Assembly: GCF_001654455.1 (NCBI RefSeq) | Contig: NZ_CP015772.1 | Location: forward strand, 2,480,001-2,544,000 | DNA: 64,000 nucleotides | Reading direction: 5' to 3' | Origin: Niabella ginsenosidivorans | Lineage (GTDB): Bacteria > Bacteroidota > Bacteroidia > Chitinophagales > Chitinophagaceae | Shown here: positions 1 through 64,000 of the stretch, piece after piece | Layout: every line of letters begins with the position of its first letter | Position numbering within the stretch: the stretch's first letter is position 1 | Notes under the pieces: model-generated | The model's database searches: none | Told to the model about the DNA's origin: nothing | The model's input: only the letters and a program-made list of their open reading frames with translations | Position numbers and translations under genes: made by a program

Positions 1-154
1 CGGCGCACGCCACAATGTGATCAATACAGGCAATGAACCATTAAAAATGTATACCATCTACGCCCCGCCCCATCATAAGGACGGTATCACCAGGGCTACC
101 AAAAAAGAAGCAGAAGAGAACGAGGCAGATTTTGACGGTATTACTACCGAATGA
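1..154 (+). CDS. Cupin-domain protein, C-terminal end (partial)
   Basis: The window opens inside a plus-strand gene. Frame 2 is open from the first base to a TGA at 152-154 and gives about 50 residues, starting GARHNVINTGNEPLKMYTIY. The pattern 'G-x-x-H-x-V-x-N-T-G-x-E-P-L-K-M-Y-T-I-Y-A-P-P-x-H' is typical of the last strands of a cupin barrel in small proteins annotated as cupin or mannose-6-phosphate isomerase-like. The rest of the gene lies upstream, so the metal-binding residues cannot be checked. The acidic tail (EAEENEADFDG) is common at the end of such proteins. Confidence 0.6.
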   Translation, partial: GARHNVINTGNEPLKMYTIYAPPHHKDGITRATKKEAEENEADFDGITTE

Positions 155-516
155 TCCGGCAGAAGAAAAGCCGAAACAGGAGCAAAGGCCGGGATGCTTA
201 TTGCTTTCGGTGCAGTAATTTTTGTTTCAGGATTTCATATTCCCCCGCACCTTTATTTTTCATATCCGATAAGTATTTGTGCTCCTGTGCTATGTGAAGA
301 CCATCAGCTGAAGCATGCGCAGGCAAACCAGGCTTTGTTATTTTGAGATCATAAACAATCCGGTTAATACGGGCTGAAAGTTTTCTGCCCCGGCTAAGCC
401 TCAGCAGCAGTTTGGGGATGATTTTAATAAAATTGATTTCGATGCATTAGGTACTATTGTTGCGATATGGAGCGTTTAGGCGTTTTATCTTAAGAACCGA
501 ATCAATACGACTTTAA
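155..516. other. Intergenic region with an unrecognised open frame
   Basis: 362 bases lie between the cupin gene and the next gene. On the minus strand a frame is open from 446 to a TAA at 198-200 (82 codons). It reads like protein (IEINFIKIIPKLLLRLSRG near its start, GAGEYEILKQKLLHRKQ at its end), but it has no ATG until codon ~60 and I recognise no family. It may be a decayed gene or chance. Upstream of 517 the string TACTATTG is one mismatch from the Bacteroidota -7 element. Confidence 0.35.
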
Positions 517-1325
517 ATGAAAAAACTCCTGCTGTTAACCATGCTGCTTTTTACTACAACATTTTTATTGGCCCAGGATACCATTTACCTGAGAAACCGG
601 CAGTTAATACATGGTACAATAAAAAGACGAAACCGGAGCTTCATTTATTATCAAAGACAGGGTAAAATAAGAAATGCACCTCTGCTGGCCTGTGCCCTGA
701 TCGATTCTATAAAATATAGTAACGGGCTAACCTGGCGCTTGTTGGATTATACAACAGCCCGCCATGAAAAGAAACAACTGGCCGTGAAGCAGAAAAAGCA
801 AAGAAGCCGTTTTGACGAGCCCTACGTCAACAGGATTGCTATTGGCGCTACAAATATGGATCCCGTATTTATCCTGGAAAGACTATTGGGCTCCGGGCGC
901 GGGATTACGCCTGTGATAGCAGCCGGTATCACCTATGAAAGGCGGATTGTAAAAAACAACGGATCAGTGTTTGCTATCTCTTCATTTGGGCTGAACCGCG
1001 ATTTTACAGTATTGGAGCAGGCGGTCGCTATTTCTTTTTCAAAAGGCCTTCTGCCACCATTGGTGCAGGGCCCTACATTGGCTTTGCCAATCAAATAGTG
1101 GAAGAGCAGGATGAAACAGTAGATACTTATCACGGTTACCCCATAGTTATAAAACGGTATCCTTCAAATTCCCTTACTTATGCAGTTAATTTTAATGTCC
1201 AGCTCAATAACCGGAAACATTTATTTCTTTCTCATGATTTTTTCCCGGGCGGTTCCCGTTATCTCCGTTCCGGTTCCTGGTCTGGCCACTTTGCCTACAG
1301 GTTAAGTGTTGGGCTTCGCTTTTAG
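517..1325 (+). pseudogene. Outer-membrane beta-barrel protein, frameshifted
   Basis: An N-terminal signal peptide (MKKLLLLTMLLFTTTFLLAQ) is followed by a short domain and a predicted beta-barrel. Frame 1 reads well to ...ITYERRIVKNNGSVFAISSFGL near 993 and then loses character before stopping at 1098. Frame 3 continues the barrel without a break from 993 (EPRFYSIGAGGRYFFFKRP, then GPYIGFANQ) to the stop at 1323-1325, ending in the aromatic residue expected of an outer-membrane barrel (VGLRF). A single missing G at the ctg/gaa junction (about 991-994) explains everything. Restored, the protein would have about 270 residues. Either the gene is broken or the base is a sequencing error. No function is assigned. 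Confidence 0.7.
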
Positions 1326-1384
1326 TACCTGATTTTTAGAACAATATTTGTCTGTAACAATTTATAAAGGCGGCGAAGCAGCCA

Positions 1385-2086
1385 TTAATGTTCGGAACGT
1401 TTAATCATTTTAGCTTTGATAATTCTGATATCATAAACGGGCCGGTCTTTATCTTTTCCTTTGCTGGTGGGAGCAGATGCAATTTTATCCAATACCTCAT
1501 AGCCGCTTATTAATTGTCCGAATACCGTGTAGTTCCCATCCAGGTGCGGAGTTCCTCCTCTGGTGATATATACCTTCCTGTGGTCTTCAGGAAGTTTTGC
1601 GCCTTTCAGCCGTTTTTCTTCCAGCGTATCCAGTCCGCCGCTGGTCCATACCCGGCCCTGTACAATATAAAACTGACTGCCGCTGCTCGCTTTTTGCGGG
1701 TTCACATCATCTCCTTCACGGGCGGCACCCAATGCCCCTTTCTGGTGGAACAGGCGCGCATTCAGTTCTGCCGGTATCGTATACTTTGGCCCGCCCTCTC
1801 CCAGCGGTTGCCCGCCATGAGCATGGCGGCTATCCGGATCACCGGATTGGATCATAAAATTCTTTATCACCCGATGAAATAATATGCCATTATAATATTT
1901 TGACCTGACCAGCCTGATGAAATTATCTCGATGCTGTGGTGTAAGATCACTCAGCCGCAACACCATATTGCCATAGTTGGTTTGCAGCAGCACGTCTTTT
2001 TTATAATCAGCCTCCGTTATTTTACCGGTAGCACAACCTGCAAGCAACAGGACAACAGCAACAAGTATAAATAAGCTTTTTCTCAT
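1385..2086 (-). CDS. Cyclophilin-type peptidylprolyl isomerase, lipoprotein
   Basis: This enzyme catalyses cis-trans isomerisation of prolyl bonds and should act in the periplasm as a lipoprotein. The open frame extends to 2146, but the start chosen is the ATG at 2086 because it places a lipoprotein signal (MRKSLFILVAVVLLLAGC, lipobox Cys 18) at the N-terminus; 233 residues result. Cyclophilin motifs are FHRVIKNFMIQSGDP at residues 70-84, then GALGAAREGDDVNPQKASSG and SQFYIV, and YTVFGQLISGYEVLDKIA near the C-terminus. It is convergent with the preceding barrel gene and followed upstream by GH20, which has its own start region. Confidence in the family is high; the substrate is unknown. Confidence 0.93.
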   Translation of the reverse strand: MRKSLFILVAVVLLLAGCATGKITEADYKKDVLLQTNYGNMVLRLSDLTPQHRDNFIRLVRSKYYNGILFHRVIKNFMIQSGDPDSRHAHGGQPLGEGGPKYTIPAELNARLFHQKGALGAAREGDDVNPQKASSGSQFYIVQGRVWTSGGLDTLEEKRLKGAKLPEDHRKVYITRGGTPHLDGNYTVFGQLISGYEVLDKIASAPTSKGKDKDRPVYDIRIIKAKMIKRSEH

Positions 2087-2219
2087 TTTAATAGTATCAC
2101 TCCAGGTAATGTAACTGGCATACAAGACGAAGGACGGCTCGCACAATGGGTTCCGGAAGGAGTCTCTTTTTCCGGTGTGTAAAACACGAACCGGGATATT
2201 TGATATTGCCTGAAAATCT

Positions 2220-4112
2220 TTACTTCACGCGTTTCTTCAGATCTTCTACTTTAATAGACATCTGGCGCCCTATTTCCTTTTTGCCCCTGTAAGTAATCAC
2301 TCTAAGCAATTGGGCATCTTTCGGAATCAGCAGCGGCGCTTTATATTTCGGATAAAAGCGATCCGGTGCGGAATTGTCAAAGCTGGTGTAAATATCCAGA
2401 CCTTCAATTTCAGGCGTAAGCGTTACATAATAGTCAGTTCCCTTTTTGGCTACAGAAACAACAGGATCATAAATAGCAGGAGAATATTTGATCTCGGCTT
2501 CATCAAAGCGCTTAAAGAACTGCTCCGTTTTACTTACAAAATTATTCCAGTTCTTTTTGTTCGCCGGGCTCCACACAGATTCTGCAATGGCCAGGCCACG
2601 CGGCCATGTCATGTATTCCGCCTGTCGCATGTTATATACATTCTCCGTCCACAGGTTGGCCTGCCCGCCTAAAACATATTCGGCATTGGCGCCCTGAGGC
2701 ACGGGATTGAACTCATAAGCTTTAGATAGGCGCAATGTAGCATAAATAGGCACTTCCGTACTTACATCGCCCTGCATATAGTCAATATAGGCATATTGGG
2801 TAGGGCTCATCACTACATAGTGTTTGGACTGGGAAGCTTCAATACCATATTTTTCACCACGCCAGCTCATCAATGCCGCAGTTGGAGAAATGCCTCCTTC
2901 AAGGATCTCATCCCAGCCCATCAGTTTCTTGCCTTTTGAATTAACAATTTTCTCCAGCCGTTTTTCAAAATAAGCCTGTACCTGAGGCATGGTCTTTAAA
3001 TTTTCCTTTTTCATCAGCGCCTGCACCTGGGAGCTTTTCTCCCAGAAATTATGCGGCGCTTCATCGCCTCCTACATGAATATACGGGAAGGGAAATAATT
3101 GTGCCACTTCGGTAATGACTTTATCCATAAAACCATACACTTTTTCGTTGGCAGGGCAAAGTGTATTATCAATTAATGCAATGGGTGGTGCGCCGTGCGA
3201 CCAGTCCATAATGGGCTGCCCATAACGTACCTGGTATTGATCGGCGCCTTCTGTGCAGGATAGCTCAGGGTAAGACGCTATTGCAGCCAGGCTGTGGCCC
3301 GGCACATCAATTTCCGGCAGGATATTTATAAAGCGCTCTTTTGCATATTGCACCAGCTCTTTAATGTCCTCATGCGTATAATAGCCCCCGTACGATTTTT
3401 TTTCATCAGGCTCAGCAGGAGAAAACGTATTGAACAGACCGGTACGGTTAATACGCCATGCGCCCACTTCTGTCAGTTTGGGCAGGCTTTTTATCTGCAG
3501 TCGCCAGCCCTCATCATCGGTTAAGTGAAAATGAAAAATATTGTACTTAAAGCGGGACATGTTGTCAATATATTTTTTTACTTCATCCACTGTAAAGAAG
3601 TGGCGGGACACATCCAGCATCAGTCCTCTCCAGCCCACTCTCGGGTAATCTGTAATTTCAGCAACAGGCACTTTCCAGACAACGCCGTTCACCGGTTCCA
3701 TACTTTCAATTTCCGGTGGCAACAACTGTAAAAAGGTTTGCGCACCATAAAACAACCCGGCAGGTTTGTTGGCAGCGATCACTATTTTATCCGGTGTTAC
3801 AGAAAGCGTATAACCTTCATCTCCGATACGGGCATTGGGGCTTTTATTAAGCACTAAGTTAATGGTAGCACTGCGGCTTCCTTTTTGTTCCTGAACAGTG
3901 GAACCGGTACGACTCAATTTTTGCTTTAACAAGCCGGTGGTATAGCCCAGATCAGCTTTTTCAGGAATGCCAATCGTTACCTGCTGAGGCAGTGTAAACG
4001 TACCGGAACCGGCAATGAGTGAAACCGGTTCGGGGATAATGGCGATCTTTTCCTGTGCAACGGCTACAAGCAGTGTAAAAGCCAACAGCAAAGTGAATGA
4101 AAACTTTTTCAT
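2220..4112 (-). CDS. GH20 beta-N-acetylhexosaminidase, secreted
   Basis: Hydrolyses terminal N-acetylglucosamine or N-acetylgalactosamine from glycans or chitin oligomers by substrate-assisted catalysis. The ATG at 4112 gives a clean signal peptide (MKKFSFTLLLAFTLLVAVAQ) and 630 residues; the frame extends six codons further with a less likely start. An N-terminal GH20b alpha/beta domain (about 25-150) precedes the TIM barrel, which begins around YPRVGWRGLMLDVSRHFF. The catalytic Asp-Glu pair lies in HVGGDEAPHNFW near residues 346-357. The C-terminal ~80 residues form a small domain often seen in Bacteroidota members. ApbE lies upstream on the same strand, 76 bases away. Confidence 0.95.
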   Translation of the reverse strand: MKKFSFTLLLAFTLLVAVAQEKIAIIPEPVSLIAGSGTFTLPQQVTIGIPEKADLGYTTGLLKQKLSRTGSTVQEQKGSRSATINLVLNKSPNARIGDEGYTLSVTPDKIVIAANKPAGLFYGAQTFLQLLPPEIESMEPVNGVVWKVPVAEITDYPRVGWRGLMLDVSRHFFTVDEVKKYIDNMSRFKYNIFHFHLTDDEGWRLQIKSLPKLTEVGAWRINRTGLFNTFSPAEPDEKKSYGGYYTHEDIKELVQYAKERFINILPEIDVPGHSLAAIASYPELSCTEGADQYQVRYGQPIMDWSHGAPPIALIDNTLCPANEKVYGFMDKVITEVAQLFPFPYIHVGGDEAPHNFWEKSSQVQALMKKENLKTMPQVQAYFEKRLEKIVNSKGKKLMGWDEILEGGISPTAALMSWRGEKYGIEASQSKHYVVMSPTQYAYIDYMQGDVSTEVPIYATLRLSKAYEFNPVPQGANAEYVLGGQANLWTENVYNMRQAEYMTWPRGLAIAESVWSPANKKNWNNFVSKTEQFFKRFDEAEIKYSPAIYDPVVSVAKKGTDYYVTLTPEIEGLDIYTSFDNSAPDRFYPKYKAPLLIPKDAQLLRVITYRGKKEIGRQMSIKVEDLKKRVK

Positions 4113-4129
4113 ATTATTTTGTTTTACCA

Positions 4130-4160
4130 ATAGAAAGCCCTGCAGGGCTATATTTTTTTT
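4130..4160 (+). terminator. Possible hairpin plus T-run between apbE and GH20
   Basis: A 14-base perfect palindrome AGCCCTGCAGGGCT (4136-4149) is followed on the plus strand by ATATTTTTTTT. The stem can be only five pairs with a TGCA loop. Both neighbouring genes run on the minus strand, where the T-tract after the hairpin is only TTT, so its orientation does not fit termination of apbE. It may instead be a regulatory or mRNA-end structure. Confidence 0.25.
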
Positions 4161-4188
4161 ACCTTAGGCGCTACTGTTATTACCCGGC

Positions 4189-5223
4189 TCATTTTTCCAG
4201 CAGGGCATTGAATCCGGCCGATGCCGTATCAGCAACGGCCCCGTCTTTCCCGGAATAAATAAAATAGCCTTCCAGCCCCGGGTGCTTTTTTAAAAAAGCA
4301 AAAGCCTCATTGACAGACATGCCCATAAACACATTATCATAGGCATCCGCTGTAATGCCGTCCTTTGCCAGCACCGTAGCGCTGATCATTTCATTCCGGA
4401 TCGAATAGCCTGTACGCGGATCCATCAGGTGTGATATTTTTTTGCTACCGCTTTTATATGCGTTGCGGTATTTGCCGGAAGTGGTTACGGCCCCCTCTTT
4501 CACGCGGATCCTTTTTATTAATACCGGGTTACTGTCATCAACAGTTTCAGATGGGCGTTCAATGCCTATTTTCATGAGCTCCCCGGAAGGCTGTTTGCTC
4601 CCTTTTACCCGGATCTCGCCACCCACTTCCACCAGGTAATTCCGGATTCCCTTTGACTCAAAGAAACCGGCGATCACATCCACAGTATAGCCCTGTGCAA
4701 TACCATTTACGTCGATCGTCGTCCGGTAATCTTTTTTTATAAGGCTGTCTTCTTTAAAATAAATTTTCCGGTACCCCACATAAGATAGTACTTCTCTGAT
4801 CTGCCGCGCAGTGGGCTCCGCTTTTGTCTTTCCTTCCGGGCCAAAACCCCAGAGCTTTACCAGGGGCATGACCGTTATATCAAAGATCCCGCCGGAAGCC
4901 CTAGATACTTCCAGCGCTTTGGCAACAACCTTCTTAAGGTGCCGGTCGGCGATAATGCCTCTTTTACACTGATTAAACCTTGTAATTAAAGAATAAGGTT
5001 TGTATACAGACAGTGAACTGTCAATGGAATGGAAGATGCTATCCGCCTGCGACCGCCTTAGTACGCTGTCCTCTGCGTAATAAGTAATATGATAGGTAGT
5101 ACCCTGAGCGAACCCGTTTACATGATATGGTTTGAGCTCATTGGATTTTCTGAAAAAAGAAAATACAAGGACAACCGTTAAAAACCCTGACAAGCGCCAT
5201 CCCCATTTTAATACCTGAGCCAT
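4189..5223 (-). CDS. apbE: FAD:protein FMN transferase (ApbE family)
   Basis: ApbE transfers FMN from FAD to a Thr or Ser of periplasmic or membrane flavoproteins such as the RnfG or NqrC subunits. The start is the ATG at 5223 rather than the upstream TTG at 5232. A hydrophobic N-terminal anchor (WRLSGFLTVVLVFSFF) is followed by the ApbE fold. Family motifs are FAQGTTYHITYY, DVNGIAQGYTVDVI (the usual GIAKGYAVD region), SHLMDPRTGY and the metal-binding DGITADAYDN. 344 residues is a normal length. No Rnf or Nqr genes are nearby, so its target lies elsewhere. Confidence 0.93.
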   Translation of the reverse strand: MAQVLKWGWRLSGFLTVVLVFSFFRKSNELKPYHVNGFAQGTTYHITYYAEDSVLRRSQADSIFHSIDSSLSVYKPYSLITRFNQCKRGIIADRHLKKVVAKALEVSRASGGIFDITVMPLVKLWGFGPEGKTKAEPTARQIREVLSYVGYRKIYFKEDSLIKKDYRTTIDVNGIAQGYTVDVIAGFFESKGIRNYLVEVGGEIRVKGSKQPSGELMKIGIERPSETVDDSNPVLIKRIRVKEGAVTTSGKYRNAYKSGSKKISHLMDPRTGYSIRNEMISATVLAKDGITADAYDNVFMGMSVNEAFAFLKKHPGLEGYFIYSGKDGAVADTASAGFNALLEK

Positions 5224-5232
5224 AAACGTCAA

Positions 5233-5529
5233 AGATAGGTAATACCGGTTCTAAAAATCAGCGCCCCGGAATAATATTTTAATTGCCTGCAATATGAATA
5301 ATTCCTATGTAACAATTAAAACGTTGGGCATAATGATGCTCAATTCCCGCTATTCATGCCTGCCAGGCTTTGAGAAGCTTCCGGCATCTGAACAACGTCC
5401 TTAAACGAAGGCTCTAACCATTTAACCACATGTTCGTAGCATGGGAAAACAGTGACCGGAGTCACCGGAGAGGTGCTCAAATAATAATTACGGAGCAGAA
5501 AAATTTATCTGCTTTATTATTGACAAGTA
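5233..5529. other. Intergenic region upstream of apbE
   Basis: About 300 bases between the apbE start and the EVE-domain gene end. It should hold the apbE promoter, but no good TAnnTTTG was found on the minus strand. A small repeat-like GACCGGAGTCACCGGAGAGG (5455-5474) is the only notable feature. No tRNA, small RNA or gene can be supported. Confidence 0.4.
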
Positions 5530-5943
5530 TTATGCCTTCTCCTCTGACATTTCTAATATTAGGGCCCATTCTTCCGGTTTCACTGTTTGCACAGACAGCC
5601 TGCCTAAACGCACCAGATCCATTTCCTTTAATGCCGGCACCTCTTTTATGGCTGCAAGTGGTACTGTTTTTTTCAGTTTTTTATAAGGAGCCACTTCAAC
5701 AGCTACCCAGCGCTCGTCTGTGGTGGTAGGATCCTGGAAAGCTTCTTTGGTGATCTTTGCAATACCTACGATCTCCATTCCTTCATTGCTATGATAAAAA
5801 AAAGCCAGGTCTCCTTTTTTCATTGCACGCAGGTTCAGGCGGGCTGCATAATTACGAACACCATCCCAAACTGTTTTCTTATCCTTTACCAGCTGGTCGT
5901 AGCTGTATTTAAAAGGTTCTGATTTTATAAGCCAGTATGACAT
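5530..5943 (-). CDS. EVE domain-containing protein (Thy28-like)
   Basis: A 137-residue single-domain protein. The opening MSYWLIKSEPFKYSYDQL and WDGVRNYAARLNLRAMKKGD are hallmarks of the EVE/Thy28 family, related to PUA and YTH folds and thought to bind modified bases in DNA or RNA. GDLAFFYHSNEGMEIVGIAKI continues the fold. The gene stands between apbE and a methyltransferase on the same strand, 35 bases from the latter's stop, so the two may be co-transcribed. No restriction system is next to it, so I infer only general nucleic-acid-modification recognition. Confidence 0.92.
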   Translation of the reverse strand: MSYWLIKSEPFKYSYDQLVKDKKTVWDGVRNYAARLNLRAMKKGDLAFFYHSNEGMEIVGIAKITKEAFQDPTTTDERWVAVEVAPYKKLKKTVPLAAIKEVPALKEMDLVRLGRLSVQTVKPEEWALILEMSEEKA

Positions 5944-5978
5944 GTGATTTTTTTAAAATTGAAAAAACTAAAATTCTT

Positions 5979-6710
5979 TTACTGCACTTCAAAAATAGTC
6001 TGATAAAAATTGTTAAGCGCCGAAACCGGTTCCAGTTTCCTGTAAAAACATTCCTGGAAGAGTTTTACGGCATAGAACTCATGATTGGGTACATTAAATT
6101 CATCCAGGATGATCAGGTCCCCTCTTTTCAGATAAGGGTACAGTTGGGACAGCACAAAGAGCGTTGAAGAGAACAGGTCCGCATCCAGCAGGATCACCTT
6201 TATCCCTTCCCTGCGCATCAGGGTTCTGTTTTGTTCAATTGCATCAGCAAGCGTATCCTGGAATATTCCTTTGAAAAAGCGATACCGGGTGTCAACATAT
6301 GCCTTCTCTGTATGTGCCATTGCGCCCTTTTTATAGAAAGGCCCCCAATTTTCCGGTAACCCCTCAAAGGTATCAAACCCCCAAAATGTGGTTTCGGGGT
6401 GTTGTGCATGTTGCAGCCACCACTCAAAGGATACACCGGAAGCTACTCCAAACTCCATGTATAAAAATGCCTGATCCCGTAACTGATAGCGGTTTAAAAT
6501 ATATTCAAATCCATTGATCCGTTTTTCATAATTACGGCCCCATGTAAAATAATCAGTATTGGCCGGCAGCCTTTTATTCCGGTGTATCCAATGAGTTAAT
6601 AAACCGAGGTTATAGAGGAAAAGCAATACCTTTCTGAAAGGATAAAACAAATACCCTACCCCGCTAACCAAAATAAGATCCTTTACAAAGCGATTCAATT
6701 TTGCAAACAT
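5979..6710 (-). CDS. TylF/MycF-like class I SAM-dependent methyltransferase
   Basis: 243 residues. MEFGVASGVSFEWWL near residue 85 is the SAM-binding motif I (E-F-G-V-x-x-G-x-S), FWGFDTFEGLPENWG is the TylF-family motif II region, and VILLDADLFSST with ILDEFN supplies the acidic metal-binding residues found in macrocin-type O-methyltransferases. The N-terminal ~45 residues are hydrophobic and basic (VGYLFYPFRKVLLFLYNLGLL) and may associate with membrane. No antibiotic or O-antigen genes are adjacent; the substrate is unknown and likely a sugar or polyketide-like acceptor by family analogy only. Confidence 0.85.
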   Translation of the reverse strand: MFAKLNRFVKDLILVSGVGYLFYPFRKVLLFLYNLGLLTHWIHRNKRLPANTDYFTWGRNYEKRINGFEYILNRYQLRDQAFLYMEFGVASGVSFEWWLQHAQHPETTFWGFDTFEGLPENWGPFYKKGAMAHTEKAYVDTRYRFFKGIFQDTLADAIEQNRTLMRREGIKVILLDADLFSSTLFVLSQLYPYLKRGDLIILDEFNVPNHEFYAVKLFQECFYRKLEPVSALNNFYQTIFEVQ

Positions 6711-6838
6711 TCAGCATCATTATTATGTCAAAAGATTAAAAATCAAATATAAACCATTTTAATAAACAGGGATTTGAATATAATTAACAGGGTTCACCCG
6801 GAATAGTCCTATTTTTAAAGAAACAAATAAGCACAGCT

Positions 6839-7951
6839 GTGGATCAGATAAGTATTTGGGAGCAGGACACTTATTATGGGTTGCAGGATATCATTATTAT
6901 TGGCGCAGGTTTTACCGGCTTGTGGACGGCTATTTTCCTGCGGCAAAAATTTCCGTCAAAAAAAATAACCATAGTGGAAAGAGGCACCATTCCTGCGGGA
7001 GCCTCCCTGCGTAATGCAGGCTTTGCTTGTTTTGGAAGCCTTACCGAAATTTTATCAGACGCAGGCCTTATGGGCCATGAAAAAGCGCTGGAACTGGTGC
7101 GCATGCGTTTTGATGGGTTACGTACCATTCAAAAAGTTTTTGGAAATGCGCTCATTGACTTTTCTCTTTGCAAAGGATATGAATTATTATCCGGAGAGGA
7201 ATACCTGAAAGACCTTTCAATGCTGAATGAATGGCTTTACCTGGTTACAGGATCGCCGGACACTTTTACTGTTTCAGATGAAAAAATTGAATCATTTGGG
7301 TTTGGCGCCATTGCCCACCTGATCGAAAACCGTTTTGAAGGTAGTTTGCATTCGGGCAAATTGGTGAACGCACTATTTCAACTGGCCGTAAAAATGGACA
7401 TCCGGTTCTTATTTGCTACAACAGTCAGAGAGGTGGAAGAACAATCAGATGGTATCAGGCTGATCACTGCAAAGGGACCTGATCTGCGAACAGAACGGCT
7501 TGTATATTGCACCAATGCCTTCAGTAATCAGTTGTTGCCCAAAACAGACCTGGTACCTGCAAGAGGCCAGGTGCTGTTAACGGAGCCTGTTCCGGATCTG
7601 AAGTTTACAGGAACCTTTCATTACCAGGAAGGGTTTTATTATTTCAGAAACCTGAATGACCGCATCCTGTTAGGCGGCGCGCGTAACACGTCTCTCCAGA
7701 CAGAATATACGCTGGACGCCTTTACCACGCTGCCTGTTCAGCAGGCACTGGAACATTTTTTAAGCACAGTAATCCTTCCCGGCCGGTGTCCGGAAATTAC
7801 GCATCGCTGGGCAGGTATTATGGCAATGGGAAAAGAGAAAATGCCTGTTACAGAACAACTGAGCGACCGCAGTTTTTGCGCGCTCCGTATGAGTGGCATG
7901 GGCGTTGCGTTAGCTCCTGCTGTTGCCAGGAAAATTGTGGAACTGTTTTAA
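6839..7951 (+). CDS. FAD-dependent amino acid oxidase-like oxidoreductase (DAO family)
   Basis: A 370-residue flavoprotein. IIIIGAGFTGLWTAIFL at residues 18-34 is the Rossmann dinucleotide motif GxGxxG, followed by the ribose-binding acid in TIVERG. NAGFACFGSLTEI and a C-terminal HRWAGIMAMGKEKMPV with SGMGVALAPAVARKI match the DAO superfamily (glycine, sarcosine and D-amino acid oxidases). The start is a GTG; no in-frame ATG lies between it and the Rossmann motif. It is followed 23 bases later by a broken PD40 gene and then a DUF72 gene, all co-oriented. The substrate is unknown. Confidence 0.88.
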   Translation: MDQISIWEQDTYYGLQDIIIIGAGFTGLWTAIFLRQKFPSKKITIVERGTIPAGASLRNAGFACFGSLTEILSDAGLMGHEKALELVRMRFDGLRTIQKVFGNALIDFSLCKGYELLSGEEYLKDLSMLNEWLYLVTGSPDTFTVSDEKIESFGFGAIAHLIENRFEGSLHSGKLVNALFQLAVKMDIRFLFATTVREVEEQSDGIRLITAKGPDLRTERLVYCTNAFSNQLLPKTDLVPARGQVLLTEPVPDLKFTGTFHYQEGFYYFRNLNDRILLGGARNTSLQTEYTLDAFTTLPVQQALEHFLSTVILPGRCPEITHRWAGIMAMGKEKMPVTEQLSDRSFCALRMSGMGVALAPAVARKIVELF

Positions 7952-7974
7952 ACCCGGATCAACGAAGCCTGTTT

Positions 7975-8868
7975 ATGAAAATCAAAAGAAATCTCCTGCC
8001 GTTTCTGCTCTTTTGCTTATCCGTTATGGAAATACCATCAGTAAATGCACAGTTGCTATTTCCGGACAGCGGGGCACCTTTTCTTCCGGACCTGGTAAGC
8101 ACAAAGAATGCAGAAGTAAAGACCAATTTTAACAGCACCGGCACAAAGATGCTGTGGGGTGGTATTGACCGCATCAAAGGTAAAAAAGACCCGGATATCC
8201 GGGAGCTCCACAAAATAAATGATCAATGGGCACCCGCACAGCCGGCAAACTTCAATTCAGACTCCAGCGATTCTGATCCTTTCTTTGCACCGGACGACAG
8301 TGGCATTTATTTCTTTTTCAGGCAGGACGGGTGGTTTTGGAGGAGATGCTCTTTACTTAGCTCCGTATGACCTGCAGACCGGTCAGTTCGGAATGCCGCA
8401 GAATTTTAGCCCGATGGTCAATTCAAAAGGCAATGAATGGGCGCCGTTAACAGATCCTAAAGGAATTTATTTATATTTTGCAATCGATAGATATGGCGGG
8501 TGCGGAAAGCAGGAATTTTTTAAAATTAAAACAGACAGGATCAAGAACTCCCGGCCGGAGCACCCTGGCAGCATTATGAATCCGGCGGATGACGATTTTG
8601 ACGCGGCCCTGCTTCCGGAAGGCATCCTGGTCTTTACCTCTACCCGTGGTGACCATAAAACAGCTCAGCACTATTATTTCAAAGAAAAACGGACGCTGAG
8701 CCCTGTTAAGTTACCCGGATGGACTGATCAATAATCCCGGTGTATGGGCATTCAGGCCTTCTGTTTCAGCAACAGAGCCCGGATATCTTTATTTTAGCGG
8801 AAAGCAGGAATGTGGGAAAGACCGATATTTATAAGATCCTTTACACCAACACACCTTTAAAAAAATGA
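7975..8868 (+). pseudogene. PD40/TolB-like beta-propeller exported protein, three frameshifts
   Basis: A signal peptide (MKIKRNLLPFLLFCLSVMEI) leads into PD40 repeats. Frame 1 reads to DPFFAPDDSGIYFF, frame 2 continues with SGRTGGFGGDALYLAPYD to KLP near 8716, frame 3 continues with DGLINNPGVWAFRPSVSATE to KQECGK near 8819, and frame 1 resumes with TDIYKILYTNTPLKK to the TGA at 8866-8868. Each switch is one extra base in a short homopolymer: T5 at 8314-8318, G2 at 8717-8718 and A3 at 8817-8819. Restored length is about 297 residues. Three lesions within 510 bases argue for a decaying gene, while adjacent genes are intact. It lies between the FAD oxidoreductase and DUF72 genes. Confidence 0.8.
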
Positions 8869-8871
8869 TAT

Positions 8872-9759
8872 ATGAAATTTGGAAAAGTCGCACACCCGGA
8901 AACCATTGATTTTACGCTGCCAAAAGATAACCCTGAAACTTCCAGGGTTTTGGGCCTGGCAAAGAAAACAGACTTTGAAGTTGCGGTTGGCTGTGCCAAA
9001 TGGAACCGTACAGATCTGAAAGGTTTTTATCCAAAGGGAACCAAAGATGAACTGGCTTATTATGCCACGCAGTTTAATTGCATTGAACTGAACGCTACGT
9101 TTTATAAAATGCCGGATTGGAAACAGGTTAAGACCTGGAAGGATAAAACACCGCCCGGTTTTAAATTCTTTCCAAAACTTACCAATACGATCAGCCATTA
9201 CAAACGCCTGACAGATGTACAGCCTGAAGTAGAGGAATTCTGCAACGCGATCAGCAATTTTGATGACCGCCTGGGTATGGCCTTTTTACAGCTGCATGAT
9301 AATTTCAAACCCAGGGATTTTGACCGGCTTGAAAAAATGCTGACCCATTTTCCCAAAGAGATTCCATTGGCTGTGGAAGTAAGAAATGAAGAATGGTTTG
9401 CTGATAAAACAATCTTAAAAAAATATACCCGACTGTTAGAAGAGCTGGGCAGGACCAATATTATTGTGGATACGGCAGGCCGCCGGGATCTGCTGCATAT
9501 GCGGCTTACAGGCCCTGTAGCTTTTATCCGCTATGTAGGCGCCAATCACCCCTCCGATGTTGACCGGCTAAATGACTGGATACCGCGTATTAAAAAATGG
9601 CGGAAGCAGGGACTCCAGAAATTATATTTTTTTGTGCACCAGAATGTAGAGCTGGAATCCCCGTTGCTGGCCGCGCACTTTATTCGCTCGGTCAATAAAA
9701 CTTTCGGCCTTTCATTAAAAATACCGGATAAGGCCAACGAACAGGGATCGTTGTTTTAA
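8872..9759 (+). CDS. DUF72 domain-containing protein (YecE-like)
   Basis: 295 residues. The family is recognised from VAVGCAKWNRTDLKGFYP, YYATQFNCIELNATFYKMP, FKFFPKLTNTISHYKRL, the segment AFLQLHDNF, PLAVEVRNEEWF and the C-terminal RKQGLQKLYFFVHQN. DUF72 proteins adopt a TIM-barrel fold, and their reaction is not known. The ATG begins three bases after the stop of the broken PD40 gene, so the two probably shared a transcript. It is convergent with the TrpB2 gene, eight bases away. Confidence 0.93.
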   Translation: MKFGKVAHPETIDFTLPKDNPETSRVLGLAKKTDFEVAVGCAKWNRTDLKGFYPKGTKDELAYYATQFNCIELNATFYKMPDWKQVKTWKDKTPPGFKFFPKLTNTISHYKRLTDVQPEVEEFCNAISNFDDRLGMAFLQLHDNFKPRDFDRLEKMLTHFPKEIPLAVEVRNEEWFADKTILKKYTRLLEELGRTNIIVDTAGRRDLLHMRLTGPVAFIRYVGANHPSDVDRLNDWIPRIKKWRKQGLQKLYFFVHQNVELESPLLAAHFIRSVNKTFGLSLKIPDKANEQGSLF

Positions 9760-9767
9760 GCCTTTCT

Positions 9768-11126
9768 TTACTGCGGCTGTAATGCCTCGATCTCTTTAAT
9801 AGCGCCGGTCAGCTCTTCATCCGTAAAAGAGTGGTTTTGCAGTTTGCCGTCAAAATAATCCTGGTAGGCTGCCATGTCTACAAACCCATGTCCGCATAAA
9901 TTAAAAAGAATGGTTTTGCTGATCCCTTCTTCTTTTGCTTTATTCACTTCGCGCAGTACCTGGGCAATACCGTGGTTGGCTTCCGGTGCAGGCACAATGC
10001 CTTCTGTTTTTGCAAACAATACCCCTGCTTCAAAACATTCCAGTTGCTGAATGGCACTTGCCTCAATCAAATCATCTTTCAATAACTGACTACATAGAAC
10101 ACTGGCTCCATGATAACGCAGGCCACCTGCGTGTATAGCTGCAGGTGTAAAGGTGTGGCCCAGGGTATACATAGGCAGCAGCGGCGTATAGCCCTGTGTG
10201 TCGCCAAAATCATACATAAATTTCCCCTTGGTTAATTTTGGACAGGAAGCTGGTTCCACTGCAATACAACGTACATTTTTACCTTCTATCTTATCTTTTA
10301 TAAAAGGGAAAGATAAACCTGCAAAATTGGAGCCGCCACCCAACGGAGCGATGATAATGTCCGGGTAATCGCCTGTATATTCCATTTGCTTTTTAGCCTC
10401 CTGCCCAATAATGGTCTGATGCAGCAATACATGGTTCAGTACAGAACCCAGGGAATACTTGGTATTTTCATCACCGGCTGCTATTTCAATCGCCTCGGAT
10501 ATAGCCAGCCCCAGGCTTCCCGGTGTATTGGGGTTTGCTGCCAGTGCGTTCCTGCCGGCCTGGGTATTGGTGCTGGGCGATGCATAGACCTTAGCCCCAA
10601 AGGTGTTCATTAATATTTTGCGATAAGGCTTTTGATCATAGCTGATGCGCACCATGTATACCTCACAGTCGATACCAAATTGCGCGCAGGCAAAGCTTAA
10701 GGCCGTGCCCCACTGCCCTGCTCCTGTTTCAGTTATAATGCGTTTTACTCCTGCTTTTTTATTGTAGTACGCCTGTGGAATTGCGGTATTGGGTTTATGG
10801 GAACCACTGGGGCTTGTTCCTTCATATTTATAATAAATTTTACAGTCTGTCTTCAAGGCTTTTTCCAGACCCGTGGCTCTTATCAGCGGTGTCGGGCGCC
10901 AGATACGATAAGCTTCCCTTACTTCTTCAGGAATATCAATATAGCGCTCTGCTGATACTTCCTGCTGGATCAGCTCCATGGGGAACAATGGAGCCAGGTC
11001 TTCCCCGCTGATGGGTTGCCTGGTGCCCGGGTGCAAGGGCGGCAGGGGCTTATTGGGCATATCTGCCACTATGTTGTACCACTGGGCAGGCAGATCTTTC
11101 TCATTCAGCAAAATTTTCTTTTCCAT
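9768..11126 (-). CDS. trpB: TrpB2-type tryptophan synthase beta-like enzyme
   Basis: A PLP enzyme that joins indole and serine to make tryptophan. 452 residues from the ATG at 11126 (a TTG lies three codons upstream) is the long TrpB2 form, with the ~80-residue N-terminal extension absent from the TrpB1 partner of TrpA. The PLP lysine is in [14 protein letters not shown] (Lys about 111), the glutamate loop is [13 protein letters not shown], and the phosphate-binding loop is [10 protein letters not shown]. No trpA or other trp gene is nearby; TrpB2 is usually a stand-alone indole-salvage enzyme. A well-spaced promoter lies upstream. Confidence 0.93.
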
Positions 11127-11148
11127 TTCTTGCAAACTGTTTTAGAGC

Positions 11149-11179
11149 TAAATATAAAGCACTTATACTTTATAAACAA
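11149..11179 (-). promoter_or_regulatory. Promoter upstream of trpB2
   Basis: Reading the minus strand, TTG (11177-11179), then 20 bases, then TATATTTA (11149-11156). The Bacteroidota consensus is TTTG-N~19-21-TAnnTTTG, so this is one mismatch in the -7 element. The implied transcript start near 11143 leaves about 15-20 bases of leader before the ATG at 11126. Confidence 0.45.
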
Positions 11180-11235
11180 TTTATAATGAACCAGGATCAA
11201 AAATAGTAATTTAACTTCCGGTCAACGCAGACACT

Positions 11236-11365
11236 ATTGCCGTTAACTTATGGCCCGGGCCTGCAGCTCCTGAAACAAAAACAGATCCCGGAACAAGCCC
11301 GGGATGCCATTTTCAGGGTGCCCCCTAAGAATGATTGTCACTGCCTCATCCGAACTTTCGGATGA
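11236..11365 (-). repeat. Dispersed palindromic repeat, copy at 11.3 kb
   Basis: This fills much of the 343-base gene-free stretch between the trpB2 and lutA-like genes. It contains the perfect hairpin CATCCGAACTTTCGGATG (11347-11364), the hairpin ATCCCGGaacaagCCCGGGAT (11284-11304), and on the minus strand GGCACCCTGAA and TTTGTTTCAGG-CTGCAG strings. The same pieces recur around 53.6 kb (hairpin ATCCGAACATTCGGAT; TTGTTTCAGGGTCTGCAG) and 54.3 kb (GGCACCCTGAACGC). Such GTCATCC-type elements are scattered through intergenic DNA of many Bacteroidota. No coding function is proposed for frames that cross it. Confidence 0.55.
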
Positions 11366-11469
11366 TTTTGTTTTTACAAATGGAAAACTCAATATGACAA
11401 TTAAGGGGCCTTTGGTCAGCGCCAAAAATGTGACGTATAATGCGTGCTTCCTTATTGAAAGCAATACTT

Positions 11470-12189
11470 CTACCACCCGCTTGCCAGCACATCTGCCAGG
11501 TGCATGGTTTTGATGGGATATTTTTTATTATCTATATAGCCCTGCAGATGCATCAGACAGGAAAGGTCGGTGCTGATGAGGTATTCAGCACCTGTGGCAA
11601 GAGCATTTTCTACTTTCTGCTCTCCCATATTTATAGATATTCCGGGAAATTTTACGGCAAAAGTACCTCCAAACCCGCAGCAGGTCTCTACATCGTTCAT
11701 TTCATTCAATATCAGTCCGCGGACGTTGGCAAGCAGGGTTCTTGGCTCCGCTTTTATTTTGCATTCACGCAGGCCGGCGCAGCTGTCGTGATAGGTGGCA
11801 TTCCCTTTTAGTGCAGCACCGGTATCCGTTACCTGTAATATATTAATCAGGAACTCAGAAAACTCAAAGATCTTTGCTCCCAGCGCTTTTACTTCATTAT
11901 GCAGGGATGAATTATCAAACAATGTCGGGTAATAATTACGTACAAAGCCCACGCAGCTTGCACTGGGCGCTACCACATAACCGGCACCACTGAAGTCGTT
12001 TAAGAATTTGGTACAAACCGCCTTTGATTCTTCCCGGAAACCGGCATTAAAAGCGGGCTGACCGCAACAGGTCTGGTTGGTATTATAAGCAACCGTACAT
12101 CCGAACTTTTCCAGCACCTTTACCATATTAAACCCGGTTTGGGGATAAAGCTGATCTACAAAGCAGGGTATGAATAATTGTACGTTCAT
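11470..12189 (-). CDS. LutA/YkgE-like Fe-S oxidoreductase subunit (two CCG domains)
   Basis: 239 residues, the usual length of LutA, the cysteine-rich subunit of the LutABC L-lactate oxidase. Two CCG-type Fe-S motifs are visible: NTNQTCCGQPAFNAGF with an earlier FIPCFVDQLYPQ, and YHDSCAGLRECKI with DVETCCGFGGTFAVKFP. LutB and LutC are absent here, so the subunit is an orphan in this window; partners must lie elsewhere or the protein works alone. It begins one base after the stop of an upstream lipoprotein gene on the same strand, so the two are translationally coupled. Confidence 0.9.
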   Translation of the reverse strand: MNVQLFIPCFVDQLYPQTGFNMVKVLEKFGCTVAYNTNQTCCGQPAFNAGFREESKAVCTKFLNDFSGAGYVVAPSASCVGFVRNYYPTLFDNSSLHNEVKALGAKIFEFSEFLINILQVTDTGAALKGNATYHDSCAGLRECKIKAEPRTLLANVRGLILNEMNDVETCCGFGGTFAVKFPGISINMGEQKVENALATGAEYLISTDLSCLMHLQGYIDNKKYPIKTMHLADVLASGW

Positions 12190-12190
12190 G

Positions 12191-12634
12191 TTACTTTTTC
12201 TGTGCTTTTTGATATTCTTCTATCGTCATTTCATCTCCGCTAACGGGTTCTGTTATTTTAATATCGAAGGTTTGCGGATCTACCGTAAAATTATAATAAG
12301 TTTCAAAATGTGCAGCATTGCCATTATACCCCGCCCTCACACGAATCCTTTTGTCACCGGCCGTATCCATTAAAAATGCAAGACCGTGTTTATGACGGCT
12401 GAACGAATCAATATATTCCTGGGTTTCTGCCACAAAAGGGATCTTTTGCAGACTGTCTGTGATCATTTTCTCTGTGATCGCTCCGGCGGGAGGCTGGGTG
12501 CTTATGGTGTCCGGATGTGCCCTTATTAAGGTAGCGGCAGTATCTGCAGGTGTTGCTGGTTTATTTCCTGTTTCGTTACAGGAAACAATCAATTGCAGAG
12601 CCAGCAATCCGGCAAAAAAATAAAAATACTTCAT
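12191..12634 (-). CDS. Hypothetical lipoprotein
   Basis: 147 residues with a lipoprotein signal (MKYFYFFAGLLALQLIVSC, lipobox Cys 19). A Pro/Thr/Ala-rich linker follows (residues 20-55), then a globular part containing FVAETQEYIDSFSRHKHG, DKRIRVRAGYNGNAAHFET and YYNFTVDPQTFDIKI. The last resembles the repeated-strand layout of small periplasmic domains, but I do not recognise a family. Its TAA is one base from the LutA-like ATG, so the two proteins are probably made together; a functional link to that redox protein is conjecture. Confidence 0.75.
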   Translation of the reverse strand: MKYFYFFAGLLALQLIVSCNETGNKPATPADTAATLIRAHPDTISTQPPAGAITEKMITDSLQKIPFVAETQEYIDSFSRHKHGLAFLMDTAGDKRIRVRAGYNGNAAHFETYYNFTVDPQTFDIKITEPVSGDEMTIEEYQKAQKK

Positions 12635-12818
12635 TCCTTTATTTTTAATGACAAGGTAATCCGTTCCTGAATAACAACTGTGTGCTGAAACGCATCCGGT
12701 GGCTGCCGGAAGGTGGTGCCTGGTTGGATGGCATCCGGAGTTCTCACCATTCTTTCTTTGCTGCTTTTATGGCAGGCAGGAGCCCCGGCAACACAACATC
12801 AGCGGATAAAACCTTTGA

Positions 12819-13295
12819 TCAGGAATTGATCATTTTAAGAGCGGTAATGGCCGCTTCCTCTCCCTTATGCCCATGAGCGCCGCCAATACGTTCCTTTGCC
12901 TGTGCCTCCGTATTTACGGTCAGCACCCCATAGATCGTTGGTATGGGCAGCATAAGATTGAGCTGCAACACTCCCTGTGTTACAAAATCGCACACATAAT
13001 CAAAATGCGGCGTATCTCCTTTTATAACGCAACCCAGGGCAATAAAAGCATCCGGAGCTTCGGAGTTTTTATTCCGTTCCCAGCAGCGCTTAATGGCGAA
13101 GGTAATTTCCACCGCACCCGGAACAATCAATGTCTGGTGCTTCACTCCGTATTGCTTAAAAACAGCTATACATCCGGCTTCCAGCTCATTAACGATAGCT
13201 GCGTTCCATTCCGTTTTTACTAAAACAACACAGGCATCCTTTTTCAGAATGCCCGCGTTCATATTATACAGATCACTGTTTCCCTGTGTTGCCAT
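12819..13295 (-). CDS. ribH: 6,7-dimethyl-8-ribityllumazine synthase
   Basis: Condenses 5-amino-6-ribitylamino-uracil with 3,4-dihydroxy-2-butanone 4-phosphate in riboflavin synthesis. 158 residues. Conserved features: VKTEWNAAIVNELEAG (W/N substrate loop), PGAVEITFAIKR, GCVIKGDTPHFDYVC with the catalytic His, PTIYGVLTVNTEAQAKER and GGAHGHKGEEAA (the usual GxxxNKG site with His for Asn). Its ATG overlaps the TPR gene stop by one base (TAATG), a coupled pair commonly seen in Bacteroidota. No FMN riboswitch-like structure was seen upstream of the pair, and no other rib genes are in the window. Confidence 0.96.
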   Translation of the reverse strand: MATQGNSDLYNMNAGILKKDACVVLVKTEWNAAIVNELEAGCIAVFKQYGVKHQTLIVPGAVEITFAIKRCWERNKNSEAPDAFIALGCVIKGDTPHFDYVCDFVTQGVLQLNLMLPIPTIYGVLTVNTEAQAKERIGGAHGHKGEEAAITALKMINS

Positions 13296-13993
13296 TAGTT
13301 TACATTATAAACGCCTAGCTGCGCTAAATATTTATCAGCATCAAATCCCTGCTGCGTACGCGGATATTTTTCTTTCAACTGCGTATAAAGGTCTATTGCC
13401 TCTTTTTTATTGTTCAATACATGTTGGGCCAGGTATGCCGCGCTGAACAGGGCATCTGCCGAAGCCGTTGCATCATCTTCAAAGGTCGTAGCTGCCTTTT
13501 TGTAATTTTCCAAAGCCTTTGCACCATTGCCCATATCGCCATAAGCATCGCCCAGCAATTTATAGGCACGTTGCTGTACCGGTTTGGAACCGGTCTTAAA
13601 CTCACTCAGATATTTCACCGCTTTATCATTCTGATTCAGCTTAATATAACAGACCCCTGCATAAAAATTTGCCAGATTCCCGGTTGGTGTACCGCTGTAT
13701 CTGCCTGCGATTGCTACAAAACCTGGATTTACACCATCGCCGTTCAGAGCCAGGTTAAAGGAGTCTTTTGCAAAATATTCCTGGGCCTTAAAACTTCTGT
13801 CCAAAGCTTCTTCTATCTTTGGCCGCTGCACAAAGGATTTATAGAGCATAAACCCTGCAACAAAAAGAACAACCGCACCCAATACGATGCTTAATTTCTT
13901 ACCGTTCTTTAACCAGAAAACCCTGAGATTATCCACTGCGTTTGAACCTGTATTATGCTCATTTACAGTTTCATTATTACGCTTATCTGTCAT
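13295..13993 (-). CDS. Membrane-anchored tetratricopeptide repeat protein
   Basis: 232 residues. A short polar N-terminus is followed by one transmembrane helix (KLSIVLGAVVLFVAGFMLY, residues ~33-51) and TPR-like helices: LANFYAGVCYIKLNQNDKAV, RAYKLLGDAYGDMGNGAKAL and ALFSAAYLAQHVLNNKKEAI. This architecture resembles YfgM-type or TPR_21 proteins that scaffold envelope complexes. Its stop overlaps the ribH start. Its role with ribH is unclear; the pairing may only reflect conserved gene order. Confidence 0.88.
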   Translation of the reverse strand: MTDKRNNETVNEHNTGSNAVDNLRVFWLKNGKKLSIVLGAVVLFVAGFMLYKSFVQRPKIEEALDRSFKAQEYFAKDSFNLALNGDGVNPGFVAIAGRYSGTPTGNLANFYAGVCYIKLNQNDKAVKYLSEFKTGSKPVQQRAYKLLGDAYGDMGNGAKALENYKKAATTFEDDATASADALFSAAYLAQHVLNNKKEAIDLYTQLKEKYPRTQQGFDADKYLAQLGVYNVN

Positions 13994-14018
13994 TTAATGT
14001 AAATATTTATTTGTTTTT

Positions 14019-15014
14019 TTAATCTGTTATAAAAGGATAATGCTCATCTACGTATACATCTTTCAGCACCTCATCATCGTTAGGGAAAGGACTTTCTTCT
14101 GCAAATTTTACGGAAGCGGCTACCACTTCATCACAGCGGGTATCAATTTCCCTGATCTGGGCCTCGGTGGCAGTCTTACTATCCAGGATCGTTTTTCTTA
14201 ACTGGTTAATAGGGTCCTTTGCTTTATATTCATCTACTTCTTCTTTCGTTCTGTATTTCTGCGGATCGCTGATTGAGTGGCCTTTATACCGATAAGTTTT
14301 AATTTCCAATAAGGTAGGGCCGCCTTTTTCCCGTGCCCTTTTTACCGCTTTTGCTACTGCTTCATGAACGGTTTCAGGGTCCATACCATCCACCATTTCA
14401 GAGGGCATATCATAAGCAGCGCCTAATTTATAGATATCATGGATATTGGAAGTGCGCTCTACTGAAGTGCCCATTGCGTAATTATTGTTCTCGCAAATGT
14501 AAATGACCGGCAGCTTCCACAGCATGGCCAGGTTAAAGGACTCATGCAGGATTCCCTGGCGGGCAGCGCCATCTCCAAAAAAGCAAAGCACTACATTTTC
14601 AGTACCTTTATAGTGTTCAGCAAAAGCAAGACCTGTTCCAACACCTATCTGGGCGCCTACAATACCATGGCCGCCATAGAAATGCTGCTCCTTGCCAAAA
14701 AAGTGCATACTGCCCCCCTTTCCCTTTGCACAGCCGGTAGCCTTACCATATAATTCGGCCATACAGCTATCTACAGAAACTCCTTTTGAGATGGCTAAAC
14801 CATGATCACGATAACCCGTAATAAAAATATCTTCCGGTTTTGTGGCGGTCATACACCCTGCGGCAATGGCTTCCTGGCCTACATAAGCATGAAAAAAACC
14901 ACGGATCTTCCCTTCCATTTTATACTTTTCCTCAGCCGTAAGCTCAAACGTGCGGATGAGCTGCATCAATTCATACCAGTACAGGTAGGTTTCTTTTGAA
15001 AATTTTGTTGCCAC
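14019..15014 (-). CDS. pdhA: Pyruvate dehydrogenase E1 component, alpha subunit
   Basis: With PdhB forms the thiamine diphosphate-dependent E1 heterotetramer that decarboxylates pyruvate and acetylates E2. The frame runs up to a TTG at 15035, but I choose the GTG at 15014 (331 residues, beginning MATKFSKETYLYWYELM). That is the usual Bacteroidota N-terminus, and the upstream TTG overlaps the promoter -7 element. The ThDP motif is FFGDGAARQGILHESFN ... CENNNYAMGTS (GDG-x~25-NN). The phosphorylation-loop region RYKGHSISDPQKYR is also intact. Its partner pdhB is at 56.7 kb on the other strand. Confidence 0.95.
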   Translation of the reverse strand: MATKFSKETYLYWYELMQLIRTFELTAEEKYKMEGKIRGFFHAYVGQEAIAAGCMTATKPEDIFITGYRDHGLAISKGVSVDSCMAELYGKATGCAKGKGGSMHFFGKEQHFYGGHGIVGAQIGVGTGLAFAEHYKGTENVVLCFFGDGAARQGILHESFNLAMLWKLPVIYICENNNYAMGTSVERTSNIHDIYKLGAAYDMPSEMVDGMDPETVHEAVAKAVKRAREKGGPTLLEIKTYRYKGHSISDPQKYRTKEEVDEYKAKDPINQLRKTILDSKTATEAQIREIDTRCDEVVAASVKFAEESPFPNDDEVLKDVYVDEHYPFITD

Positions 15015-15032
15015 GTCTAAAATTTTGAGTAG

Positions 15033-15040
15033 CAAATGTA
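15033..15040 (-). promoter_or_regulatory. -7 promoter element of pdhA
   Basis: On the minus strand this is TACATTTG, a perfect match to the Bacteroidota -7 consensus TAnnTTTG. It sits 19 bases upstream of the GTG at 15014, giving a leader of roughly 10-14 bases. No TTG is found at the expected -33 distance. Because it overlaps the alternative TTG start, it supports the GTG. Confidence 0.5.
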
Positions 15041-15241
15041 AGGGAAAAATTCTGATTTATACCCTTTTAACCTGCCTGCCCGATTGAATTTATATACATT
15101 TTTTGTACTGCCTCCTGCGCGCAGCAACCATAGGCCGCACCGGCCTTCTTTCAGCCTGCTGTTCATCCGGTTATCGGCGCCCTGCATCAGGAACTTACCA
15201 GGTTACTTTTAGCAGCAACCTGTATTAAAAACTACAGATTG

Positions 15242-15421
15242 ATGAGCTCCTCCCTAAAATATGTTCTGGTCCAACTGGGAATTTTACTCCTCCCGCCGGC
15301 TGTTTACCTGATCCTGTTTGAAATGACCCCGCCGCAGGCAACACCGGATGATCATTATGTAGACAGTGGCTTAAGAGCAATGATCCTTGTTTTTATGTGG
15401 TTTGTTATATGGCAGGATTAA
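15242..15421 (+). CDS. Small membrane protein (possible 5' part of a frameshifted gene)
   Basis: 59 residues from the ATG at 15242. Two hydrophobic segments (YVLVQLGILLLPPAVYLILF and AMILVFMWFVIW) suggest an inner-membrane hairpin with a short acidic loop (TPDDHYVDSG). I recognise no family. It overlaps the next small frame by 13 bases. If one G were missing near 15413-15417, the two would join into a single ~102-residue protein with three membrane segments, which looks more natural (WQ-GLRIARWIGHYRQQGDR). Confidence 0.45.
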   Translation: MSSSLKYVLVQLGILLLPPAVYLILFEMTPPQATPDDHYVDSGLRAMILVFMWFVIWQD

Positions 15422-15540
15422 GAATTGCCCGATGGATTGGGCACTACCGGCAACAGGGTGACCGCTGGTGGATGGATCTGTTGCTGCTCTTTATGATAGG
15501 TGTACCTGTATTGATTGCCAGGCTGATGTTCCTGCATTAA
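15409..15540 (+). CDS. Small membrane protein (possible 3' part of a frameshifted gene)
   Basis: 43 residues from the ATG at 15409: a basic, aromatic stretch (MAGLRIARWIGHYRQQGDRW) and one transmembrane helix (MDLLLLFMIGVPVLIARLMF). It has no evident ribosome-binding site of its own and starts inside the preceding frame, so it may be translationally coupled or, as I think more likely, the C-terminal part of the same gene after a one-base deletion. Confidence 0.4.
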   Translation: MAGLRIARWIGHYRQQGDRWWMDLLLLFMIGVPVLIARLMFLH

Positions 15541-15614
15541 AAGTGGGTGGTTATTTGTTAGCTGCTTAAACAATTTACAAAACCCGGAAAAATACCGGCA
15601 ATTATAAAAACCAT

Positions 15615-15647
15615 AAACACTTAACTTAGCGCTTTTATTAAGTGTTT
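15615..15647. promoter_or_regulatory. 10-base inverted repeat upstream of recF
   Basis: AAACACTTAA (15615-15624) and TTAAGTGTTT (15638-15647) are perfect reverse complements separated by 13 bases. The second arm is followed by GGGTGC, not a T-run, so this is not a standard terminator for the small genes upstream. It lies 50 bases before the recF start, a plausible position for a regulator site or an mRNA hairpin. Confidence 0.45.
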
Positions 15648-15696
15648 GGGTGCAGTATCAATCAGATCCATATAATTATCAATCACTTATCGATTA

Positions 15697-16779
15697 TTGC
15701 TTTCAATAGACTCCATATCGCTCCTGCAGTTTAAGAACTATACCAACAGGAACTTTGCTTTTCCAAAGAAGGTAGTGGCCATCTGCGGCAAGAACGGGGT
15801 TGGTAAAACCAACATCCTGGATGCGATCCATTACCTCTGTTTTACCCGCGGCTATTTCAGCAAAACGGATGCGGTAAACGTACAGCAGGGAGCCAGCGGG
15901 TTCCGCATTGAAGGCCGGTTTTTATTAAACGTTGCTGAGGAAAAAGCCGTTTGCATCCTGCGGGAAAACGGGAAGAAAGAGTTCTCTGTTAACGGGGAGC
16001 CCTATGATAAATTCTCAAAGCATATCGGCCGTTATCCCTGCGTGGTCATTGCCCCGGATGATGCCGTGCTGATCACAGGCGGCAGCGAGGAACGAAGGAA
16101 TTTTATGGATGCCCTGCTCTCCCAGCTGGATCCTGAATACCTGAAGCAACTGATCCTCTATAATAAAATTTTACAGCAACGTAACAGCCTTCTTAAAACG
16201 GCACTGGAAACAGGACCTCTTGATGAATCATTGCTATCCGTGCTGGATGAACAACTGATCCCTGCCGGTAACTTTCTTTTTACCAGGCGGCGCGATGCCC
16301 TGATCACTTTTTTACCAAAGGTCAGGCGCCTGTATACGGAAATTGCCCAACAGGAGGAACAACTTTCCCTGTTGTATGAAAGCCGGTTACTGGAAGCCCC
16401 TTTTGAAGCCATACTGCAGGCAGTGCGGCCAAAAGATAAGGCATTGGGCAGAACGACTGCCGGGATCCACAGAGATGATATCAGCATCCAGCTAGGTGAA
16501 CAGCCTTTTAAAAGCATTGCTTCACAGGGGCAGCGTAAGAGCCTTTTGTTTGCCTTAAAGATAACGGAGCTGGAAGTGCTGGCAGCTGAAAAGAAATTTA
16601 CGCCCATTCTCCTGCTGGATGATGTTTTTGAGAAACTGGATGAAGACCGGATGAGCAATCTCCTGGCCAGGGTTTGTGCTGCAGACAGCGGGCAGGTTTT
16701 TATAACAGATACCAACAGGGAACGTATTGTTCAGCATATGGAAGCGTTGCAGGCAGATTTTCACCTGATCGAATTATAA
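15697..16779 (+). CDS. recF: DNA replication and repair protein RecF
   Basis: An SMC-like ATPase that loads RecA at single-stranded gaps with RecO and RecR. 360 residues. Walker A is GKNGVGKTN (31-39), the ABC signature region is SQGQRKSLLFALK (about 279-291), and Walker B is ILLLDDVFEKLDEDR (about 306-320). The start is a TTG: the frame is closed by a TAA at 15673-15675 and contains no ATG before the conserved ISLLQFKNY motif. No dnaA, dnaN or gyrB is adjacent; in Bacteroidota recF is usually away from the origin. Convergent with the GH3 gene. Confidence 0.95.
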   Translation: MLSIDSISLLQFKNYTNRNFAFPKKVVAICGKNGVGKTNILDAIHYLCFTRGYFSKTDAVNVQQGASGFRIEGRFLLNVAEEKAVCILRENGKKEFSVNGEPYDKFSKHIGRYPCVVIAPDDAVLITGGSEERRNFMDALLSQLDPEYLKQLILYNKILQQRNSLLKTALETGPLDESLLSVLDEQLIPAGNFLFTRRRDALITFLPKVRRLYTEIAQQEEQLSLLYESRLLEAPFEAILQAVRPKDKALGRTTAGIHRDDISIQLGEQPFKSIASQGQRKSLLFALKITELEVLAAEKKFTPILLLDDVFEKLDEDRMSNLLARVCAADSGQVFITDTNRERIVQHMEALQADFHLIEL

Positions 16780-16834
16780 ATGGGTCTGTTGGCAACAGAT
16801 CCGGGCTGTGAAAAAAATCGCTCCCTATCTCTTA

Positions 16835-19186
16835 TCAGCGTTGTTTATATTTCATTGTCCTGCTATCGCTGATAATGCCTTTCCAGCTCATGCCATAGCC
16901 AAAATCGTATACATGGCCTTCACTATCTCTGTAGGGTTTCATATCCAACGGCACATCTTCTTTTTGCATTTCCACTGTTTGCATATCGGCCGGCAACTGC
17001 AGGGGCAACAGGCCCGAAGGCTCGGCAGTACCGGATAAGACATCAGCCATAGCCTGATCCTGCACACCAAAGGCAACCAGCAACCCGTCAATTTGTGGTT
17101 CAAATTCCGCCACTACGGCGGGATTGGTCAGGGTCATGCACACTATTACCGGCTTCCTTTTCATAGCTGCCTTTGTATCCAGTATCGACTTCAGATCCGT
17201 TACATTAGACGCGGTCACTGTTTTGTTCTTATAGGATCTGTTGGTGATGCCCGGATCTACTACAGGATCACCGGCAGCAATGCTTTGCTCCCTGGCGGCC
17301 GTAGCTTTATACTTTTCATATTGCAGGCTGACAGGCACATAGCCATTGCCTCCATTTTGCCGGTCTTTTGCATCATAGCCCACACCGCTGTTTGGGCCTT
17401 TTACAAATACAATGGCAAGATCTGCCTTTGCCGGGTCATCGGTTATATTGAAATATTTTTTCAGGATGTCAAGGTTTACAGGGTATTCCACGCGCTCCGG
17501 TGTTATGGTACCAAACCAATCCCTTCCGGCCGGCACAATGCGTTTGGGAATATAGACCGTCTTATTTTTTGAAAGCGGCAGCACCTGTCCTTTGTTCTTG
17601 AGCAGCACGATGGATTTCAGCTGCGCTCCATACCCTGCTTTCATGAATTCAGCATTTCCCACGATCCTTGCAGAGGCTTCGGGATCAACATAAGGGTTCT
17701 CAAACAAGCCGGTATTAAATATATTGCGCAGCAGGCGCACGGCAGATTGTTCAAAACGTTTGCGCATAAAAGCTTCCCCATGCTCTTTCACTCCCATCTG
17801 GTAAGCCTCCAGTACGGGGCCCGCGGCATTGTTGCCTCCGAACTGATCAACCCCTGCCATCAGGATCTTATAATGCCGCTCCGCAACAGAAAGCTTTTCA
17901 ACACCCCAGGACTTGCCTAAGAAAACATCCGGCTGCTTTCCTTCATCAGCTGTAATCATCCAGTCCGTGCAAACAACCCCATCGTAGGCATATTTATTGC
18001 GCAGCAGATCGGTGATGATGTATTTACTATAGCTGTTCCCTACGTTCTCCCCGTATTTTTTATCCTGGTTATAGGAAATGGTATAATACGGCATTACTGC
18101 TGCGGCAGATTTTGTTTTGCCGTTCAGCTTGAATGCCCCGTCAATAAAAGGCATCAGGTGCATCCGGAAATTATTACCGGGATAAACTGCAAATTTCCCG
18201 TATGCAAAATGAGCATCGCGCCCTCCTTCTTCGGGTCCGCCTCCGGGCCAGTGTTTTACCATGGCATTCACACTGTGAAAGCCCCACCCGTTCTTTATTT
18301 CCGCCGTACCGGCAGAGGTCTGGAAGCCATCCACATAGGCCCGGGCCATATCAACAGAAAGCCGGGGATTCTCACTAAATGTACCATTGAAGCGGCTCCA
18401 CCGCGGCTCCGTTGCAAGATCAATTTGCGGAGATAAAGCAGTGGCAATGCCCAAAGCACGGTATTCCTGTGCGGCTATATGACCAAACTGCTCAACGAGC
18501 TGAGGGTCAAAAGTAGCCGCCATGCCTATCGGCTCCGGCCACATGGAAATAGTGCCGCCGGCGCCTATATTATATTCTGCATTGGCTACCACGCCGTTTC
18601 GCGGATCAGAGCTGTTGTTAGCCGGAATTCCCAGGCCCAGCCCTTCCACAAAAGCCTGCACATTATTGTTCCAGCGTGCAGCTGTTTCAGGGCTTTTTAC
18701 ACGCGTTACCAGGATATGCCGCAGGTTGTCTTCTTTAAGAAACGCCTTTTGCTGATCGCTGATGGCATCAGGCGATGCATCACTGGAGTCAATGGGTTTA
18801 CCGTTATAGGTTCCGGATCCAAAGCCTTTGGGGTTTGCCGGTATTGCCTGGTGAGCACTGTACAACATAAGGCCCGCGATTTGTTCTACAGACATTTTTC
18901 CAGCCAGGTCTGTGGCCCGCTCATCTGCGGACAACCGCCAGTCTTCATATTTGTCTAATTGCCCGTTTTTATTCAGGTCCTTAAAAAAGCATCCATCGAT
19001 GATCAGGATCTTTACGCCGGAACCGGGCGAATACCCAAGCACAGGGCCTGTTTTATTGGCTACAGTTTTATAAACCACTTTGTCTGAAGTATTGCTTACC
19101 TGCGCCAGGGTAGTATTCAGGAGGCCGGTTAACAGTAAGCTTGCAAGCAATCGTTTGGAAACGATCAGGTGATTGTAGATACACAT
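16835..19186 (-). CDS. GH3 beta-glucosidase, exported
   Basis: Retaining glycoside hydrolase family 3, removing beta-linked glucose or xylose from oligosaccharide ends. The N-domain carries NGVVANAEYNIGAGG, AMVKHWPGGGPEEGG and AVMPYYTISYNQ. The probable catalytic nucleophile is Asp in GVVCTDWMITAD (SDW in most members). The C-terminal alpha/beta domain follows from about residue 540 (SIVLLKNKGQVLPL). About 783 residues with a signal-like N-terminus (SKRLLASLLLTGLLNTTLAQ). The ATG at 19186 is preferred because TAAGTTTG, a perfect -7 element on the minus strand, lies at 19190-19197; the ATG at 19216 is the alternative. Gene order places it next to an acyltransferase on the other strand. Confidence 0.92.
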   Translation of the reverse strand: MCIYNHLIVSKRLLASLLLTGLLNTTLAQVSNTSDKVVYKTVANKTGPVLGYSPGSGVKILIIDGCFFKDLNKNGQLDKYEDWRLSADERATDLAGKMSVEQIAGLMLYSAHQAIPANPKGFGSGTYNGKPIDSSDASPDAISDQQKAFLKEDNLRHILVTRVKSPETAARWNNNVQAFVEGLGLGIPANNSSDPRNGVVANAEYNIGAGGTISMWPEPIGMAATFDPQLVEQFGHIAAQEYRALGIATALSPQIDLATEPRWSRFNGTFSENPRLSVDMARAYVDGFQTSAGTAEIKNGWGFHSVNAMVKHWPGGGPEEGGRDAHFAYGKFAVYPGNNFRMHLMPFIDGAFKLNGKTKSAAAVMPYYTISYNQDKKYGENVGNSYSKYIITDLLRNKYAYDGVVCTDWMITADEGKQPDVFLGKSWGVEKLSVAERHYKILMAGVDQFGGNNAAGPVLEAYQMGVKEHGEAFMRKRFEQSAVRLLRNIFNTGLFENPYVDPEASARIVGNAEFMKAGYGAQLKSIVLLKNKGQVLPLSKNKTVYIPKRIVPAGRDWFGTITPERVEYPVNLDILKKYFNITDDPAKADLAIVFVKGPNSGVGYDAKDRQNGGNGYVPVSLQYEKYKATAAREQSIAAGDPVVDPGITNRSYKNKTVTASNVTDLKSILDTKAAMKRKPVIVCMTLTNPAVVAEFEPQIDGLLVAFGVQDQAMADVLSGTAEPSGLLPLQLPADMQTVEMQKEDVPLDMKPYRDSEGHVYDFGYGMSWKGIISDSRTMKYKQR

Positions 19187-19189
19187 AAC

Positions 19190-19197
19190 CAAACTTA
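19190..19197 (-). promoter_or_regulatory. Candidate -7 element just upstream of the GH3 start
   Basis: The minus strand reads TAAGTTTG, matching TAnnTTTG, with its last base four positions from the ATG at 19186. If used, the mRNA would have almost no leader. No clear -33 TTG is present, so this may be chance. Confidence 0.3.
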
Positions 19198-19506
19198 CAT
19201 TAAATTTTTCATTCATAAATAGAATACGCAAATGAGGGTTTATGTATAAATCTGTAAACTATTTTTACTGTTCCGGGTAAAAGCTATCGGAATACGGATG
19301 GGCAAATACTGTTTTTATTTTGAAAAATGGGTTTAACGCTTATTCGTCTCCTGATAGTCGGGACGTGGTATTGTGAATGAACTTTTAATGGTCCATTACA
19401 GCAAAAAATAAATTGACGCATTCGCTCTGATGCACAAATGAAGGGTAAAATATTTTTTGGATAAGCCATCGTTTCCTATTACTTTAGGTCAACCAATTTT
19501 AAATAA

Positions 19507-20634
19507 ATGAATAATCTGGATGCCGTAAAATCCGGCCGGTTCCTGGCCCTGGATATTTTTCGGGGAATGACAATCTGTTTTATGATCATTGTTAATACGG
19601 GCGGGCCTAACCCTTTTCCTGAACTCAGGCATGCAGAATGGAATGGTTTTACATTAACCGATCTTGTGTTCCCTTCCTTCCTGTTTGCGGTGGGGAATGC
19701 GATCAGCTTTTCAAAAGCAAAATGGGATCAGCAACCAGATCGTAAGGTGGTTCTGAAGATCCTGAAAAGGACGCTGCTGCTGTTCCTGATCGGCTACCTG
19801 ATGTACTGGCTGCCCTTTGTAAAAGTAGACGTGCTGAACCAGGTACATTCTTTTCCCATCGGCCAAACACGGATCTTTGGCGTATTACAGCGGATTGCGC
19901 TTTGTTATGGTATCGGCGCGCTGATCATCCGCTTTGCATCTGTAAGAACAGTGATCATTACCAGCATTTGCCTGCTTTTGGGGTATTGGCTGATTATGAT
20001 GACCTTTGGCGATTATACCGTAAACGGTGCTGCTGAAACCAAACTGGATATCCTGTTGCTGACAAGAGAACATCTTTATATTAAAGATGCCCAAAACGCT
20101 TTTGACCCGGAAGGTATCTTAAGCACCCTGCCTGCCATTGTAAATGTGCTCATCGGGTATCTGGCGGGCGTGCATATACGAAAAAATTCCAAAAGCTTTG
20201 AAATGCTCGCCCGGCTGGCCATTACCGGGTTCCTGTTACTGGCACTTGGTTATTTGTGGAACCTTTCTTTTCCCATCAACAAAAAATTATGGACAAGCAG
20301 CTTTGTTTGCCTTACTACAGGCCTCGATTGCCTGATCATTTCTACCATTTTATATTACGTGGATTTTAAGGGGATAAAAACAGGGGTTGTATTTTTTGAG
20401 GTTTTTGGCAAAAATGCTCTGTTCATTTACCTGTTCAGCGAAGTGGTGCCCATATTACTTTACAGTTATCATATGCCCGATAAGCGCCCGCTTTTCAAAG
20501 CGCTTTACGATGTTACCTGGGGGCAATTAGGCACAGGTCATATTCCTTCCCTGTTATGGTCGGTAAGTTTTATGCTTTGCTGCTGGCTGGCTGGTTATTT
20601 TCTTTACAGGAAGAAGTTATTTATCAGGCTTTAA
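19507..20634 (+). CDS. DUF5009/NagX-like membrane acyltransferase (HGSNAT family)
   Basis: 375 residues with about ten transmembrane helices. The opening RFLALDIFRGMTICFMIIVN and FTLTDLVFPSFLFAVGNAIS are signature segments of the heparan-alpha-glucosaminide N-acetyltransferase and NagX group, and GQTRIFGVLQRIALCYGIGA is the conserved central motif. NagX proteins are found with N-acetylglucosamine catabolic genes. Here a GH3 gene is divergent and a GH20 gene is 15 kb away, so an amino-sugar role is plausible but not shown. Confidence 0.87.
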   Translation: MNNLDAVKSGRFLALDIFRGMTICFMIIVNTGGPNPFPELRHAEWNGFTLTDLVFPSFLFAVGNAISFSKAKWDQQPDRKVVLKILKRTLLLFLIGYLMYWLPFVKVDVLNQVHSFPIGQTRIFGVLQRIALCYGIGALIIRFASVRTVIITSICLLLGYWLIMMTFGDYTVNGAAETKLDILLLTREHLYIKDAQNAFDPEGILSTLPAIVNVLIGYLAGVHIRKNSKSFEMLARLAITGFLLLALGYLWNLSFPINKKLWTSSFVCLTTGLDCLIISTILYYVDFKGIKTGVVFFEVFGKNALFIYLFSEVVPILLYSYHMPDKRPLFKALYDVTWGQLGTGHIPSLLWSVSFMLCCWLAGYFLYRKKLFIRL

Positions 20635-20763
20635 AAATAACCTGGGCGCGGCAGTTCCTTTATTCGAAGCTGGCCGGAAAGAATATCCGGATAGTACCGC
20701 TTTTCTACTAAACCCAGGATAAAAATATAACATTCCTTTTTCCCGGAGTTTAAAAGATGTTCT

Positions 20764-21900
20764 TTATTTCGGCAGCTCCGGCCGGCGCATCCGGTAAGGC
20801 ACCCCGGTTAAGGTATGCAGAAAAGCTATTAATTGCTGCCGCTCTTCTTTGGTAAGACCAAGCGGTTTTAATAAATGATCGGTCCGGGGGAAAAGCGGGT
20901 CGTTCTTTTGCTCTTCTGTTTTGGCTTTTTGCGGCATACCGCTGTTGTACATATTTATAACGCCCTCCAGGTTATCGAATAGGCCATTGTGCATCCAGGG
21001 CCTCGTTCGCTCCAGTTCTCTTAGCGAAGGCGTTCTGAATTTGCCGACATCATCCTTATTATGAGTGACGTTATATCTGCCCAGGTCTTCGTACTTTCTT
21101 TTATAATACGTAAGCCCGATATTATGAAAGCTGGTATCGGTAAGAAAAACACCGTTATGACAGTTCATACAACGGGCTTTGGTGCGGAACAGGTGCAGGC
21201 CCGCAATTTCATCATCATTAAACGCTTTATAATCACCGCTCATAAATTTATCGAAACGGGTACCCCGGCTGCGGATGGTTTTCTGAAATGCAGCCAGGGC
21301 TTTTGAAATTTTGTCAAAGCTCCTTTTCTCTGAACCAAAAGCTTTTATAAATAAGCTGTCATAGCCCTTTATTCCGGCAAGCTTTTCAGGAAGTAAGGGC
21401 ACGTCCATATTCATTTCGTGGTGGGCGCTTAAAGGCGCTACCATTTGTGATTCAAAATCATTTGCCCGGCCATCCCAGAATAATTTGGGATAGATATACA
21501 CGTTTAAAAGGCTTTGCGTATTGCGGCTCCCCTGCAGGTGATCATTGCCTAAAGCCACTACTCTCCCATCCTGCCATGCCAGGTCAGGATCGTGACAACT
21601 GCTGCAGGAGATCTGGCTGGAACCGGAAAGACGGGGATCAAAAAAAAGGAACATACCCAGCCGGGTAACAGGGTCATTCTCTACCAGCATCCAGGTAGTA
21701 TCTTTGGGAATAACCCCCATTTCATACCAGGTAACACCCGGATCGATAGCAGGTTCAGGCCATTGGCTCACAGGGCGGCTATATAAATTTCTCAGCGAAT
21801 CAGCGTAGTGTTTAGATACCTGTGCAGAATGGTTGGTATATGAAAAAGACATCATGCCCAATACCACAATAATAGCAATGACTATAGAAGTTTTACGCAT
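20764..21900 (-). CDS. Di-haem cytochrome c peroxidase (CCP/MauG family)
   Basis: 378 residues with an N-terminal export signal (TSIVIAIIVVLGMMSFSY). Two CxxCH haem sites: SCSSCHDPDLAW in the N-domain and RCMNCHNGVFLTDTSFHNIG in the C-domain; GRYNVTHNKDDVGKFRTPSLRE and PWMHNGLFDNLEGVINMYN are CCP family motifs. Classical members reduce hydrogen peroxide, and MauG-like members oxidise protein side chains. It is the last gene of a four-gene minus-strand operon, four bases after the DUF6850 stop, which suggests a specific partner role rather than general peroxide defence. Confidence 0.93.
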   Translation of the reverse strand: MRKTSIVIAIIVVLGMMSFSYTNHSAQVSKHYADSLRNLYSRPVSQWPEPAIDPGVTWYEMGVIPKDTTWMLVENDPVTRLGMFLFFDPRLSGSSQISCSSCHDPDLAWQDGRVVALGNDHLQGSRNTQSLLNVYIYPKLFWDGRANDFESQMVAPLSAHHEMNMDVPLLPEKLAGIKGYDSLFIKAFGSEKRSFDKISKALAAFQKTIRSRGTRFDKFMSGDYKAFNDDEIAGLHLFRTKARCMNCHNGVFLTDTSFHNIGLTYYKRKYEDLGRYNVTHNKDDVGKFRTPSLRELERTRPWMHNGLFDNLEGVINMYNSGMPQKAKTEEQKNDPLFPRTDHLLKPLGLTKEERQQLIAFLHTLTGVPYRMRRPELPK

Positions 21901-21904
21901 AGGG

Positions 21905-23578
21905 CTACAAAAATATCTGAAATCCTAAAGAAATATTGAATTGATTTTTGCCGCTCGCGGGTTGCTGTAGAAGTTTTCTATCCATATCACTATCTTTTAT
22001 TTTCTGTAAAAAGCCTGCATTAAGCGAAACGGCGGAACCTGTTATTCCTAGCATAGAGGGCGTATAATATAAAAAGCCCAATTGACCATTAAAAAAAGTT
22101 GAGCCCCTGTAATCGTACTCAGGATAAACAACATTTTTTGTAAAAGTATTTACCTGTGTAGCTGCTACCGATAAATCATTTACCAACGGTTTAGTAAAAC
22201 CGGGTTTGATGGTTATTTTAAATAGCTGGTTATTCCTGTAAAAATACTTCCCGGCATATACAGACACATCAGCAACCGTATTTTCATAAAAATGAGCGGC
22301 TAAAAAATCTTTTTTGGTAAAATGCTGTAACCCGCCGTCTATGCCCATTTCAGTGCTTGCTTTTTTTTCTTTTTTTAAAGTAAATAAATATTGAATCCCT
22401 GCAATATGTTCATCAAATAAATAGCTGGCGCCGTTTGACGAAGACATAAGTACGCCTGTACCTTCATTTATAATACCATTCAATGATATCTGATGAGAAG
22501 AGGCATCATTATCCGTATAAATAATAGCAGCCAGTTTTTGTATGGTCAGGTCATAGCTGCTATGCACGAGTTCTTTTATATAATTATTGACTACATCATC
22601 AAAATCACCCCCTGAAGGAATGGTATCAGCTGCATTCCGCAGGTTGAAATTCTTTCTGGCCGCAAAACTGCTAGAATAATTTGCTTTAACATTCCAGGCT
22701 CCGGTTTTTGTGGCAAAGCTGACGCCCCAGGCATCTATCCTGTCTTCCGATCGCGAATATGCCTGTGATGTGTACTGGGCAATATAGCCGTATCCGTCAT
22801 TAATATATAACCGTCTTTCAGGATATTGCTGACTGGTGCGGAACATTTCATTTTTATAAACAATATCATACATGCCATCCCTTTTTCCCAAACTATACGT
22901 TGCTCCGAAAGTTATATTCCTGATTTGAAGAGTTATACCGGGAGTATATTCCAGATGAAAGAGCTTGCTGTCAGGCCGCGGATCAATTGACCCTGTTGAC
23001 CAATGGTAATCGTAGTTAAGCAGTGATGTGATGTATAAATGTTTTATAACCGGGTAACTGATTCCCGCTTCAAAATTCAGGTTTTGCCGTTCATAATTAC
23101 CGGCTTTCGTTGCAAAATGCGTATATGGCTCCCCGTTTTGCAGGTTGCCGCTTAAATTATTAGCAAGGCTGTCTTCCCATATTTTATCAAAATAAAACTT
23201 ACCCATTATTTTAGCTTTGCCAAGCGTTGTAAACCCTTCGGTATAAAGCACCACGTTCTGGGTTTTGCAGGCAGTTACAGGGAGCTTAAAATTCCTGTTT
23301 TGGTTGGTATAGCCCAATTCCAACATAGCAGCCTGCGGTAGTGTATCCGCAACTAATTGCGTAAGGCTGCTTTGCATAAACTGTATTTGTTGCTGCCGGT
23401 AAGTGTTTATATAGAGACTGTCCGACTTCAGCCGCTTGCTACGTTCTGTTTGCAGGACTTTATAAAAATCAGGGCTGACAGATGACAAAGTATCCGCCAA
23501 TACAGGTACCTGTGCATGAAGGCTATTCATGCACAGACACAAGCTTGCAAACAGGTATATTTTAGTGAATCGCCGCAT
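21905..23578 (-). CDS. DUF6850 outer-membrane beta-barrel protein
   Basis: 557 residues from the ATG at 23578 (a TTG lies one codon upstream). Signal peptide (RRFTKIYLFASLCLCMNSLHAQ), a short periplasmic segment, then a long run of amphipathic strands, for example NFEAGISYPVIKHLYITSLL and ITFGATYSLGKRDGMYD, ending NISLGFQIFL with the terminal aromatic/hydrophobic strand of an outer-membrane barrel. I place it in DUF6850 from its size, the LGYTNQNRNFKLP region and its neighbour DUF4876; the family has no known function. It starts five bases after the DUF4876 stop. Confidence 0.75.
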   Translation of the reverse strand: MRRFTKIYLFASLCLCMNSLHAQVPVLADTLSSVSPDFYKVLQTERSKRLKSDSLYINTYRQQQIQFMQSSLTQLVADTLPQAAMLELGYTNQNRNFKLPVTACKTQNVVLYTEGFTTLGKAKIMGKFYFDKIWEDSLANNLSGNLQNGEPYTHFATKAGNYERQNLNFEAGISYPVIKHLYITSLLNYDYHWSTGSIDPRPDSKLFHLEYTPGITLQIRNITFGATYSLGKRDGMYDIVYKNEMFRTSQQYPERRLYINDGYGYIAQYTSQAYSRSEDRIDAWGVSFATKTGAWNVKANYSSSFAARKNFNLRNAADTIPSGGDFDDVVNNYIKELVHSSYDLTIQKLAAIIYTDNDASSHQISLNGIINEGTGVLMSSSNGASYLFDEHIAGIQYLFTLKKEKKASTEMGIDGGLQHFTKKDFLAAHFYENTVADVSVYAGKYFYRNNQLFKITIKPGFTKPLVNDLSVAATQVNTFTKNVVYPEYDYRGSTFFNGQLGFLYYTPSMLGITGSAVSLNAGFLQKIKDSDMDRKLLQQPASGKNQFNISLGFQIFL

Positions 23579-23583
23579 CAATA

Positions 23584-24915
23584 CTATTTCTCAAAAGACG
23601 CATCGGTTTTAGAAGGATCTGCCTTTGTTTTTGTTTCAAAATCATTGGAAGAGTTGTTGGTGTCCTGTAAAATCCTTCTGCCTTCTACTATTTTCACTGT
23701 TTTCCTGATCAGAGACTGGGAGGAGTATTGTCCTCCGGTTACAAACGTGCCTGATACATCTAAAGAAACAGGGAATCGTTTTGGTACCCGATTTGTTTCC
23801 AATGGCGTTAAAATTTCAACTGCATCTATAATATCCGCAACCTTGACCTGAGCACAAAAGCTGGCAGGAGAACCAGGCACTGAGTATCGGGGCCATTCAT
23901 TAACAGGAAATGGTGTTTTTGTTTTAAACATAAAAAAATCTTCTCTGCCGCTGGCATCCATCACCCAGTCATTACCCTGGCGCACATGAACTACATCAAC
24001 ATTTTTAACATTTGGATTATCCACATCCCATTTATAAGGCGTAATATCATTTAGATATTTTATCAGGTTTATTTCAAAATCAGCTTTACTCAAATCTACA
24101 GATAAAGAAGGATCGATAATATTCTGCATAACCGGAACTCCGTTTGTTGTGTCATAGATAGCATAGGGAGCTGTATGGTTAACTGCTGTCTGAGCAATAA
24201 TCATGCTCTTACCAGGTTCCAGCGGATGTTCTTTTCCGTTGCCCGGTATCATAAATAAATATCTTGCATATATATAATCCTTATTAGGATCACCAATATT
24301 TGCCGGCATCCCCGGAGAAGTGCTCCAATCTAAAGGCACACCGCCTGCGCTTATTTTAGTATTCGACTGCCAGGTATTCCCAAAATATAAACTATCTAAA
24401 TAAATGGTTTGATTGGAATTATTGTAGATCTCAACAAATTCATCTCTGAAACTTGCTCCTGTTTTCGTATTAGACCCTGCATAATAAATCTGCTTAAATA
24501 CCAGATCCCCGATCTTACCGCTTTGCAGGGTTAGCTTAATATTCGCATTTTCGTTCACTGCCTGTGTTGCCGTGGCATTGTAAGCCACGTTAGATGCAAC
24601 AGGTATGCTGGTGGCGGCATAAAATTCCTCTGCCGTGTAATTTTTTGAAGCCGAAACCGTGTAATTGCCCGGAGAAACACTTTCAAATATGGCGATCCCG
24701 TCAGCATTGGTAGTGGCCGTATTTTCCTGGCCATTCACCAGGTTGGTTATTTTTACCGGGATATCTGCTTTTGATAACCCGAATGCACTGTCCTCAGTGG
24801 TGTATTCTATCTGAACACTTAACGATACAGCCTTCACTGTATCAATATCCGATTTCCGGCAGCTAAAAAAAACTGCCGCAATTAAAATGCTGAATAACAA
24901 TAGTTGCTTTTTCAT
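23584..24915 (-). CDS. DUF4876 lipoprotein with lamin-tail-like segment
   Basis: 443 residues. A lipoprotein signal (KQLLLFSILIAAVFFSCRK, Cys 19) is followed by a Cna-B/carboxypeptidase-regulatory-like domain (SVQIEYTTEDSAFGLSK to FESVSPGNYTVSASKNY, about 30-110). A long domain follows whose beginning, DLVFKQIYYAGS ... FRDEFVEIYNNSNQTIYLDS, has the lamin-tail-domain pattern (E-x-V-E-I-Y-N-x-S). These features fit DUF4876. No SusD-like fold is present, although the protein takes the SusD position beside a TonB-dependent receptor. It is likely surface or periplasmic and may bind the receptor's ligand. Confidence 0.8.
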   Translation of the reverse strand: MKKQLLLFSILIAAVFFSCRKSDIDTVKAVSLSVQIEYTTEDSAFGLSKADIPVKITNLVNGQENTATTNADGIAIFESVSPGNYTVSASKNYTAEEFYAATSIPVASNVAYNATATQAVNENANIKLTLQSGKIGDLVFKQIYYAGSNTKTGASFRDEFVEIYNNSNQTIYLDSLYFGNTWQSNTKISAGGVPLDWSTSPGMPANIGDPNKDYIYARYLFMIPGNGKEHPLEPGKSMIIAQTAVNHTAPYAIYDTTNGVPVMQNIIDPSLSVDLSKADFEINLIKYLNDITPYKWDVDNPNVKNVDVVHVRQGNDWVMDASGREDFFMFKTKTPFPVNEWPRYSVPGSPASFCAQVKVADIIDAVEILTPLETNRVPKRFPVSLDVSGTFVTGGQYSSQSLIRKTVKIVEGRRILQDTNNSSNDFETKTKADPSKTDASFEK

Positions 24916-24936
24916 GTTTTATATTATGTGTAGTTA

Positions 24937-27699
24937 TTACAATTGCAAACTGCCTCCAATCGTTATGCTTACCGGTATATAATTATACAATCCTACGGTC
25001 TGTGCGCCTTCGCCGTTTGAAATTTTATACGCTTTCGGTTTCATATTCAATACATTGAAAGCGCTTACAGACAGCCTTATTTTTTTATTTATTTCTTTAG
25101 CCACCCGCATATTAAAAGTCCAGAAACCTTTTGAGGGAATAATATTTTTTTCTGCATCATCCTTCTCCGCATCCTTTCTTAAATAAATAAAATCATCACT
25201 ACGTGCCTCTTCGGGCGTCAATGGAATGTATTCCCCGGTATATAAAGTATATCCAACAGGATAAATATTTTGCGCATCCCATCGACCTTTTAATAATGGC
25301 TGATAATCAGCTATAATACTTACAACAAAACCAATACGGGGAATATGTGTAACTGAACCAAAATTGATTACCGAACTGCGGGACACCTTTTGTTTACTCA
25401 GATATGTAACATACACGGCTCCATAACGGGCATAAGCCGCATCAGAAGCTACCTGCGTGACAGTAGGATTCCCGTCTTTATACTCAGAAACCGTATATCC
25501 GCCATTCACTGAGAGGGAAGTAGCAATGACAGGAATGATTTTGGATTGAAATGAGAACTGAATCCCATAATCAACAGAGTGTAACCCGTTATTCATCCGG
25601 GTTCTGCTCAGGTCCCAAATTTTACCGGATGCCCCGGTTGGAAAATAGGTCAGCGTACTGTCTGCATTTATCTTATAATCATAAATGGGTACTGTAACAG
25701 GTATAAATTCATTGAAGGTATTGAACCCATCCTTATTATCCTTGTAATAAGCAAAAACAGAGGCGGTACCAATTTTGGAAGACGTATAGTTAATACCCTG
25801 CTCAAACTGATAAGTGACCGCATTTTTCAGGCTTCTGTTCTCTGCCGGTACCTTTTGAGTGTATACCAGGTATAAGCTGCTTTTTATATAACCGGTGTAC
25901 AGGTTTAACAAAGGTATATCAAAATAGGTAGGTGAAGGATACAGGTGTGCTAAAGAGGGGGCTTTATATGTTATGCCATAAGCGCTGCTTATGCTCAGGT
26001 TTTTATTGATCGTATAGTTAAAAGAAATCCTGGGCTGGGGCATCAGTCTGTTGTTCTGAGTATTTAGCCTGAAACCGGCACCCAGGTTAAACCGTTTGGT
26101 AAACAGCCTGCCTCTGATATTATCCTGAAAATAGACAGAAAAATTATTTTCAAACTGCACACTATCCTCATAATTAAAAGGACGTTCATTTTGATTTGCC
26201 TGATTCACCCATCTGGGCGTATTGGGGTTTACAATATTTCCCTGGCCTTTATTACCGGAAGCATTAAATGAGAGACCAAAAGACAACTGGTGCTTCAGCC
26301 CCAATGTTGACAGCTGCTTTGATTGCATATCCATATTGATACTATATGAAATAGGCTTACCATCTATCTGTTCTACTGCCAGATACTGACCGGGAATAAA
26401 GTAACCTTCATAGACGCCGGTTGTATCTTTGTATCCTATCCCTTTGGGAGATTGATTCATTAAATACTGGTTATAGGAATCCTGCTGTCCAACAGAATAG
26501 TTTAACGCCAGGGATGCGTTATCTAAAAAACGTTTATTGAAACTGAAAGTGGTGTTATTGCTGAGTCTTATGCTTCTTCTTTTTGAATAGCTCATTACCC
26601 TTGCATCATCATCGGGGTCTTGCTTGATATCATCAAAATTTGATGAGGCCGTTATTGTAAACGAGTTCCGGATATTATCAGTGATATTTTTTGTCCACTT
26701 GATGCTTACATTAATATTATCATAGGTTTTTAGCTGATCCCGGGGATCATCGTTGCTGTTGGTATACCCTACGCTAAAATTTAATGCGCCTGCTTTTTTA
26801 CCCAGATCAAAACCCCTGGACAAAGAAAAACTGCTGGATCCCCCATTGATATTTGTATTAAAGCTGTAAGGCGTTTTACCGGCTTTGGTTGTTATCAGTA
26901 TTGCGCCATTTGTAAAATCGCCATACCTTGATGAACCAATGCCCTGGATAATTTCTATGCTGGCAATGTTGGACATAGGAATATCTCTCAGATCAAAGCC
27001 ATTATAGGTAACATCTGATGCCGGTTTTCCCTGCGCATTCAACGCGGAACCTCCAAATCCACGGGAAGATAATCCACGCGATTGCATATCTGTTTCATTA
27101 CTGATGCGGATGCCATCGATAAAAATGGCGATGCCAAAAGAATTATTAACGGCACTAAAACCATCCGCAGCTGTCCTTAATGTAATGGTTTGAGGTGTCT
27201 GTAGATTCGGCGGCTGCGTTTTCTTACCAGGTAATGCATTTATTATATCCGCCAGAGAAAATGCCTGCAACTGCCGTATGGCCTCTTCATCAAACACGAT
27301 TGATGAAGCAGAATTCTGGTTTTTAACTACGCTTGTTACAACAACATTATTAAGGGTTAAACTCAGGTTTTGTAATATTATTTTTAAAATAAGCGGATAA
27401 TTTTCGCGCCTTACAATTACTGTTTCGGCAGCTTTATTTATAAAGGAAGCCTGCAGCTCAATACTGTCGTAATTCAGCAGCGTTGCCGGAAACTCAAACT
27501 CACCTTTTGCGTTGGTGTTACGTGAAGCTATTTCAACATTATCGACGCTTAGCTTTACTGTTGCAAATTGTATGGGTTTTCCCTGTGTATCTTCCACTAC
27601 TCCTTGTAAACCATTGCCATTCTGCGCATTCACTCCTGAAACTGCACTTGCTGTAATTAAAAGCCAGATACAGAAATATTTAGCGATAGTTTTGCCCAT
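24937..27699 (-). CDS. TonB-dependent outer-membrane receptor
   Basis: 920 residues. Signal peptide (YFCIWLLITASAVSGVNAQ), CarboxypepD_reg-like domain (GLQGVVEDTQGKPIQFATVK, about 30-115), plug domain (LNNVVVTSVVKNQNSAS, LADIINALPGKK, SIEIIQGIGSSRYGDFTNGA) and a 22-strand barrel ending YNYIPVSITIGGSLQL. Unlike SusC proteins it has no SusD partner and is of receptor rather than SusC length (~1000). The ligand is unknown; siderophore, haem, cobalamin, metal or peptide are all possible. First gene of the TBDR-DUF4876-DUF6850-CCP operon. Confidence 0.94.
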   Translation of the reverse strand: MGKTIAKYFCIWLLITASAVSGVNAQNGNGLQGVVEDTQGKPIQFATVKLSVDNVEIASRNTNAKGEFEFPATLLNYDSIELQASFINKAAETVIVRRENYPLILKIILQNLSLTLNNVVVTSVVKNQNSASSIVFDEEAIRQLQAFSLADIINALPGKKTQPPNLQTPQTITLRTAADGFSAVNNSFGIAIFIDGIRISNETDMQSRGLSSRGFGGSALNAQGKPASDVTYNGFDLRDIPMSNIASIEIIQGIGSSRYGDFTNGAILITTKAGKTPYSFNTNINGGSSSFSLSRGFDLGKKAGALNFSVGYTNSNDDPRDQLKTYDNINVSIKWTKNITDNIRNSFTITASSNFDDIKQDPDDDARVMSYSKRRSIRLSNNTTFSFNKRFLDNASLALNYSVGQQDSYNQYLMNQSPKGIGYKDTTGVYEGYFIPGQYLAVEQIDGKPISYSINMDMQSKQLSTLGLKHQLSFGLSFNASGNKGQGNIVNPNTPRWVNQANQNERPFNYEDSVQFENNFSVYFQDNIRGRLFTKRFNLGAGFRLNTQNNRLMPQPRISFNYTINKNLSISSAYGITYKAPSLAHLYPSPTYFDIPLLNLYTGYIKSSLYLVYTQKVPAENRSLKNAVTYQFEQGINYTSSKIGTASVFAYYKDNKDGFNTFNEFIPVTVPIYDYKINADSTLTYFPTGASGKIWDLSRTRMNNGLHSVDYGIQFSFQSKIIPVIATSLSVNGGYTVSEYKDGNPTVTQVASDAAYARYGAVYVTYLSKQKVSRSSVINFGSVTHIPRIGFVVSIIADYQPLLKGRWDAQNIYPVGYTLYTGEYIPLTPEEARSDDFIYLRKDAEKDDAEKNIIPSKGFWTFNMRVAKEINKKIRLSVSAFNVLNMKPKAYKISNGEGAQTVGLYNYIPVSITIGGSLQL

Positions 27700-27709
27700 T
27701 TTCAGAACG

Positions 27710-27717
27710 CAAAAGTA
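27710..27717 (-). promoter_or_regulatory. Candidate -7 element of the TBDR operon
   Basis: The minus strand reads TACTTTTG, a perfect TAnnTTTG, ending 11 bases from the receptor ATG at 27699. This would leave a leader of about five bases. There is no clear -33 TTG. No Fur-box-like palindrome was recognised in the 180-base gap upstream of 27699. Confidence 0.35.
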
Positions 27718-27879
27718 CCCTACCTTTTCACTTTGTATTTACGAAATGCGGAAAAATTTGTAGCAGGGTGGAATATTAATTGCGGGTGCGCCAATGTTTA
27801 TCAACCACACCTTTATTGTTATGGCTTTTAGCTTTTTTCTGCAAATTTCTTATTGGACTGGCGTTAAGCGCCCGGCTCT

Positions 27880-30800
27880 TTATTCATCTGCATCGCCCAG
27901 CTGAAAATTGAGCTGCGGCTTGTTGGGATCAAGATCTACTTTTTCCGGTGTTGTTCCAAAGCGGGCTACATTATTCCCCGGCGTACGGTCAATAAGTTTT
28001 AAATATGGGTCAATACCTGCCTTTACCGGTTGCTGATGAACAGTAAATATAAATGTCTGCTCCGGCTGAACCATTTTTATCCGTTGTAGTATCAATGGAT
28101 TTTCATTTCCGTTTGCCTTCTTTTCTGCAAATACACCGATATCCATATAATCATTTACCGCGGCCCTTTTTTGCTTACCCACGCTGTCTGCATAAAACTT
28201 TGCAGACCCGACGGTGAGCGTTACTTTATAGCTACCGTCCGGCAGCTTTTTATAATCCAGGGCCTTTACATAATTTTCATAGATCGTTATTTTCTCAAAC
28301 AGGTCGCTGACCAGGTATTGCAGGCTGTCCGGGGTTGCTTTTTTTAAATCATTCACCAATTCAACGGAATTGGTATATAAAGGTCCGTAATATCGGTTCT
28401 TATTAATATAAGCCCTCAGTGCATTGTTCAATGCCTCTTCTCCTATAAAGTCCTTAAGCGCGTACAGGACCACGCTTCCTTTATTATAATGAATATACTG
28501 TTGGTTCTCACAAAGCATCAGCGGTAGCTCCCCTTTTCCTTCCAGGGTGCGGCCCCGCAAATAATGATCCATTTCCCTTTTCAGGAACCGGCGCATACCA
28601 TCTTTACCATATTCCTTTTCCATAACCATCAGAGCGCTGTACTGGCTCATGGTTTCGCTCATGAGCACGCTGCCCTGCACATCGCCGCCAATTACCTGGT
28701 GCGCCCACCATTGATGCGCTACTTCATGAGCTGTTACATAAAAAGGCAGGTCTATCTTTCCGGGGCCTTCTTTTACTTTTAAAATAAAACCGATATCTTC
28801 TGAATAAGGAATGGTGTTTGGGAATGACTGCGCATATTGCCGGTAGCGCGGAAATTCTATGATGCGCACCTGCCGGTGCTGGTAAGGCCCGAAGTTTTTT
28901 GTATAATAATCCAGCGATCTTTTCACACTTTTGATCATCCGGTCCAGGTTGTATTCATGGCCCTGCTGGTAGCAGATCTCAATAGCCACACCGTTCCAAT
29001 GATCTTTTTTTACCCGGTAGGCAGCGCTGAGGAAGGAGTAAAAATTCAGAATGGGGCTGTCCATCCGGTACTGGTAATAATGCCGCCCTCCGGCTTTCCA
29101 TTCTTTTTGCAGGTAACCGGGCGCAAGGGCGATCTGGCCCTCATCGGTACTGACAGTCGCTTCAAAACGGATCCAGTCTGCATCATGAGAAATATAATTA
29201 TACCTCCTTGCCAAAGTATCATCTACTTTTGCCATACGGGCTTTGGGCGGAAGCCCATAATCTTTGCGGGCCTTGTTCTCACCCAGTTCCAGCCTTGGGT
29301 CGTACCCAATCATCGGGAACAATGCATTGCTGATAAAAGTACCGTTGCTGACCACTTCTGAATGGATCCGGTCCAATAACCCGCGCGGGCTGTATACTAC
29401 ATCAAATCTATACACGATACTATCTCCCGGCTGAAGCGGCTGCTGTAAACGGAACAATTGCACGCCGTATTCCTGATCATTTGAAATAAGGGTTGCCGGA
29501 ACCTGCAGCCAGGATTTTAAAAAACGGAACCTGCTTTTTTTGCCGGCTTCGTATTTTATATAAACAGTGTCGATGGGTTGACCTATTTTATTCTTTAATG
29601 TATAAAGGCCGCGGGCATGAAAACTTTTAGACTTTGTAAACAACTCCACATCAACAGTAACCGATACGATCCTGGGCTGCGCCATCCCTTCATATCTTTT
29701 ATAACGCTTTTCAAATGCTGCCTGCAGCCCCTGCTGCACTTTGGGAGTGGATGCATCCTGCAGAATGTTCTGCTGATAAAAAATAAAGGCGCCGGTTCCT
29801 GCCGTAATCAATACCAATAGCGCCAATAATAGCCGGAAGCGAAATGTATTTGCTTCTTTTGACAGTCGCCATCTTGCCTTCAGCGATCTTTCTTTTCCGC
29901 GGGGGTACAATAAAATACCCAACATGCACAAAAGCCCGGTCATCCCCATCCAGTAAACACGGAAAAAGGGCCAGTTGATAAAATCGCCTCCGAAACCATT
30001 CATATCAGAATACGGTCTCATATCGCCGTTGCCATTAAAATCATAAAGATCCCCATTCCATTGCAAGAAAGAAAAAACGATCGGGAGCAACAGGATGGGA
30101 ACCAGTGAAAGAAAGAAACCAAGGTACTTGTCGGTAGTAAAGCACTGGATGGCCAGACAGGCACCTATAATTACGATTCCTTCAAAAAAATCCCGGATCA
30201 CGGCAACCACATACTGCCAGAGATCAACCGTACCGGATCCGGCATACAGCTGAAGCAGTATTCCCGTAAGCGCTGCTATGGCATAAAGCACCAACAGGAC
30301 GAGCGATAAAGCCATGAGCCGGGACAGGAATAACAGGGAATTGCTTACCGGCGTTACACCGATGAGTTCATCCATTTTTGTTTCCTTATTCCTCCATATA
30401 ACAGTGCCTGCTGAAAAGATAAGAAAGATCATTCCAAAGAACGGAAAGATGCCCATCACCATAGAAACGATCGTATGCGTAACCAGGTAGGTAGGCGCAT
30501 CTGAGAACAGATCATTCAAGCGGACGGTGAGCACCAGCATGCCCAGGCACAATAAAAGAATGATAAAGAAAAAAGGCTTTTTCAGGGCCTTCCGGAATTC
30601 AAACCGGGTAAGGTGCAGGAGGCGCACCCACCGGCTGTTGCCCGAAAGGTTCTGCATAACCTTGGGGAGCCTGTCATATTTTTTTGCGGGATCAGCATTC
30701 CAATCTGCTTCGCTGGCCCTTTTGAAAAAACGCAGCGGCTGCAGGTATTGTGAAAAGTTAAACCCGGTATACCCTACTATACAAATAACAACAGCAACAC

Positions 30801-31560
30801 CGATCCACAGCAGGCGGTTATAAAGCAATACACCGGTAAGCGGGATCAGGTTATTATTTTTTTCCTGTGGTGTCCAGTAGGCGGTTATATAACGAAAAGC
30901 TTTTTCACCCAACGGATCAAGCATTGCAGCAAGCATTTTATGATCCATATCTTCTCCAATGGCACCGGATGCCACAAGAACCACCATAAAAATGATCGCA
31001 AATATATAGGAGGCCATGGTGCTCCTGAGAAAGGTGGTCAGCGAAAAAAAGATCGTACCCAGCAATATGATATTAGGCAGGGTAAATAACAAAAAGGGCT
31101 GCAAATAATTCATCAGCTTAAAAGGCCCTACGCCGGGCTTCCCCACGCATAACAATGTGCCGGTAAGATATCCCAGGGCCAGACCGGAAAATACAAATAC
31201 AGCTACCGCCAGCGAACCGGACAGGCGCCCCCAGAAATAACCGGCTTTTGAAATGGGTTTTGTAAAGAACAGCGGATATATGTTGTACTGATAATCTTTC
31301 TGAATGGCTGTGCCTGCAATTGAAATAAGAATAATGCATACCAGTATGCTGAAAATATTGCCACCGGTGCCAATGAGCACGCCGGCTACGGATGCAGCAG
31401 AATTAATGGTAACGTTACTGTCTGATTTTGCAGTAGCAAAGAAGCCGCCGCTTGCCAGCCCAATCAGCAGTGTCAGTAGGAACAGGATCCCAAAATAAAT
31501 ATAGGTAGCCGGTTTCTTAAAGCCGGTCTTTAGTTCAAAGGAGCAGATTTCTTTAAACAT
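27880..31560 (-). CDS. ABC-2 permease fused to an M1-family aminopeptidase
   Basis: 1226 residues in one chain. The first ~580 residues hold about twelve transmembrane helices of ABC-2 type (two sets, beginning FYFG-like LLFLLTLLIGLASGGFF and FFFIILLLCLGMLVLTV). The remaining ~640 are an exported M1 metallopeptidase domain with zinc motif HEVAHQWWAHQ (about residue 948) and the third ligand Glu in LMSETMSQYSALM, here 19 residues after the motif. The partner ATPase starts six bases upstream. The family is known in Bacteroidota as 'ABC transporter permease/M1 aminopeptidase'; whether it transports the peptides it cleaves is not established. Confidence 0.93.
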   Translation of the reverse strand: MFKEICSFELKTGFKKPATYIYFGILFLLTLLIGLASGGFFATAKSDSNVTINSAASVAGVLIGTGGNIFSILVCIILISIAGTAIQKDYQYNIYPLFFTKPISKAGYFWGRLSGSLAVAVFVFSGLALGYLTGTLLCVGKPGVGPFKLMNYLQPFLLFTLPNIILLGTIFFSLTTFLRSTMASYIFAIIFMVVLVASGAIGEDMDHKMLAAMLDPLGEKAFRYITAYWTPQEKNNNLIPLTGVLLYNRLLWIGVAVVICIVGYTGFNFSQYLQPLRFFKRASEADWNADPAKKYDRLPKVMQNLSGNSRWVRLLHLTRFEFRKALKKPFFFIILLLCLGMLVLTVRLNDLFSDAPTYLVTHTIVSMVMGIFPFFGMIFLIFSAGTVIWRNKETKMDELIGVTPVSNSLLFLSRLMALSLVLLVLYAIAALTGILLQLYAGSGTVDLWQYVVAVIRDFFEGIVIIGACLAIQCFTTDKYLGFFLSLVPILLLPIVFSFLQWNGDLYDFNGNGDMRPYSDMNGFGGDFINWPFFRVYWMGMTGLLCMLGILLYPRGKERSLKARWRLSKEANTFRFRLLLALLVLITAGTGAFIFYQQNILQDASTPKVQQGLQAAFEKRYKRYEGMAQPRIVSVTVDVELFTKSKSFHARGLYTLKNKIGQPIDTVYIKYEAGKKSRFRFLKSWLQVPATLISNDQEYGVQLFRLQQPLQPGDSIVYRFDVVYSPRGLLDRIHSEVVSNGTFISNALFPMIGYDPRLELGENKARKDYGLPPKARMAKVDDTLARRYNYISHDADWIRFEATVSTDEGQIALAPGYLQKEWKAGGRHYYQYRMDSPILNFYSFLSAAYRVKKDHWNGVAIEICYQQGHEYNLDRMIKSVKRSLDYYTKNFGPYQHRQVRIIEFPRYRQYAQSFPNTIPYSEDIGFILKVKEGPGKIDLPFYVTAHEVAHQWWAHQVIGGDVQGSVLMSETMSQYSALMVMEKEYGKDGMRRFLKREMDHYLRGRTLEGKGELPLMLCENQQYIHYNKGSVVLYALKDFIGEEALNNALRAYINKNRYYGPLYTNSVELVNDLKKATPDSLQYLVSDLFEKITIYENYVKALDYKKLPDGSYKVTLTVGSAKFYADSVGKQKRAAVNDYMDIGVFAEKKANGNENPLILQRIKMVQPEQTFIFTVHQQPVKAGIDPYLKLIDRTPGNNVARFGTTPEKVDLDPNKPQLNFQLGDADE

Positions 31561-31566
31561 AGCAGC

Positions 31567-32436
31567 TTAGTTGGTGGCAATGGTTGAAAAATATACGTCT
31601 TCCAGCCCGGCCGTTACCGGATCAAAACCCTCTTCCGGCCGGTCATCCGACAATACATGGATAATGAGCTTCCCTTCTGAAATGTATTGCGAGATCACTT
31701 TGAATTGTTCCATATATTGTTTCAATGCCGTTTTTTCAATCACCTTCCGCCATATCCTTCCCTGGAAGGCTTCTACTGTTTTTGCAGGCGTTCCCTCCAG
31801 CAATATCCTTCCCTTATTCATTACCACCATTTTATTACAAAGCGTTCTCACATCTTCCACAATATGGGTGGAAAGAATCACAATCACCTGCTCGCCGATC
31901 TCGCTTAAAATATTATAAAAGCGATTGCGCTCCATGGGATCCAGACCCGCGGTAGGCTCATCAACGATCACCAGCCGCGGATTCCCCAGCAGGGCCTGTG
32001 CTATTCCAAAACGCTGGCGCATGCCACCGGAATATTCGCTCAGGTTCCGCCTGCGGGTTTCATATAAATTGGTCTGCTGCAGTAATGCGTCTACTATATC
32101 ATTACGTTCCGCCCTGTCAGTAATGCCTTTTAATACCGCAAAATGATGCAAAAGATCCAGCGCAGTCACCCGCGGGTAAAAACCAAAATCCTGAGGCAAA
32201 TAGCCCAATACCTTTCTTAACGCAGCTTTTTGGTTCAGTACATCAATATCGCCCAAATGAATACTGCCGCTGTCCGGATCCTGTAGTGTGGCGATGGTAC
32301 GCATCAGGGTGCTCTTTCCGGCGCCGTTGGGCCCTAAAAGACCAAACATACCCTTGTCAATGGTAAGATGGATATTCTCAAGCGCTTTTAATGTGCCCCT
32401 GTAGGTTTTACTTAAATTGCGGATCTGTAGTTGCAT
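31567..32436 (-). CDS. ABC transporter ATP-binding protein (partner of the M1 fusion)
   Basis: 289 residues. Walker A LLGPNGAGKSTLM (about 33-45), Q-loop in LGYLPQDFGFYP, signature YSGGMRQRFGIAQAL, Walker B LVIVDEPTAGLD and switch His in LSTHIVEDV. This is a DrrA/CcmA-type subunit that energises ABC-2 permeases. Its stop is six bases from the start of the permease-peptidase fusion, so they form a two-gene operon. The extra ~60 C-terminal residues (QFKVISQYISEGKLIIHVL) form a small regulatory domain seen in related exporters. Confidence 0.95.
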   Translation of the reverse strand: MQLQIRNLSKTYRGTLKALENIHLTIDKGMFGLLGPNGAGKSTLMRTIATLQDPDSGSIHLGDIDVLNQKAALRKVLGYLPQDFGFYPRVTALDLLHHFAVLKGITDRAERNDIVDALLQQTNLYETRRRNLSEYSGGMRQRFGIAQALLGNPRLVIVDEPTAGLDPMERNRFYNILSEIGEQVIVILSTHIVEDVRTLCNKMVVMNKGRILLEGTPAKTVEAFQGRIWRKVIEKTALKQYMEQFKVISQYISEGKLIIHVLSDDRPEEGFDPVTAGLEDVYFSTIATN

Positions 32437-32532
32437 CGGTCAGTTATTTTTTAGCTTTTCCGTAAAATAACTGAAAAAAATGAAAGCGCCTTAAAGATTT
32501 AGAAAAACAGGATACCTTTACAAAAAATTGAA

Positions 32533-32814
32533 ATGGCTGAATATTCTATGGGCGAAGCGTTGAATGAGTTTTTAAATAAAAGCCGGATAAAAGGAGATAT
32601 CCAGGCTTTGCGCATTGATGCCATATGGGAGGAGATCATGGGAAAAACAATTGCGCGTTATACAGATAAACTACAGATCATCGGAGAAAGGCTGATCATC
32701 TCCACTACTGTTGCCCCGCTGAAAAATGAACTGCTTTACCAGCGCGATAAGATCATCCGCCGGGTAAACGAGGCATTGGGACAAAACGTAATCAAAGAAG
32801 TGGTTATAAAATAA
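32533..32814 (+). CDS. DUF721 domain-containing protein (DciA-like)
   Basis: 93 residues. MGEALNEFLNKSRIKGDIQA, WEEIMGKTIARYTDK and LIISTTVAPLKNELLYQRDKI are DUF721 features. The domain occurs in DciA, the ancestral loader of the replicative helicase, and bacteria lacking DnaC often carry it; the family assignment is firm, the helicase role here is inference. It is divergent from the ABC ATPase. TACCTTTA at 32513-32520, one mismatch from the -7 consensus, lies just before the ATG. Confidence 0.9.
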   Translation: MAEYSMGEALNEFLNKSRIKGDIQALRIDAIWEEIMGKTIARYTDKLQIIGERLIISTTVAPLKNELLYQRDKIIRRVNEALGQNVIKEVVIK

Positions 32815-32848
32815 CTATTACGGCCAGTGGCTTATAAGCGATGCTCTG

Positions 32849-33895
32849 CTATCTCCGCACCCTTGGATCAAACACCCCGTACAGGACATCGGCAACAATA
32901 TTCATAAGCACAAAAAACGCAGCAGAGATCAGCACCGAGCCCATTACCACCGGGTAGTCCAGTTTGTCCAGGGCATCTACGGTAACCTTCCCGATCCCCT
33001 GCCATCCAAAAATATATTCCACAAAGAAAGCCCCGGCCAGCAGCTCGGCAAACCAGCCGGTAACCGCGGTTATAACAGGGTTCAATGCATTTTTTAAAGC
33101 ATGCTTCCAGATGACGGCCCGTTTCTTCAGTCCCTTGGCATAGGCCGTGCGGATATAATCCTGGTCCAGCACATCCAGCATGGAACTTCTTGTAAGCTGG
33201 GTAATGATGGCCAGCGGGCGGATGCCCAATGTAAGGGCTGGAAGGATCAGGTTCTTCAGCGTCAGTGTCCTATGCCCCGTTACCGGATCAATATCAAACC
33301 AGTTGCCTGTAATATGCAAACCGGTGTATTTGGTCAGCACAAACCCGAAGACATAGGCAATAATGATCCCCATAAAAAAGGACGGGGCAGAAATGCCTAC
33401 GATACTTGAAAAGATGGCTGTTGTGTCCAGCCAGGAGTTTTGCCGCACCGCAGCCACCACACCCAGGGGAATGCCGGCCGCTACTGCGAATGCCATTGCG
33501 GCGATCGTCAGCAGGATCGTTCCAGGCAATGCTTCCATCAGGATGCTTCCCACATTGCGTTTTGTCTGGTAAGAACGCCGGAGGTAAGGGATTTTAAACG
33601 CCAGTTTTTTTTCACCACCGATAAAAATCCCCTTCAGCCCTTTGGAGGCGATCTCCTCTTTATTGTGAATGGCAATGGGAGAAACATCGTTGATATAAAG
33701 CACAAACTGTTTCCATTTTGGCTGATCCAGGTATAATTCTTTGCGGATATTTTCCTGCGTTTTTTTATCGCCGGTCTGCCCCATTATGAGGCGCGATGGA
33801 TCGCCGAAACCCTGGAACAGGAAGAACACCAGCATGACCACACCGGCCATTACCAGTATGCTGTACCCGATCTTTTTTAAGATATACTGAATCAA
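32849..33895 (-). CDS. DppB/OppB-type ABC transporter permease
   Basis: 348 residues with six transmembrane helices. MIQYILKKIGYSILVMAGVVM is the usual first helix. The BPD transport motif is LAIITQLTRSSMLDVLDQDYIRTAYAKGLK (EAA loop), followed by ALKNALNPVITAVTGWFAEL and VEYIFGWQGIGK. The start is a TTG; no ATG occurs before the first helix. An insert of about 80 residues (PIAIHNKEEIASKGLKGIFI) between helices 1 and 2 is common in Bacteroidota members. DppC, binding protein and ATPases are not in the window, so the gene is separated from the rest of its transporter. Confidence 0.92.
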   Translation of the reverse strand: MIQYILKKIGYSILVMAGVVMLVFFLFQGFGDPSRLIMGQTGDKKTQENIRKELYLDQPKWKQFVLYINDVSPIAIHNKEEIASKGLKGIFIGGEKKLAFKIPYLRRSYQTKRNVGSILMEALPGTILLTIAAMAFAVAAGIPLGVVAAVRQNSWLDTTAIFSSIVGISAPSFFMGIIIAYVFGFVLTKYTGLHITGNWFDIDPVTGHRTLTLKNLILPALTLGIRPLAIITQLTRSSMLDVLDQDYIRTAYAKGLKKRAVIWKHALKNALNPVITAVTGWFAELLAGAFFVEYIFGWQGIGKVTVDALDKLDYPVVMGSVLISAAFFVLMNIVADVLYGVFDPRVRR

Positions 33896-34051
33896 TGTCT
33901 TTAATTTATTGAGCTGTTATATCTGTTAAATGATTAATTTAATATGCTCCCGCTGAATACGCTGATTGCTCATTTACCGTTCTGCAAAAATCTGTGCTCC
34001 TGATTTCCGGAACTGCGGGAATTCCACCGGATGTTTAAAGCTAACCTCCAT

Positions 34052-35236
34052 TTATTTTACGGAGCTGGTATCAGCAGAAATCAGCTCCTGGTACGCTGGT
34101 GGCGGAACCACCGGCAATGCCTTCAGCACCTTCAATGCCGCATCCAGCTTTTTATAGCTCCATTTACCGGCTATGGTGCCTTTTTTCAGCAGGTATAAAG
34201 TAGGATTGGTACGGGCGGCCATCCGGATCATCACCCGGTCGCCCGCTAACACTTCAAGCCCTTTAAAACCGGTTGCTGCGATCTCCTGCTTTACCACCGG
34301 TGCCAGGCTGCTGATGATATACAGGGGTACTTTCTTTTTTTCTGCCCAATGATAGACGGGTTCAAAACCGTTCTTCCATTTTTCTACAGGTGTGGAAGCA
34401 TCTTCATGAAACAGCAACAGCACATAGTTTCCACCGAGTATCTCCTGTGTAACATTGATGCCCGCGCTGTTCTGAAAATCAAATCCCCTGATCTCCGGGA
34501 TGTTGTTGGTGCCCTTGCGGATCACTTTATCATACCGGTCAATGAATTTATAGGTGCTGTCATTAAAATCGTCCGGAAAATGATCCGCATTAAATTCTAA
34601 TTTTTTGCCCCCTTTTTCATATACAAACGTGATCTCTGTACTGTCCGGGATGCTGTTTGCAGGCACTTTTGTTTTATCAGGAATATAATTTCCCGTTTTA
34701 AAAGGAAGGCAATCCAGCACCGGAAGATAGTGCAGGGTATACCATTGAATACCGAAAGAAAGTAATGCCAGAACTACTAATACCGCATTGGTAACACTTT
34801 TTGAAAAGACCGGCTGGATGTATTGCCGGTTAAAGAAAAGGAACAGGATCAGGATCAATAATACCACATCCTTGGCAAAAGAGGCGCCTGAGCTGATAGG
34901 GATACAATCTCCAAAGCAGCCGCAGTTGCTGAATTTGCCGGATAAATAGGCATACCCTGTAAGAAACGTAAAGAACACGATCAGCAACAGCAGCAGCCAA
35001 CTGATCAGTTTTTTCTTCCAGCCCAGCAGTAAGGCTACGCCTGCTATGATCTCAAATGCGATCATCAAAACGGACAGCGTAAGCGTGATGCCGTCCAGCG
35101 CGCTCATCTTCCACAGGTCAAAGAACTCCTGCATTTTATAGCTGAGCCCGATGGGGTCATTCGCTTTGATCAATCCCGAAAAAATAAATAATATACCAAC
35201 AATAAACCTGCAACTATTTACCAAAGCCTTCATCAT
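34052..35236 (-). CDS. BT_3928-type DoxX/MauE membrane protein with thioredoxin-like C-domain
   Basis: 394 residues. Four transmembrane helices (residues ~1-145) form a DoxX/MauE-like unit beginning CRFIVGILFIFSGLIKANDP; a cysteine cluster SNCGCFGDCIP follows the third helix. The C-terminal ~150 residues (FDFQNSAGINVTQEILGGNY, PLYIISSLAPVVKQEI, TNPTLYLLKKGTIAGKWSYK) look like a thioredoxin fold without a CxxC pair. It belongs to the group named after BT_3928 and is likely envelope redox-related. It starts nine bases after the DUF1599 stop on the same strand, so the two are an operon. Confidence 0.88.
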   Translation of the reverse strand: MMKALVNSCRFIVGILFIFSGLIKANDPIGLSYKMQEFFDLWKMSALDGITLTLSVLMIAFEIIAGVALLLGWKKKLISWLLLLLIVFFTFLTGYAYLSGKFSNCGCFGDCIPISSGASFAKDVVLLILILFLFFNRQYIQPVFSKSVTNAVLVVLALLSFGIQWYTLHYLPVLDCLPFKTGNYIPDKTKVPANSIPDSTEITFVYEKGGKKLEFNADHFPDDFNDSTYKFIDRYDKVIRKGTNNIPEIRGFDFQNSAGINVTQEILGGNYVLLLFHEDASTPVEKWKNGFEPVYHWAEKKKVPLYIISSLAPVVKQEIAATGFKGLEVLAGDRVMIRMAARTNPTLYLLKKGTIAGKWSYKKLDAALKVLKALPVVPPPAYQELISADTSSVK

Positions 35237-35245
35237 CTTCCGGTT

Positions 35246-35791
35246 TTATGATTGCGCCCCGCCCTGCAAAATCAGTGCAAAAACAGCATAGTTAATAATA
35301 TCATTATAGTTTGCGTCTATCCCTTCACTGATCAGCGTTTTCTGGTCATTGCCCAGTATCTGCCGGATACGCTGCAGCTTCATCAGTATCAGGTCCACAA
35401 AGCTTTCCTGGCTCATGCTGCGCCAGGCTTCACCATAATCATGGTTCTTATTTTCCATCAGGTCTTTCGCCCGGGCAATGTATATATCATAATACTTTAT
35501 CACCTCTTCTTCTTTCAATTCTTCCGGTGCTTCTTTAGGAAGCTCCAGCTGAATCAGCCCGATCACCGCGTAATTAATGATGCCCTTAAACTCCCCGGCA
35601 ATATCATCTGCAATCTTTTGCTGTTGCTGCTCCTGGATAGTGCGGATCCGCTGCGCTTTAATATAGATCTGGTCTACAATAGATATCGTTCTCAGCACCC
35701 TCCATGCGGTGCCGTAATCTTTGTTTTTTTTGAGGAATATATCCTTACATTCATCAATAACCGCATCGTATTGCTTGCTTGTTCTATTCAT
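35246..35791 (-). CDS. DUF1599 domain protein, two tandem repeats
   Basis: 181 residues from the ATG at 35791. The frame continues to 36073, but that part overlaps folP on the other strand and is not family-like. Two homologous halves are visible: DECKDIFLKKNKDYGTAWRV with DQIYIKAQRIRTIQ, and IARAKDLMENKNHDYGEAWRS with DLILMKLQRIRQIL, each followed by GxxNYAVxxLIxL. Each half has the K-N-x-D-Y-G-x-A-W-R motif. This repeat resembles all-alpha NTP pyrophosphatase-like proteins, but the activity is unknown. Co-transcribed with the BT_3928 gene. Confidence 0.9.
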   Translation of the reverse strand: MNRTSKQYDAVIDECKDIFLKKNKDYGTAWRVLRTISIVDQIYIKAQRIRTIQEQQQQKIADDIAGEFKGIINYAVIGLIQLELPKEAPEELKEEEVIKYYDIYIARAKDLMENKNHDYGEAWRSMSQESFVDLILMKLQRIRQILGNDQKTLISEGIDANYNDIINYAVFALILQGGAQS

Positions 35792-35900
35792 AATTTTTAT
35801 TACTGAATGTTGTTTTAAAGAGACGGCTTTAAAGGGTACCTTATACTTTAAACCCCGGCAACATGTTATCTTTACGCCCAAAAATAACAAACAAATCCTG

Positions 35901-36731
35901 ATGTTGACCCTTAATTGCCGGGGAAAGTTCATTTCGTTGCAAAAGCCGCTTGTGATGGGCATTCTGAACATCACTACCGATTCTTTTTTTACAGGAAGCC
36001 GCCATAAGACCGATACAGCCCTGCTCAAGAAGGCAGAAGAGATGCTGAAATCCGGTGCTGCGATGCTGGACATCGGCGGTCAAAGCACCCGGCCGGGCAG
36101 TCAATTACTGTCTGCAGATGAAGAGGCCGGCGCCGCCATCCCTGCTGTAGCGTTATTGCACCGTTATTTTCCGGAAGCGATCCTTTCCATAGATACATTC
36201 TATGGCAAAGTAGCTATGGAAGCCGTTGCAGCCGGTGCTTCCCTTATCAATGATATCAGTGCCGGAACACTGGATGCCAACATGCTCACTACTGTTGCCT
36301 CTCTGAAGGTTCCTTATGTGCTGATGCACATGCAGGGAACCCCGCAAACCATGCAGACCCGCCCTCATTATGAAAATGTAACGCTGGAAGTTCTGGATTT
36401 TTTTATAAAAAAGACGGGGGCACTGAAGGCATTAGGGATCAATGACCTGATCATCGACCCCGGTTTTGGCTTTGGAAAAACCAACCGGCACAACTTTACA
36501 TTGCTCAGGCACCTGCAGGTGTTTTCTATGCTTGGGTATCCGGTGCTGCTGGGTGTGAGCCGTAAAGGTACTATTTACAAGACCCTGGGTATAACGGCAG
36601 CAGAGGCGCTGAATGGCACTACTGTTTTAAATACCATAGGAACCCTTAACGGAGCATGCCTGCTGAGGGTGCATGATGTAAAAGAGGCTACAGAAGTGAT
36701 CCGGCTTTATGAGCGCTATCAGAACAGCTAA
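35901..36731 (+). CDS. folP: Dihydropteroate synthase
   Basis: Joins p-aminobenzoate to dihydropterin pyrophosphate in folate synthesis; target of sulfonamides. 276 residues from the ATG at 35901; an upstream extension of the frame overlaps DUF1599 and lacks homology. Motifs: VMGILNITTDSFF (pterin site), MLDIGGQSTRPGSQ, SIDTFYGKVA, LINDISAG, YVLMHMQGTPQTMQ, IDPGFGFGKT and LLGVSRKGTIYK. It is divergent from DUF1599 and overlaps the end of the convergent trxA gene by four bases. TATCTTTA at 35867-35874 is a one-mismatch -7 candidate. Confidence 0.96.
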   Translation: MLTLNCRGKFISLQKPLVMGILNITTDSFFTGSRHKTDTALLKKAEEMLKSGAAMLDIGGQSTRPGSQLLSADEEAGAAIPAVALLHRYFPEAILSIDTFYGKVAMEAVAAGASLINDISAGTLDANMLTTVASLKVPYVLMHMQGTPQTMQTRPHYENVTLEVLDFFIKKTGALKALGINDLIIDPGFGFGKTNRHNFTLLRHLQVFSMLGYPVLLGVSRKGTIYKTLGITAAEALNGTTVLNTIGTLNGACLLRVHDVKEATEVIRLYERYQNS

Positions 36732-37036
36732 GAAAATGCTCCGGCAGTGCTCAATTGCTGCTCCAGGTACGCCAGTGGCATTGCACCGCTTTGCCGCCAT
36801 AGGATTTTACCGCCTTTGAACAATATAAAAGTAGGCACGCTCTGCACCTGATAGGCAGCAGCAGCCTGCGGACTCTGGTCAATATCTATCTTTATAATAG
36901 AAAGCTGATCTCCTACTTTAGCTTTCAGGTCATGCAGCACAGGAGCCATCATCTTGCAGGGCCCGCACCAGGTAGCCGTAAAGTCAACCAGAACAGGTTT
37001 TTCACCCTTTATTAAAGATTGAAATGTTTCCGCCAT
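36728..37036 (-). CDS. trxA: Thioredoxin
   Basis: 102 residues from the ATG at 37036, which is preferred to a start twelve codons upstream because MAETFQSLIKGEKPVLVDF matches the thioredoxin N-terminus. The active site is WCGPCKMM; cis-proline in SVPTFILFKGG. Cytosolic disulfide reductase. The last four bases overlap the end of folP on the other strand. Confidence 0.94.
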   Translation of the reverse strand: MAETFQSLIKGEKPVLVDFTATWCGPCKMMAPVLHDLKAKVGDQLSIIKIDIDQSPQAAAAYQVQSVPTFILFKGGKILWRQSGAMPLAYLEQQLSTAGAFS

Positions 37037-37099
37037 TTTTAATCTTTTTGTTTCTGTAAATATAGCCAACAATCAGGCCCGTTCAAAACCGGATTTTGC

Positions 37100-37130
37100 A
37101 AACAAAAACAGCTGCCAGAACGTGGCAGCC
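37100..37130 (-). terminator. Rho-independent terminator of the FKBP operon
   Basis: On the minus strand, GCTGCCA (37123-37129 complement) and TGGCAGC (37111-37117 complement) pair over a five-base loop and are followed by TGTTTTTGTTTG. It sits 24 bases after the stop of the FKBP lipoprotein gene at 37154, in the right orientation. Confidence 0.75.
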
Positions 37131-37153
37131 GTTTTATTCAGTAACAGGATCTT

Positions 37154-38170
37154 TTATTTTTTACTGTCTTTTGCAGCATCCGGCACGGCAGGTTGTGCAG
37201 TTGCCTGTGGAGCCTGTTGAGGCGGTGTGTCGGCTACCCGCATAATCTCTACCTCAAAATACAGCGGCTCATATTCCTTAAACGGGGAACCAGGCGGCGG
37301 ATTTTTACCGTAGGCAAGGAACCCGGGTATATAAATCACTCCTTTGCCTCCCTCTTTAAATTGCTTTACCCCGTCATCAAATCCCGGTATAGAAGAACCG
37401 TCTGTACCAACCTGGGCCGTAAAAGAATCGGGGCCTATAAATACAGCATCCCCCTCTACTTTTTTACCGGTGTACCTGAGCGTTACAAACTTCCCGTCTG
37501 CCGCCTGCTTGCCTGTACCGGGTTGATCTATTTTTACAAAGGTTCCTAAAGCGGTTTTTGTAGCAGTAATATTTTTCTTCTTCAGATAGGCCTCCATTTC
37601 AGAAAGCTGTTTTTGCCTGCCTCCTGATTTTTCAAAAGCAATGGAGTCCTCTCTTTCCTTTTGTTCCATCCTTTTCTGGAACGCCTCTCCTTCTTTCTGG
37701 TAATCCAGTCTTGCCAGGCTGTCTGACTGGAACACGTCCAGCACTTTAAGGGTAAAGGTCAGTTGGTCTCCCTTCTTCATAAACGGAGGTAGCTGGGCTT
37801 CCTGGGCAATTCCCTTTTTAATAAGAGAATCCACATACAGGATCACAACAGCGCTATCTCCTTTTTTAAGGAATTTATAGATCTCATCAGGTGCATAAAA
37901 CGGCTGACCCGGCAGCTGCTTTATATCCTGAACCTGGGCATAAAAAGGGATCCTGCTGTAAGTATCTTCCAACAGGGTATCCTTTGAACCGGAAAGCCTT
38001 ACGGATTGATTCATTTTTAAAATAGCGCCTGTTTTTGTGGAATCTTTGCTGCTGCCTTCATAGATCCTGTACTTTAATCCACTGGAAGTGGTCTTAAAAC
38101 CGGAATTCCGGCATGCAGCAAACGCTAGCACTGTTAAAAGCATCAACCCCTGTAATTGCAACTTTTTCAT
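37154..38170 (-). CDS. FKBP-type peptidylprolyl isomerase lipoprotein, copy 1
   Basis: 338 residues with a lipoprotein signal (KKLQLQGLMLLTVLAFAAC). A central charged, helical region (residues ~145-200, rich in K/E/Q) separates an N-terminal FKBP-like domain (SSGLKYRIYEGSSKDSTKTG) from a C-terminal FKBP domain with GKFVTLRYTGKK, GSSIPGFDDGVKQF and GVIYIPGFLAYGKNPPPGSP. It is a tandem paralogue of the next gene, 31 bases apart, sharing an almost identical C-terminal block. Likely an envelope-folding factor. It has a good terminator 24 bases downstream. Confidence 0.92.
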   Translation of the reverse strand: MKKLQLQGLMLLTVLAFAACRNSGFKTTSSGLKYRIYEGSSKDSTKTGAILKMNQSVRLSGSKDTLLEDTYSRIPFYAQVQDIKQLPGQPFYAPDEIYKFLKKGDSAVVILYVDSLIKKGIAQEAQLPPFMKKGDQLTFTLKVLDVFQSDSLARLDYQKEGEAFQKRMEQKEREDSIAFEKSGGRQKQLSEMEAYLKKKNITATKTALGTFVKIDQPGTGKQAADGKFVTLRYTGKKVEGDAVFIGPDSFTAQVGTDGSSIPGFDDGVKQFKEGGKGVIYIPGFLAYGKNPPPGSPFKEYEPLYFEVEIMRVADTPPQQAPQATAQPAVPDAAKDSKK

Positions 38171-38201
38171 TGGATATGCCTCTGATTTTTATGCACAGTA
38201 G

Positions 38202-39209
38202 TTACTTTTTCTTTTGTTCTTTCACGTCTTTGCCGGCTGGTTGTGAAGCAGGCATTTGCGGCTGAGGCTGTGCGGGAGTATCGGCCACATCTGTAATTTC
38301 CACCTCAAAATACAAAGGCTCATACTCTTTAAAAGGTGAGCCGGGAGGAGGATTTTTACCATAGGCAAGGAACCCGGGTATATAGATCACTCCTTTTCCG
38401 CCTTTTTTAAATTGCTTCAGGCCATCTTCAAAACCGGGAATACTGCCCTGCTGACCAATAGGAACTGTAAAGCTGCTTGCCTGGAAGGAACTATCCGTTT
38501 GTAAATGTTTTCCGTTATATTTAACCGTTACAAATTTGCCATCTGTAACAGGCGTGCCATCTCCCGGGTTATCTATTTTTACAAAAGTGCCCAGGGCTGT
38601 TTTTGTGGCAGTAATATTTTTCTTCGTTAAATAGTCCTGGACATCAGCAATTTGTTTTTGTTTGGCGCCTGATTTTTCAAAGGCAATTGAATCCGCCTTT
38701 TGCTTGGCTTCAGCCTTTTTCTGGTAAGCCATTCCCTCTTTCTGGCGGTCGAGCATTGCCAGGCTGTCATTTTTAAATACATCCAGCACCTTAAATGTAA
38801 AGATGAACTTGTCGCTCTTTTTTATAAAGGAAGGCAGTTGTGCTTCCTGGGTCAGTCCTTTTTTAATAAGCGAATCCACAAACATAACGATAACAGCACT
38901 ATCCCCTTTTTTCAATTTAGGCAGTACTTCCATAGGGCTGTAATTGCCCTGGCCCGGAGGAACCGGCTGCACGGGCATATATTCAGGCATTGTTTCATAG
39001 GAATTGTACAATACGGTATCTTTTGAGCCTGAAATTTTTTGTATAACATTAAATTTCAGGACTTCGCCCATCTTAGCAGAGTCTTTGCTTCCCCCATCAT
39101 AGATTATATACTTCAGCCCACTTGGGGTGGTCTTGTATTCTGCATTTTTGCAAGCTGTAAAAGCAGCGGCTGCAAGTACCACCAGGCCCAATGTTTTAAA
39201 TTGTTTCAT
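38202..39209 (-). CDS. FKBP-type peptidylprolyl isomerase lipoprotein, copy 2
   Basis: 335 residues with lipoprotein signal (KQFKTLGLVVLAAAAFTAC). Same layout as its downstream paralogue: N-terminal domain (TPSGLKYIIYDGGSKDSAK), coiled region (EAKQKADSIAFEKSGAKQKQ), then C-terminal FKBP domain (GKFVTVKYNGKH, GSIPGFEDGLKQFKKGGKG, IPGFLAYGKNPPPGSP). The N-terminal halves have diverged more than the C-terminal ones. It lies 18 bases after nrnA on the same strand, so nrnA and both FKBP genes are probably one operon. Confidence 0.92.
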   Translation of the reverse strand: MKQFKTLGLVVLAAAAFTACKNAEYKTTPSGLKYIIYDGGSKDSAKMGEVLKFNVIQKISGSKDTVLYNSYETMPEYMPVQPVPPGQGNYSPMEVLPKLKKGDSAVIVMFVDSLIKKGLTQEAQLPSFIKKSDKFIFTFKVLDVFKNDSLAMLDRQKEGMAYQKKAEAKQKADSIAFEKSGAKQKQIADVQDYLTKKNITATKTALGTFVKIDNPGDGTPVTDGKFVTVKYNGKHLQTDSSFQASSFTVPIGQQGSIPGFEDGLKQFKKGGKGVIYIPGFLAYGKNPPPGSPFKEYEPLYFEVEITDVADTPAQPQPQMPASQPAGKDVKEQKKK

Positions 39210-39227
39210 TGTTGTTTTTGTGTTATT

Positions 39228-40235
39228 TTATTGTAATAATTGTTCGTTTTCCTTTAATGCGGTTTTGAACTGCAGAATCGTTTCCTGGAGCGATTCTTTT
39301 GTACCACCCCCGGATGCATTAAAATGGCCGCCCCCGTTAAAGTATTTGCGGGCAAAGCTGTTGCAATCAAAAGTATCTTTACTCCGGAAGCTCCATTTCC
39401 GCTCTTCATCCCTGTCTATAACCAGGGCCGCCAGTTTGATCCCCTGCACAGATAGCGGGAAGTTCACGAGCCCTTCCGTATCACCTGTTTTTATTTCATA
39501 TTTTAACAGGTCGTATTTGGGTATTGCAATTAATGCGGCATTATATTCATAAAAGAACTCCAGCCGGTGCAGGAATGCATTTCCCATAAAACGCAGGCGG
39601 TTTTCAAGAAAATTATCAAACAGCTGGCTGTGGATCTCTGTATGCCGGATGCCCTGCTCCATCAGCCTGGCTGCCATGCGATGCACGGCCGGCGTGGTAG
39701 CCTGAAAACGGAAAGACCCGGTATCTGCAACAACGCCTGCATATAAACAGGTGCTGATATCAATATCCAGCATGGCTTCATGACCTGCATCCTTAATAAA
39801 ATCATAGACCATTTCACAGGTCGAGCTCTTATTAACATTACTGATCCCAAAATCAAAGGATCGGGCGTCCGGCTCCTGGTGATGATCAATCAATACTTTG
39901 ATGCATGTTGCCTCATACAGATCCGCAGCAAAATTTTTAGTGCGGTGAAATACATTAAAATCCAGGCAAAAGAGATAGTCTGCAGCCGATAACAGCGGGC
40001 GAACCTTTTCTTTTTCCCGGTCATAGTTGAGCACTTCCGCCACGCCCGGCATCCAGTTCAGCCAGTTAGCCCAGTTAGTGGGCGAAACAACCGTAACCGA
40101 ATGCCCCAGCTTTTTCAGGTAATGGTACAAACCTAACACAGAGCCCATTGCATCCGCATCAGGTTTCTGATGCATAGTGATGAGCACTTTTGCGGGTTGT
40201 TGTAATAAAGGATATATGTCTGCTATCGGCTTCAA
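39228..40235 (-). CDS. nrnA: DHH-family bifunctional oligoribonuclease/PAP phosphatase NrnA-like
   Basis: Degrades short RNA oligomers and 3'-phosphoadenosine 5'-phosphate. Motifs: VLITMHQKPDADAMGSVLG (DHH motif I), YLFCLDFN, LIDHHQEPDA (DHH motif III), ADTGSFRFQATTP, and the DHHA1 motif KYFNGGGHFNASGG near the end. The frame reaches 40244, but that TTG overlaps the -7 element, so I choose the TTG at 40235, which gives the typical MKPIADIYPLLQ start (335 residues). First gene of an operon with the two FKBP genes. Confidence 0.9.
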   Translation of the reverse strand: MKPIADIYPLLQQPAKVLITMHQKPDADAMGSVLGLYHYLKKLGHSVTVVSPTNWANWLNWMPGVAEVLNYDREKEKVRPLLSAADYLFCLDFNVFHRTKNFAADLYEATCIKVLIDHHQEPDARSFDFGISNVNKSSTCEMVYDFIKDAGHEAMLDIDISTCLYAGVVADTGSFRFQATTPAVHRMAARLMEQGIRHTEIHSQLFDNFLENRLRFMGNAFLHRLEFFYEYNAALIAIPKYDLLKYEIKTGDTEGLVNFPLSVQGIKLAALVIDRDEERKWSFRSKDTFDCNSFARKYFNGGGHFNASGGGTKESLQETILQFKTALKENEQLLQ

Positions 40236-40241
40236 CGGGCG

Positions 40242-40249
40242 CAAAAATA
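40242..40249 (-). promoter_or_regulatory. -7 element of nrnA
   Basis: The minus strand reads TATTTTTG, matching TAnnTTTG exactly. It overlaps the upstream TTG codon at 40244 and ends seven bases from the TTG chosen as start. It sits back to back with the ndk -7 element at 40285-40292. Confidence 0.45.
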
Positions 40250-40284
40250 GGTAAAACTACGCTTTTAGATCGACGAATTTTCCT

Positions 40285-40292
40285 AAATTTGC
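40285..40292 (+). promoter_or_regulatory. -7 element of ndk
   Basis: TAAATTTG, an exact TAnnTTTG, 27 bases before the ATG of ndk at 40319. No clear TTG at -33. Expected transcript start is near 40298. Confidence 0.5.
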
Positions 40293-40318
40293 ACCCCAAA
40301 TTAAATATTTAACCCAAT

Positions 40319-40738
40319 ATGAGTAATCGTACTTTTACCATGATCAAGCCTGATGCCATGAAAAACGGGCATGCAGGCGTGATTATTGACCGCTTTATTA
40401 AAGAGGGCTATAAAATTGTAGCTTTGAAGGTCACCAGGCTCTCTGCTGAAAAAGCGGGTGAATTTTATGCTATACATAAGGAACGCCCCTTTTATGGAGA
40501 GCTGGTTCAGTTCATGAGCAGCGGTCCAATTGTTGCGGCCATTCTTGAAAAAGAAAACGCCGTGGCTTCTTTCCGGGAACTGATCGGCGCTACAGACCCT
40601 GCCAAAGCTGCTGAAGGAACCATCCGCAAGCTGTACGCGACTTCTTTAGGAGAAAACGCGGTGCATGGCAGTGACAGCGACGAAAACGCTAAAATTGAAG
40701 GAGATTTCTTCTTTAGCGGTTTGGAAAGAGTTTTATAA
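40319..40738 (+). CDS. ndk: Nucleoside-diphosphate kinase
   Basis: Transfers the gamma phosphate between nucleoside triphosphates and diphosphates via a phospho-histidine. 139 residues. [50 protein letters not shown] and the active-site His in [13 protein letters not shown] are all conserved. Single gene with its own promoter and a strong terminator downstream; divergent from nrnA. Confidence 0.97.
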
Positions 40739-40756
40739 TAAGAATACCTATTTCAT

Positions 40757-40787
40757 AAAAAAACCGGCAAATGCCGGTTTTTTTTGT
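40757..40787 (+). terminator. Rho-independent terminator of ndk
   Basis: AAAAAAACCGGCA, AA, TGCCGGTTTTTTTT: a six-pair GC-rich stem extended by A-T pairs and a run of eight T, 19 bases after the ndk stop. Confidence 0.9.
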
Positions 40788-40791
40788 GAGA

Positions 40792-40805
40792 TTACGAATT
40801 CGTAA
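40792..40805. repeat. Palindrome TTACGAATTCGTAA
   Basis: A 14-base perfect palindrome directly after the ndk terminator. With one more base it reads ATTACG-AATT-CGTAA and shares half-sites with the inverted repeat ATTACG-CAAG-CGTAAT upstream of trhO (42114-42129). Confidence 0.5.
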
Positions 40806-40976
40806 CTAATCCGGAATTACAGCTGATGACAGCACCATACCCTGTGGTAACGGGCGATGGAGCGTTTTCTGCGCCACATTTCTTTCATGTACCATTGTCT
40901 GATGGTAAAAAAGGAATAACAATGAAGGAATTGCCGTTATAAATAACAACAACAAAATGGAAAAAACGCGTTTCAT
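40806..40976 (-). CDS. Possible small secreted or membrane protein
   Basis: A 56-residue frame in an otherwise empty 329-base gap. It opens with a strong signal-like sequence (MKRVFSILLLLFITAIPSLL, then FLF) and ends in a polar tail (HERNVAQKTLHRPLPQ). It is preceded by 91 bases to the trhO stop. No family recognised. The alternative frame after residue ~22 (TIRQWYMKEMWRRKRSIARY) is equally protein-like, so a frameshift in the run of six T cannot be excluded. Real but uncertain. Confidence 0.35.
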   Translation of the reverse strand: MKRVFSILLLLFITAIPSLLFLFYHQTMVHERNVAQKTLHRPLPQGMVLSSAVIPD

Positions 40977-41067
40977 AAAGTAAGTTTTTTAAATAGTTAA
41001 CGTAGGATATTAAAATTTCGCAACAAAACAACAAAGAAAGTGTTAAGTTGCTGTTTACGGATTATTG

Positions 41068-42096
41068 TTATTTAATTAAATTTCTTAAACGGGACCTGGA
41101 TTTATTAAATACGTTCCGTCCAAGATCAATGCCTTTTCTCCGCTCCTTCTGTTCCTCTTCCGGCAGGTGAATAAACTCCTGGCAATTGACACTGCAACAC
41201 CCGTCATATTGTTTCCTGCACTCTTCACATTGTATGAACAACAGATGACAGGCGTCATTGGCACAATTCACATGTGTATCTGCCGGCTTGCCGCATTGAT
41301 GACAACGTGCAATCACCTCATCAGTTACCCGCTCGCCGAGCCGTTGATCAAATACAAAATTCTTGCCATGAAATTTATTTTTGATCCCTTTTTCTTTTAC
41401 CTGGTTTACATAATTAATAATGCCCCCTTCCAGGTGATATACATTTTTAAATCCTTTATGCAGCAAGTAGGCAGAAGCTTTCTCACAACGGATCCCCCCG
41501 GTACAGTACATAATGATATTTTTATCAATATGTTCCTGCATCATATCTACAGCCATAGGCAACTGGTCACGGAATGTATCACTGGGCACTTCAATAGCCT
41601 TCTCAAAATGCCCCACCTCGTATTCGTAATGATTGCGCATATCAATGACGATGGTGTCTGAAAGTTCTGTTAAACTGTTGAATTCCTGTGCATTTACATA
41701 CTTTCCTTTTTTGGACATATCAAAACCGGGATCGTTTATTCCATCTGCAACAATTTTTTCCCGCACCTTTATATCCAGCACATAAAAGGATTTGCCATCA
41801 TCATCTACTGCTATATTCAACCGCAGGTCTTCCGGAAGCTGATGGGCATAAAGCGCCTGCTTTAATTGCTCAAAATTGCCGGCAGGTACGCTGATCTGTG
41901 CATTTATACCTTCATTTGCAATGTAGATGCGCCCCAGTACACCAATAACCGACAACGCTTTATACAATTGATTCCGGTAGCTTACTGGTTCGTCAATTTT
42001 AAAATAATGATAAAAGGAAAGCGTTGTTCTGGGCGTAGTATCCTTTAAAATACGCTCTTTCAGCTCCTTTCTGGAAACACGGTTGTGTAAGGCCAT
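41068..42096 (-). CDS. trhO: tRNA uridine-34 hydroxylase TrhO (rhodanese family)
   Basis: Makes 5-hydroxyuridine at tRNA wobble position 34 using oxygen. 342 residues. The N-terminal UPF0176/acylphosphatase-like domain ([18 protein letters not shown]) is followed by a rhodanese domain with active-site loop [17 protein letters not shown], then a cysteine-rich C-terminal segment ([20 protein letters not shown], then C-x2-C and CCSVNC), a likely zinc site. [18 protein letters not shown] is typical. Single gene with an inverted repeat just upstream. Confidence 0.94.
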
Positions 42097-42113
42097 GGTT
42101 TTTTGAAATTTGA

Positions 42114-42129
42114 ATTACGCAAGCGTAAT
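42114..42129. promoter_or_regulatory. Inverted repeat ATTACGC-AA-GCGTAAT upstream of trhO
   Basis: A perfect 7-2-7 inverted repeat, 18 bases before the trhO ATG on the minus strand. It may be an operator, an mRNA hairpin or a remnant of a dispersed repeat; a similar palindrome lies past the other end of this segment at 40792-40805. Confidence 0.45.
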
Positions 42130-42246
42130 AATTAAATAATAATTGGACAGTTGCAGGCTGCACCAAATTTCGGCTGCAAAAGTACGGAAACAATGGCAGA
42201 CTACCAACCCGATGGGTGAACCAGGATAAAATAAAACTAAAAAAAT

Positions 42247-42279
42247 AGTTGTTAAACTAAGTTATTAGTTCTACCTTGC
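42247..42279 (+). promoter_or_regulatory. Promoter and linked palindromic operator of the blaI-M56 operon
   Basis: AGTT-GTTA-AACT (42247-42258) and AACTAA-GTTA-TTAGTT (42255-42270) are two perfect palindromes sharing the AACT arm, both with centre GTTA. They occupy the space between a TTG (42249-42251) and TACCTTGC (42272-42279), which is one mismatch or shift from TAnnTTTG at 20-base spacing. BlaI/MecI repressors bind TACT/AGTA-type dyads in their own promoters, so autorepression is a natural reading. Confidence 0.6.
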
Positions 42280-42298
42280 TGTCAAATTCCAATTTTTT

Positions 42299-42694
42299 AT
42301 GAAACAACTGACGAAAGCAGAAGAACAGATCATGCAGGCTTTATGGCAAAAAGGCCCTATGTTTTTAAGAGAGATCCTGGAACTGCTGCCCCCGCCCAAA
42401 CCCCATCAGAATACGGTGGCCACAATTTTGAAGATACTGGTAGAAAAAGAGTTTGTAACAGTAAACGTTTTTGGGCGCCAGCATCAGTATGTGCCGGCAG
42501 TAACCAAGGAAGCTTATTCCAAAAGAACCATAAAGCAGATGGTAAAAGGATATTTTGAAGGTTCCTTCAGCAACATTGTTTCCTTTATGGTAAAGGAGAA
42601 TAATCTGAGCATAGAAGAATTAGAGACCCTGTTACAGCAAATAAAAGACCAGAAAAATGCCAAAAATAATCCCCTGCAAAAATCTACAAAATAA
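42299..42694 (+). CDS. BlaI/MecI/CopY-family transcriptional repressor
   Basis: 131 residues. Winged-helix DNA-binding domain: LTKAEEQIMQALWQKGPMFL, LPPPKPHQNTVATILKILVE and KEFVTVNVFGRQHQYVPAV; the C-terminal dimer domain follows, with MVKGYFEGSFSNIVSFMVKE and a LSIEELETLLQQIK helix. In BlaI and MecI, cleavage near the linker by the cognate M56 sensor relieves repression. The M56 gene begins 37 bases downstream. The dyad in the promoter is a likely self-operator. Confidence 0.95.
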   Translation: MKQLTKAEEQIMQALWQKGPMFLREILELLPPPKPHQNTVATILKILVEKEFVTVNVFGRQHQYVPAVTKEAYSKRTIKQMVKGYFEGSFSNIVSFMVKENNLSIEELETLLQQIKDQKNAKNNPLQKSTK

Positions 42695-42731
42695 TTGGTA
42701 CGATTTCAAATAACCGGTAAATAATGCTTTT

Positions 42732-44111
42732 ATGAAAACGATTGTTCCTTATCTGTTACAGGTATTTCTTTGCTCCGGGCTGCTTTATAGCTATTACCTT
42801 ATTTTCTTAAAAAACAAAAAGTTTCATGGTTTTAACCGCGCCTTTCTGTTAAGCAGTTTCGTCATCAGCCTGGCAGTACCGCTTATAAAAATACCCTATT
42901 ATATCTCTATAACAAAAGAAACAGGTGCAGGAGTGAAAGCGTTGGTAAAATACAACGAATTGCTGTTGCCGGAAGTGGTTGTAACGGCAACCGGGAAAAC
43001 TGAATCTGGCTGGGGCCAATTCCTGTTTGTCATATATATATCCATCACCTTATTAATACTACTAAAAATTATTGCAGGCGTTATTGATCTTTTAAAACAG
43101 CGCTTACGCAATAACTCACAAAAATGGCAGCACATCCGGGTTATAGAAACAGGAGATCCATCGGCGCCCTATTCCTTTTTTAACTGGCTCTTCTGGAGCA
43201 GGAATATTGATGAAAACTCAGAACGCGGAAAAAAGATCCTGCAACATGAAATATATCATATACAACAACTGCACAGTATTGATAACATCCTTACAGAACT
43301 GATCACCGCGATGGTATGGATCAACCCGTTTTTCTGGCTGATCAAAAATGAGCTGAAAGCCGTGCATGAATTTTCTGCCGATGCATTTGCCAGCCGTAAC
43401 AGCGGCACACTTGTATATGCCGAAATTCTTGTAACCGAAGCTATCAGGCAGAAACACAAACCACTTGTAAATTCTTTTTTTAACAACCAACTCAAAAGAA
43501 GAATCAACCTGTTAACAAAAACAACAGATAATAACCCGCACCGGTTCAGGCAATGGATGGCAGTTCCTCTATTCCTGATGATTTCCGTTTTGTTTATTGT
43601 AAGCTGTCAGCAGGCTGATCACAAACTACAACAAACAGCGGATTCCATAACAACCAACCCGGTTGCAAAAATACCCGATAGCAGTGCTACCGGTTCCGGC
43701 AAGATTTTAACAGGATCCACTGTTACTTTAAAGGATACGCCAACTATAGAAGTAAAAAAATTTGGCCCTCCAAAAGTTGAAAAGAAGGAACCTGAAATTT
43801 TTACAAAAGTAGACAAAGACGCAGAGTACTCCGGGAACTGGAGTCGTTTTTTGCAACAGCATCTCCGGGGAGAAGTACCGGTTGATAATGGAGCTGCCCC
43901 TGGCAACTACCTGGTCATTGCCCAATTTGTGGTAGACGTCAACGGTAATGTAAGTGATGTAAAGCTCATCAAAGATCCCGGCTTTGGCATGGGCAAGGAG
44001 ACTATAAGAGTTATTAAACAATCAGGGAAATGGAAACCCGCAATGATGAAAGGCAAACCGGTAAAGGCCTACCGCAAACAACCCATTACCTTCCAGGTGC
44101 AGGAAATGTGA
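42732..44111 (+). CDS. BlaR1-like M56 metallopeptidase with C-terminal TonB domain
   Basis: 459 residues. Transmembrane helices at about 3-22, 36-55, 95-118 and 280-296. The cytoplasmic zinc protease motif is HEIYHIQQLHSID (HExxH, about 175), with the third ligand region in AVHEFSADAFASRN. After the last helix (VPLFLMISVLFIVSC) comes a low-complexity linker and a TonB_C-like domain (YLVIAQFVVDVNGNVSDVKL, ETIRVIKQSGKWKPAMMKGK) at the C-terminus. BlaR1 has a penicillin-binding sensor there; this member does not, so beta-lactam sensing is unlikely. Signal and target genes are unknown. Confidence 0.93.
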   Translation: MKTIVPYLLQVFLCSGLLYSYYLIFLKNKKFHGFNRAFLLSSFVISLAVPLIKIPYYISITKETGAGVKALVKYNELLLPEVVVTATGKTESGWGQFLFVIYISITLLILLKIIAGVIDLLKQRLRNNSQKWQHIRVIETGDPSAPYSFFNWLFWSRNIDENSERGKKILQHEIYHIQQLHSIDNILTELITAMVWINPFFWLIKNELKAVHEFSADAFASRNSGTLVYAEILVTEAIRQKHKPLVNSFFNNQLKRRINLLTKTTDNNPHRFRQWMAVPLFLMISVLFIVSCQQADHKLQQTADSITTNPVAKIPDSSATGSGKILTGSTVTLKDTPTIEVKKFGPPKVEKKEPEIFTKVDKDAEYSGNWSRFLQQHLRGEVPVDNGAAPGNYLVIAQFVVDVNGNVSDVKLIKDPGFGMGKETIRVIKQSGKWKPAMMKGKPVKAYRKQPITFQVQEM

Positions 44112-44136
44112 TATCCGGCAAGTTTATTATTGTCAA

Positions 44137-44286
44137 ATGATGCTGCAACAAAGATCTGATAGTCATCAAAAACTTAAGCAATTGAGTGTGCGTTTATTAC
44201 TCGTATTATGCGTTGTCTTGAATACAGCGTATGCTCAAACCCATCAACCGCATCCATTAAATAGCGCGATCCGGAACCTTCTATAG
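44137..44286 (+). pseudogene. Truncated exported-protein fragment
   Basis: A 49-residue frame beginning MMLQQRSDSHQKLKQLSVRL, with a signal peptide (LLLVLCVVLNTAYAQ) and then only ~15 residues before a TAG. A signal peptide with almost nothing after it suggests the 5' remnant of a deleted secreted-protein gene, possibly lost when the next, AT-rich gene arrived. It could also be a genuine short secreted peptide. Confidence 0.4.
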
Positions 44287-44344
44287 CAGTAAAAGCCGGA
44301 ACCTGCTCTTATGCTGTTGGCAGTAATTTAAAAACAACCTAACA

Positions 44345-45304
44345 ATGAAACAGATAATCACAATTTTAATTTTATTAGCCAGTTCTCTTACATACGGGCA
44401 GACTTATAAAACTTTGGTTTCAGAAGCTGACGCTTTCTATAATAAAAAGGAATATAAAAAATCAGTTGAAAAGTATAAGGAAGCCTTTAAACTTGAACAA
44501 AAAAACGGGAATGATTTTTATAATGCAGGTTGCTCGGCGGCATTATCAGGCGACAAAGTGTTAGCACTTAAATGGTTAACCCTTGCCTTAAAAAACGGTT
44601 GGTCTAATGTCAGACATTTAAAGACAGACACAGATTTAACATCATTATATAACAATAAAAACTGGAACAAACTTGTTTCGGAAATGCAGGAAATAGTTGA
44701 TAAAAGAGAAGCAGGCTATGACAAGCCTTTGCAAGCGAAATTGTTAGAAATTTACGATAACGACCAACAGATACGGAGACAATACATAACCGCACAAAAA
44801 GAATTTGGGCACCAAAGCAAACAAGTTGATAGTTTAGGTAACATCATGATGTATAAAGACAGTATAAATTTAATTAAAGTGACTGACATTTTAGATAAAT
44901 ATGGTTGGGTAGGTGCTGATAAAGTTGGTGGAAAAGCAAATCAAACCTTATTCCTGGTTATTCAACATGCTGACTTAAAAACTCAACAAAAATATTTGCC
45001 AATGATGAGAGAAGCGGTAAAAAATAAAAATGCAGGTAATAGTGCCTTAGCATTGTTAGAAGATAGGGTTGCATTAGGTGAAGGGAGAAAACAAATTTAT
45101 GGCAGCCAGATAGGATATGACAATGAAACAAAAAAAAATTATGTATTACCGCTTGATGACCCAGATAATGTTGATAAGAGAAGAGCTGCAGTTGGACTTG
45201 GTTCACTATCTGATTATGTTAAACATTGGGACATAGTTTGGAATGTTGAAGAATATAAAAAAGAACAATCACAAATTGAAGAAAAACAGAAAAATGAAAA
45301 ATAA
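44345..45304 (+). CDS. DUF6624 domain protein with TPR-like N-terminus
   Basis: 319 residues. Signal peptide (KQIITILILLASSLTYGQ); residues ~25-115 are TPR-like (ALKWLTLALKNGWSNVRHL); residues ~130-290 carry the DUF6624 pattern: LLEIYDNDQQIRRQYI, ILDKYGWVGADKVGGKANQT, LFLVIQHADLKTQQKYLPMM, AGNSALALLEDRVALGEGRKQ. The C-terminus is charged (KKEQSQIEEKQKNEK). The coding sequence is visibly richer in A and T than its neighbours (AAA, TTA, AAT codons), which suggests recent transfer. Function unknown. Confidence 0.85.
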   Translation: MKQIITILILLASSLTYGQTYKTLVSEADAFYNKKEYKKSVEKYKEAFKLEQKNGNDFYNAGCSAALSGDKVLALKWLTLALKNGWSNVRHLKTDTDLTSLYNNKNWNKLVSEMQEIVDKREAGYDKPLQAKLLEIYDNDQQIRRQYITAQKEFGHQSKQVDSLGNIMMYKDSINLIKVTDILDKYGWVGADKVGGKANQTLFLVIQHADLKTQQKYLPMMREAVKNKNAGNSALALLEDRVALGEGRKQIYGSQIGYDNETKKNYVLPLDDPDNVDKRRAAVGLGSLSDYVKHWDIVWNVEEYKKEQSQIEEKQKNEK

Positions 45305-45466
45305 ACTTTTGCCACCACGGTATTTATGAAAAGCAGGCTGAACCTCATCAATTCAGCAACAGTAATTCTATTGAACTATAGAGCAAAACCAAACTTTTGT
45401 GCTTCGATTTCCCGAACTTCATAAATGCCCGGACCGATTAATTGCTGCCCCTAAAAAAATCAGCAG

Positions 45467-45817
45467 TCATTTATTGGCACGAAGCCTCAAATAGGCAGCG
45501 CCTAATGCAGCAAAACCAGCAACAATTCCGCCCACCAGTCCGGTAATAAGGACCAGCAATACCGGGCTGTTACCGATTCCCAATAACAGGCCGATTCTGC
45601 CCGCCAGGATGCCTCCGTTTGCCGTATTGATCAGTGCCGCTAAAACCACCCACAGCAGGAACACTGCAATAAAGCCGGAAAGGAAAGCACTGAAAGGTGC
45701 CTGGGGTAATAGGAATGCGATCACAAAGCCTGCTACTGCAATGATCCACCATGGGAAATAGACGCCGCCAACATAGGCCAACAGGGCCGTTACTATAATG
45801 CTTATAAAAAATTTCAT
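45467..45817 (-). CDS. Small four-helix membrane protein
   Basis: 116 residues, nearly all hydrophobic: four transmembrane segments (ISIIVTALLAYVGGVYFPWW, IIAVAGFVIAFLLPQ, FLSGFIAVFLLWVVLAALI, VLLVLITGLVGGIVAGFAAL) and a short basic tail (RLRANK). No motif identifies a function. It precedes the penicillin acylase gene's 3' end on the same strand, 85 bases away. Confidence 0.75.
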   Translation of the reverse strand: MKFFISIIVTALLAYVGGVYFPWWIIAVAGFVIAFLLPQAPFSAFLSGFIAVFLLWVVLAALINTANGGILAGRIGLLLGIGNSPVLLVLITGLVGGIVAGFAALGAAYLRLRANK

Positions 45818-45902
45818 ACTATTATAAAAAAACGTTTTATCTGTTAAAATCCAATTTTCCGGGGTACTGCCTGCAGGTCTGTTGCAACAGCCTACCGCAT
45901 TA

Positions 45903-48356
45903 TTAGCTCTTTGAAAAGTTCATGATCCATTTTACACGCGCATCCCTGCTCTCCTCTTTTTTCATCAGCCATAACTGGTAATAATTTCCGGAAGCCCAGG
46001 TGTCAACAGCGTTATCATAGAAGCGGCTGCCGGGGTTACCGCTTTGTCCGCCCGGGTACACACCATAGGCTACCGTGGGCGTGCTTAGCTCAACGATCAT
46101 CCTCCAGCTTGGACCATGACTTTTGGTTACAGCGTTGATAATATTTCCCCATCCCCCCACATTCAGGCTGGTACGCGCAAAGGGCATCAATGCATTCTTC
46201 AGCAGGTGATAAATGGTCACATCCTTATATTTAGCCCATTGCAGCCTGCCTTCTTTTTCTGTTTGTGTCAGCCCTGCAGCAGTTCTGTTTAAGGCATCCG
46301 TAACAACAGTGCGAATGGTTTCTGTTTCCCGTGTATGAATATTATCTGCAAAACCCATCACCGTTGTATCGCCCCGTTCCAGTATTTCCATTAATGTTTC
46401 TTCTGCCGGTAACTCTGCTTTAAACCCTGCTCCGCTGAACTCATCTTCCCAGATGCCTGCCGACAGTGAGTCCATCCAGTTCTGGTAGATCGTTTGCCCG
46501 TTGGAAGCCGGGTCTGCAAAAAGATCCCATCCTTTTACAATATCAAAATACTTCTTGGCTTCAGGAGTTAGCCCGGACATATCCGTGAACCGGATGAGCA
46601 ATGGCACCATATCCCTGGCCGTTATATTGAAATAGTTATTCTGCAATTCCATCATGGTTTGGGCAGTAATGTTGTTCGCGCTGCCCAGGTATTGATCGAT
46701 GGCCCTTGCCCTGGGTGTAATATACGCACCGGGAATATAATAAGGGTATGCAGCACCGGCAGGTCGCTGGTTGGCGCTGAACAGGTATCCCCGTTCCGGA
46801 TTTACGGCGTGCGGGTTTTCTGCCTGTGGTATATATCCCTGCCAGTCATAGCTGCTGTCGGTTCCCGGCATGATGTATTGCCCCTGGTTCTTCCATCTTG
46901 CCGGAAATTTACCCTGCTGCCAAAGCGCTATAGTACCGGATTGGGAGGCAAAGACAAAATTCTGCCCCGGGCATTCAAAGGACTTTATGGCATTTACATA
47001 ATCCTCATAATTTCTTGCACGGTTCAGAAAGTAAAAGGTTTTACCGTCATCCCCGGTGTGATGCGCCGTCCATTTTACAGCAAGGCCATTGTTCTTAGTA
47101 AGGGTATCCCTGAAGGTGGCATCATACATAACCGGGCCAAATACCGTATAAGCAACGGTATCGTATACAGTGGGCATTCCATTTACTTTTATAGTTTCAA
47201 TACGCTGCTGGGCTGTTTTCCACTGGTTGTTGAACCAGTATTGCGTACGGCTGTCATCTTTAAACCGTATCGAAAAATAATCCTTCACATCACGCTGCGC
47301 ATTGGTTACCCCCCATGCAACACTGTCGTTAAAACCAATGATCACATAAGGGCTGCCCGGTAATGTGGCGCCATATACCCTGCTCTCCGGCGTGCTTAGC
47401 TGCATTTCATACCATATGGAAGGAAGCGACAGTTCCAGGTGCGGGTCATTGCATAAAATGGGGACTTTGTTTACCGTTTTGCTGCCTGCTACCACCCAGT
47501 TGTTGCTGCCGTTGTCGGCATCCGGCGGGTATGCCTCATAAGCAGTTACCTGCTGCGGCTCTTTAAAATAGGCCGTGTCTGCACCTGCCGGCATTTTTGG
47601 ATCAAACGGAGGCCGTATAAAGTCGGTACCCGGCGGTACAATAGGTTTTAAGGAATCGGGCACCTGGGGGTACAATGCATTGATCTGTTCTGTTGTAAAA
47701 AGGGAATGCAATCTTGTAAACGTAAGGTCTTTCTCCGTACCGGATGCCAGCATCTTTGCCATCATTTTCAAAAGCAGCGCCGTACGCAAATTGGTCCACT
47801 CCTCCGGTTCAAAATTTAGTATTTTATATTCCAGCGGAAGGTTGCTTTTTGTCAGCGAATGAATATAAGCATTGACTCCGTTGGTATACGCAGTATACAC
47901 GGCGCGCGCCTTTGCATCTTTTTCCATTGCCTGCAACGAGTTCTCTGCTGCATATTTCATGCCCAACCGTCGTTGCTCCCTGTCATAGGCAATTGCTCTG
48001 GGGCCGGCAATCTCACTTACACGCCCTTCGGCTGCTCTTGTCTGCAGATCCATCTGGAACAACCGGAAACGGGCATGCAGGTATCCCTGAACAAAATACA
48101 GATCTTCATCATTATCTGCAAATACATGGGGCACCAGGCGTTCGTCAAAATACACCTGCACTTTTCCCTTTAGCTCAGGGAAGGAAAGATCGGCATTAAA
48201 AAGGGCAGCGGTATCTTCTGCATTTTGCCAGAAACCCGTTTGCGGGCTTAAAAAGCTTCCCGCAGGCATGGGCACTTTGTCGCCCAGGGGACGGTTCAGC
48301 AGATACACCAGTAAGCAAGTTATGGCAGCAGAAATCAGAAAAGGAATTGCTCTCAT
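45903..48356 (-). CDS. Penicillin acylase-family Ntn hydrolase
   Basis: 817 residues from the ATG at 48356 (MRAIPFLISAAITCLLVYLL signal or anchor). A self-processing N-terminal-nucleophile amidase. The alpha part contains FVQGYLHARFRLFQMDLQTR and AYTNGVNAYI. The catalytic Ser after the cleavage site is in DNGSNNWVVAGSKT (about residue 250), followed by CNDPHLELSLPSIWYEMQL and YGATLPGSPYVIIGFND. The C-terminus has YPGGQSGNPGSRFYDNAVDTW. Natural substrates of Bacteroidota members may be acyl-homoserine lactones or other amides; the sequence does not decide. Confidence 0.95.
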   Translation of the reverse strand: MRAIPFLISAAITCLLVYLLNRPLGDKVPMPAGSFLSPQTGFWQNAEDTAALFNADLSFPELKGKVQVYFDERLVPHVFADNDEDLYFVQGYLHARFRLFQMDLQTRAAEGRVSEIAGPRAIAYDREQRRLGMKYAAENSLQAMEKDAKARAVYTAYTNGVNAYIHSLTKSNLPLEYKILNFEPEEWTNLRTALLLKMMAKMLASGTEKDLTFTRLHSLFTTEQINALYPQVPDSLKPIVPPGTDFIRPPFDPKMPAGADTAYFKEPQQVTAYEAYPPDADNGSNNWVVAGSKTVNKVPILCNDPHLELSLPSIWYEMQLSTPESRVYGATLPGSPYVIIGFNDSVAWGVTNAQRDVKDYFSIRFKDDSRTQYWFNNQWKTAQQRIETIKVNGMPTVYDTVAYTVFGPVMYDATFRDTLTKNNGLAVKWTAHHTGDDGKTFYFLNRARNYEDYVNAIKSFECPGQNFVFASQSGTIALWQQGKFPARWKNQGQYIMPGTDSSYDWQGYIPQAENPHAVNPERGYLFSANQRPAGAAYPYYIPGAYITPRARAIDQYLGSANNITAQTMMELQNNYFNITARDMVPLLIRFTDMSGLTPEAKKYFDIVKGWDLFADPASNGQTIYQNWMDSLSAGIWEDEFSGAGFKAELPAEETLMEILERGDTTVMGFADNIHTRETETIRTVVTDALNRTAAGLTQTEKEGRLQWAKYKDVTIYHLLKNALMPFARTSLNVGGWGNIINAVTKSHGPSWRMIVELSTPTVAYGVYPGGQSGNPGSRFYDNAVDTWASGNYYQLWLMKKEESRDARVKWIMNFSKS

Positions 48357-48377
48357 ACATAAACCTTGTATCAGCAA

Positions 48378-48676
48378 GATACCAATTAAAAAGGAATTTA
48401 AAAAGTAGTTGCCAGAAGCACATTCGGGCTACATCAATGGCCAGTGCAGGCACGATGCATTTCTTTAGCAACAAGAAACACTCCTTACAGCCCCACACAA
48501 AATGGTACTGCTGCACTTAAATTGACGGCTATAACAGATGTACGGATTCTGACGATCGCATACAGGCATGTACTCTGTATTTACCCATGGTAATGGTAAT
48601 GCTTCCGGCAAAGAATTTCAGGCAGCCCTGCGTTTTCTGTATCTTTAGTTGTTGTAAACAAATAACAGTTTTCTTA
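48378..48676. other. Intergenic region between penicillin acylase and GNAT genes
   Basis: Divergent spacer of about 320 bases from 48357. It must contain promoters for both genes. TATCTTTA (near 48637) is the best plus-strand -7 candidate. I see no other structure. Confidence 0.35.
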
Positions 48677-49141
48677 ATGCACATCAGACAAATTCAATCC
48701 GGCGAGGCCATACAGGTGGTGCGTCTTTTTGATCAATACAGGATGTTTTACAAACAGGCATCTGACATTGCGTTGGCGCAGCGCTTTCTTGAAGAACGAT
48801 TAAACAATAATGAATCGGTGATCTTTGCAGCCTTTGCTGAAGTGAACGGTACAGAGCACGCAGCAGGGTTTACGCAGCTATATCCCAAATACTCTTCTAT
48901 GCGGGCTTCCAAGAATTGGATATTGAATGATCTTTTTGTAGAAGGCGCCTTCCGGAAAAACGGGATCGGCGCCGCCTTAATTCAGCGTGCCATAGCATTC
49001 GCGCGGGAAAACGGCGCGACCTTTATTCAGTTGGAAACAGCCTATGACAATAGTACCGCGCAGCGTTTATACGAGCAAACAGGCTTCCGGCAGCAACCAC
49101 CCGAAACTGAATTTATTGTATACCGGTATGCGCTTGTTTAG
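48677..49141 (+). CDS. GNAT family N-acetyltransferase
   Basis: 154 residues from the ATG at 48677 (MHIRQIQSGEAIQVVRLFDQ); the frame reaches further upstream without homology. Acetyl-CoA motif A is NDLFVEGAFRKNGIGAALIQRA (R/Q-x-x-G-x-G/A), followed by LETAYDNSTAQRLYEQTGF (motif B). Substrate unknown. TATCTTTA upstream is one mismatch from the -7 consensus. Confidence 0.88.
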   Translation: MHIRQIQSGEAIQVVRLFDQYRMFYKQASDIALAQRFLEERLNNNESVIFAAFAEVNGTEHAAGFTQLYPKYSSMRASKNWILNDLFVEGAFRKNGIGAALIQRAIAFARENGATFIQLETAYDNSTAQRLYEQTGFRQQPPETEFIVYRYALV

Positions 49142-49211
49142 AGAATGGTAAAATTTATAAAGGCGTATGGATCGACCGGTTTACCTGCTTATCTTTATAA
49201 AAAGAATACAT

Positions 49212-49361
49212 ATGTCCCTGTTGAATCAGAAAAACCAGAAAGGTAAAAAGAGCAACTCTAAAAAAACAGGCAACGCCACTGCCTCCAAATTTATACAAAA
49301 GCCAAAGAGCGCCGGTTTTGTAAGCAAACAACAGAACACCGGCTCACAAAGGGGAAGCTGA
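49212..49361 (+). CDS. Small basic protein, conserved-looking
   Basis: 49 residues (MSLLNQKNQKGKKSNSKKTG..., ending SQRGS). Very rich in Lys, Asn, Ser, Gln and Gly, with no hydrophobic core, so probably disordered and nucleic-acid-binding. The frame begins at 49167, but the ATG at 49212 is preferred. The composition recalls small basic proteins often annotated as hypothetical in Chitinophagaceae; I cannot name a family. Follows the GNAT gene in the same direction. Confidence 0.55.
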   Translation: MSLLNQKNQKGKKSNSKKTGNATASKFIQKPKSAGFVSKQQNTGSQRGS

Positions 49362-50405
49362 TCAGTCAAACTGTTCCAGCAGTCTGAAATGTTTTTTTGC
49401 AGCACGCAGATAGGCTCGTCCTTTTCTGAAGGACCAGTAAGGCACGCCCTGCCTGTTGTTGTATCTGCTGATCCTGTAGAGCACTTTCCAGTGTTTTAAA
49501 ATAACACCATAGGCCCGGCCCAGGCTCATATTGCAATCATAAATATGGTTCGGCTCGGCCCCTGCCCCGTTAAATTCCAGGATCATAAAATTCTTTCCCT
49601 GTTTCAGGTCTTCTATAGAAGTCGTTTTAATATCATAGCGGCCATAAAAAAAACTTTCATTGTAATGGCTTAACCGGTCAAACACCTCCACCAAACGATC
49701 ATCTATATGATGATGCAGGTTGGTAAATTTTGCCCCGCGGTTATGATTGCCCGCATAAGACAAATAAAAAACCTCGCCCCGGGGAAGGATGCGCTCATAG
49801 CGGTGCTGATGGCGGTGTTCCATTTCTTCCAGGCGGTATTTTGCGCGCGGGTGCTCCGCTATCAGTTGTCTTAATGTATTTTTTCCATCGCCCTCTACCT
49901 GCAGTAATTCCTTGTGGATGAACCCGGACACCACTCCTTTTTTTTCCCAGGGATACCGGTAATAAAAAACACTTACTTCCACGGGATAGTCTACCTTTTC
50001 CTGAACAATATATTCCACAGGAATCCGTTCATGATATTTTTTCAATTGCTGCTCGTTCTCAATGACCCGGAACAGAATTCCTTTCATGCCTACATCGGGC
50101 TTAACAACAAAAGGGTATTCAAAACCCGACTGTTTGAGAATATGCAGTACCTTGTTAAATGCCTCATCATGCTTTATATAAATGGTCCGGGGTATAAATT
50201 CCGGGGGCAGCTGGTCATACATTTCCTTTTTACCCTCCCCTTCAAAGCCGCCAAAATCAATCGTGGGATTGCTGGGGGTAAAGAACCAGAAAGCCCGGCT
50301 GCGGATCGCATACCAGAGCCAGACCGGACTGATCGGGGCATAAATAACATTAAAGTTCCATAATTCCCAATTGATGATCCTGCTGAAAAACTTCCTTACA
50401 CTCAT
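49362..50405 (-). CDS. ATP-grasp protein (D-Ala-D-Ala ligase-like)
   Basis: 347 residues. FEYPFVVKPDVGMKGILFRV is the ATP-binding lysine segment, YIVQEKVDYPVEVSVFYY the adenine-contact region, and the metal-binding end is FMILEFNGAGAEPNHIYD (E-x-N). The N-terminus (WELWNFNVIYAPISPVWLWYA) is aromatic. The fold resembles ATP-grasp amide or thioester ligases, but the substrate and the product are unknown. It is convergent with the preceding small gene and divergent from the CCG-domain protein. Confidence 0.83.
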   Translation of the reverse strand: MSVRKFFSRIINWELWNFNVIYAPISPVWLWYAIRSRAFWFFTPSNPTIDFGGFEGEGKKEMYDQLPPEFIPRTIYIKHDEAFNKVLHILKQSGFEYPFVVKPDVGMKGILFRVIENEQQLKKYHERIPVEYIVQEKVDYPVEVSVFYYRYPWEKKGVVSGFIHKELLQVEGDGKNTLRQLIAEHPRAKYRLEEMEHRHQHRYERILPRGEVFYLSYAGNHNRGAKFTNLHHHIDDRLVEVFDRLSHYNESFFYGRYDIKTTSIEDLKQGKNFMILEFNGAGAEPNHIYDCNMSLGRAYGVILKHWKVLYRISRYNNRQGVPYWSFRKGRAYLRAAKKHFRLLEQFD

Positions 50406-50483
50406 GAATTAGCTACAAATATAATAACCACCTTATTATAACGTGGAATTATTATACCTTCGTAGCTATTGAAAGGGATCAAT

Positions 50484-51263
50484 ATGACAATACCGACTGT
50501 TGCGGAGTTTTTTGCCAGGGGAGAAACTCCCGATGTGCTTTTTTGGGTAGGATGTGCCGGTAGTTTTGACCAGCGTGCGCAACGTATTACCAGGGCTTTT
50601 GCAGCCATGCTTGATAAAACAGGCATTAAATATGCCATTTTAGGAAAAGAGGAACTGTGCACCGGCGATCCTGCACGCAGGGCTGGTAATGAATTCCTGT
50701 TCCAAATGATGGCTTATCAGAATATTCAAATACTGAATAACTACAATATAAAAAAGATTGTTACGGCCTGTCCCCATTGTTTTAATACCCTTAAAAACGA
50801 GTACCCGCAACTGGGTGGCAATTATGAGGTGATACATCATACCACCTTCCTCCAGCAACTCATAGAAGAAGGCCGTATAAAATTAAAAGGTGGCGGCTCT
50901 TTTAAAGGAAAGAAAATTACTTACCACGATAGTTGCTACCTGGGCCGCGCCAACGGGATTTATGAGGCGCCAAGAAAAGTGCTGGAATTGCTGGATGCAG
51001 AACTGGTGGAGATGAAACGCTGCCGCAGCAAAGGGCTGTGCTGTGGTGCCGGCGGGGCGCAGATGTTTAAGGAAGAAGAAAAAGGAAATGTGCGTATTAA
51101 CATAGAACGCAGTAAAGAAGCCATTGATACCGGGGCTGATATTATTGCAGCAGCCTGCCCCTTCTGTAATACCATGCTGACAGACGGCGTTAAAAACACG
51201 GAAAAAGAAGACACTGTACAGGTATTGGATATAGCAGAGCTGATTGTAAATGAAATAGAATAA
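50484..51263 (+). CDS. CCG-domain Fe-S oxidoreductase (HdrB/GlcF-like)
   Basis: 259 residues from the ATG at 50484 (preceded by GAAAGGGA; the TTG at 50469 is less likely). Two cysteine-rich domains: FWVGCAGSFDQRAQRI with TACPHCFNTLKNEYP, and YHDSCYLGRANGIYEAPR with GLCCGAGGAQMF and AACPFCNTML. This is the Cys arrangement of HdrB, GlpC and GlcF-type subunits, which hold non-cubane or 4Fe-4S clusters. No ferredoxin-domain partner is adjacent. It belongs with the SRPBCC remnant and the 51.7-kb gene in a co-oriented run. Confidence 0.9.
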   Translation: MTIPTVAEFFARGETPDVLFWVGCAGSFDQRAQRITRAFAAMLDKTGIKYAILGKEELCTGDPARRAGNEFLFQMMAYQNIQILNNYNIKKIVTACPHCFNTLKNEYPQLGGNYEVIHHTTFLQQLIEEGRIKLKGGGSFKGKKITYHDSCYLGRANGIYEAPRKVLELLDAELVEMKRCRSKGLCCGAGGAQMFKEEEKGNVRINIERSKEAIDTGADIIAAACPFCNTMLTDGVKNTEKEDTVQVLDIAELIVNEIE

Positions 51264-51277
51264 TTGAAACCGGTTAT

Positions 51278-51701
51278 ATGGCGATAAATATTTCGGGCAT
51301 CACCATCCATGCCACTCCTGAAAAAGTCTGGAACGCGGTAACAAAGCCCGAACTGGTAAAACAGTGGCAATACGGAAGTGATTTAAAAACAGACTGGCAG
51401 CCCGGCTCTCCGATCCGTTTTTCAACAGAATGGCAGGGGGCCCTTTTTGAACAATGGGGCACTGTGCTGGAAATACAGCCCTGTCATTTATTAAAATACA
51501 GTCTCTTTGCCCCCACGGCCGGATCTGGAAGACCGGCCGGAACATTATTTTACAATGATTTATCTGCTTACGGAAGACGGTGATGCAACCCACCTGGAGA
51601 TCCGGCAGGCAGACAACAGGCCCGGAGCCATACAGGAAGCGCCTCAGGGAGAAGAGAACCCGGTTTTGCAGGCGTTAAAGAAAGTGGCAGAAACCAACTG
51701 A
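51278..51701 (+). pseudogene. SRPBCC/AHSA1-family protein, frameshifted
   Basis: Frame 2 encodes an AHSA1-like start (ISGITIHATPEKVWNAVTKP, WQPGSPIRFSTEWQGALFEQ) up to KYSLFAP at 51511. One extra C in the run of five (51510-51514) throws the frame; frame 3 resumes with RPDLEDRPEHYFTMIYLLTE and runs to EAPQGEENPVLQALKKVAETN at 51701. Restored, this is a ~140-residue activator-of-Hsp90-homologue-type ligand-binding protein. As with the other broken genes, a homopolymer indel could be biological or technical. Confidence 0.75.
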
Positions 51702-51718
51702 CAGGCCCTTGTTGGCGT

Positions 51719-51726
51719 TATATTTG
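51719..51726 (+). promoter_or_regulatory. -7 element of the 51.7-kb gene
   Basis: TATATTTG matches TAnnTTTG and ends 18 bases before the ATG at 51744. No -33 TTG at normal spacing, so a weaker candidate. Confidence 0.4.
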
Positions 51727-51743
51727 TACTATTATATTTATAA

Positions 51744-52253
51744 ATGAACTTAGCATATAAACATCTTTTAGATCCCGGTTTCTCCCCTTACTCAAGGGTT
51801 TGGGTCTACCAATCCAGCCGGCTCTTAAGTTTGCCGGAAGCGCTGGAAGCAGAAGAGCTGATCAATGATTTTACCAAAAGCTGGGTCAGCCACAGCGATG
51901 ATGTAAAAGCAGAAGGCTATCTTTTCTTTGGACAGTTCATTGTGCTGATGGCGGATGAAACCCATACCCAGGTCAGCGGCTGCAGCACCGATAGCTCCGT
52001 CCGGTTTATAAAAAAGCTGGGGGAACATTATAAAGTAGATTTCTTTGACCGGCAAAATCTGGCGTTTGTCAGGAACAATAAGATCGAAATTGTGCCCCTG
52101 CAACAGGTAAAACATGCATTTTCCGGAAATAGTTTAACGCCGGATACGCTTTATTTCAATAATCTGGTGCTCAATAAAGCGGAGTTGGAAAAGGATTGGA
52201 TCATTCCTATAAAAGATAGCTGGCTGATCAAAAAGATCGGAGCCGCGGTATAG
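51744..52253 (+). CDS. Conserved hypothetical protein (often mis-annotated 'ABC transporter ATPase')
   Basis: 169 residues. It shows no Walker motifs, so the ATPase name used for similar proteins is not supported. Visible features: SPYSRVWVYQSSRLLSLPEA, FVSHSDDVKAEG-like acidic stretch (WVSHSDDVKAEGYLFF), GCSTDSSVRFIKKLGEHYKV and LYFNNLVLNKAELEKDW. It may be a small mixed alpha/beta protein. No signal peptide. Its place just before accD is the only context. Confidence 0.75.
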   Translation: MNLAYKHLLDPGFSPYSRVWVYQSSRLLSLPEALEAEELINDFTKSWVSHSDDVKAEGYLFFGQFIVLMADETHTQVSGCSTDSSVRFIKKLGEHYKVDFFDRQNLAFVRNNKIEIVPLQQVKHAFSGNSLTPDTLYFNNLVLNKAELEKDWIIPIKDSWLIKKIGAAV

Positions 52254-52306
52254 CAGCACCGGTTTTCCCGGAACAAGGCTCATTTTTCACGAACAAAGTC
52301 ATCCAA

Positions 52307-52336
52307 TTGTTAAAAAAACAACAATGCTTATCTTTG
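52307..52336 (+). promoter_or_regulatory. Promoter of accD
   Basis: TTG (52307-52309), 19 bases, then TATCTTTG (52329-52336). Both elements match the Bacteroidota -33/-7 consensus. The -7 ends 32 bases before the accD ATG. Confidence 0.65.
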
Positions 52337-52368
52337 TTGCTCAAACACATTAAATAAGAAAACTATTT

Positions 52369-53277
52369 ATGCCCAACGAAATTGAAGACTTTGATGCCGA
52401 CTTAAGCGGTAGTGCTGGTAATGAGGACAAAACAGGTTGGTTCAAAAGAATCAAAAAAGGTATTCTTACAAAAACTTCTGAAAAAAGGGAAACGCAGGAA
52501 GGGCTATGGACGAAATGCCCCCAATGCAACTATATATCCACTCAAACAGAACTGAAAGAGCAATTATATGTCTGCCCTAAATGCGGGTACCATCACCGCA
52601 TTAACAGTTTGCAGTATTATGAAATATTGTTTGATGACCAGCAATATACGGAGCTGTTCAACAATATCCGCGGGATGGACTTTTTAGATTTTACGGATTT
52701 GAAGCCCTATAAAAAAAGACTGGAGGATTTCTGGAGCAAAACAGATATGGATGATGCCATGCGTGTAGCAGTAGGAAAAGTAGAGGGAGAAGAAATAGTG
52801 ATTGCCGCGATGGATTTTGCGTTCATTGGCGGGTCATTGGGAAGTGTTGCCGGTGAAAAATTTGCACGTGCCGTTGATTACGCCATCGCGCATCATTTAC
52901 CCTTTATGTGCATCTGTAAAAGCGGTGGGGCACGTATGATGGAAAGCGCTTTTTCCCTGATGCAGCTGGCAAAAACAAGTGGAAAGCTCTCCCAGCTGAC
53001 TGACGCGCGGCTCCCTTATATTTCATTACTTACCGATCCTTCTTTTGGTGGTATTACCGCCTCATTTGGAATGCTGGGCGATCTGAATATTGCAGAGCCC
53101 GGTGCCCTTATCGGGTTTGCCGGCCCCCGTGTAATCAAAGAAACGATCAAAAAAGATCTTCCTGAAGGATTCCAGCGCAGCGAATTCTTACTGGAGCACG
53201 GCTTTTTGGATTTCGTGGTCAACCGCCATGAACTAAAGCACCGGCTGGCAGTAGTCATCCGCCATTTCAGAAATTAA
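52369..53277 (+). CDS. accD: Acetyl-CoA carboxylase carboxyltransferase subunit beta
   Basis: With AccA transfers the carboxyl group from biotin to acetyl-CoA, making malonyl-CoA for fatty acids. 302 residues. N-terminal zinc ribbon CPQCNYI ... CPKCGYH (C-x2-C-x15-C-x2-C, about 48-70), then the crotonase-type core: AVGKVEGEEIVIAAMDFAFI, GGSLGSVAGEKFARA, CKSGGARMMESAFSLMQLAK and TDPSFGGITASFGMLGD. Consensus promoter upstream. A repeat-rich stretch follows. Confidence 0.97.
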   Translation: MPNEIEDFDADLSGSAGNEDKTGWFKRIKKGILTKTSEKRETQEGLWTKCPQCNYISTQTELKEQLYVCPKCGYHHRINSLQYYEILFDDQQYTELFNNIRGMDFLDFTDLKPYKKRLEDFWSKTDMDDAMRVAVGKVEGEEIVIAAMDFAFIGGSLGSVAGEKFARAVDYAIAHHLPFMCICKSGGARMMESAFSLMQLAKTSGKLSQLTDARLPYISLLTDPSFGGITASFGMLGDLNIAEPGALIGFAGPRVIKETIKKDLPEGFQRSEFLLEHGFLDFVVNRHELKHRLAVVIRHFRN

Positions 53278-53788
53278 TATTGATGGGGGGCCGGCGGCAA
53301 TACAGGCAGCAGCATCGTTGCCACGCCCGCCTGAACGGGAACGGGTCCGGTTCAGCGTTCCGGCTATGTGGCAGCAATAAAACACAATCTGGAACCGGGT
53401 GCCCAAAAGTTTGTTTATAGTAGGTTGCCGTTCCGAAGATGTTACCCTGAGTTTTTTATTTGTGCTACAAAAACAATATGGCAATGACAAATCTTTCTAT
53501 CGTCATCCTGAGCGCGTCCCGCGATAGCGGGAGAAGTCGAAGGATCTCTCTATTATCAAACACTTCAATATTTCAGAGACTCCTCCCCGCCTACCGGCCG
53601 GCAGGGGCTTCGCTCGGATCCGAACATTCGGATGACGAAAGTATAATTGATGCTCAATGCATAATTCCATTTGTCATTGGCAACTTGTTTCAGGGTCTGC
53701 AGTTTCAGAATCTATTGGTCAATGACAAAAGGCGTTTTTTGATCAGCCTCTTTACAAAATTGTATTCATTTTATTAATCACTCAGCAA
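53278..53788. repeat. Repeat-rich, gene-free stretch before smpB
   Basis: 511 bases without a supportable gene. Nested inverted repeats: CAATGACAAAT (53482-53492) with ATTTGTCATTG (53669-53679) and again CAATGACAAA (53720-53729); inside, TCGTCATCC (53500-53508) with GGATGACGA (53630-53638). Further hairpins are CCCGCgataGCGGG and ATCCGAAcaTTCGGAT (53618-53633). GTCATCCTGAGCGC...GAAGTCGAAGGATC is the familiar Bacteroidota dispersed-repeat core. A part of it is repeated after smpB. Open frames across it are artefacts. Confidence 0.7.
53500..53638. repeat. 139-base foldback element with 9-base inverted ends
   Basis: TCGTCATCC at one end and GGATGACGA at the other are perfect reverse complements. 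The interior carries GAAGTCGAAGGATC and GC-rich hairpins. The layout is that of a MITE-like or REP-like element without coding capacity. Its ends are not flanked by an obvious target duplication. Confidence 0.6.
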
Positions 53789-54235
53789 TTGAATCATTCA
53801 CTTTCCATAAAAAACCGTTCTGCTTACTACGAATATTTTGTAGATGCTACCTACCAGGCCGGGCTGGTATTATTGGGCACTGAGGTAAAATCCTTACGTG
53901 AAGGAAAAGCCAGCTTTAACGACAGCTACTGCATTATTCATAAAGGTGAGATCTGGATCAAAAGCCTGCACATCTCCCCCTACTCCCATGGCACGGTAAA
54001 CAATCATGACCCCGATCGGGACCGAAAATTGTTATTACAAAAGCGGGAAATAAAAAAAATAGAGGCAAAGCTTAAGGAAAAAGGATACACATTGATCCCG
54101 CTGCGCATTTACATGAACGACCGCGGCCTGGTAAAACTGGAAATTGGCCTGGCCAAGGGCAAAAAGCTCTACGACAAACGGGAATCCATTAAAAAGCGGG
54201 ACGTGGAGCGGGACCTGAAAAAGTATTTAAAATAA
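53789..54235 (+). CDS. smpB: SsrA-binding protein SmpB
   Basis: Binds tmRNA and helps rescue stalled ribosomes. 148 residues. The start appears to be TTG (no ATG precedes the conserved ISKNRSA-like LSIKNRSAYYEYFVDATYQAG), with ILIGTEVKSLREGKASFND as the core motif (VLLGTEVKSLREGKASFND). Then LHISPYSHGTVNNHDPDRDR, KLLLQKREIKKIEAKLKEKG, KLEIGLAKGKKLYDKRE and the C-terminal tail KKRDVERDLKKYLK. No tmRNA was seen in the window. It sits between two copies of a dispersed repeat. Confidence 0.95.
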   Translation: MNHSLSIKNRSAYYEYFVDATYQAGLVLLGTEVKSLREGKASFNDSYCIIHKGEIWIKSLHISPYSHGTVNNHDPDRDRKLLLQKREIKKIEAKLKEKGYTLIPLRIYMNDRGLVKLEIGLAKGKKLYDKRESIKKRDVERDLKKYLK

Positions 54236-54319
54236 CGTTGGATCGGTCTGCCTCTGCCACAAGGAATATACTGCCTGAGCCTCAAATAAACAGGATTAAG
54301 TTCTTTAAAATAATAAACC

Positions 54320-54430
54320 TTTTACAGGCACCCTGAACGCATCCGCCAACCGGCAGGGCTATACTTCAGCATGACGGAAGTATAATTGATCTTCAAAACA
54401 TAAGGGAATCTGTCATTAACAAGCACTCTG
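54320..54430 (+). repeat. Second, degenerate copy of the dispersed repeat
   Basis: ATGACGGAAGTATAATTGAT (54371-54390) matches ATGACGAAAGTATAATTGAT (53632-53651), and the following ~35 bases (ATAAGGGAATCTGTCATTAAC) still align with ATAATTCCATTTGTCATTGGC. GGCACCCTGAACGCATCC and AACCGGCAGGG upstream echo the family too. Same orientation as the copy before smpB. The surrounding gap (54236-54548) holds no gene I can support. Confidence 0.6.
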
Positions 54431-54548
54431 ATTCAATACTGTCTAAAATGGCTATTAACGTTCAAACCCTTTGCTGTGCTGGTATTCTATGATCCGTAAC
54501 AGAAAGCCCAATATTGTATGTTTATTTGTTTGGATGATTAAATAAACA

Positions 54549-55520
54549 TTACTTCTGCTTCCCCTCCTTAATTGCCTTTATAATACTGACCGCATGTGCT
54601 CTTGAATTTTCAATAAACAGGCGATGCGTGTTCATGCCGCCACAGATCACACCGGCCAGGTAAATGCCTTTAATGCTGGTTTCATTGGTATCCGGGTTCA
54701 GTACCGGGCAATGCACATCATCATTACTTAGTTCAATGCCGATCTGTTTTAAAAACTGAAGATTGGGCTGGTACCCTGTGGCGGCAATGACAAAATCATT
54801 TTTTACCGTCACTAACCCTTCAGGCGTATTAATATCCACTTCATTTTCGCGGATGGCTCTTATGGTAGAATTAAAACAGGCTTTTATTGATCCTTCTTTG
54901 ATCCGGTTCTCTATATCGGGCCGTACCCAGTACTTTACCCTTGTGCCGATCTCGGGGCCGCGGATCACCATGGTAACCCGGGCTCCTTTGCGCCAGGTTT
55001 CCAGTGCTGCATCTACCCCCGAGTTCATGGCACCTACCACAATCACATCCTGGAACGCATAATAATGCGGATCCTTATAATAATGCGTTACCTTGGGCAG
55101 CTCTTCCCCCGGCACATTTAATAAATACGGAATATCATAAAAGCCGGTAGCAATAATAATATGATCCGCTGTATAGGTATTTTTAACCGTGATCACCTCA
55201 AACAGATCCACCACTTTTGTAACCTGTACCACCTCCTCAAATAATTTTATGTTGAGCTGGTAGGCAGCGGCTACACGGCGGTAATATTCCAGCGCTTCGT
55301 CCCGCCTGGGTTTGGGGTTATTGGACACAAAAGGAACCCCTCCTATTTCCAGCCGCTCAGACGTAGAAAAAAAGGTCATGTTCACCGGGTAATTGTAAAG
55401 AGAGTTGACCAAAGCGGCTTTCTCCAGGATCACGTAACCGATGCCGGCTTTTTGCGCTTCAATAGCACAGGCCAGGCCAATAGGTCCGCCGCCGATAATT
55501 ATAAGAGGGAAATGTTGCAT
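54549..55520 (-). CDS. ypdA: YpdA-family bacillithiol disulfide reductase-like flavoprotein
   Basis: 323 residues from the ATG at 55520 (MQHFPLIIIGGGPIGLACAIEA). FAD motif IIGGGPIGLACAIEA at the N-terminus; NADPH motif VIVVGAMNSGVDAALE mid-protein; YPVNMTFFSTSERLEIGGVPF and VCGGMNTHRLFIENSRAHA are typical YpdA motifs. There is no CxxC redox pair, as expected for YpdA, which is distinct from thioredoxin reductase. YpdA reduces oxidised bacillithiol; bacillithiol occurs in Bacteroidota. The substrate here is inference. Confidence 0.9.
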   Translation of the reverse strand: MQHFPLIIIGGGPIGLACAIEAQKAGIGYVILEKAALVNSLYNYPVNMTFFSTSERLEIGGVPFVSNNPKPRRDEALEYYRRVAAAYQLNIKLFEEVVQVTKVVDLFEVITVKNTYTADHIIIATGFYDIPYLLNVPGEELPKVTHYYKDPHYYAFQDVIVVGAMNSGVDAALETWRKGARVTMVIRGPEIGTRVKYWVRPDIENRIKEGSIKACFNSTIRAIRENEVDINTPEGLVTVKNDFVIAATGYQPNLQFLKQIGIELSNDDVHCPVLNPDTNETSIKGIYLAGVICGGMNTHRLFIENSRAHAVSIIKAIKEGKQK

Positions 55521-55617
55521 ACTGCAAATTTGAAGCATCAGAGGGCAACTCCCAAATTTTCCGGGAACTGTTTACAGCTTCAAACGATCAGTTACAGAAA
55601 AAATGCTTCAGAACAAT

Positions 55618-56520
55618 TTATGGGTGCAGCTCTTTTTCATGCAATACCGCCCCTTCCTGTTCTGTCTGGATCGTTGTATGCGTAATGTGATAACGATGTT
55701 CCAGTAGTTCCTGCGCATCGCGCAGCACCTGCATAGCATCAGCATCTGAATGATGTACCAGGTGCGTGCTCATCATATTTACACCGGAGGTCAGCGACCA
55801 TACATGCAGATCATGGATGCTGCAGACCCCGTTTATATTCAGCAGGTCAGTGCGCATCGCCACAAGATCAATTTCTCCGGGCACTGCTTCCAGCAGTACA
55901 TTAACAGACGCCCTCAGCAGGCCCCAGGTTCTGGGAAGAATGAACAGCCCGATGCCCGCAGACAAGACCGAATCAACTGCGTACCAGCCGGTGAGTTGCA
56001 TGATCAATCCTGCTGCGATTACTGCTATGGAAGTCAGCGCATCGGACAATACCTCAAAGTACGCGGCTTTCATGTTAAGGCTGGCACCGGAATCTTTCCG
56101 CAATACCAGGATGCCGGTACTATTTACAAGCAGCCCTGTAACCGCTACCAGCATCATGCCGGTAGTGGCCACTTCGGGCGGATGCAGGAAACGCTGATAT
56201 GCTTCATACAGGATAAAAAAAGAAATAACGATCAGCACTACTGCATTGGTAAGCGCCGCCAGTATTTCCGCCCGGTAATAGCCAAAGGTTCTTCTACGGT
56301 CAGGTTTCCGTTCACCGTAGCGGATCGCCAGCAAAGCAAGCAGCAGGCCGCCGGCATCCGTAAGCATATGGCCCGCATCCGCCAGCAGGGCTAGGCTTTG
56401 GGTAATAATACCACCCGCTACCTCTGCAACCAGGTAGATAAAGGTCATTATCAGCACAATTTTCAGTTTTCTTTTATGCAGGCTGCTGTTGGACGGCTGT
56501 ATTCCATGTATGTGCGCCAT
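55618..56520 (-). CDS. Cation diffusion facilitator (zinc/cadmium exporter, CzcD-like)
   Basis: 300 residues from the ATG at 56520 (MAHIHGIQPSN). Six transmembrane helices; LLADAGHMLTDAGGLLLALLA supplies the HxxxD zinc site in helix 2, and VLSDALTSIAVIAAG the DxxxD/HxxxD site in helix 5. The C-terminal cytoplasmic domain contains NGVCSIHDLHVWSLTSG, a CDF motif, and MSTHLVHHSD. Metal specificity is likely Zn2+. Downstream on the minus strand it runs towards ypdA, 97 bases away. Confidence 0.93.
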   Translation of the reverse strand: MAHIHGIQPSNSSLHKRKLKIVLIMTFIYLVAEVAGGIITQSLALLADAGHMLTDAGGLLLALLAIRYGERKPDRRRTFGYYRAEILAALTNAVVLIVISFFILYEAYQRFLHPPEVATTGMMLVAVTGLLVNSTGILVLRKDSGASLNMKAAYFEVLSDALTSIAVIAAGLIMQLTGWYAVDSVLSAGIGLFILPRTWGLLRASVNVLLEAVPGEIDLVAMRTDLLNINGVCSIHDLHVWSLTSGVNMMSTHLVHHSDADAMQVLRDAQELLEHRYHITHTTIQTEQEGAVLHEKELHP

Positions 56521-56616
56521 TACCCGGTATTGTTTATACAGGCAAGTTAGCAAATACCCCGCAGATAAGGAGACAGAAAAGGATCAAAAGCCTTGATTCA
56601 CATGCAATAGTATTCT

Positions 56617-56647
56617 TTGGTATTCTGCCGTATCTCACTTAAATTTG
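56617..56647 (+). promoter_or_regulatory. Promoter of pdhB
   Basis: TTG (56617-56619), 20 bases, TAAATTTG (56640-56647): both elements match the Bacteroidota consensus. The -7 ends 31 bases before the ATG of pdhB. Confidence 0.65.
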
Positions 56648-56678
56648 CCACTCCTAAAATTTATAATAGACTAAGAAT

Positions 56679-57668
56679 ATGGCAAGGATTATAGCTTTCA
56701 GAGAAGCCCTGAGAGAGGCGATGTCTGAAGAAATGAGAAGAGACGATCGCGTTTTTCTGATGGGCGAGGAAGTGGCAGAATATAACGGCGCTTACAAGGT
56801 AAGCCAGGGCATGCTGGCTGAATTTGGCGAGAAAAGGGTTATTGACACGCCGATCTCTGAACTGGGTTTTGCTGCAGTTGGCGTGGGCGCGGCTCAAAAC
56901 GGCTTACGCCCGATTATTGAGTTCATGACCTGGAACTTTGCCGTCCTTGCATTAGATCAAATTTTAAATACAGCCTCTAAAATGCTGGCAATGAGCGGCG
57001 GACAGATCTCCTGCCCGATCGTTTTCCGGGGTGGTAACGGTTCTGCGGGGCAATTAGGCGCGCAGCACTCTACGGCGTTTGAAGCGCTGTATGCCAATAT
57101 TCCGGGCATTAAAGTGGTTTCTCCCAGCAACCCCTATGATGCCAAGGGCCTTTTAAAGCAGGCCATCCGTTATGAGGAAGACCCGGTAATGTTTATGGAA
57201 AGCGAGCAGATGTACGGCGATAAAATGGAAGTACCTGAAGAGGAATACTATATAGAACTGGGGAAAGCGGATGTAAAAAAAGAAGGCACTGATGTAACCA
57301 TGATCTCATTCAATAAGATGATGAAAGTGGCTTTAGGCGCTGCTGCCGAACTGGAAAAAGAGGGGATCAATGCAGAAGTGATCGATCTCAGAACGATCCG
57401 CCCGCTGGATATGGACACCATCCTCGCAAGCGTTCGGAAAACCAACCGCCTGGTAATTGTGGAAGAGCAATGGCCCTTCGGCTCCGTTTCTTCTGAAATT
57501 TCTTACCGCGTACAGAAAGATGCATTTGATTACCTGGATGCACCGGTGCGCAGGATCACTGCGGCTGATGCGCCCCTGCACTACGCACCCAACCTGGTGG
57601 CTGCCGCCTTGCCCGATGTAGCAAGAACAGTGAAGCTGGTAAAAGAGGTAATGTACCTGAAAAAATAA
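56679..57668 (+). CDS. pdhB: Pyruvate dehydrogenase E1 component, beta subunit
   Basis: 329 residues. MARIIAFREALREAMSEEM, VFLMGEEVAEYNGAYKVSQG, RVIDTPISELGFAAVGVGAA, RPIIEFMTWNFAVLALDQI and RLVIVEEQWPFGSVSSEISY are PdhB features; the Glu in GEEVAE activates thiamine diphosphate. Works with PdhA, encoded 42 kb away on the minus strand. It has a consensus promoter. No E2 or E3 gene is in the window. A 14-base palindrome CCTTTTATAAAAGG lies just after the stop (57676-57689). Confidence 0.96.
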   Translation: MARIIAFREALREAMSEEMRRDDRVFLMGEEVAEYNGAYKVSQGMLAEFGEKRVIDTPISELGFAAVGVGAAQNGLRPIIEFMTWNFAVLALDQILNTASKMLAMSGGQISCPIVFRGGNGSAGQLGAQHSTAFEALYANIPGIKVVSPSNPYDAKGLLKQAIRYEEDPVMFMESEQMYGDKMEVPEEEYYIELGKADVKKEGTDVTMISFNKMMKVALGAAAELEKEGINAEVIDLRTIRPLDMDTILASVRKTNRLVIVEEQWPFGSVSSEISYRVQKDAFDYLDAPVRRITAADAPLHYAPNLVAAALPDVARTVKLVKEVMYLKK

Positions 57669-57745
57669 AGAAGCACCTTTTATAAAAGGGATGTTGAATG
57701 ATCCCGGCTGATTATATTTTATTGATTGAAAACTAAACAGAATTT

Positions 57746-58933
57746 GTGGCCAGAAATAAAAGTAACGATAGCCAGCACGAGATCCTGATCGTTGACGATG
57801 AGGCATCAATCAGGAAAACCCTGTCAGAGATTCTTTCCTTTGAAGGATATAAGATTGCTGAAGCTGTTGACGGCGAAGAAGGCCTGAAATTGTTTTCGGA
57901 AAAAACGTTTAACGCCGTGCTTTGTGATATTAAAATGCCAAAGCTGGACGGGATCGAATTTCTGGAAAAGGCCAGTACCATTGCGCCAGACGTTCCCATT
58001 ATCATGATCTCAGGGCATGGCACCATTGAAACAGCCGTTGAGGCCGTAAAAAAAGGTGCCTATGATTTTATTTCAAAACCACCGGATCTGAACCGGTTGC
58101 TGATCACCATCCGCAACGCGCTGGAAAAAACCACTTTGGTGGCAGAAACCAAGGTATTGCGAAAAAAAGTTTCCAAGGTGCAGGAAATTGTAGGGAACTC
58201 AGCCCCTATTCAGAAAATAAAAGATACCATAGAAAAAGTAGCCCCTACCGAAGCACGGGTACTGGTTACAGGAGAAAACGGTGTGGGCAAAGAGCTGGTA
58301 GCCCGCTGGATTCATGAGCTGAGCAACCGTTCCAATAGCCCGCTGGTGGAGGTTAATTGTGCTGCAATACCAACAGAATTAATTGAATCAGAGCTATTTG
58401 GACACGAAAAAGGATCTTTTACTTCAGCTATAAAACAACGCATCGGTAAGTTTGAACAGGCAAACGGAGGCACCCTTTTCCTGGATGAGATCGGGGATAT
58501 GAGCCTGAATGCCCAGGCAAAAGTATTGCGGGCCCTGCAGGAAGGAAAGATCACCCGGGTGGGTGCAGATAAAGACATTAATGTAGATGTAAGGGTCATT
58601 GCTGCTACCAATAAAGATCTTTTGCAGGAAGTGGAAGAAAAAAATTTCCGGCTGGATCTTTATCACCGCCTGAGCGTAATCCTGATAAATGTTCCTTCGT
58701 TGAATGAACGTAAGGATGATATTCCGTTACTGGTAGATCAGTTCCTGGATGACATCTGTAAGGATTACGGCATTGCTAAAAAAGGCATTGAGGAGAGTGC
58801 TCTTGAACTGTTGCAGCAATACAACTGGACCGGTAATATCCGTGAACTGAGAAACGTGGTAGAACGCCTGGTGATCCTGAGCGGTAAAATAATCACCGCA
58901 AATGATGTAAAAAGCTATGTTGCGATGAATTAA
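57746..58933 (+). CDS. NtrC-family response regulator lacking a DNA-binding domain
   Basis: 395 residues with GTG start. Receiver domain (1-120): DDEA acidic pair, phosphoacceptor Asp in VLCDIKMPKLDG, Lys in FISKPPDL. AAA+ domain (about 150-380): Walker A TGENGVGKELVA, sensor loop ESELFGHEKGSFTSAIKQR (the sigma54-contact GAFTGA is GSFTSA here), Walker B GGTLFLDEIGDMS, R-finger ALQEGKITRVG. It stops shortly after NWTGNIRELRNVVERLVIL with DVKSYVAMN, where a Fis-type helix-turn-helix would normally start. No sensor kinase is adjacent. A terminator follows. Confidence 0.92.
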   Translation: MARNKSNDSQHEILIVDDEASIRKTLSEILSFEGYKIAEAVDGEEGLKLFSEKTFNAVLCDIKMPKLDGIEFLEKASTIAPDVPIIMISGHGTIETAVEAVKKGAYDFISKPPDLNRLLITIRNALEKTTLVAETKVLRKKVSKVQEIVGNSAPIQKIKDTIEKVAPTEARVLVTGENGVGKELVARWIHELSNRSNSPLVEVNCAAIPTELIESELFGHEKGSFTSAIKQRIGKFEQANGGTLFLDEIGDMSLNAQAKVLRALQEGKITRVGADKDINVDVRVIAATNKDLLQEVEEKNFRLDLYHRLSVILINVPSLNERKDDIPLLVDQFLDDICKDYGIAKKGIEESALELLQQYNWTGNIRELRNVVERLVILSGKIITANDVKSYVAMN

Positions 58934-58965
58934 AGAATCAGGATAATTCCCGGTTGATAAAATTA

Positions 58966-58990
58966 TGGCTCCTTTGCAGGAGCTTTTTTA
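58966..58990 (+). terminator. Rho-independent terminator after the NtrC-type gene
   Basis: GCTCCT, TTGC, AGGAGC, TTTTTT: a six-pair stem with tetraloop and six T (58968-58989). It ends at the 3' end of the convergent MFS gene. Confidence 0.8.
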
Positions 58991-60394
58991 TTTGGCTGCC
59001 GTACCTGTTAAGGCACTCCCATCTGTCGACTTCAGACGGAAAAAGATCAGCCCGGCAATAGCGGTGATTGCTGCCATTGTAAGAAAGGTATACTTAAACA
59101 CGGTAGCAGTATCTGAATGGCTGATCCAGGAAACGCTTCCGTATTTGGATAATAAATACGCGCTTACGGAAACCCCCAGGCTGATAGACAATTGCTGCAT
59201 TACCAGCAGCAGGCTATTACCGGTGCTTGCATGCTCATTGTCCAGATCAGACAAAGCCAGCGTGTTCATGGCTGCCATCTGAATTGAATTGACTGCACCG
59301 TACAATACCAGCAAGGGGATCAATAAGGGCAGCGGGGTTTGCGCACTGGGAATGGCAAACAATCCTATAACCGTTGCTATAAGCAGAGTATTAATGATGA
59401 GCGTTCTTTTATAGCCCAGTTTTTTTACAATAGGCACTACCCATGGTTTAACCATAACCGTTGTAATGGCTGAAGGGATCAGCATCATACCCGAAACAAT
59501 GGCAGGGTGTCCAAACCCTACCTGGAACAGTAAAGGCAGCAACAACGGCATACCGCCAATACCCAGCCTTGTTAAAAGATTCCCGAATACACCGATGCGC
59601 AGGGTACGGATACGGATCAGGTGCAGATCAATCAGCGGGTATTGCAGTTTTTGAAAGTGTACATAATAGGCCTGCATCAGCGCCACGCCCAGTACAGCAA
59701 CACCAATAAGGTACCAGCCATCGATCACTTTCTCAGAACCCAGTTCTATGGCCATTGTTAAGCAGATCAATGAACCACTAAACAGCACCATCCCCCACCG
59801 GTCAAACGGCTTTTCCCTGTGAATATAGTTGGGCATGAACTTCCAGGCAGATGCCATTCCTATAATTCCAATAGGAATATTTATTAAAAAGATCCAGTGC
59901 CAGCTGGTAATGGCTACCAGCCAGCCTCCCAGGGTGGGGCCTATAATAGGGCCTACCAGCCCGGGTATGGTAATAAAATTGATCACGCCCAGCAACTTAT
60001 CCTTTGAATAGGTGTACAGGATGGCAAGGCGTGCTACAGGTACCATCATGGAACCTCCAACTGCCTGCACCACCCGGGAAGCCACCAATGCTTCCAGCGT
60101 GGTGGAAAGCGCGCTTAACAATGAACCCAGTGTAAATAAACCTACTGCCCAGATAAAGATCCTGCGGGAGCCAAAATGGTCAGATAACCATCCGCTCAGT
60201 GGTATCAGCAGGGCAAGCACCAGCACATAACTGACCACTATAGATTGCATCGACAGTGGAGAGCGGTGCAGGTCTGCAGCTATGGAAGGCAGCGCGGTAT
60301 TCAAAATAGTGCCATCCAGCGATTGCATAAAAATAGCCAGTGCCGCTATCCAGGGTAAATATTTATAAACGACCGGCGGGTTTTCTGATTTCAA
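58988..60394 (-). CDS. DHA2-family MFS multidrug transporter (EmrB-like)
   Basis: 468 residues, fourteen predicted helices. Helix 1 carries LDGTILNTALPSIAADL, a DHA2 motif D1; SGWLSDHFGSRRIFIWAVGL is MFS motif A; GPIIGPTLGGWLVAITSWHW is motif C of antiporters. Proton-driven drug export is likely. The start is TTG (MKSENPPVVYKYLPW). No EmrA or TolC partner is adjacent. Convergent with the NtrC-type gene. Confidence 0.93.
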   Translation of the reverse strand: MKSENPPVVYKYLPWIAALAIFMQSLDGTILNTALPSIAADLHRSPLSMQSIVVSYVLVLALLIPLSGWLSDHFGSRRIFIWAVGLFTLGSLLSALSTTLEALVASRVVQAVGGSMMVPVARLAILYTYSKDKLLGVINFITIPGLVGPIIGPTLGGWLVAITSWHWIFLINIPIGIIGMASAWKFMPNYIHREKPFDRWGMVLFSGSLICLTMAIELGSEKVIDGWYLIGVAVLGVALMQAYYVHFQKLQYPLIDLHLIRIRTLRIGVFGNLLTRLGIGGMPLLLPLLFQVGFGHPAIVSGMMLIPSAITTVMVKPWVVPIVKKLGYKRTLIINTLLIATVIGLFAIPSAQTPLPLLIPLLVLYGAVNSIQMAAMNTLALSDLDNEHASTGNSLLLVMQQLSISLGVSVSAYLLSKYGSVSWISHSDTATVFKYTFLTMAAITAIAGLIFFRLKSTDGSALTGTAAK

Positions 60395-60458
60395 TTTCTG
60401 GAATTTAGTTCATTAAAACAAAACGGCATCATTTACGGATATATTCTACTACCTGTTA

Positions 60459-62948
60459 TCATTTTGATGTACGGATCTTTAGGGTGCCACTTTTCACCCC
60501 TTCTGCGGAAGCTTCAAATGTAATAATACCGGGCGTTTCGGACGATTGCACCAGTGCGGTCAATTGTCCGCTGAATAGCTGCATCTGCGGAGCCTGGAAC
60601 GGTTCAAGGCTGATGGGGTTTCCATTAGCCGCGGCTTTATAGGTACCGGATCCGCTTGCTTTAAAATGAATGGTCCTTGTTTCCTGCGAACAAAAATTTC
60701 CCTGCCTGTCAACGATCTTTACGGTGATAAATGAAATATCTTTTCCATCGGCCTTTATTGTTGTGCGATCCGCCGCAAGCTCAATATGATCCGGCTTTCC
60801 GGCGGTGCGCATTTCCTGTTCCGCAACCGGCCGGTTATTTTTGTCATAGGCAACTACTTTTACAACACCGGGTTCATACCTTGTATCCATCCACATCAGC
60901 CGGTAGCGTTTCTGACGATCCAGTTTTTTTGCGGAAGCTTCATCACCGGTGTTAAATACCGTAAAAGAAGTATCCTTTGTCCTTCTGCCCTGGCTTTTGC
61001 CGTTAATAAATAATTCCGCCGAAGGGTAACTCGTATATACAAAAACAGGGATCACCTGCCCTTCCTTTCCCGGCCAGTTCCAGTGTGGCAGTATATGCAA
61101 TGTTTCCTTCTTTTTTTGCCACAGACTCCTGTACAGGTAAAACCGGTCCTTGGGAATACCGGCCAGGTCAATGATCCCGAACAGCGAACTATGATTGGGC
61201 CAGTCATAATAATAAGGAGTGGGCTCACCCAAATAATCAAAGCCTGTCCATACAAACTCTCCCATAGCGTACCGCAGATCGTCCTGCATGATAAAGTTAT
61301 CTTCCGGCAGATCTGACCATGAGCAATATTCCAGGTCATATGATGAAGACTGGTGATTGGGATAGGTTTTCATAGCATAACGGGCAACCGGGAATTCGTA
61401 AATGCCCCTGGAACTTACAGTAGATACAGTTTCTGTTCCCAACAGGAGCTGCTGGGGCAGTTCCGGAAAATCTTTCTGATACAAAAAAGTGCGATAGTTA
61501 AAACCCGGTATATCCATTAACTGGGCCATACCGTTTGCAAGTGCTGCCGGCATATTATCCATACCCTGGGTTACTGGTCTTGTAGGGTCTTCCCGGTGGC
61601 ATATATCCTGCAGGTACTTTGCCAGTTCCCGCCCCCTGGCAGTACCCTGGTCCGGTATTTCATTTCCGATAGACCATAGCACCACACTGGGATTATTGCG
61701 GTAATGATGCACCAGGTTCACCAGGTCTTTTTCTGCCCAGTCCTTAAAAAATAAATGGTACCCGTTCTTCATCTTGGGAGTTTCCCATTCATCAAAGCTT
61801 TCTGCCATCAGCAGCATGCCCATTTCATCACAGGCTTTTACCAGCTCAGGTGCGGGCATATTATGGGAGGTACGGATGGCATTGGCTCCCATATCCTTCA
61901 GAATTCTTACCTGCCGGCGGATGGCAGCTTCGTTCATTGCAGCCCCAAGCGGGCCCAGATCATGGTGGTTACAAACCCCTTTGAATTTAATATTCTTCCC
62001 GTTCAGGAAAAATCCTTTACCAGGTACAAGGCTGATAGAGCGGATACCAAAGGAAGTGGTATAAACATCCACCAGCCGGCCTTTTTTATACAGCCTGGAA
62101 TATACTTTATACAAATAAGGGTGTTCCGGGTACCATAAGGAAGGCCTGGTGATGTTGAGCTCCTGCAGGTATCCGGAGTCCGGGCTGCCGGTCAAACGGG
62201 TTGTTACTGTTTTAATGATGTTTCCTGCTGCATCTGCAATAGCTGTTTGAAGAGAAAGCTCTGCATCAGCTGGCTGTTCAATTTTTGTACGGATCACCAC
62301 TTTTGCCTGCTGCTCATCTGCTTCCGGTGTTGTAATATAGGTTCCCCAAACGGGAATATGCGTTTTACCGGTAACGATCAGGTGCACATTCCTGTAAAGC
62401 CCTGCGCCCGGATACCAGCGCGAAGACTCCGGGAGGTTCTCTAAACGGACCGCCACTACATTATCACCTTCCGGGTTCAGGTAAGGAGTAACATCCAGGT
62501 AAAAAGAATTATAGCCATAGGGCCAGTTACCGGCTTTTTTCCCGTTTACAAAAACGGTTGCATTGCTCATGGCCCCGTCAAATAAAAGGGTAACGCTTTT
62601 ATTGCGCAGGTCAACGGGGCTTTTAAAATGCGTACGGTACCAGCCAACGCCGGTAAAAGGAAGGCCTCCTGTACGGCCGGCCATTACTCTTGCTTCTTTC
62701 TGGCCGTCCTGCCGGATGATCGTTTCCTGTTGATCGTTTTCCTTACTAAACGGGCCACAGATCGCCCAGTCATGAGGCACATGCACTGTTTGCCATTGGG
62801 TGTCATTATAACCGGCACTGCTGAATGCGCTGTCATCTTCCCGGGTAAATTTCCAGTTCTTTTCCATCAGGGTCTCGGCCCGTTGCGCCTTCAGGAACAG
62901 GGGGCTTACCAGAAACAGCAGTGCACAGATCTTTGTCAACAGGTTCAT
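60459..62948 (-). CDS. GH2 beta-galactosidase-type glycosidase, exported
   Basis: 829 residues. Signal peptide (NLLTKICALLFLVSPLFLKAQ). GH2 sugar-binding domain (VHVPHDWAICGPF, RTHFKSPVDLRNKSVTLLFDG), immunoglobulin-like domain, then TIM barrel from FLNGKNIKFKGVCNHHDLGP. The acid/base Glu is in VVLWSIGNEIPDQG and the nucleophile Glu in LLGTETVSTVSSRG. A DUF4982-type domain (FVYTSYPSAELFINGKSQGR) and a last Ig-like domain follow. Substrate is probably a beta-galactoside or related; the GH2 family also includes mannosidases and glucuronidases. Confidence 0.94.
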   Translation of the reverse strand: MNLLTKICALLFLVSPLFLKAQRAETLMEKNWKFTREDDSAFSSAGYNDTQWQTVHVPHDWAICGPFSKENDQQETIIRQDGQKEARVMAGRTGGLPFTGVGWYRTHFKSPVDLRNKSVTLLFDGAMSNATVFVNGKKAGNWPYGYNSFYLDVTPYLNPEGDNVVAVRLENLPESSRWYPGAGLYRNVHLIVTGKTHIPVWGTYITTPEADEQQAKVVIRTKIEQPADAELSLQTAIADAAGNIIKTVTTRLTGSPDSGYLQELNITRPSLWYPEHPYLYKVYSRLYKKGRLVDVYTTSFGIRSISLVPGKGFFLNGKNIKFKGVCNHHDLGPLGAAMNEAAIRRQVRILKDMGANAIRTSHNMPAPELVKACDEMGMLLMAESFDEWETPKMKNGYHLFFKDWAEKDLVNLVHHYRNNPSVVLWSIGNEIPDQGTARGRELAKYLQDICHREDPTRPVTQGMDNMPAALANGMAQLMDIPGFNYRTFLYQKDFPELPQQLLLGTETVSTVSSRGIYEFPVARYAMKTYPNHQSSSYDLEYCSWSDLPEDNFIMQDDLRYAMGEFVWTGFDYLGEPTPYYYDWPNHSSLFGIIDLAGIPKDRFYLYRSLWQKKKETLHILPHWNWPGKEGQVIPVFVYTSYPSAELFINGKSQGRRTKDTSFTVFNTGDEASAKKLDRQKRYRLMWMDTRYEPGVVKVVAYDKNNRPVAEQEMRTAGKPDHIELAADRTTIKADGKDISFITVKIVDRQGNFCSQETRTIHFKASGSGTYKAAANGNPISLEPFQAPQMQLFSGQLTALVQSSETPGIITFEASAEGVKSGTLKIRTSK

Positions 62949-63033
62949 TATTTAAAAATATGCGTTACATGTTCAGGTTGTCAATTTTCACAGCGTTAAA
63001 GAAGCGCATATGGCGGCTCGTTACCAGAAACGA

Positions 63034-63591
63034 TCAGAATTGCATGATGCCCAATCTTTGCAAGGCATAAAACATACAGGTTACATGCATGGATTGTATG
63101 AACCGGTTGGCGCGCAGCATTTCTTTAAACTGCTCCATGCCTACCAGCTCAATGTGAATTTCTTCGTTAGGATCCAGGTGTTGCTCTCCCGTTTTTTTAC
63201 CACCGGTTGCCAGGAACATATGCATCCAGTTATTATTGGTAGAAGGATTGGCACAGGTTTTACCCAGGTATTCATAATTTGAAAATTCATATCCGGTTTC
63301 TTCCATCAGCTCTCTCCTGATGGCTGCTTCCAGGCTGGCGTCTGTATCATCCACACACCCGCCCGGAATTTCATAATGGGTTTCCCCTATCCCCTGCCGG
63401 TATTGCCTTTCCAGCAATACCTCGTTATTTTCAGTAAGCGCAAAAGCCGTTACCCAGGTAGGAAACTCATATACATAATAAGGATCAACGATCTTACCAC
63501 CGGGCGTTTCGCACCGGTCTTTACGAACGGTAAACCAGAGATCTTTAAATAAGTATTCGGAAGCAAGTGTCTTCCATTTCATATCTGCCAT
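63034..63591 (-). CDS. Nudix hydrolase (ADP-ribose/ADP-sugar pyrophosphatase-like)
   Basis: 185 residues from the ATG at 63591 (an ATG 18 bases upstream and another 9 bases downstream are alternatives). The Nudix box is GGCVDDTDASLEAAIRRELM followed by EETGYEF (G-x5-E-x7-R-E-U-x-E-E-x-G-U). The motif WFTVRKDRCETPGGKIVDPY and TALTENNEV-like stretch (TAFALTENNEVLLERQYRQG) places it near the ADP-sugar pyrophosphatases. Not part of an evident operon. Confidence 0.9.
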   Translation of the reverse strand: MADMKWKTLASEYLFKDLWFTVRKDRCETPGGKIVDPYYVYEFPTWVTAFALTENNEVLLERQYRQGIGETHYEIPGGCVDDTDASLEAAIRRELMEETGYEFSNYEYLGKTCANPSTNNNWMHMFLATGGKKTGEQHLDPNEEIHIELVGMEQFKEMLRANRFIQSMHVTCMFYALQRLGIMQF

Positions 63592-63676
63592 TTTCTTCAA
63601 ATTTACCAACCCCTTACCGGTTCCCTTTTAAGAATAACTTTTGATCATATCAGCCTATTGGCACATTAGCACATTA

Positions 63677-64000
63677 TCAATGTACCTGTAACAACTCTAC
63701 TTCAAACAGCAGCGTAGCGCCACCGGGAATATCACTCCCTGCTCCCCTGTCGCCATAAGCCAGATCAGACGGGATCCACAAGCGCCAGTGACTGCCTTCT
63801 TTCATCAGGGGAATAGCGATCTGCCAGCCTTTGATCAAAGCGCTCAGCGGGGCAGTAAACGGTTGGTTCCTTTTAAAGGAGCTGTCAAACTCCGTTCCAT
63901 CCAGCAAAGCACCACGATAATGTGCCGTAACGGAATTGCTCACCAAAGGTTGCCGGCCTTCTCCTTCTTTGAGCACTTCATATTGAATGCCTTCCGGCAG
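63677..64000 (-). CDS. FKBP-type peptidylprolyl isomerase (partial, C-terminal)
   Basis: The frame is open to the window end, so only the C-terminal ~107 residues are seen (LPEGIQYEVLKEGEG...). HYRGALLDGTEFDSSFKR, LIKGWQIAIPLMKEGSHWRL and WIPSDLAYGDRGAGSDIPGG are the FKBP catalytic region (the tail GATLLFEVELL). This Mip/FkpA-like form differs from the tandem FKBP lipoproteins at 37-39 kb. The N-terminus, dimerisation region and signal peptide lie outside the window. Confidence 0.93.
   Translation of the reverse strand: MPEGIQYEVLKEGEGRQPLVSNSVTAHYRGALLDGTEFDSSFKRNQPFTAPLSALIKGWQIAIPLMKEGSHWRLWIPSDLAYGDRGAGSDIPGGATLLFEVELLQVH

Follow-up and report, generated by a model that had tools for sequence, protein, structure and literature searches.

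A four-gene operon on the minus strand

The window, a 64,000-nucleotide stretch of the Niabella ginsenosidivorans genome (NZ_CP015772.1, positions 2,480,001 to 2,544,000), carries on its minus strand an operon in which genes for a TonB-dependent receptor (TBDR), a DUF4876 lipoprotein, a DUF6850 β-barrel and a di-haem enzyme follow one another head to tail, with gaps of 21, 5 and 4 bases. A preliminary description had reported four genes packed in one direction and a receptor lacking SusD. All four reading frames are indeed present, and no SusD was detected in nine scanned proteins encoded by the operon and its neighbours. The first gene (24937..27699, minus strand) encodes a receptor of 920 amino acids that matches PF00593 and PF07715 above their cut-offs and CarboxypepD_reg slightly below. 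Its score against the siderophore-receptor model TIGR01783 lies far under the cut-off (27.4 versus 223.5 bits), and no haem-specific NCBIfam model matched it.

The second gene (23584..24915, minus strand) encodes a lipoprotein of 443 amino acids, assigned by PF16215 (96.4 bits, cut-off 27.9), in which a lipobox cysteine (Cys19) precedes a Cna-B-like domain, an LTD-like segment and the C-terminal DUF4876 domain; matches to CarboxypepD_reg, SdrD_B and LTD all fall under their cut-offs. Cys19 is retained in 79 of 79 four-gene loci that carry the enzyme. A look for a lipoprotein export signal behind the lipobox cysteine, which was picked mechanically, found variable numbers of acidic residues, with three in 36 of 121 sequences and none in 21. 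The predicted model (pLDDT 91.2) retrieves mainly 4q1z, the solved DUF4876 structure of BT_1938, as its top PDB match, together with Cna-B-type and adhesin folds.

The third gene (21905..23578, minus strand) encodes a plug-less outer-membrane β-barrel assigned by PF21012 (245.3 bits, cut-off 27, E 2e-72). The listed reading frame begins with TTG 23581, but the following codon, ATG 23578, is an invariant column in 51 sequences and is probably the true start; the intergenic gaps given above follow from this choice. The predicted model (pLDDT 89.0) has about 18 long strands by our count, with N-terminal helices ahead of the barrel, and Foldseek returns general barrels such as TBDRs and AlgE, with query TM-scores of at most 0.41 in the 50 matches shown. 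The last gene (20764..21900, minus strand) encodes an exported enzyme of 378 amino acids in the MauG/CCP (cytochrome c peroxidase) superfamily (PF03150, 158.5 bits, cut-off 25.6).

Gene linkage across Bacteroidota

A DUF6850 match is present in 35 of the 37 genomes that have DUF4876, and TBDR, DUF4876 and DUF6850 form a near-obligate trio in Bacteroidota. Other genes lie between DUF4876 and DUF6850 in only three of 46 regions (L091, L101 and L104). The di-haem gene (hereafter CCP) adjoins the trio in nine of the 37 DUF4876 genomes and is absent beside it in 28, so that the enzyme is dispensable for the trio in general. When loci are divided by receptor set, the gene is found in 9 of 16 loci of one set and in 0 of 29 of the remaining ones; together with its absence in 28 of 37 genomes, this marks the CCP as an accessory of one receptor set. 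It was also missing from 9 of 17 genomes in one comparison, some of these genomes being incomplete.

No stretch of the TBDR alignment was sufficiently conserved to serve as a query, and we therefore scanned contigs with the CCP alignment. The best 80 of at least 526 confirmed relatives were retained, 79 of them distinct; these loci are ranked by likeness to the window's CCP, and they are silent on trios without one. Within this best-scoring sample the CCP lies beside the trio in 73 of 79 loci. All four genes occur in the window's order in 66 (65 by profile plus L119, whose DUF6850 was identified afterwards), and in 7 further loci the CCP stands head to head with the receptor. The four-gene order is far beyond chance. 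The preliminary view that the genes belong together is thus borne out, with receptor, lipoprotein and barrel as one unit. Its proposed co-occurrence check gives a divided answer: DUF4876 and DUF6850 usually occur without an adjacent CCP, whereas this subclass of CCP, in the best-scoring sample, is nearly always beside the trio.

For residue and identity comparisons we used 79 four-gene loci, comprising eight of nine loci from a phylum sample (window included) and 71 of the 79 scan loci. L073 was dropped because of an extra short reading frame ahead of the CCP, and L064 and L160 probably represent one genome. DUF6850 is not mentioned in open-licence PMC papers (preprints lay outside this scope), DUF4876 appears in three of them and BT1938/1939/3631-3633 in one, and none of the titles or abstract openings among the matches listed there describes a TBDR/DUF4876/CCP operon.

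A MauG-like ligand position in the di-haem enzyme

The enzyme carries two CxxCH haem motifs (C99-H103 and C244-H248), as expected for the CCP_MauG superfamily. In classical bacterial cytochrome c peroxidases a methionine is the axial ligand of the C-terminal haem. The alignment places Tyr318 here instead, at position 294 of the deposited MauG chain. Tyr318 and Glu162, the latter presumably catalytic in this superfamily, are invariant in 92 of 92 enzyme sequences, and Met322, four residues after Tyr318, is kept in 91; Met317, its immediate neighbour, varies among M, I, L and F. The C-terminal part of the protein best matches MauG and 6e1c, which we take to be MbnH, whereas the full-length protein finds its best PDB matches among classical peroxidases. 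Scores against the MauG and MbnH equivalog models TIGR03791 and TIGR04039 (235.1 and 205.8 bits) remain far below the cut-offs of 443.85 and 362.85. By alignment, then, the axial-ligand position is MauG-like, and "cytochrome c peroxidase" describes the protein at the superfamily level. The family names given earlier stand for the receptor (PF00593, PF07715); for the enzyme they stand at the superfamily level and, on this alignment, not for a classical peroxidase.

Promoter elements and iron control

A 17-base element, TTTCCGCATTTCGTAAA (27738..27754, minus strand), lies 39-55 bases ahead of the receptor start and is the sole site in the window at one mismatch or fewer. Downstream of it, TACTTTTG (27710..27717, minus strand) reads as a putative -7 element that fits TAnnTTTG, the Bacteroidota -7 consensus. 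In its asymmetric form the 17-base element has nine sites in its own genome versus two for the reversed pattern, and it also precedes siderophore-type TBDR genes there. Four of the nine sites are not ahead of TBDRs: two fall within reading frames, a third precedes a LacI-type regulator by about 250 bases and the fourth a superoxide dismutase by about 270. N. pedocola has two one-mismatch sites, one inside a long reading frame and one before another reading frame. We also considered the element as a 17-base palindrome, but the symmetric form is not enriched (40 sites versus 71 reversed in its own genome; 46 versus 50 in N. pedocola).

Among relatives, a different site predominates. From the best-scoring CCP loci (best 80 of at least 526), 70 of 79 had a receptor of more than 800 amino acids, an adjacent DUF4876 gene and enough upstream sequence; in 44 of these 70 a Fur-box-like site with at most three mismatches lies upstream of the receptor. 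The reversed pattern gave one site in the same 70 regions, and ten shuffles gave a mean of 0.3 and a maximum of 3. In 18 of the 70 no Fur box was found at four mismatches, and the window's own promoter, where the nearest site has seven, has the lineage-specific element in place of one. The motif was first derived from these loci and then found to agree with the Fur box of Riemerella anatipestifer, ATTTAGAATTATTCTAAAT, for which the available part of the report describes EMSA on four promoters (PMC5609570). Three relatives' genomes contain 15, 21 and 19 sites versus one each for the reversed pattern. In the 48 of 55 sites viewed in context and the 30 of 58 neighbouring genes scanned, the genes behind them include siderophore-type TBDRs, a siderophore-interacting protein, sigma/FecR, HemA and CcmE; some sites precede DinB_2, a Gfo/Idh-type oxidoreductase (neither with an evident iron role) or families without assignment.

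Iron depletion raises expression of DUF4876 loci in other species: in the portion of PMC10434189 available, PG1019-22 of Porphyromonas gingivalis increases 20.8-214.5-fold, and in Bacteroides thetaiotaomicron BT3625-33 increases 36.7-128-fold and BT1933-39 3.5-7.4-fold. Taken together, the operon looks iron-controlled. The ligand, previously suggested to be a metal, haem or an aromatic compound, can be narrowed on the basis of the Fur boxes, the Niabella element and the iron-repressed relatives to a class that is most likely iron-bearing. It must be added that an iron-costly enzyme inside an iron-starvation operon needs a special reason, and this counts against an iron reading.

Exchange of the trio between a fixed promoter and a fixed enzyme

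Trees of the Niabella loci place the enzymes in one clade (100/100) and the receptors in four, and a single Niabella receptor clade is rejected (p 1e-36). L282 was left out of these trees, its TBDR and DUF6850 frames being split, and identities quoted for it are those of fragments. Two Sphingobacterium loci have CCPs that are 98% identical, yet their TBDR, DUF4876 and DUF6850 proteins share 35%, 42% and 23%. At the DNA level, L141 and L146 share 92% identity as far as the receptor ATG, and similarity resumes at the CCP ATG with 90%; in two independent species pairs flanks of 90-96% identity surround trios that fail to align. Upstream homology was found in 8 of the 30 discordant pairs tested (of 51; both loci from the CCP scan, operon on the plus strand). 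Trios with members only 21-45% identical to one another are accompanied by a single CCP lineage. Comparison of these loci shows a trio that is inherited and exchanged as one unit, with promoter element and di-haem enzyme remaining in place.

Proposed function and alternatives

We consider it probable that the locus as a whole is an operon for iron starvation, through which an iron-bearing ligand is taken up in a TonB-dependent manner. Two parts of this reading can be held with considerably greater confidence, namely that uptake is iron-regulated and, equally, that the trio is a functional unit. The lipoprotein would capture the ligand at the cell surface or pass it to the receptor, and the DUF6850 barrel might belong to the same outer-membrane complex or provide an outlet for a product. 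The di-haem enzyme would act after import, in the periplasm, at a step shared by every ligand delivered through the various receptors, and is probably not ligand-specific. Our best guess is that one periplasmic oxidative step serves many iron ligands. The most likely such step would be oxidation of a chelator or iron carrier, freeing iron, although we assign ligand oxidation to the enzyme only tentatively. Extending this to a universal MauG-like oxidase that frees iron from chemically diverse chelators, so that the ligand range is changed by cassette swap alone, is a more speculative proposal that we think unlikely.

The enzyme could instead scavenge periplasmic H2O2 during iron import and so limit Fenton damage, an alternative that is unlikely but the strongest of those weighed here. 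Trio exchange is compatible with this, since a peroxidase has no need to recognize the ligand, and superfamily membership with an invariant Glu162 and the whole-length matches to classical peroxidases agree with such a role. Within the receptor set to which the CCP belongs, the four f11 loci lack it, and their hosts appear to be Bacteroides-like anaerobes; at one f11 locus the trio is followed after 150 bases by an AhpC/TSA gene. Against this, a scavenger would not be expected to be tied so strictly to a single type of receptor (73 of 79 loci in the best-scoring sample), and the ligand position holds Tyr, not Met. Tyr ligation in MauG goes with poor peroxidase turnover. This last argument is not decisive, because BthA shows that an enzyme with bis-Fe(IV) chemistry can also be active as a peroxidase (PMC6405878).

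The barrel, too, might have another task. By analogy with Slam of Neisseria, a surface-lipoprotein exporter, DUF6850 could be a dedicated exporter that puts its own lipoprotein on the surface rather than a ligand pore. Its gene adjoins the lipoprotein gene in nearly all loci and is exchanged along with it, and the predicted helices ahead of the barrel would suit this role; the best structural matches, however, are transport barrels, and the two genes are separated in three of 46 regions. We regard an exporter as rather unlikely. Haem or a porphyrin, taken or broken by the enzyme, is an improbable ligand: no haem-specific model matches the window's receptor, the Niabella promoter element is common to siderophore-type receptors, and iron limitation is difficult to distinguish from haem limitation in P. 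gingivalis, which is auxotrophic for haem. What favors haem is that the P. gingivalis DUF4876 gene shifts with hmuY in three data sets and in a further haemin experiment (LFC -5.42 and -6.11, with the direction of the contrast inferred; PMC10470040).

Maturation of a partner in the manner of MauG or MbnH, proposed in the preliminary description, is weakened and now appears quite improbable. On this view one of the trio proteins (receptor, lipoprotein or barrel) would become functional once the enzyme had oxidized one of its residues, and the close adjacency of the genes, Tyr318 and the C-terminal likeness to MauG and 6e1c speak for it. MauG and MbnH act on a Trp of their partner protein. At a threshold of 85%, no Trp is conserved in any trio protein across the 79 four-gene loci, although non-Trp targets are possible and the barrels align poorly. 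A search for residues confined to CCP-bearing trios likewise gave no Trp and a few Tyr columns confounded by descent. Receptor Tyr817 occurs in 76 of 79 CCP loci versus 13 of 32 others, again with descent as a confounder, and DUF6850 Tyr168 (76 of 79 loci) is Leu in the window. One enzyme lineage serving such divergent trios, and the many trio genomes without an adjacent enzyme gene, also speak against maturation. Finally, ordinary fast evolution of surface proteins in place of exchange is very improbable: TBDR and CCP identities do correlate overall (r 0.78; 3081 pairs, 79 four-gene loci) and the receptor tree has long branches, but at equal CCP distance receptor identity may be 60% (L280-L286, CCP 81%) or 28% (L280-L281, CCP 82%), and neither the conserved flanks around non-aligning trios nor the rejected single receptor clade fits it.

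On the preferred reading of iron-regulated uptake, it becomes likely that DUF4876 and DUF6850, families of unknown function, act together in acquiring iron throughout the phylum, and DUF4876 genes rank among the strongest iron-responsive genes in gut and oral species. The locus is a natural experiment in which promoter and enzyme are conserved and the receptor unit between them is replaced whole. Specificity (the trio) is thereby set apart from what stays constant (the di-haem enzyme), and it becomes possible to test what MauG-like enzymes do in iron loci. If the universal oxidase were true, a bacterium would change its xenosiderophore or ligand range by swapping the three outer-membrane genes alone, with the iron-controlled promoter and the enzyme gene left unchanged on either side.

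Comparison with known systems

Like SusC/SusD systems, the operon combines a TBDR bearing a CarboxypepD_reg-like domain with a lipoprotein partner; it differs in that SusD is missing, the lipoprotein is of the Cna-B/LTD/DUF4876 type and there is an additional barrel. In the methanobactin system (MbnT/MbnP/MbnH) a di-haem enzyme is encoded next to a TBDR, and the window's di-haem enzyme, itself MauG-like, resembles those of this system and MauG in having Tyr as the residue at the ligand position. However, no MbnP or MADH gene was seen among the window's neighbours, and control appears to be by iron rather than copper.

Two iron-repressed loci of the BT series resemble the window in part: BT2063-65, presumably the xenosiderophore system XusABC, and BT2473-82, whose "thiol oxidoreductase" we take to be of the DHOR family. 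As far as the available portion of PMC10434189 goes, BT2063-65 has a TBDR with partner proteins and no SusD named, as in the window, but the partners are DUF4374 and PepSY proteins, with neither a second barrel nor a di-haem gene. BT2473-82, by the same portion of that source, pairs a porin with a probable di-haem oxidoreductase, although the families differ by name, a peptidase M75 is present and no TBDR is named (PMC10434189). Also close are PG1019-PG1022, BT1933-39 and BT3625-33: by the product names in that portion they include no di-haem enzyme and carry HEAT-repeat, PepSY-TM, DUF4857 and ABC genes instead, but, like the window, they encode a DUF4876 protein with a TBDR, in loci that are iron-repressed (PMC10434189).

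Organization and distribution of the operon

Four packed, co-directional genes had been proposed in the preliminary description, and this arrangement stands: the TonB-dependent receptor (TBDR; 27699..24937), DUF4876 lipoprotein (24915..23584), DUF6850 barrel (23578..21905) and di-haem gene (21900..20764) all lie on the minus strand, separated by 21, 5 and 4 bases. The window's genome is one contig of 5.63 Mb, and the nearest named relatives by the di-haem gene, among the matches listed, are Niabella (79 and 75% identity). The upstream neighbour, which ends 180 bases before the receptor, encodes a 1226-aa protein with ABC-2 permease-like segments (below cut-off) and an M1 aminopeptidase domain (27880-31560, minus strand), and an ABC ATPase gene lies beside it (31567-32436, minus strand). 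A gene for a 394-aa MauE/DoxX-domain protein (PF07291; 34052-35236, minus strand), roughly 6 kb before the operon, shows no sign of belonging with the operon's MauG-like gene. Two adjacent FKBP-type isomerase genes (37154-38170 and 38202-39209, minus strand) lie next to a DHH-family gene (39228-40244).

Among 395 genomes of the phylum, DUF6850 and DUF4876 each score above cut-off in 37. DUF6850 matches of any strength occur in 47 genomes, which by comparison of both tables include 35 of the 37 with DUF4876; the other two are G009 and G035, and in G035 DUF6850 was labelled by later profiles derived from the window. All 37 DUF4876 genomes are covered by 46 fetched regions plus the window, annotated by means of profiles built on the window's own proteins. 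The expected co-occurrence of all four genes holds in part: the trio TBDR-DUF4876-DUF6850 recurs almost everywhere, but the di-haem (CCP) gene adjoins it in only 9 of the 47 regions, window included (in L073 with a short ORF between). On a 45-row receptor tree the di-haem gene is limited to one set of 16 receptors (9/16 vs 0/29 elsewhere), and its presence takes five changes, at least four of them forced; the tree, built by a quick method, leaves the fork of the set itself open (SH-aLRT 95). In other scanned loci the slot behind DUF6850 holds, among others, a HEAT-repeat protein (L061), a PepSY-TM-like pair (L062), a peroxiredoxin (L063) or a BNR-repeat, T9SS-sorted protein (L090), and locus L101 has DUF4857 and ABC genes inside. 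In another receptor clade, proteins of about 740 aa follow the trio in L090 and, by gene length, in L092-L099; L090, the sole member scanned, has its T9SS-sorted BNR-repeat protein together with a HEAT-repeat protein there.

In the reciprocal direction, the di-haem alignment was used to scan named bacterial genomes and yielded 79 loci, distinct among the best 80 of at least 526 relatives. Of these, 66 show the complete four-gene order (65 recognized by profile, plus L119), and in seven the di-haem gene is head to head with the receptor (L124, L127, L147, L170, L175, L180 and L184). The neighbour families recurring most in these 79 loci do so only within Chryseobacterium, which marks the four genes as the unit. 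Six fetched loci contain no trio gene. In Paraflavitalea (L112 and L113, ∼8160-12350) the di-haem gene stands behind a 158-aa gene (a DUF4920 match in L113) and before a 705-718-aa gene (another TBDR in L112). In L149, L156 and L167 it stands behind four other genes, which in L156 encode SusD-like, Peptidase_Mx1, DUF4302 and clostripain proteins; L156 and L167 are Sphingobacterium MAGs (arrangement at ∼4450-10140), and their four neighbours are perhaps a second partner system for this di-haem subclass. The sixth, L177, is a 3-kb contig.

Exchange of the trio beside a constant enzyme

Among 79 four-gene loci (eight from the phylum sample, window included, and 71 from the scan), di-haem protein identity reaches 70% or more in 377 of 3081 pairs, and in 95 of these 377 the receptors are below 40%. 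In S. detergens (L141) and Sphingobacterium sp. CZ-UAM (L152) identity is 98% for the di-haem protein vs 35% for the receptor, 42% for DUF4876 and 23% for DUF6850; both DNA flanks align, and within the trio there is a single weak match (330 bases at 67%). The DNA of L141 and L146 is 92% identical up to the receptor's ATGAAAAA and 90% identical again from the di-haem ATG onward, with no match across the trio. In a second case, S. bovisgrunnientis (L159) and S. cavernae (L164), the receptors are 27% identical; the upstream DNA matches at 95%, stopping 136 bases before the receptor of L159, and at 96% from within the di-haem gene onward.

The window's genus presents the same pattern. Eight of 17 genomes carry the di-haem gene, and it adjoins the trio in all eight (in one case head to head, in another with split reading frames). 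These trios fall into four types, in which receptor, DUF4876 and DUF6850 group alike; receptors are 60-78% identical within types and 25-41% between them (25-35% without the fragmentary L282), and the di-haem proteins 67-95%. In trees of seven of the eight loci (L282 left out) with 16 others, built by a quick method, the Niabella di-haem genes form one clade (100/100). The receptor tree needs four changes, and a single Niabella clade is rejected (lnL 1599 lower, p-AU 1.2e-36, with a long-branch warning). A hidden paralogue does not explain the pattern in the window, since DUF4876 and DUF6850 each match once in its genome.

In L282 (genome G405, 2227-8029) the receptor and DUF6850 frames are split and the di-haem gene is intact, reflecting either decay or sequencing errors. 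The di-haem genes of L284 and L285 are 85% identical, yet one is head to head with its trio and the other runs in the same direction as a trio of a different type, which indicates an exchange with a change of orientation.

Promoter elements

In relatives, a palindrome near TATTTAGAATnATTCTAAATA lies in the shared intergenic region of head-to-head loci. It occurs twice in L124 and L175, one per promoter, and by eye L127 and L180 also have two. Allowing three mismatches, it is found in 44 of 70 receptor upstream regions (vs 1 for the reversed pattern and a mean of 0.3, never more than 3, in ten dinucleotide shuffles); two mismatches give 12 of 70 (controls, 0) and four give 52 (reversed, 6; shuffles, 1.6). 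Genome-wide, three relatives have 15, 21 and 19 sites vs 1 each for the reversed pattern. Context was read for 48 sites: 45 are no more than 300 bases from a gene start, one is inside a gene and two are neither. We scanned 30 of 58 candidate target genes for families. They include TBDRs (one above the siderophore-receptor cut-off), a siderophore-interacting protein, sigma factors, FecR and AraC regulators, glutamyl-tRNA reductase, CcmE, SdhC, an NADH-dehydrogenase subunit and a [2Fe-2S] protein; some lack a clear iron role (e.g., DinB_2) and some have no match. Three Chitinophaga loci have a FecR gene whose end lies immediately upstream of the receptor. The palindrome was derived first and agrees with the Fur box of Riemerella anatipestifer, found afterwards, which excerpts of PMC5609570 give as ATTTAGAATTATTCTAAAT with EMSA on four promoters; the abstract gives the E. 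coli form.

This palindrome is absent from the window's receptor promoter, where the best site has seven mismatches. Instead, TTTCCGCATTTCGTAAA lies 39-55 bases upstream of the receptor (27738..27754). Its symmetric form was rejected as not enriched (40 sites vs 71 reversed in the window's genome, 46 vs 50 in N. pedocola). The asymmetric TTTCCNNATTTCGTAAA, with at most one mismatch, has 9 sites vs 2 reversed and 7 vs 2, respectively. Five of the nine precede or overlap TBDR starts, this operon among them, and the best NCBIfam models for the other four receptors are siderophore receptors (partial sequences, below cut-offs). In L264 the site lies within the opening codons of the longest frame, in which the first domain starts at residue 61. 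The remaining four lie inside ORFs (two), ∼250 bases before a LacI-type regulator and ∼270 before superoxide dismutase. All five exact sites of N. pedocola are upstream of TBDRs, with two arranged in tandem at a single gene, and the two one-mismatch sites, as far as inspected, do not. The element is near the receptor start in 8/8 genus loci with the di-haem gene, exact except for two mismatches in L284. Judging by these targets, its putative regulator would be iron-dependent. In locus L280 a second exact element (at 1924) precedes the M43 peptidase/GEVED gene that adjoins the operon on its upstream side.

The encoded proteins

The DUF4876 model (pLDDT 91.2) matches 4q1z and otherwise mainly Cna-B-type pilins and adhesin-like folds, supporting the Cna-B-like domain suggested for the lipoprotein. 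The DUF6850 model (pLDDT 89.0) has N-terminal helices and then, by our count, ∼18 long strands. Its nearest structures are TBDR barrels and AlgE, with query TM-scores no higher than 0.41 among the 50 matches listed, which assign this predicted barrel to no particular family.

The full-length di-haem enzyme belongs to family CCP_MauG and scores best against classical peroxidases. Its C-terminal 94 residues match 6e1c best (1.7e-9), then MauG (4.1e-6), and more weakly BthA (0.00025) and classical peroxidases (0.0008 and weaker). Tyr318 aligns with position 294 of the MauG chain, which we take to be the Tyr ligand of the six-coordinate haem. Tyr318 and Glu162 are present in 92/92 aligned sequences, Met322 in 91, and Met317 is variable. 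The exception at Met322 is L108, the second CCP_MauG protein of the window's genome; because L108 has Tyr318, this residue is not special to the operon. With its MauG-like C-terminus and Tyr318, and scores that fall well short of the equivalog cut-offs for MauG and MbnH, the enzyme can only be likened to these two, and may work as they do. Maturation of a partner in the MauG style, as initially suggested, is disfavoured for the trio in its Trp type, because at an 85% threshold none of its three proteins has a conserved Trp across the 79 four-gene loci.

A proposed iron-uptake cassette with a common enzyme

The operon very probably serves iron-controlled uptake, with the trio as a unit. Because the trio moves as a block, its three proteins probably have to fit one another; enzyme and promoter stay in place, and thus the enzyme is probably not bound to a single ligand. 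Together with iron control, the exchange pattern favours import specified by the cassette: the trio would determine which iron compound is imported, and the di-haem enzyme would perform one oxidative periplasmic step common to all. This step might liberate iron from its ligand, the possibility we tentatively favour, or, almost as plausibly, remove peroxide. If cassette-specified import is correct, ligand specificity resides in the cassette, and the enzyme supplies a constant step for all iron compounds.

Loci with DUF4876 respond to iron in known systems. Excerpts of PMC10434189 report iron repression of 20.8-214.5-fold for PG1019-22, 36.7-128-fold for BT3625-33 and 3.5-7.4-fold for BT1933-39. 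In the part of PMC10470040 consulted, the P. gingivalis DUF4876 gene changes together with hmuY in a haemin experiment. Separately from iron, PG1019 (DUF4876) occupies the first row of an excerpted table in PMC5807917 that gives P. gingivalis genes raised in periodontitis (log2FC 7.56). BT_1938 is itself the DUF4876 protein of the solved structure 4q1z.
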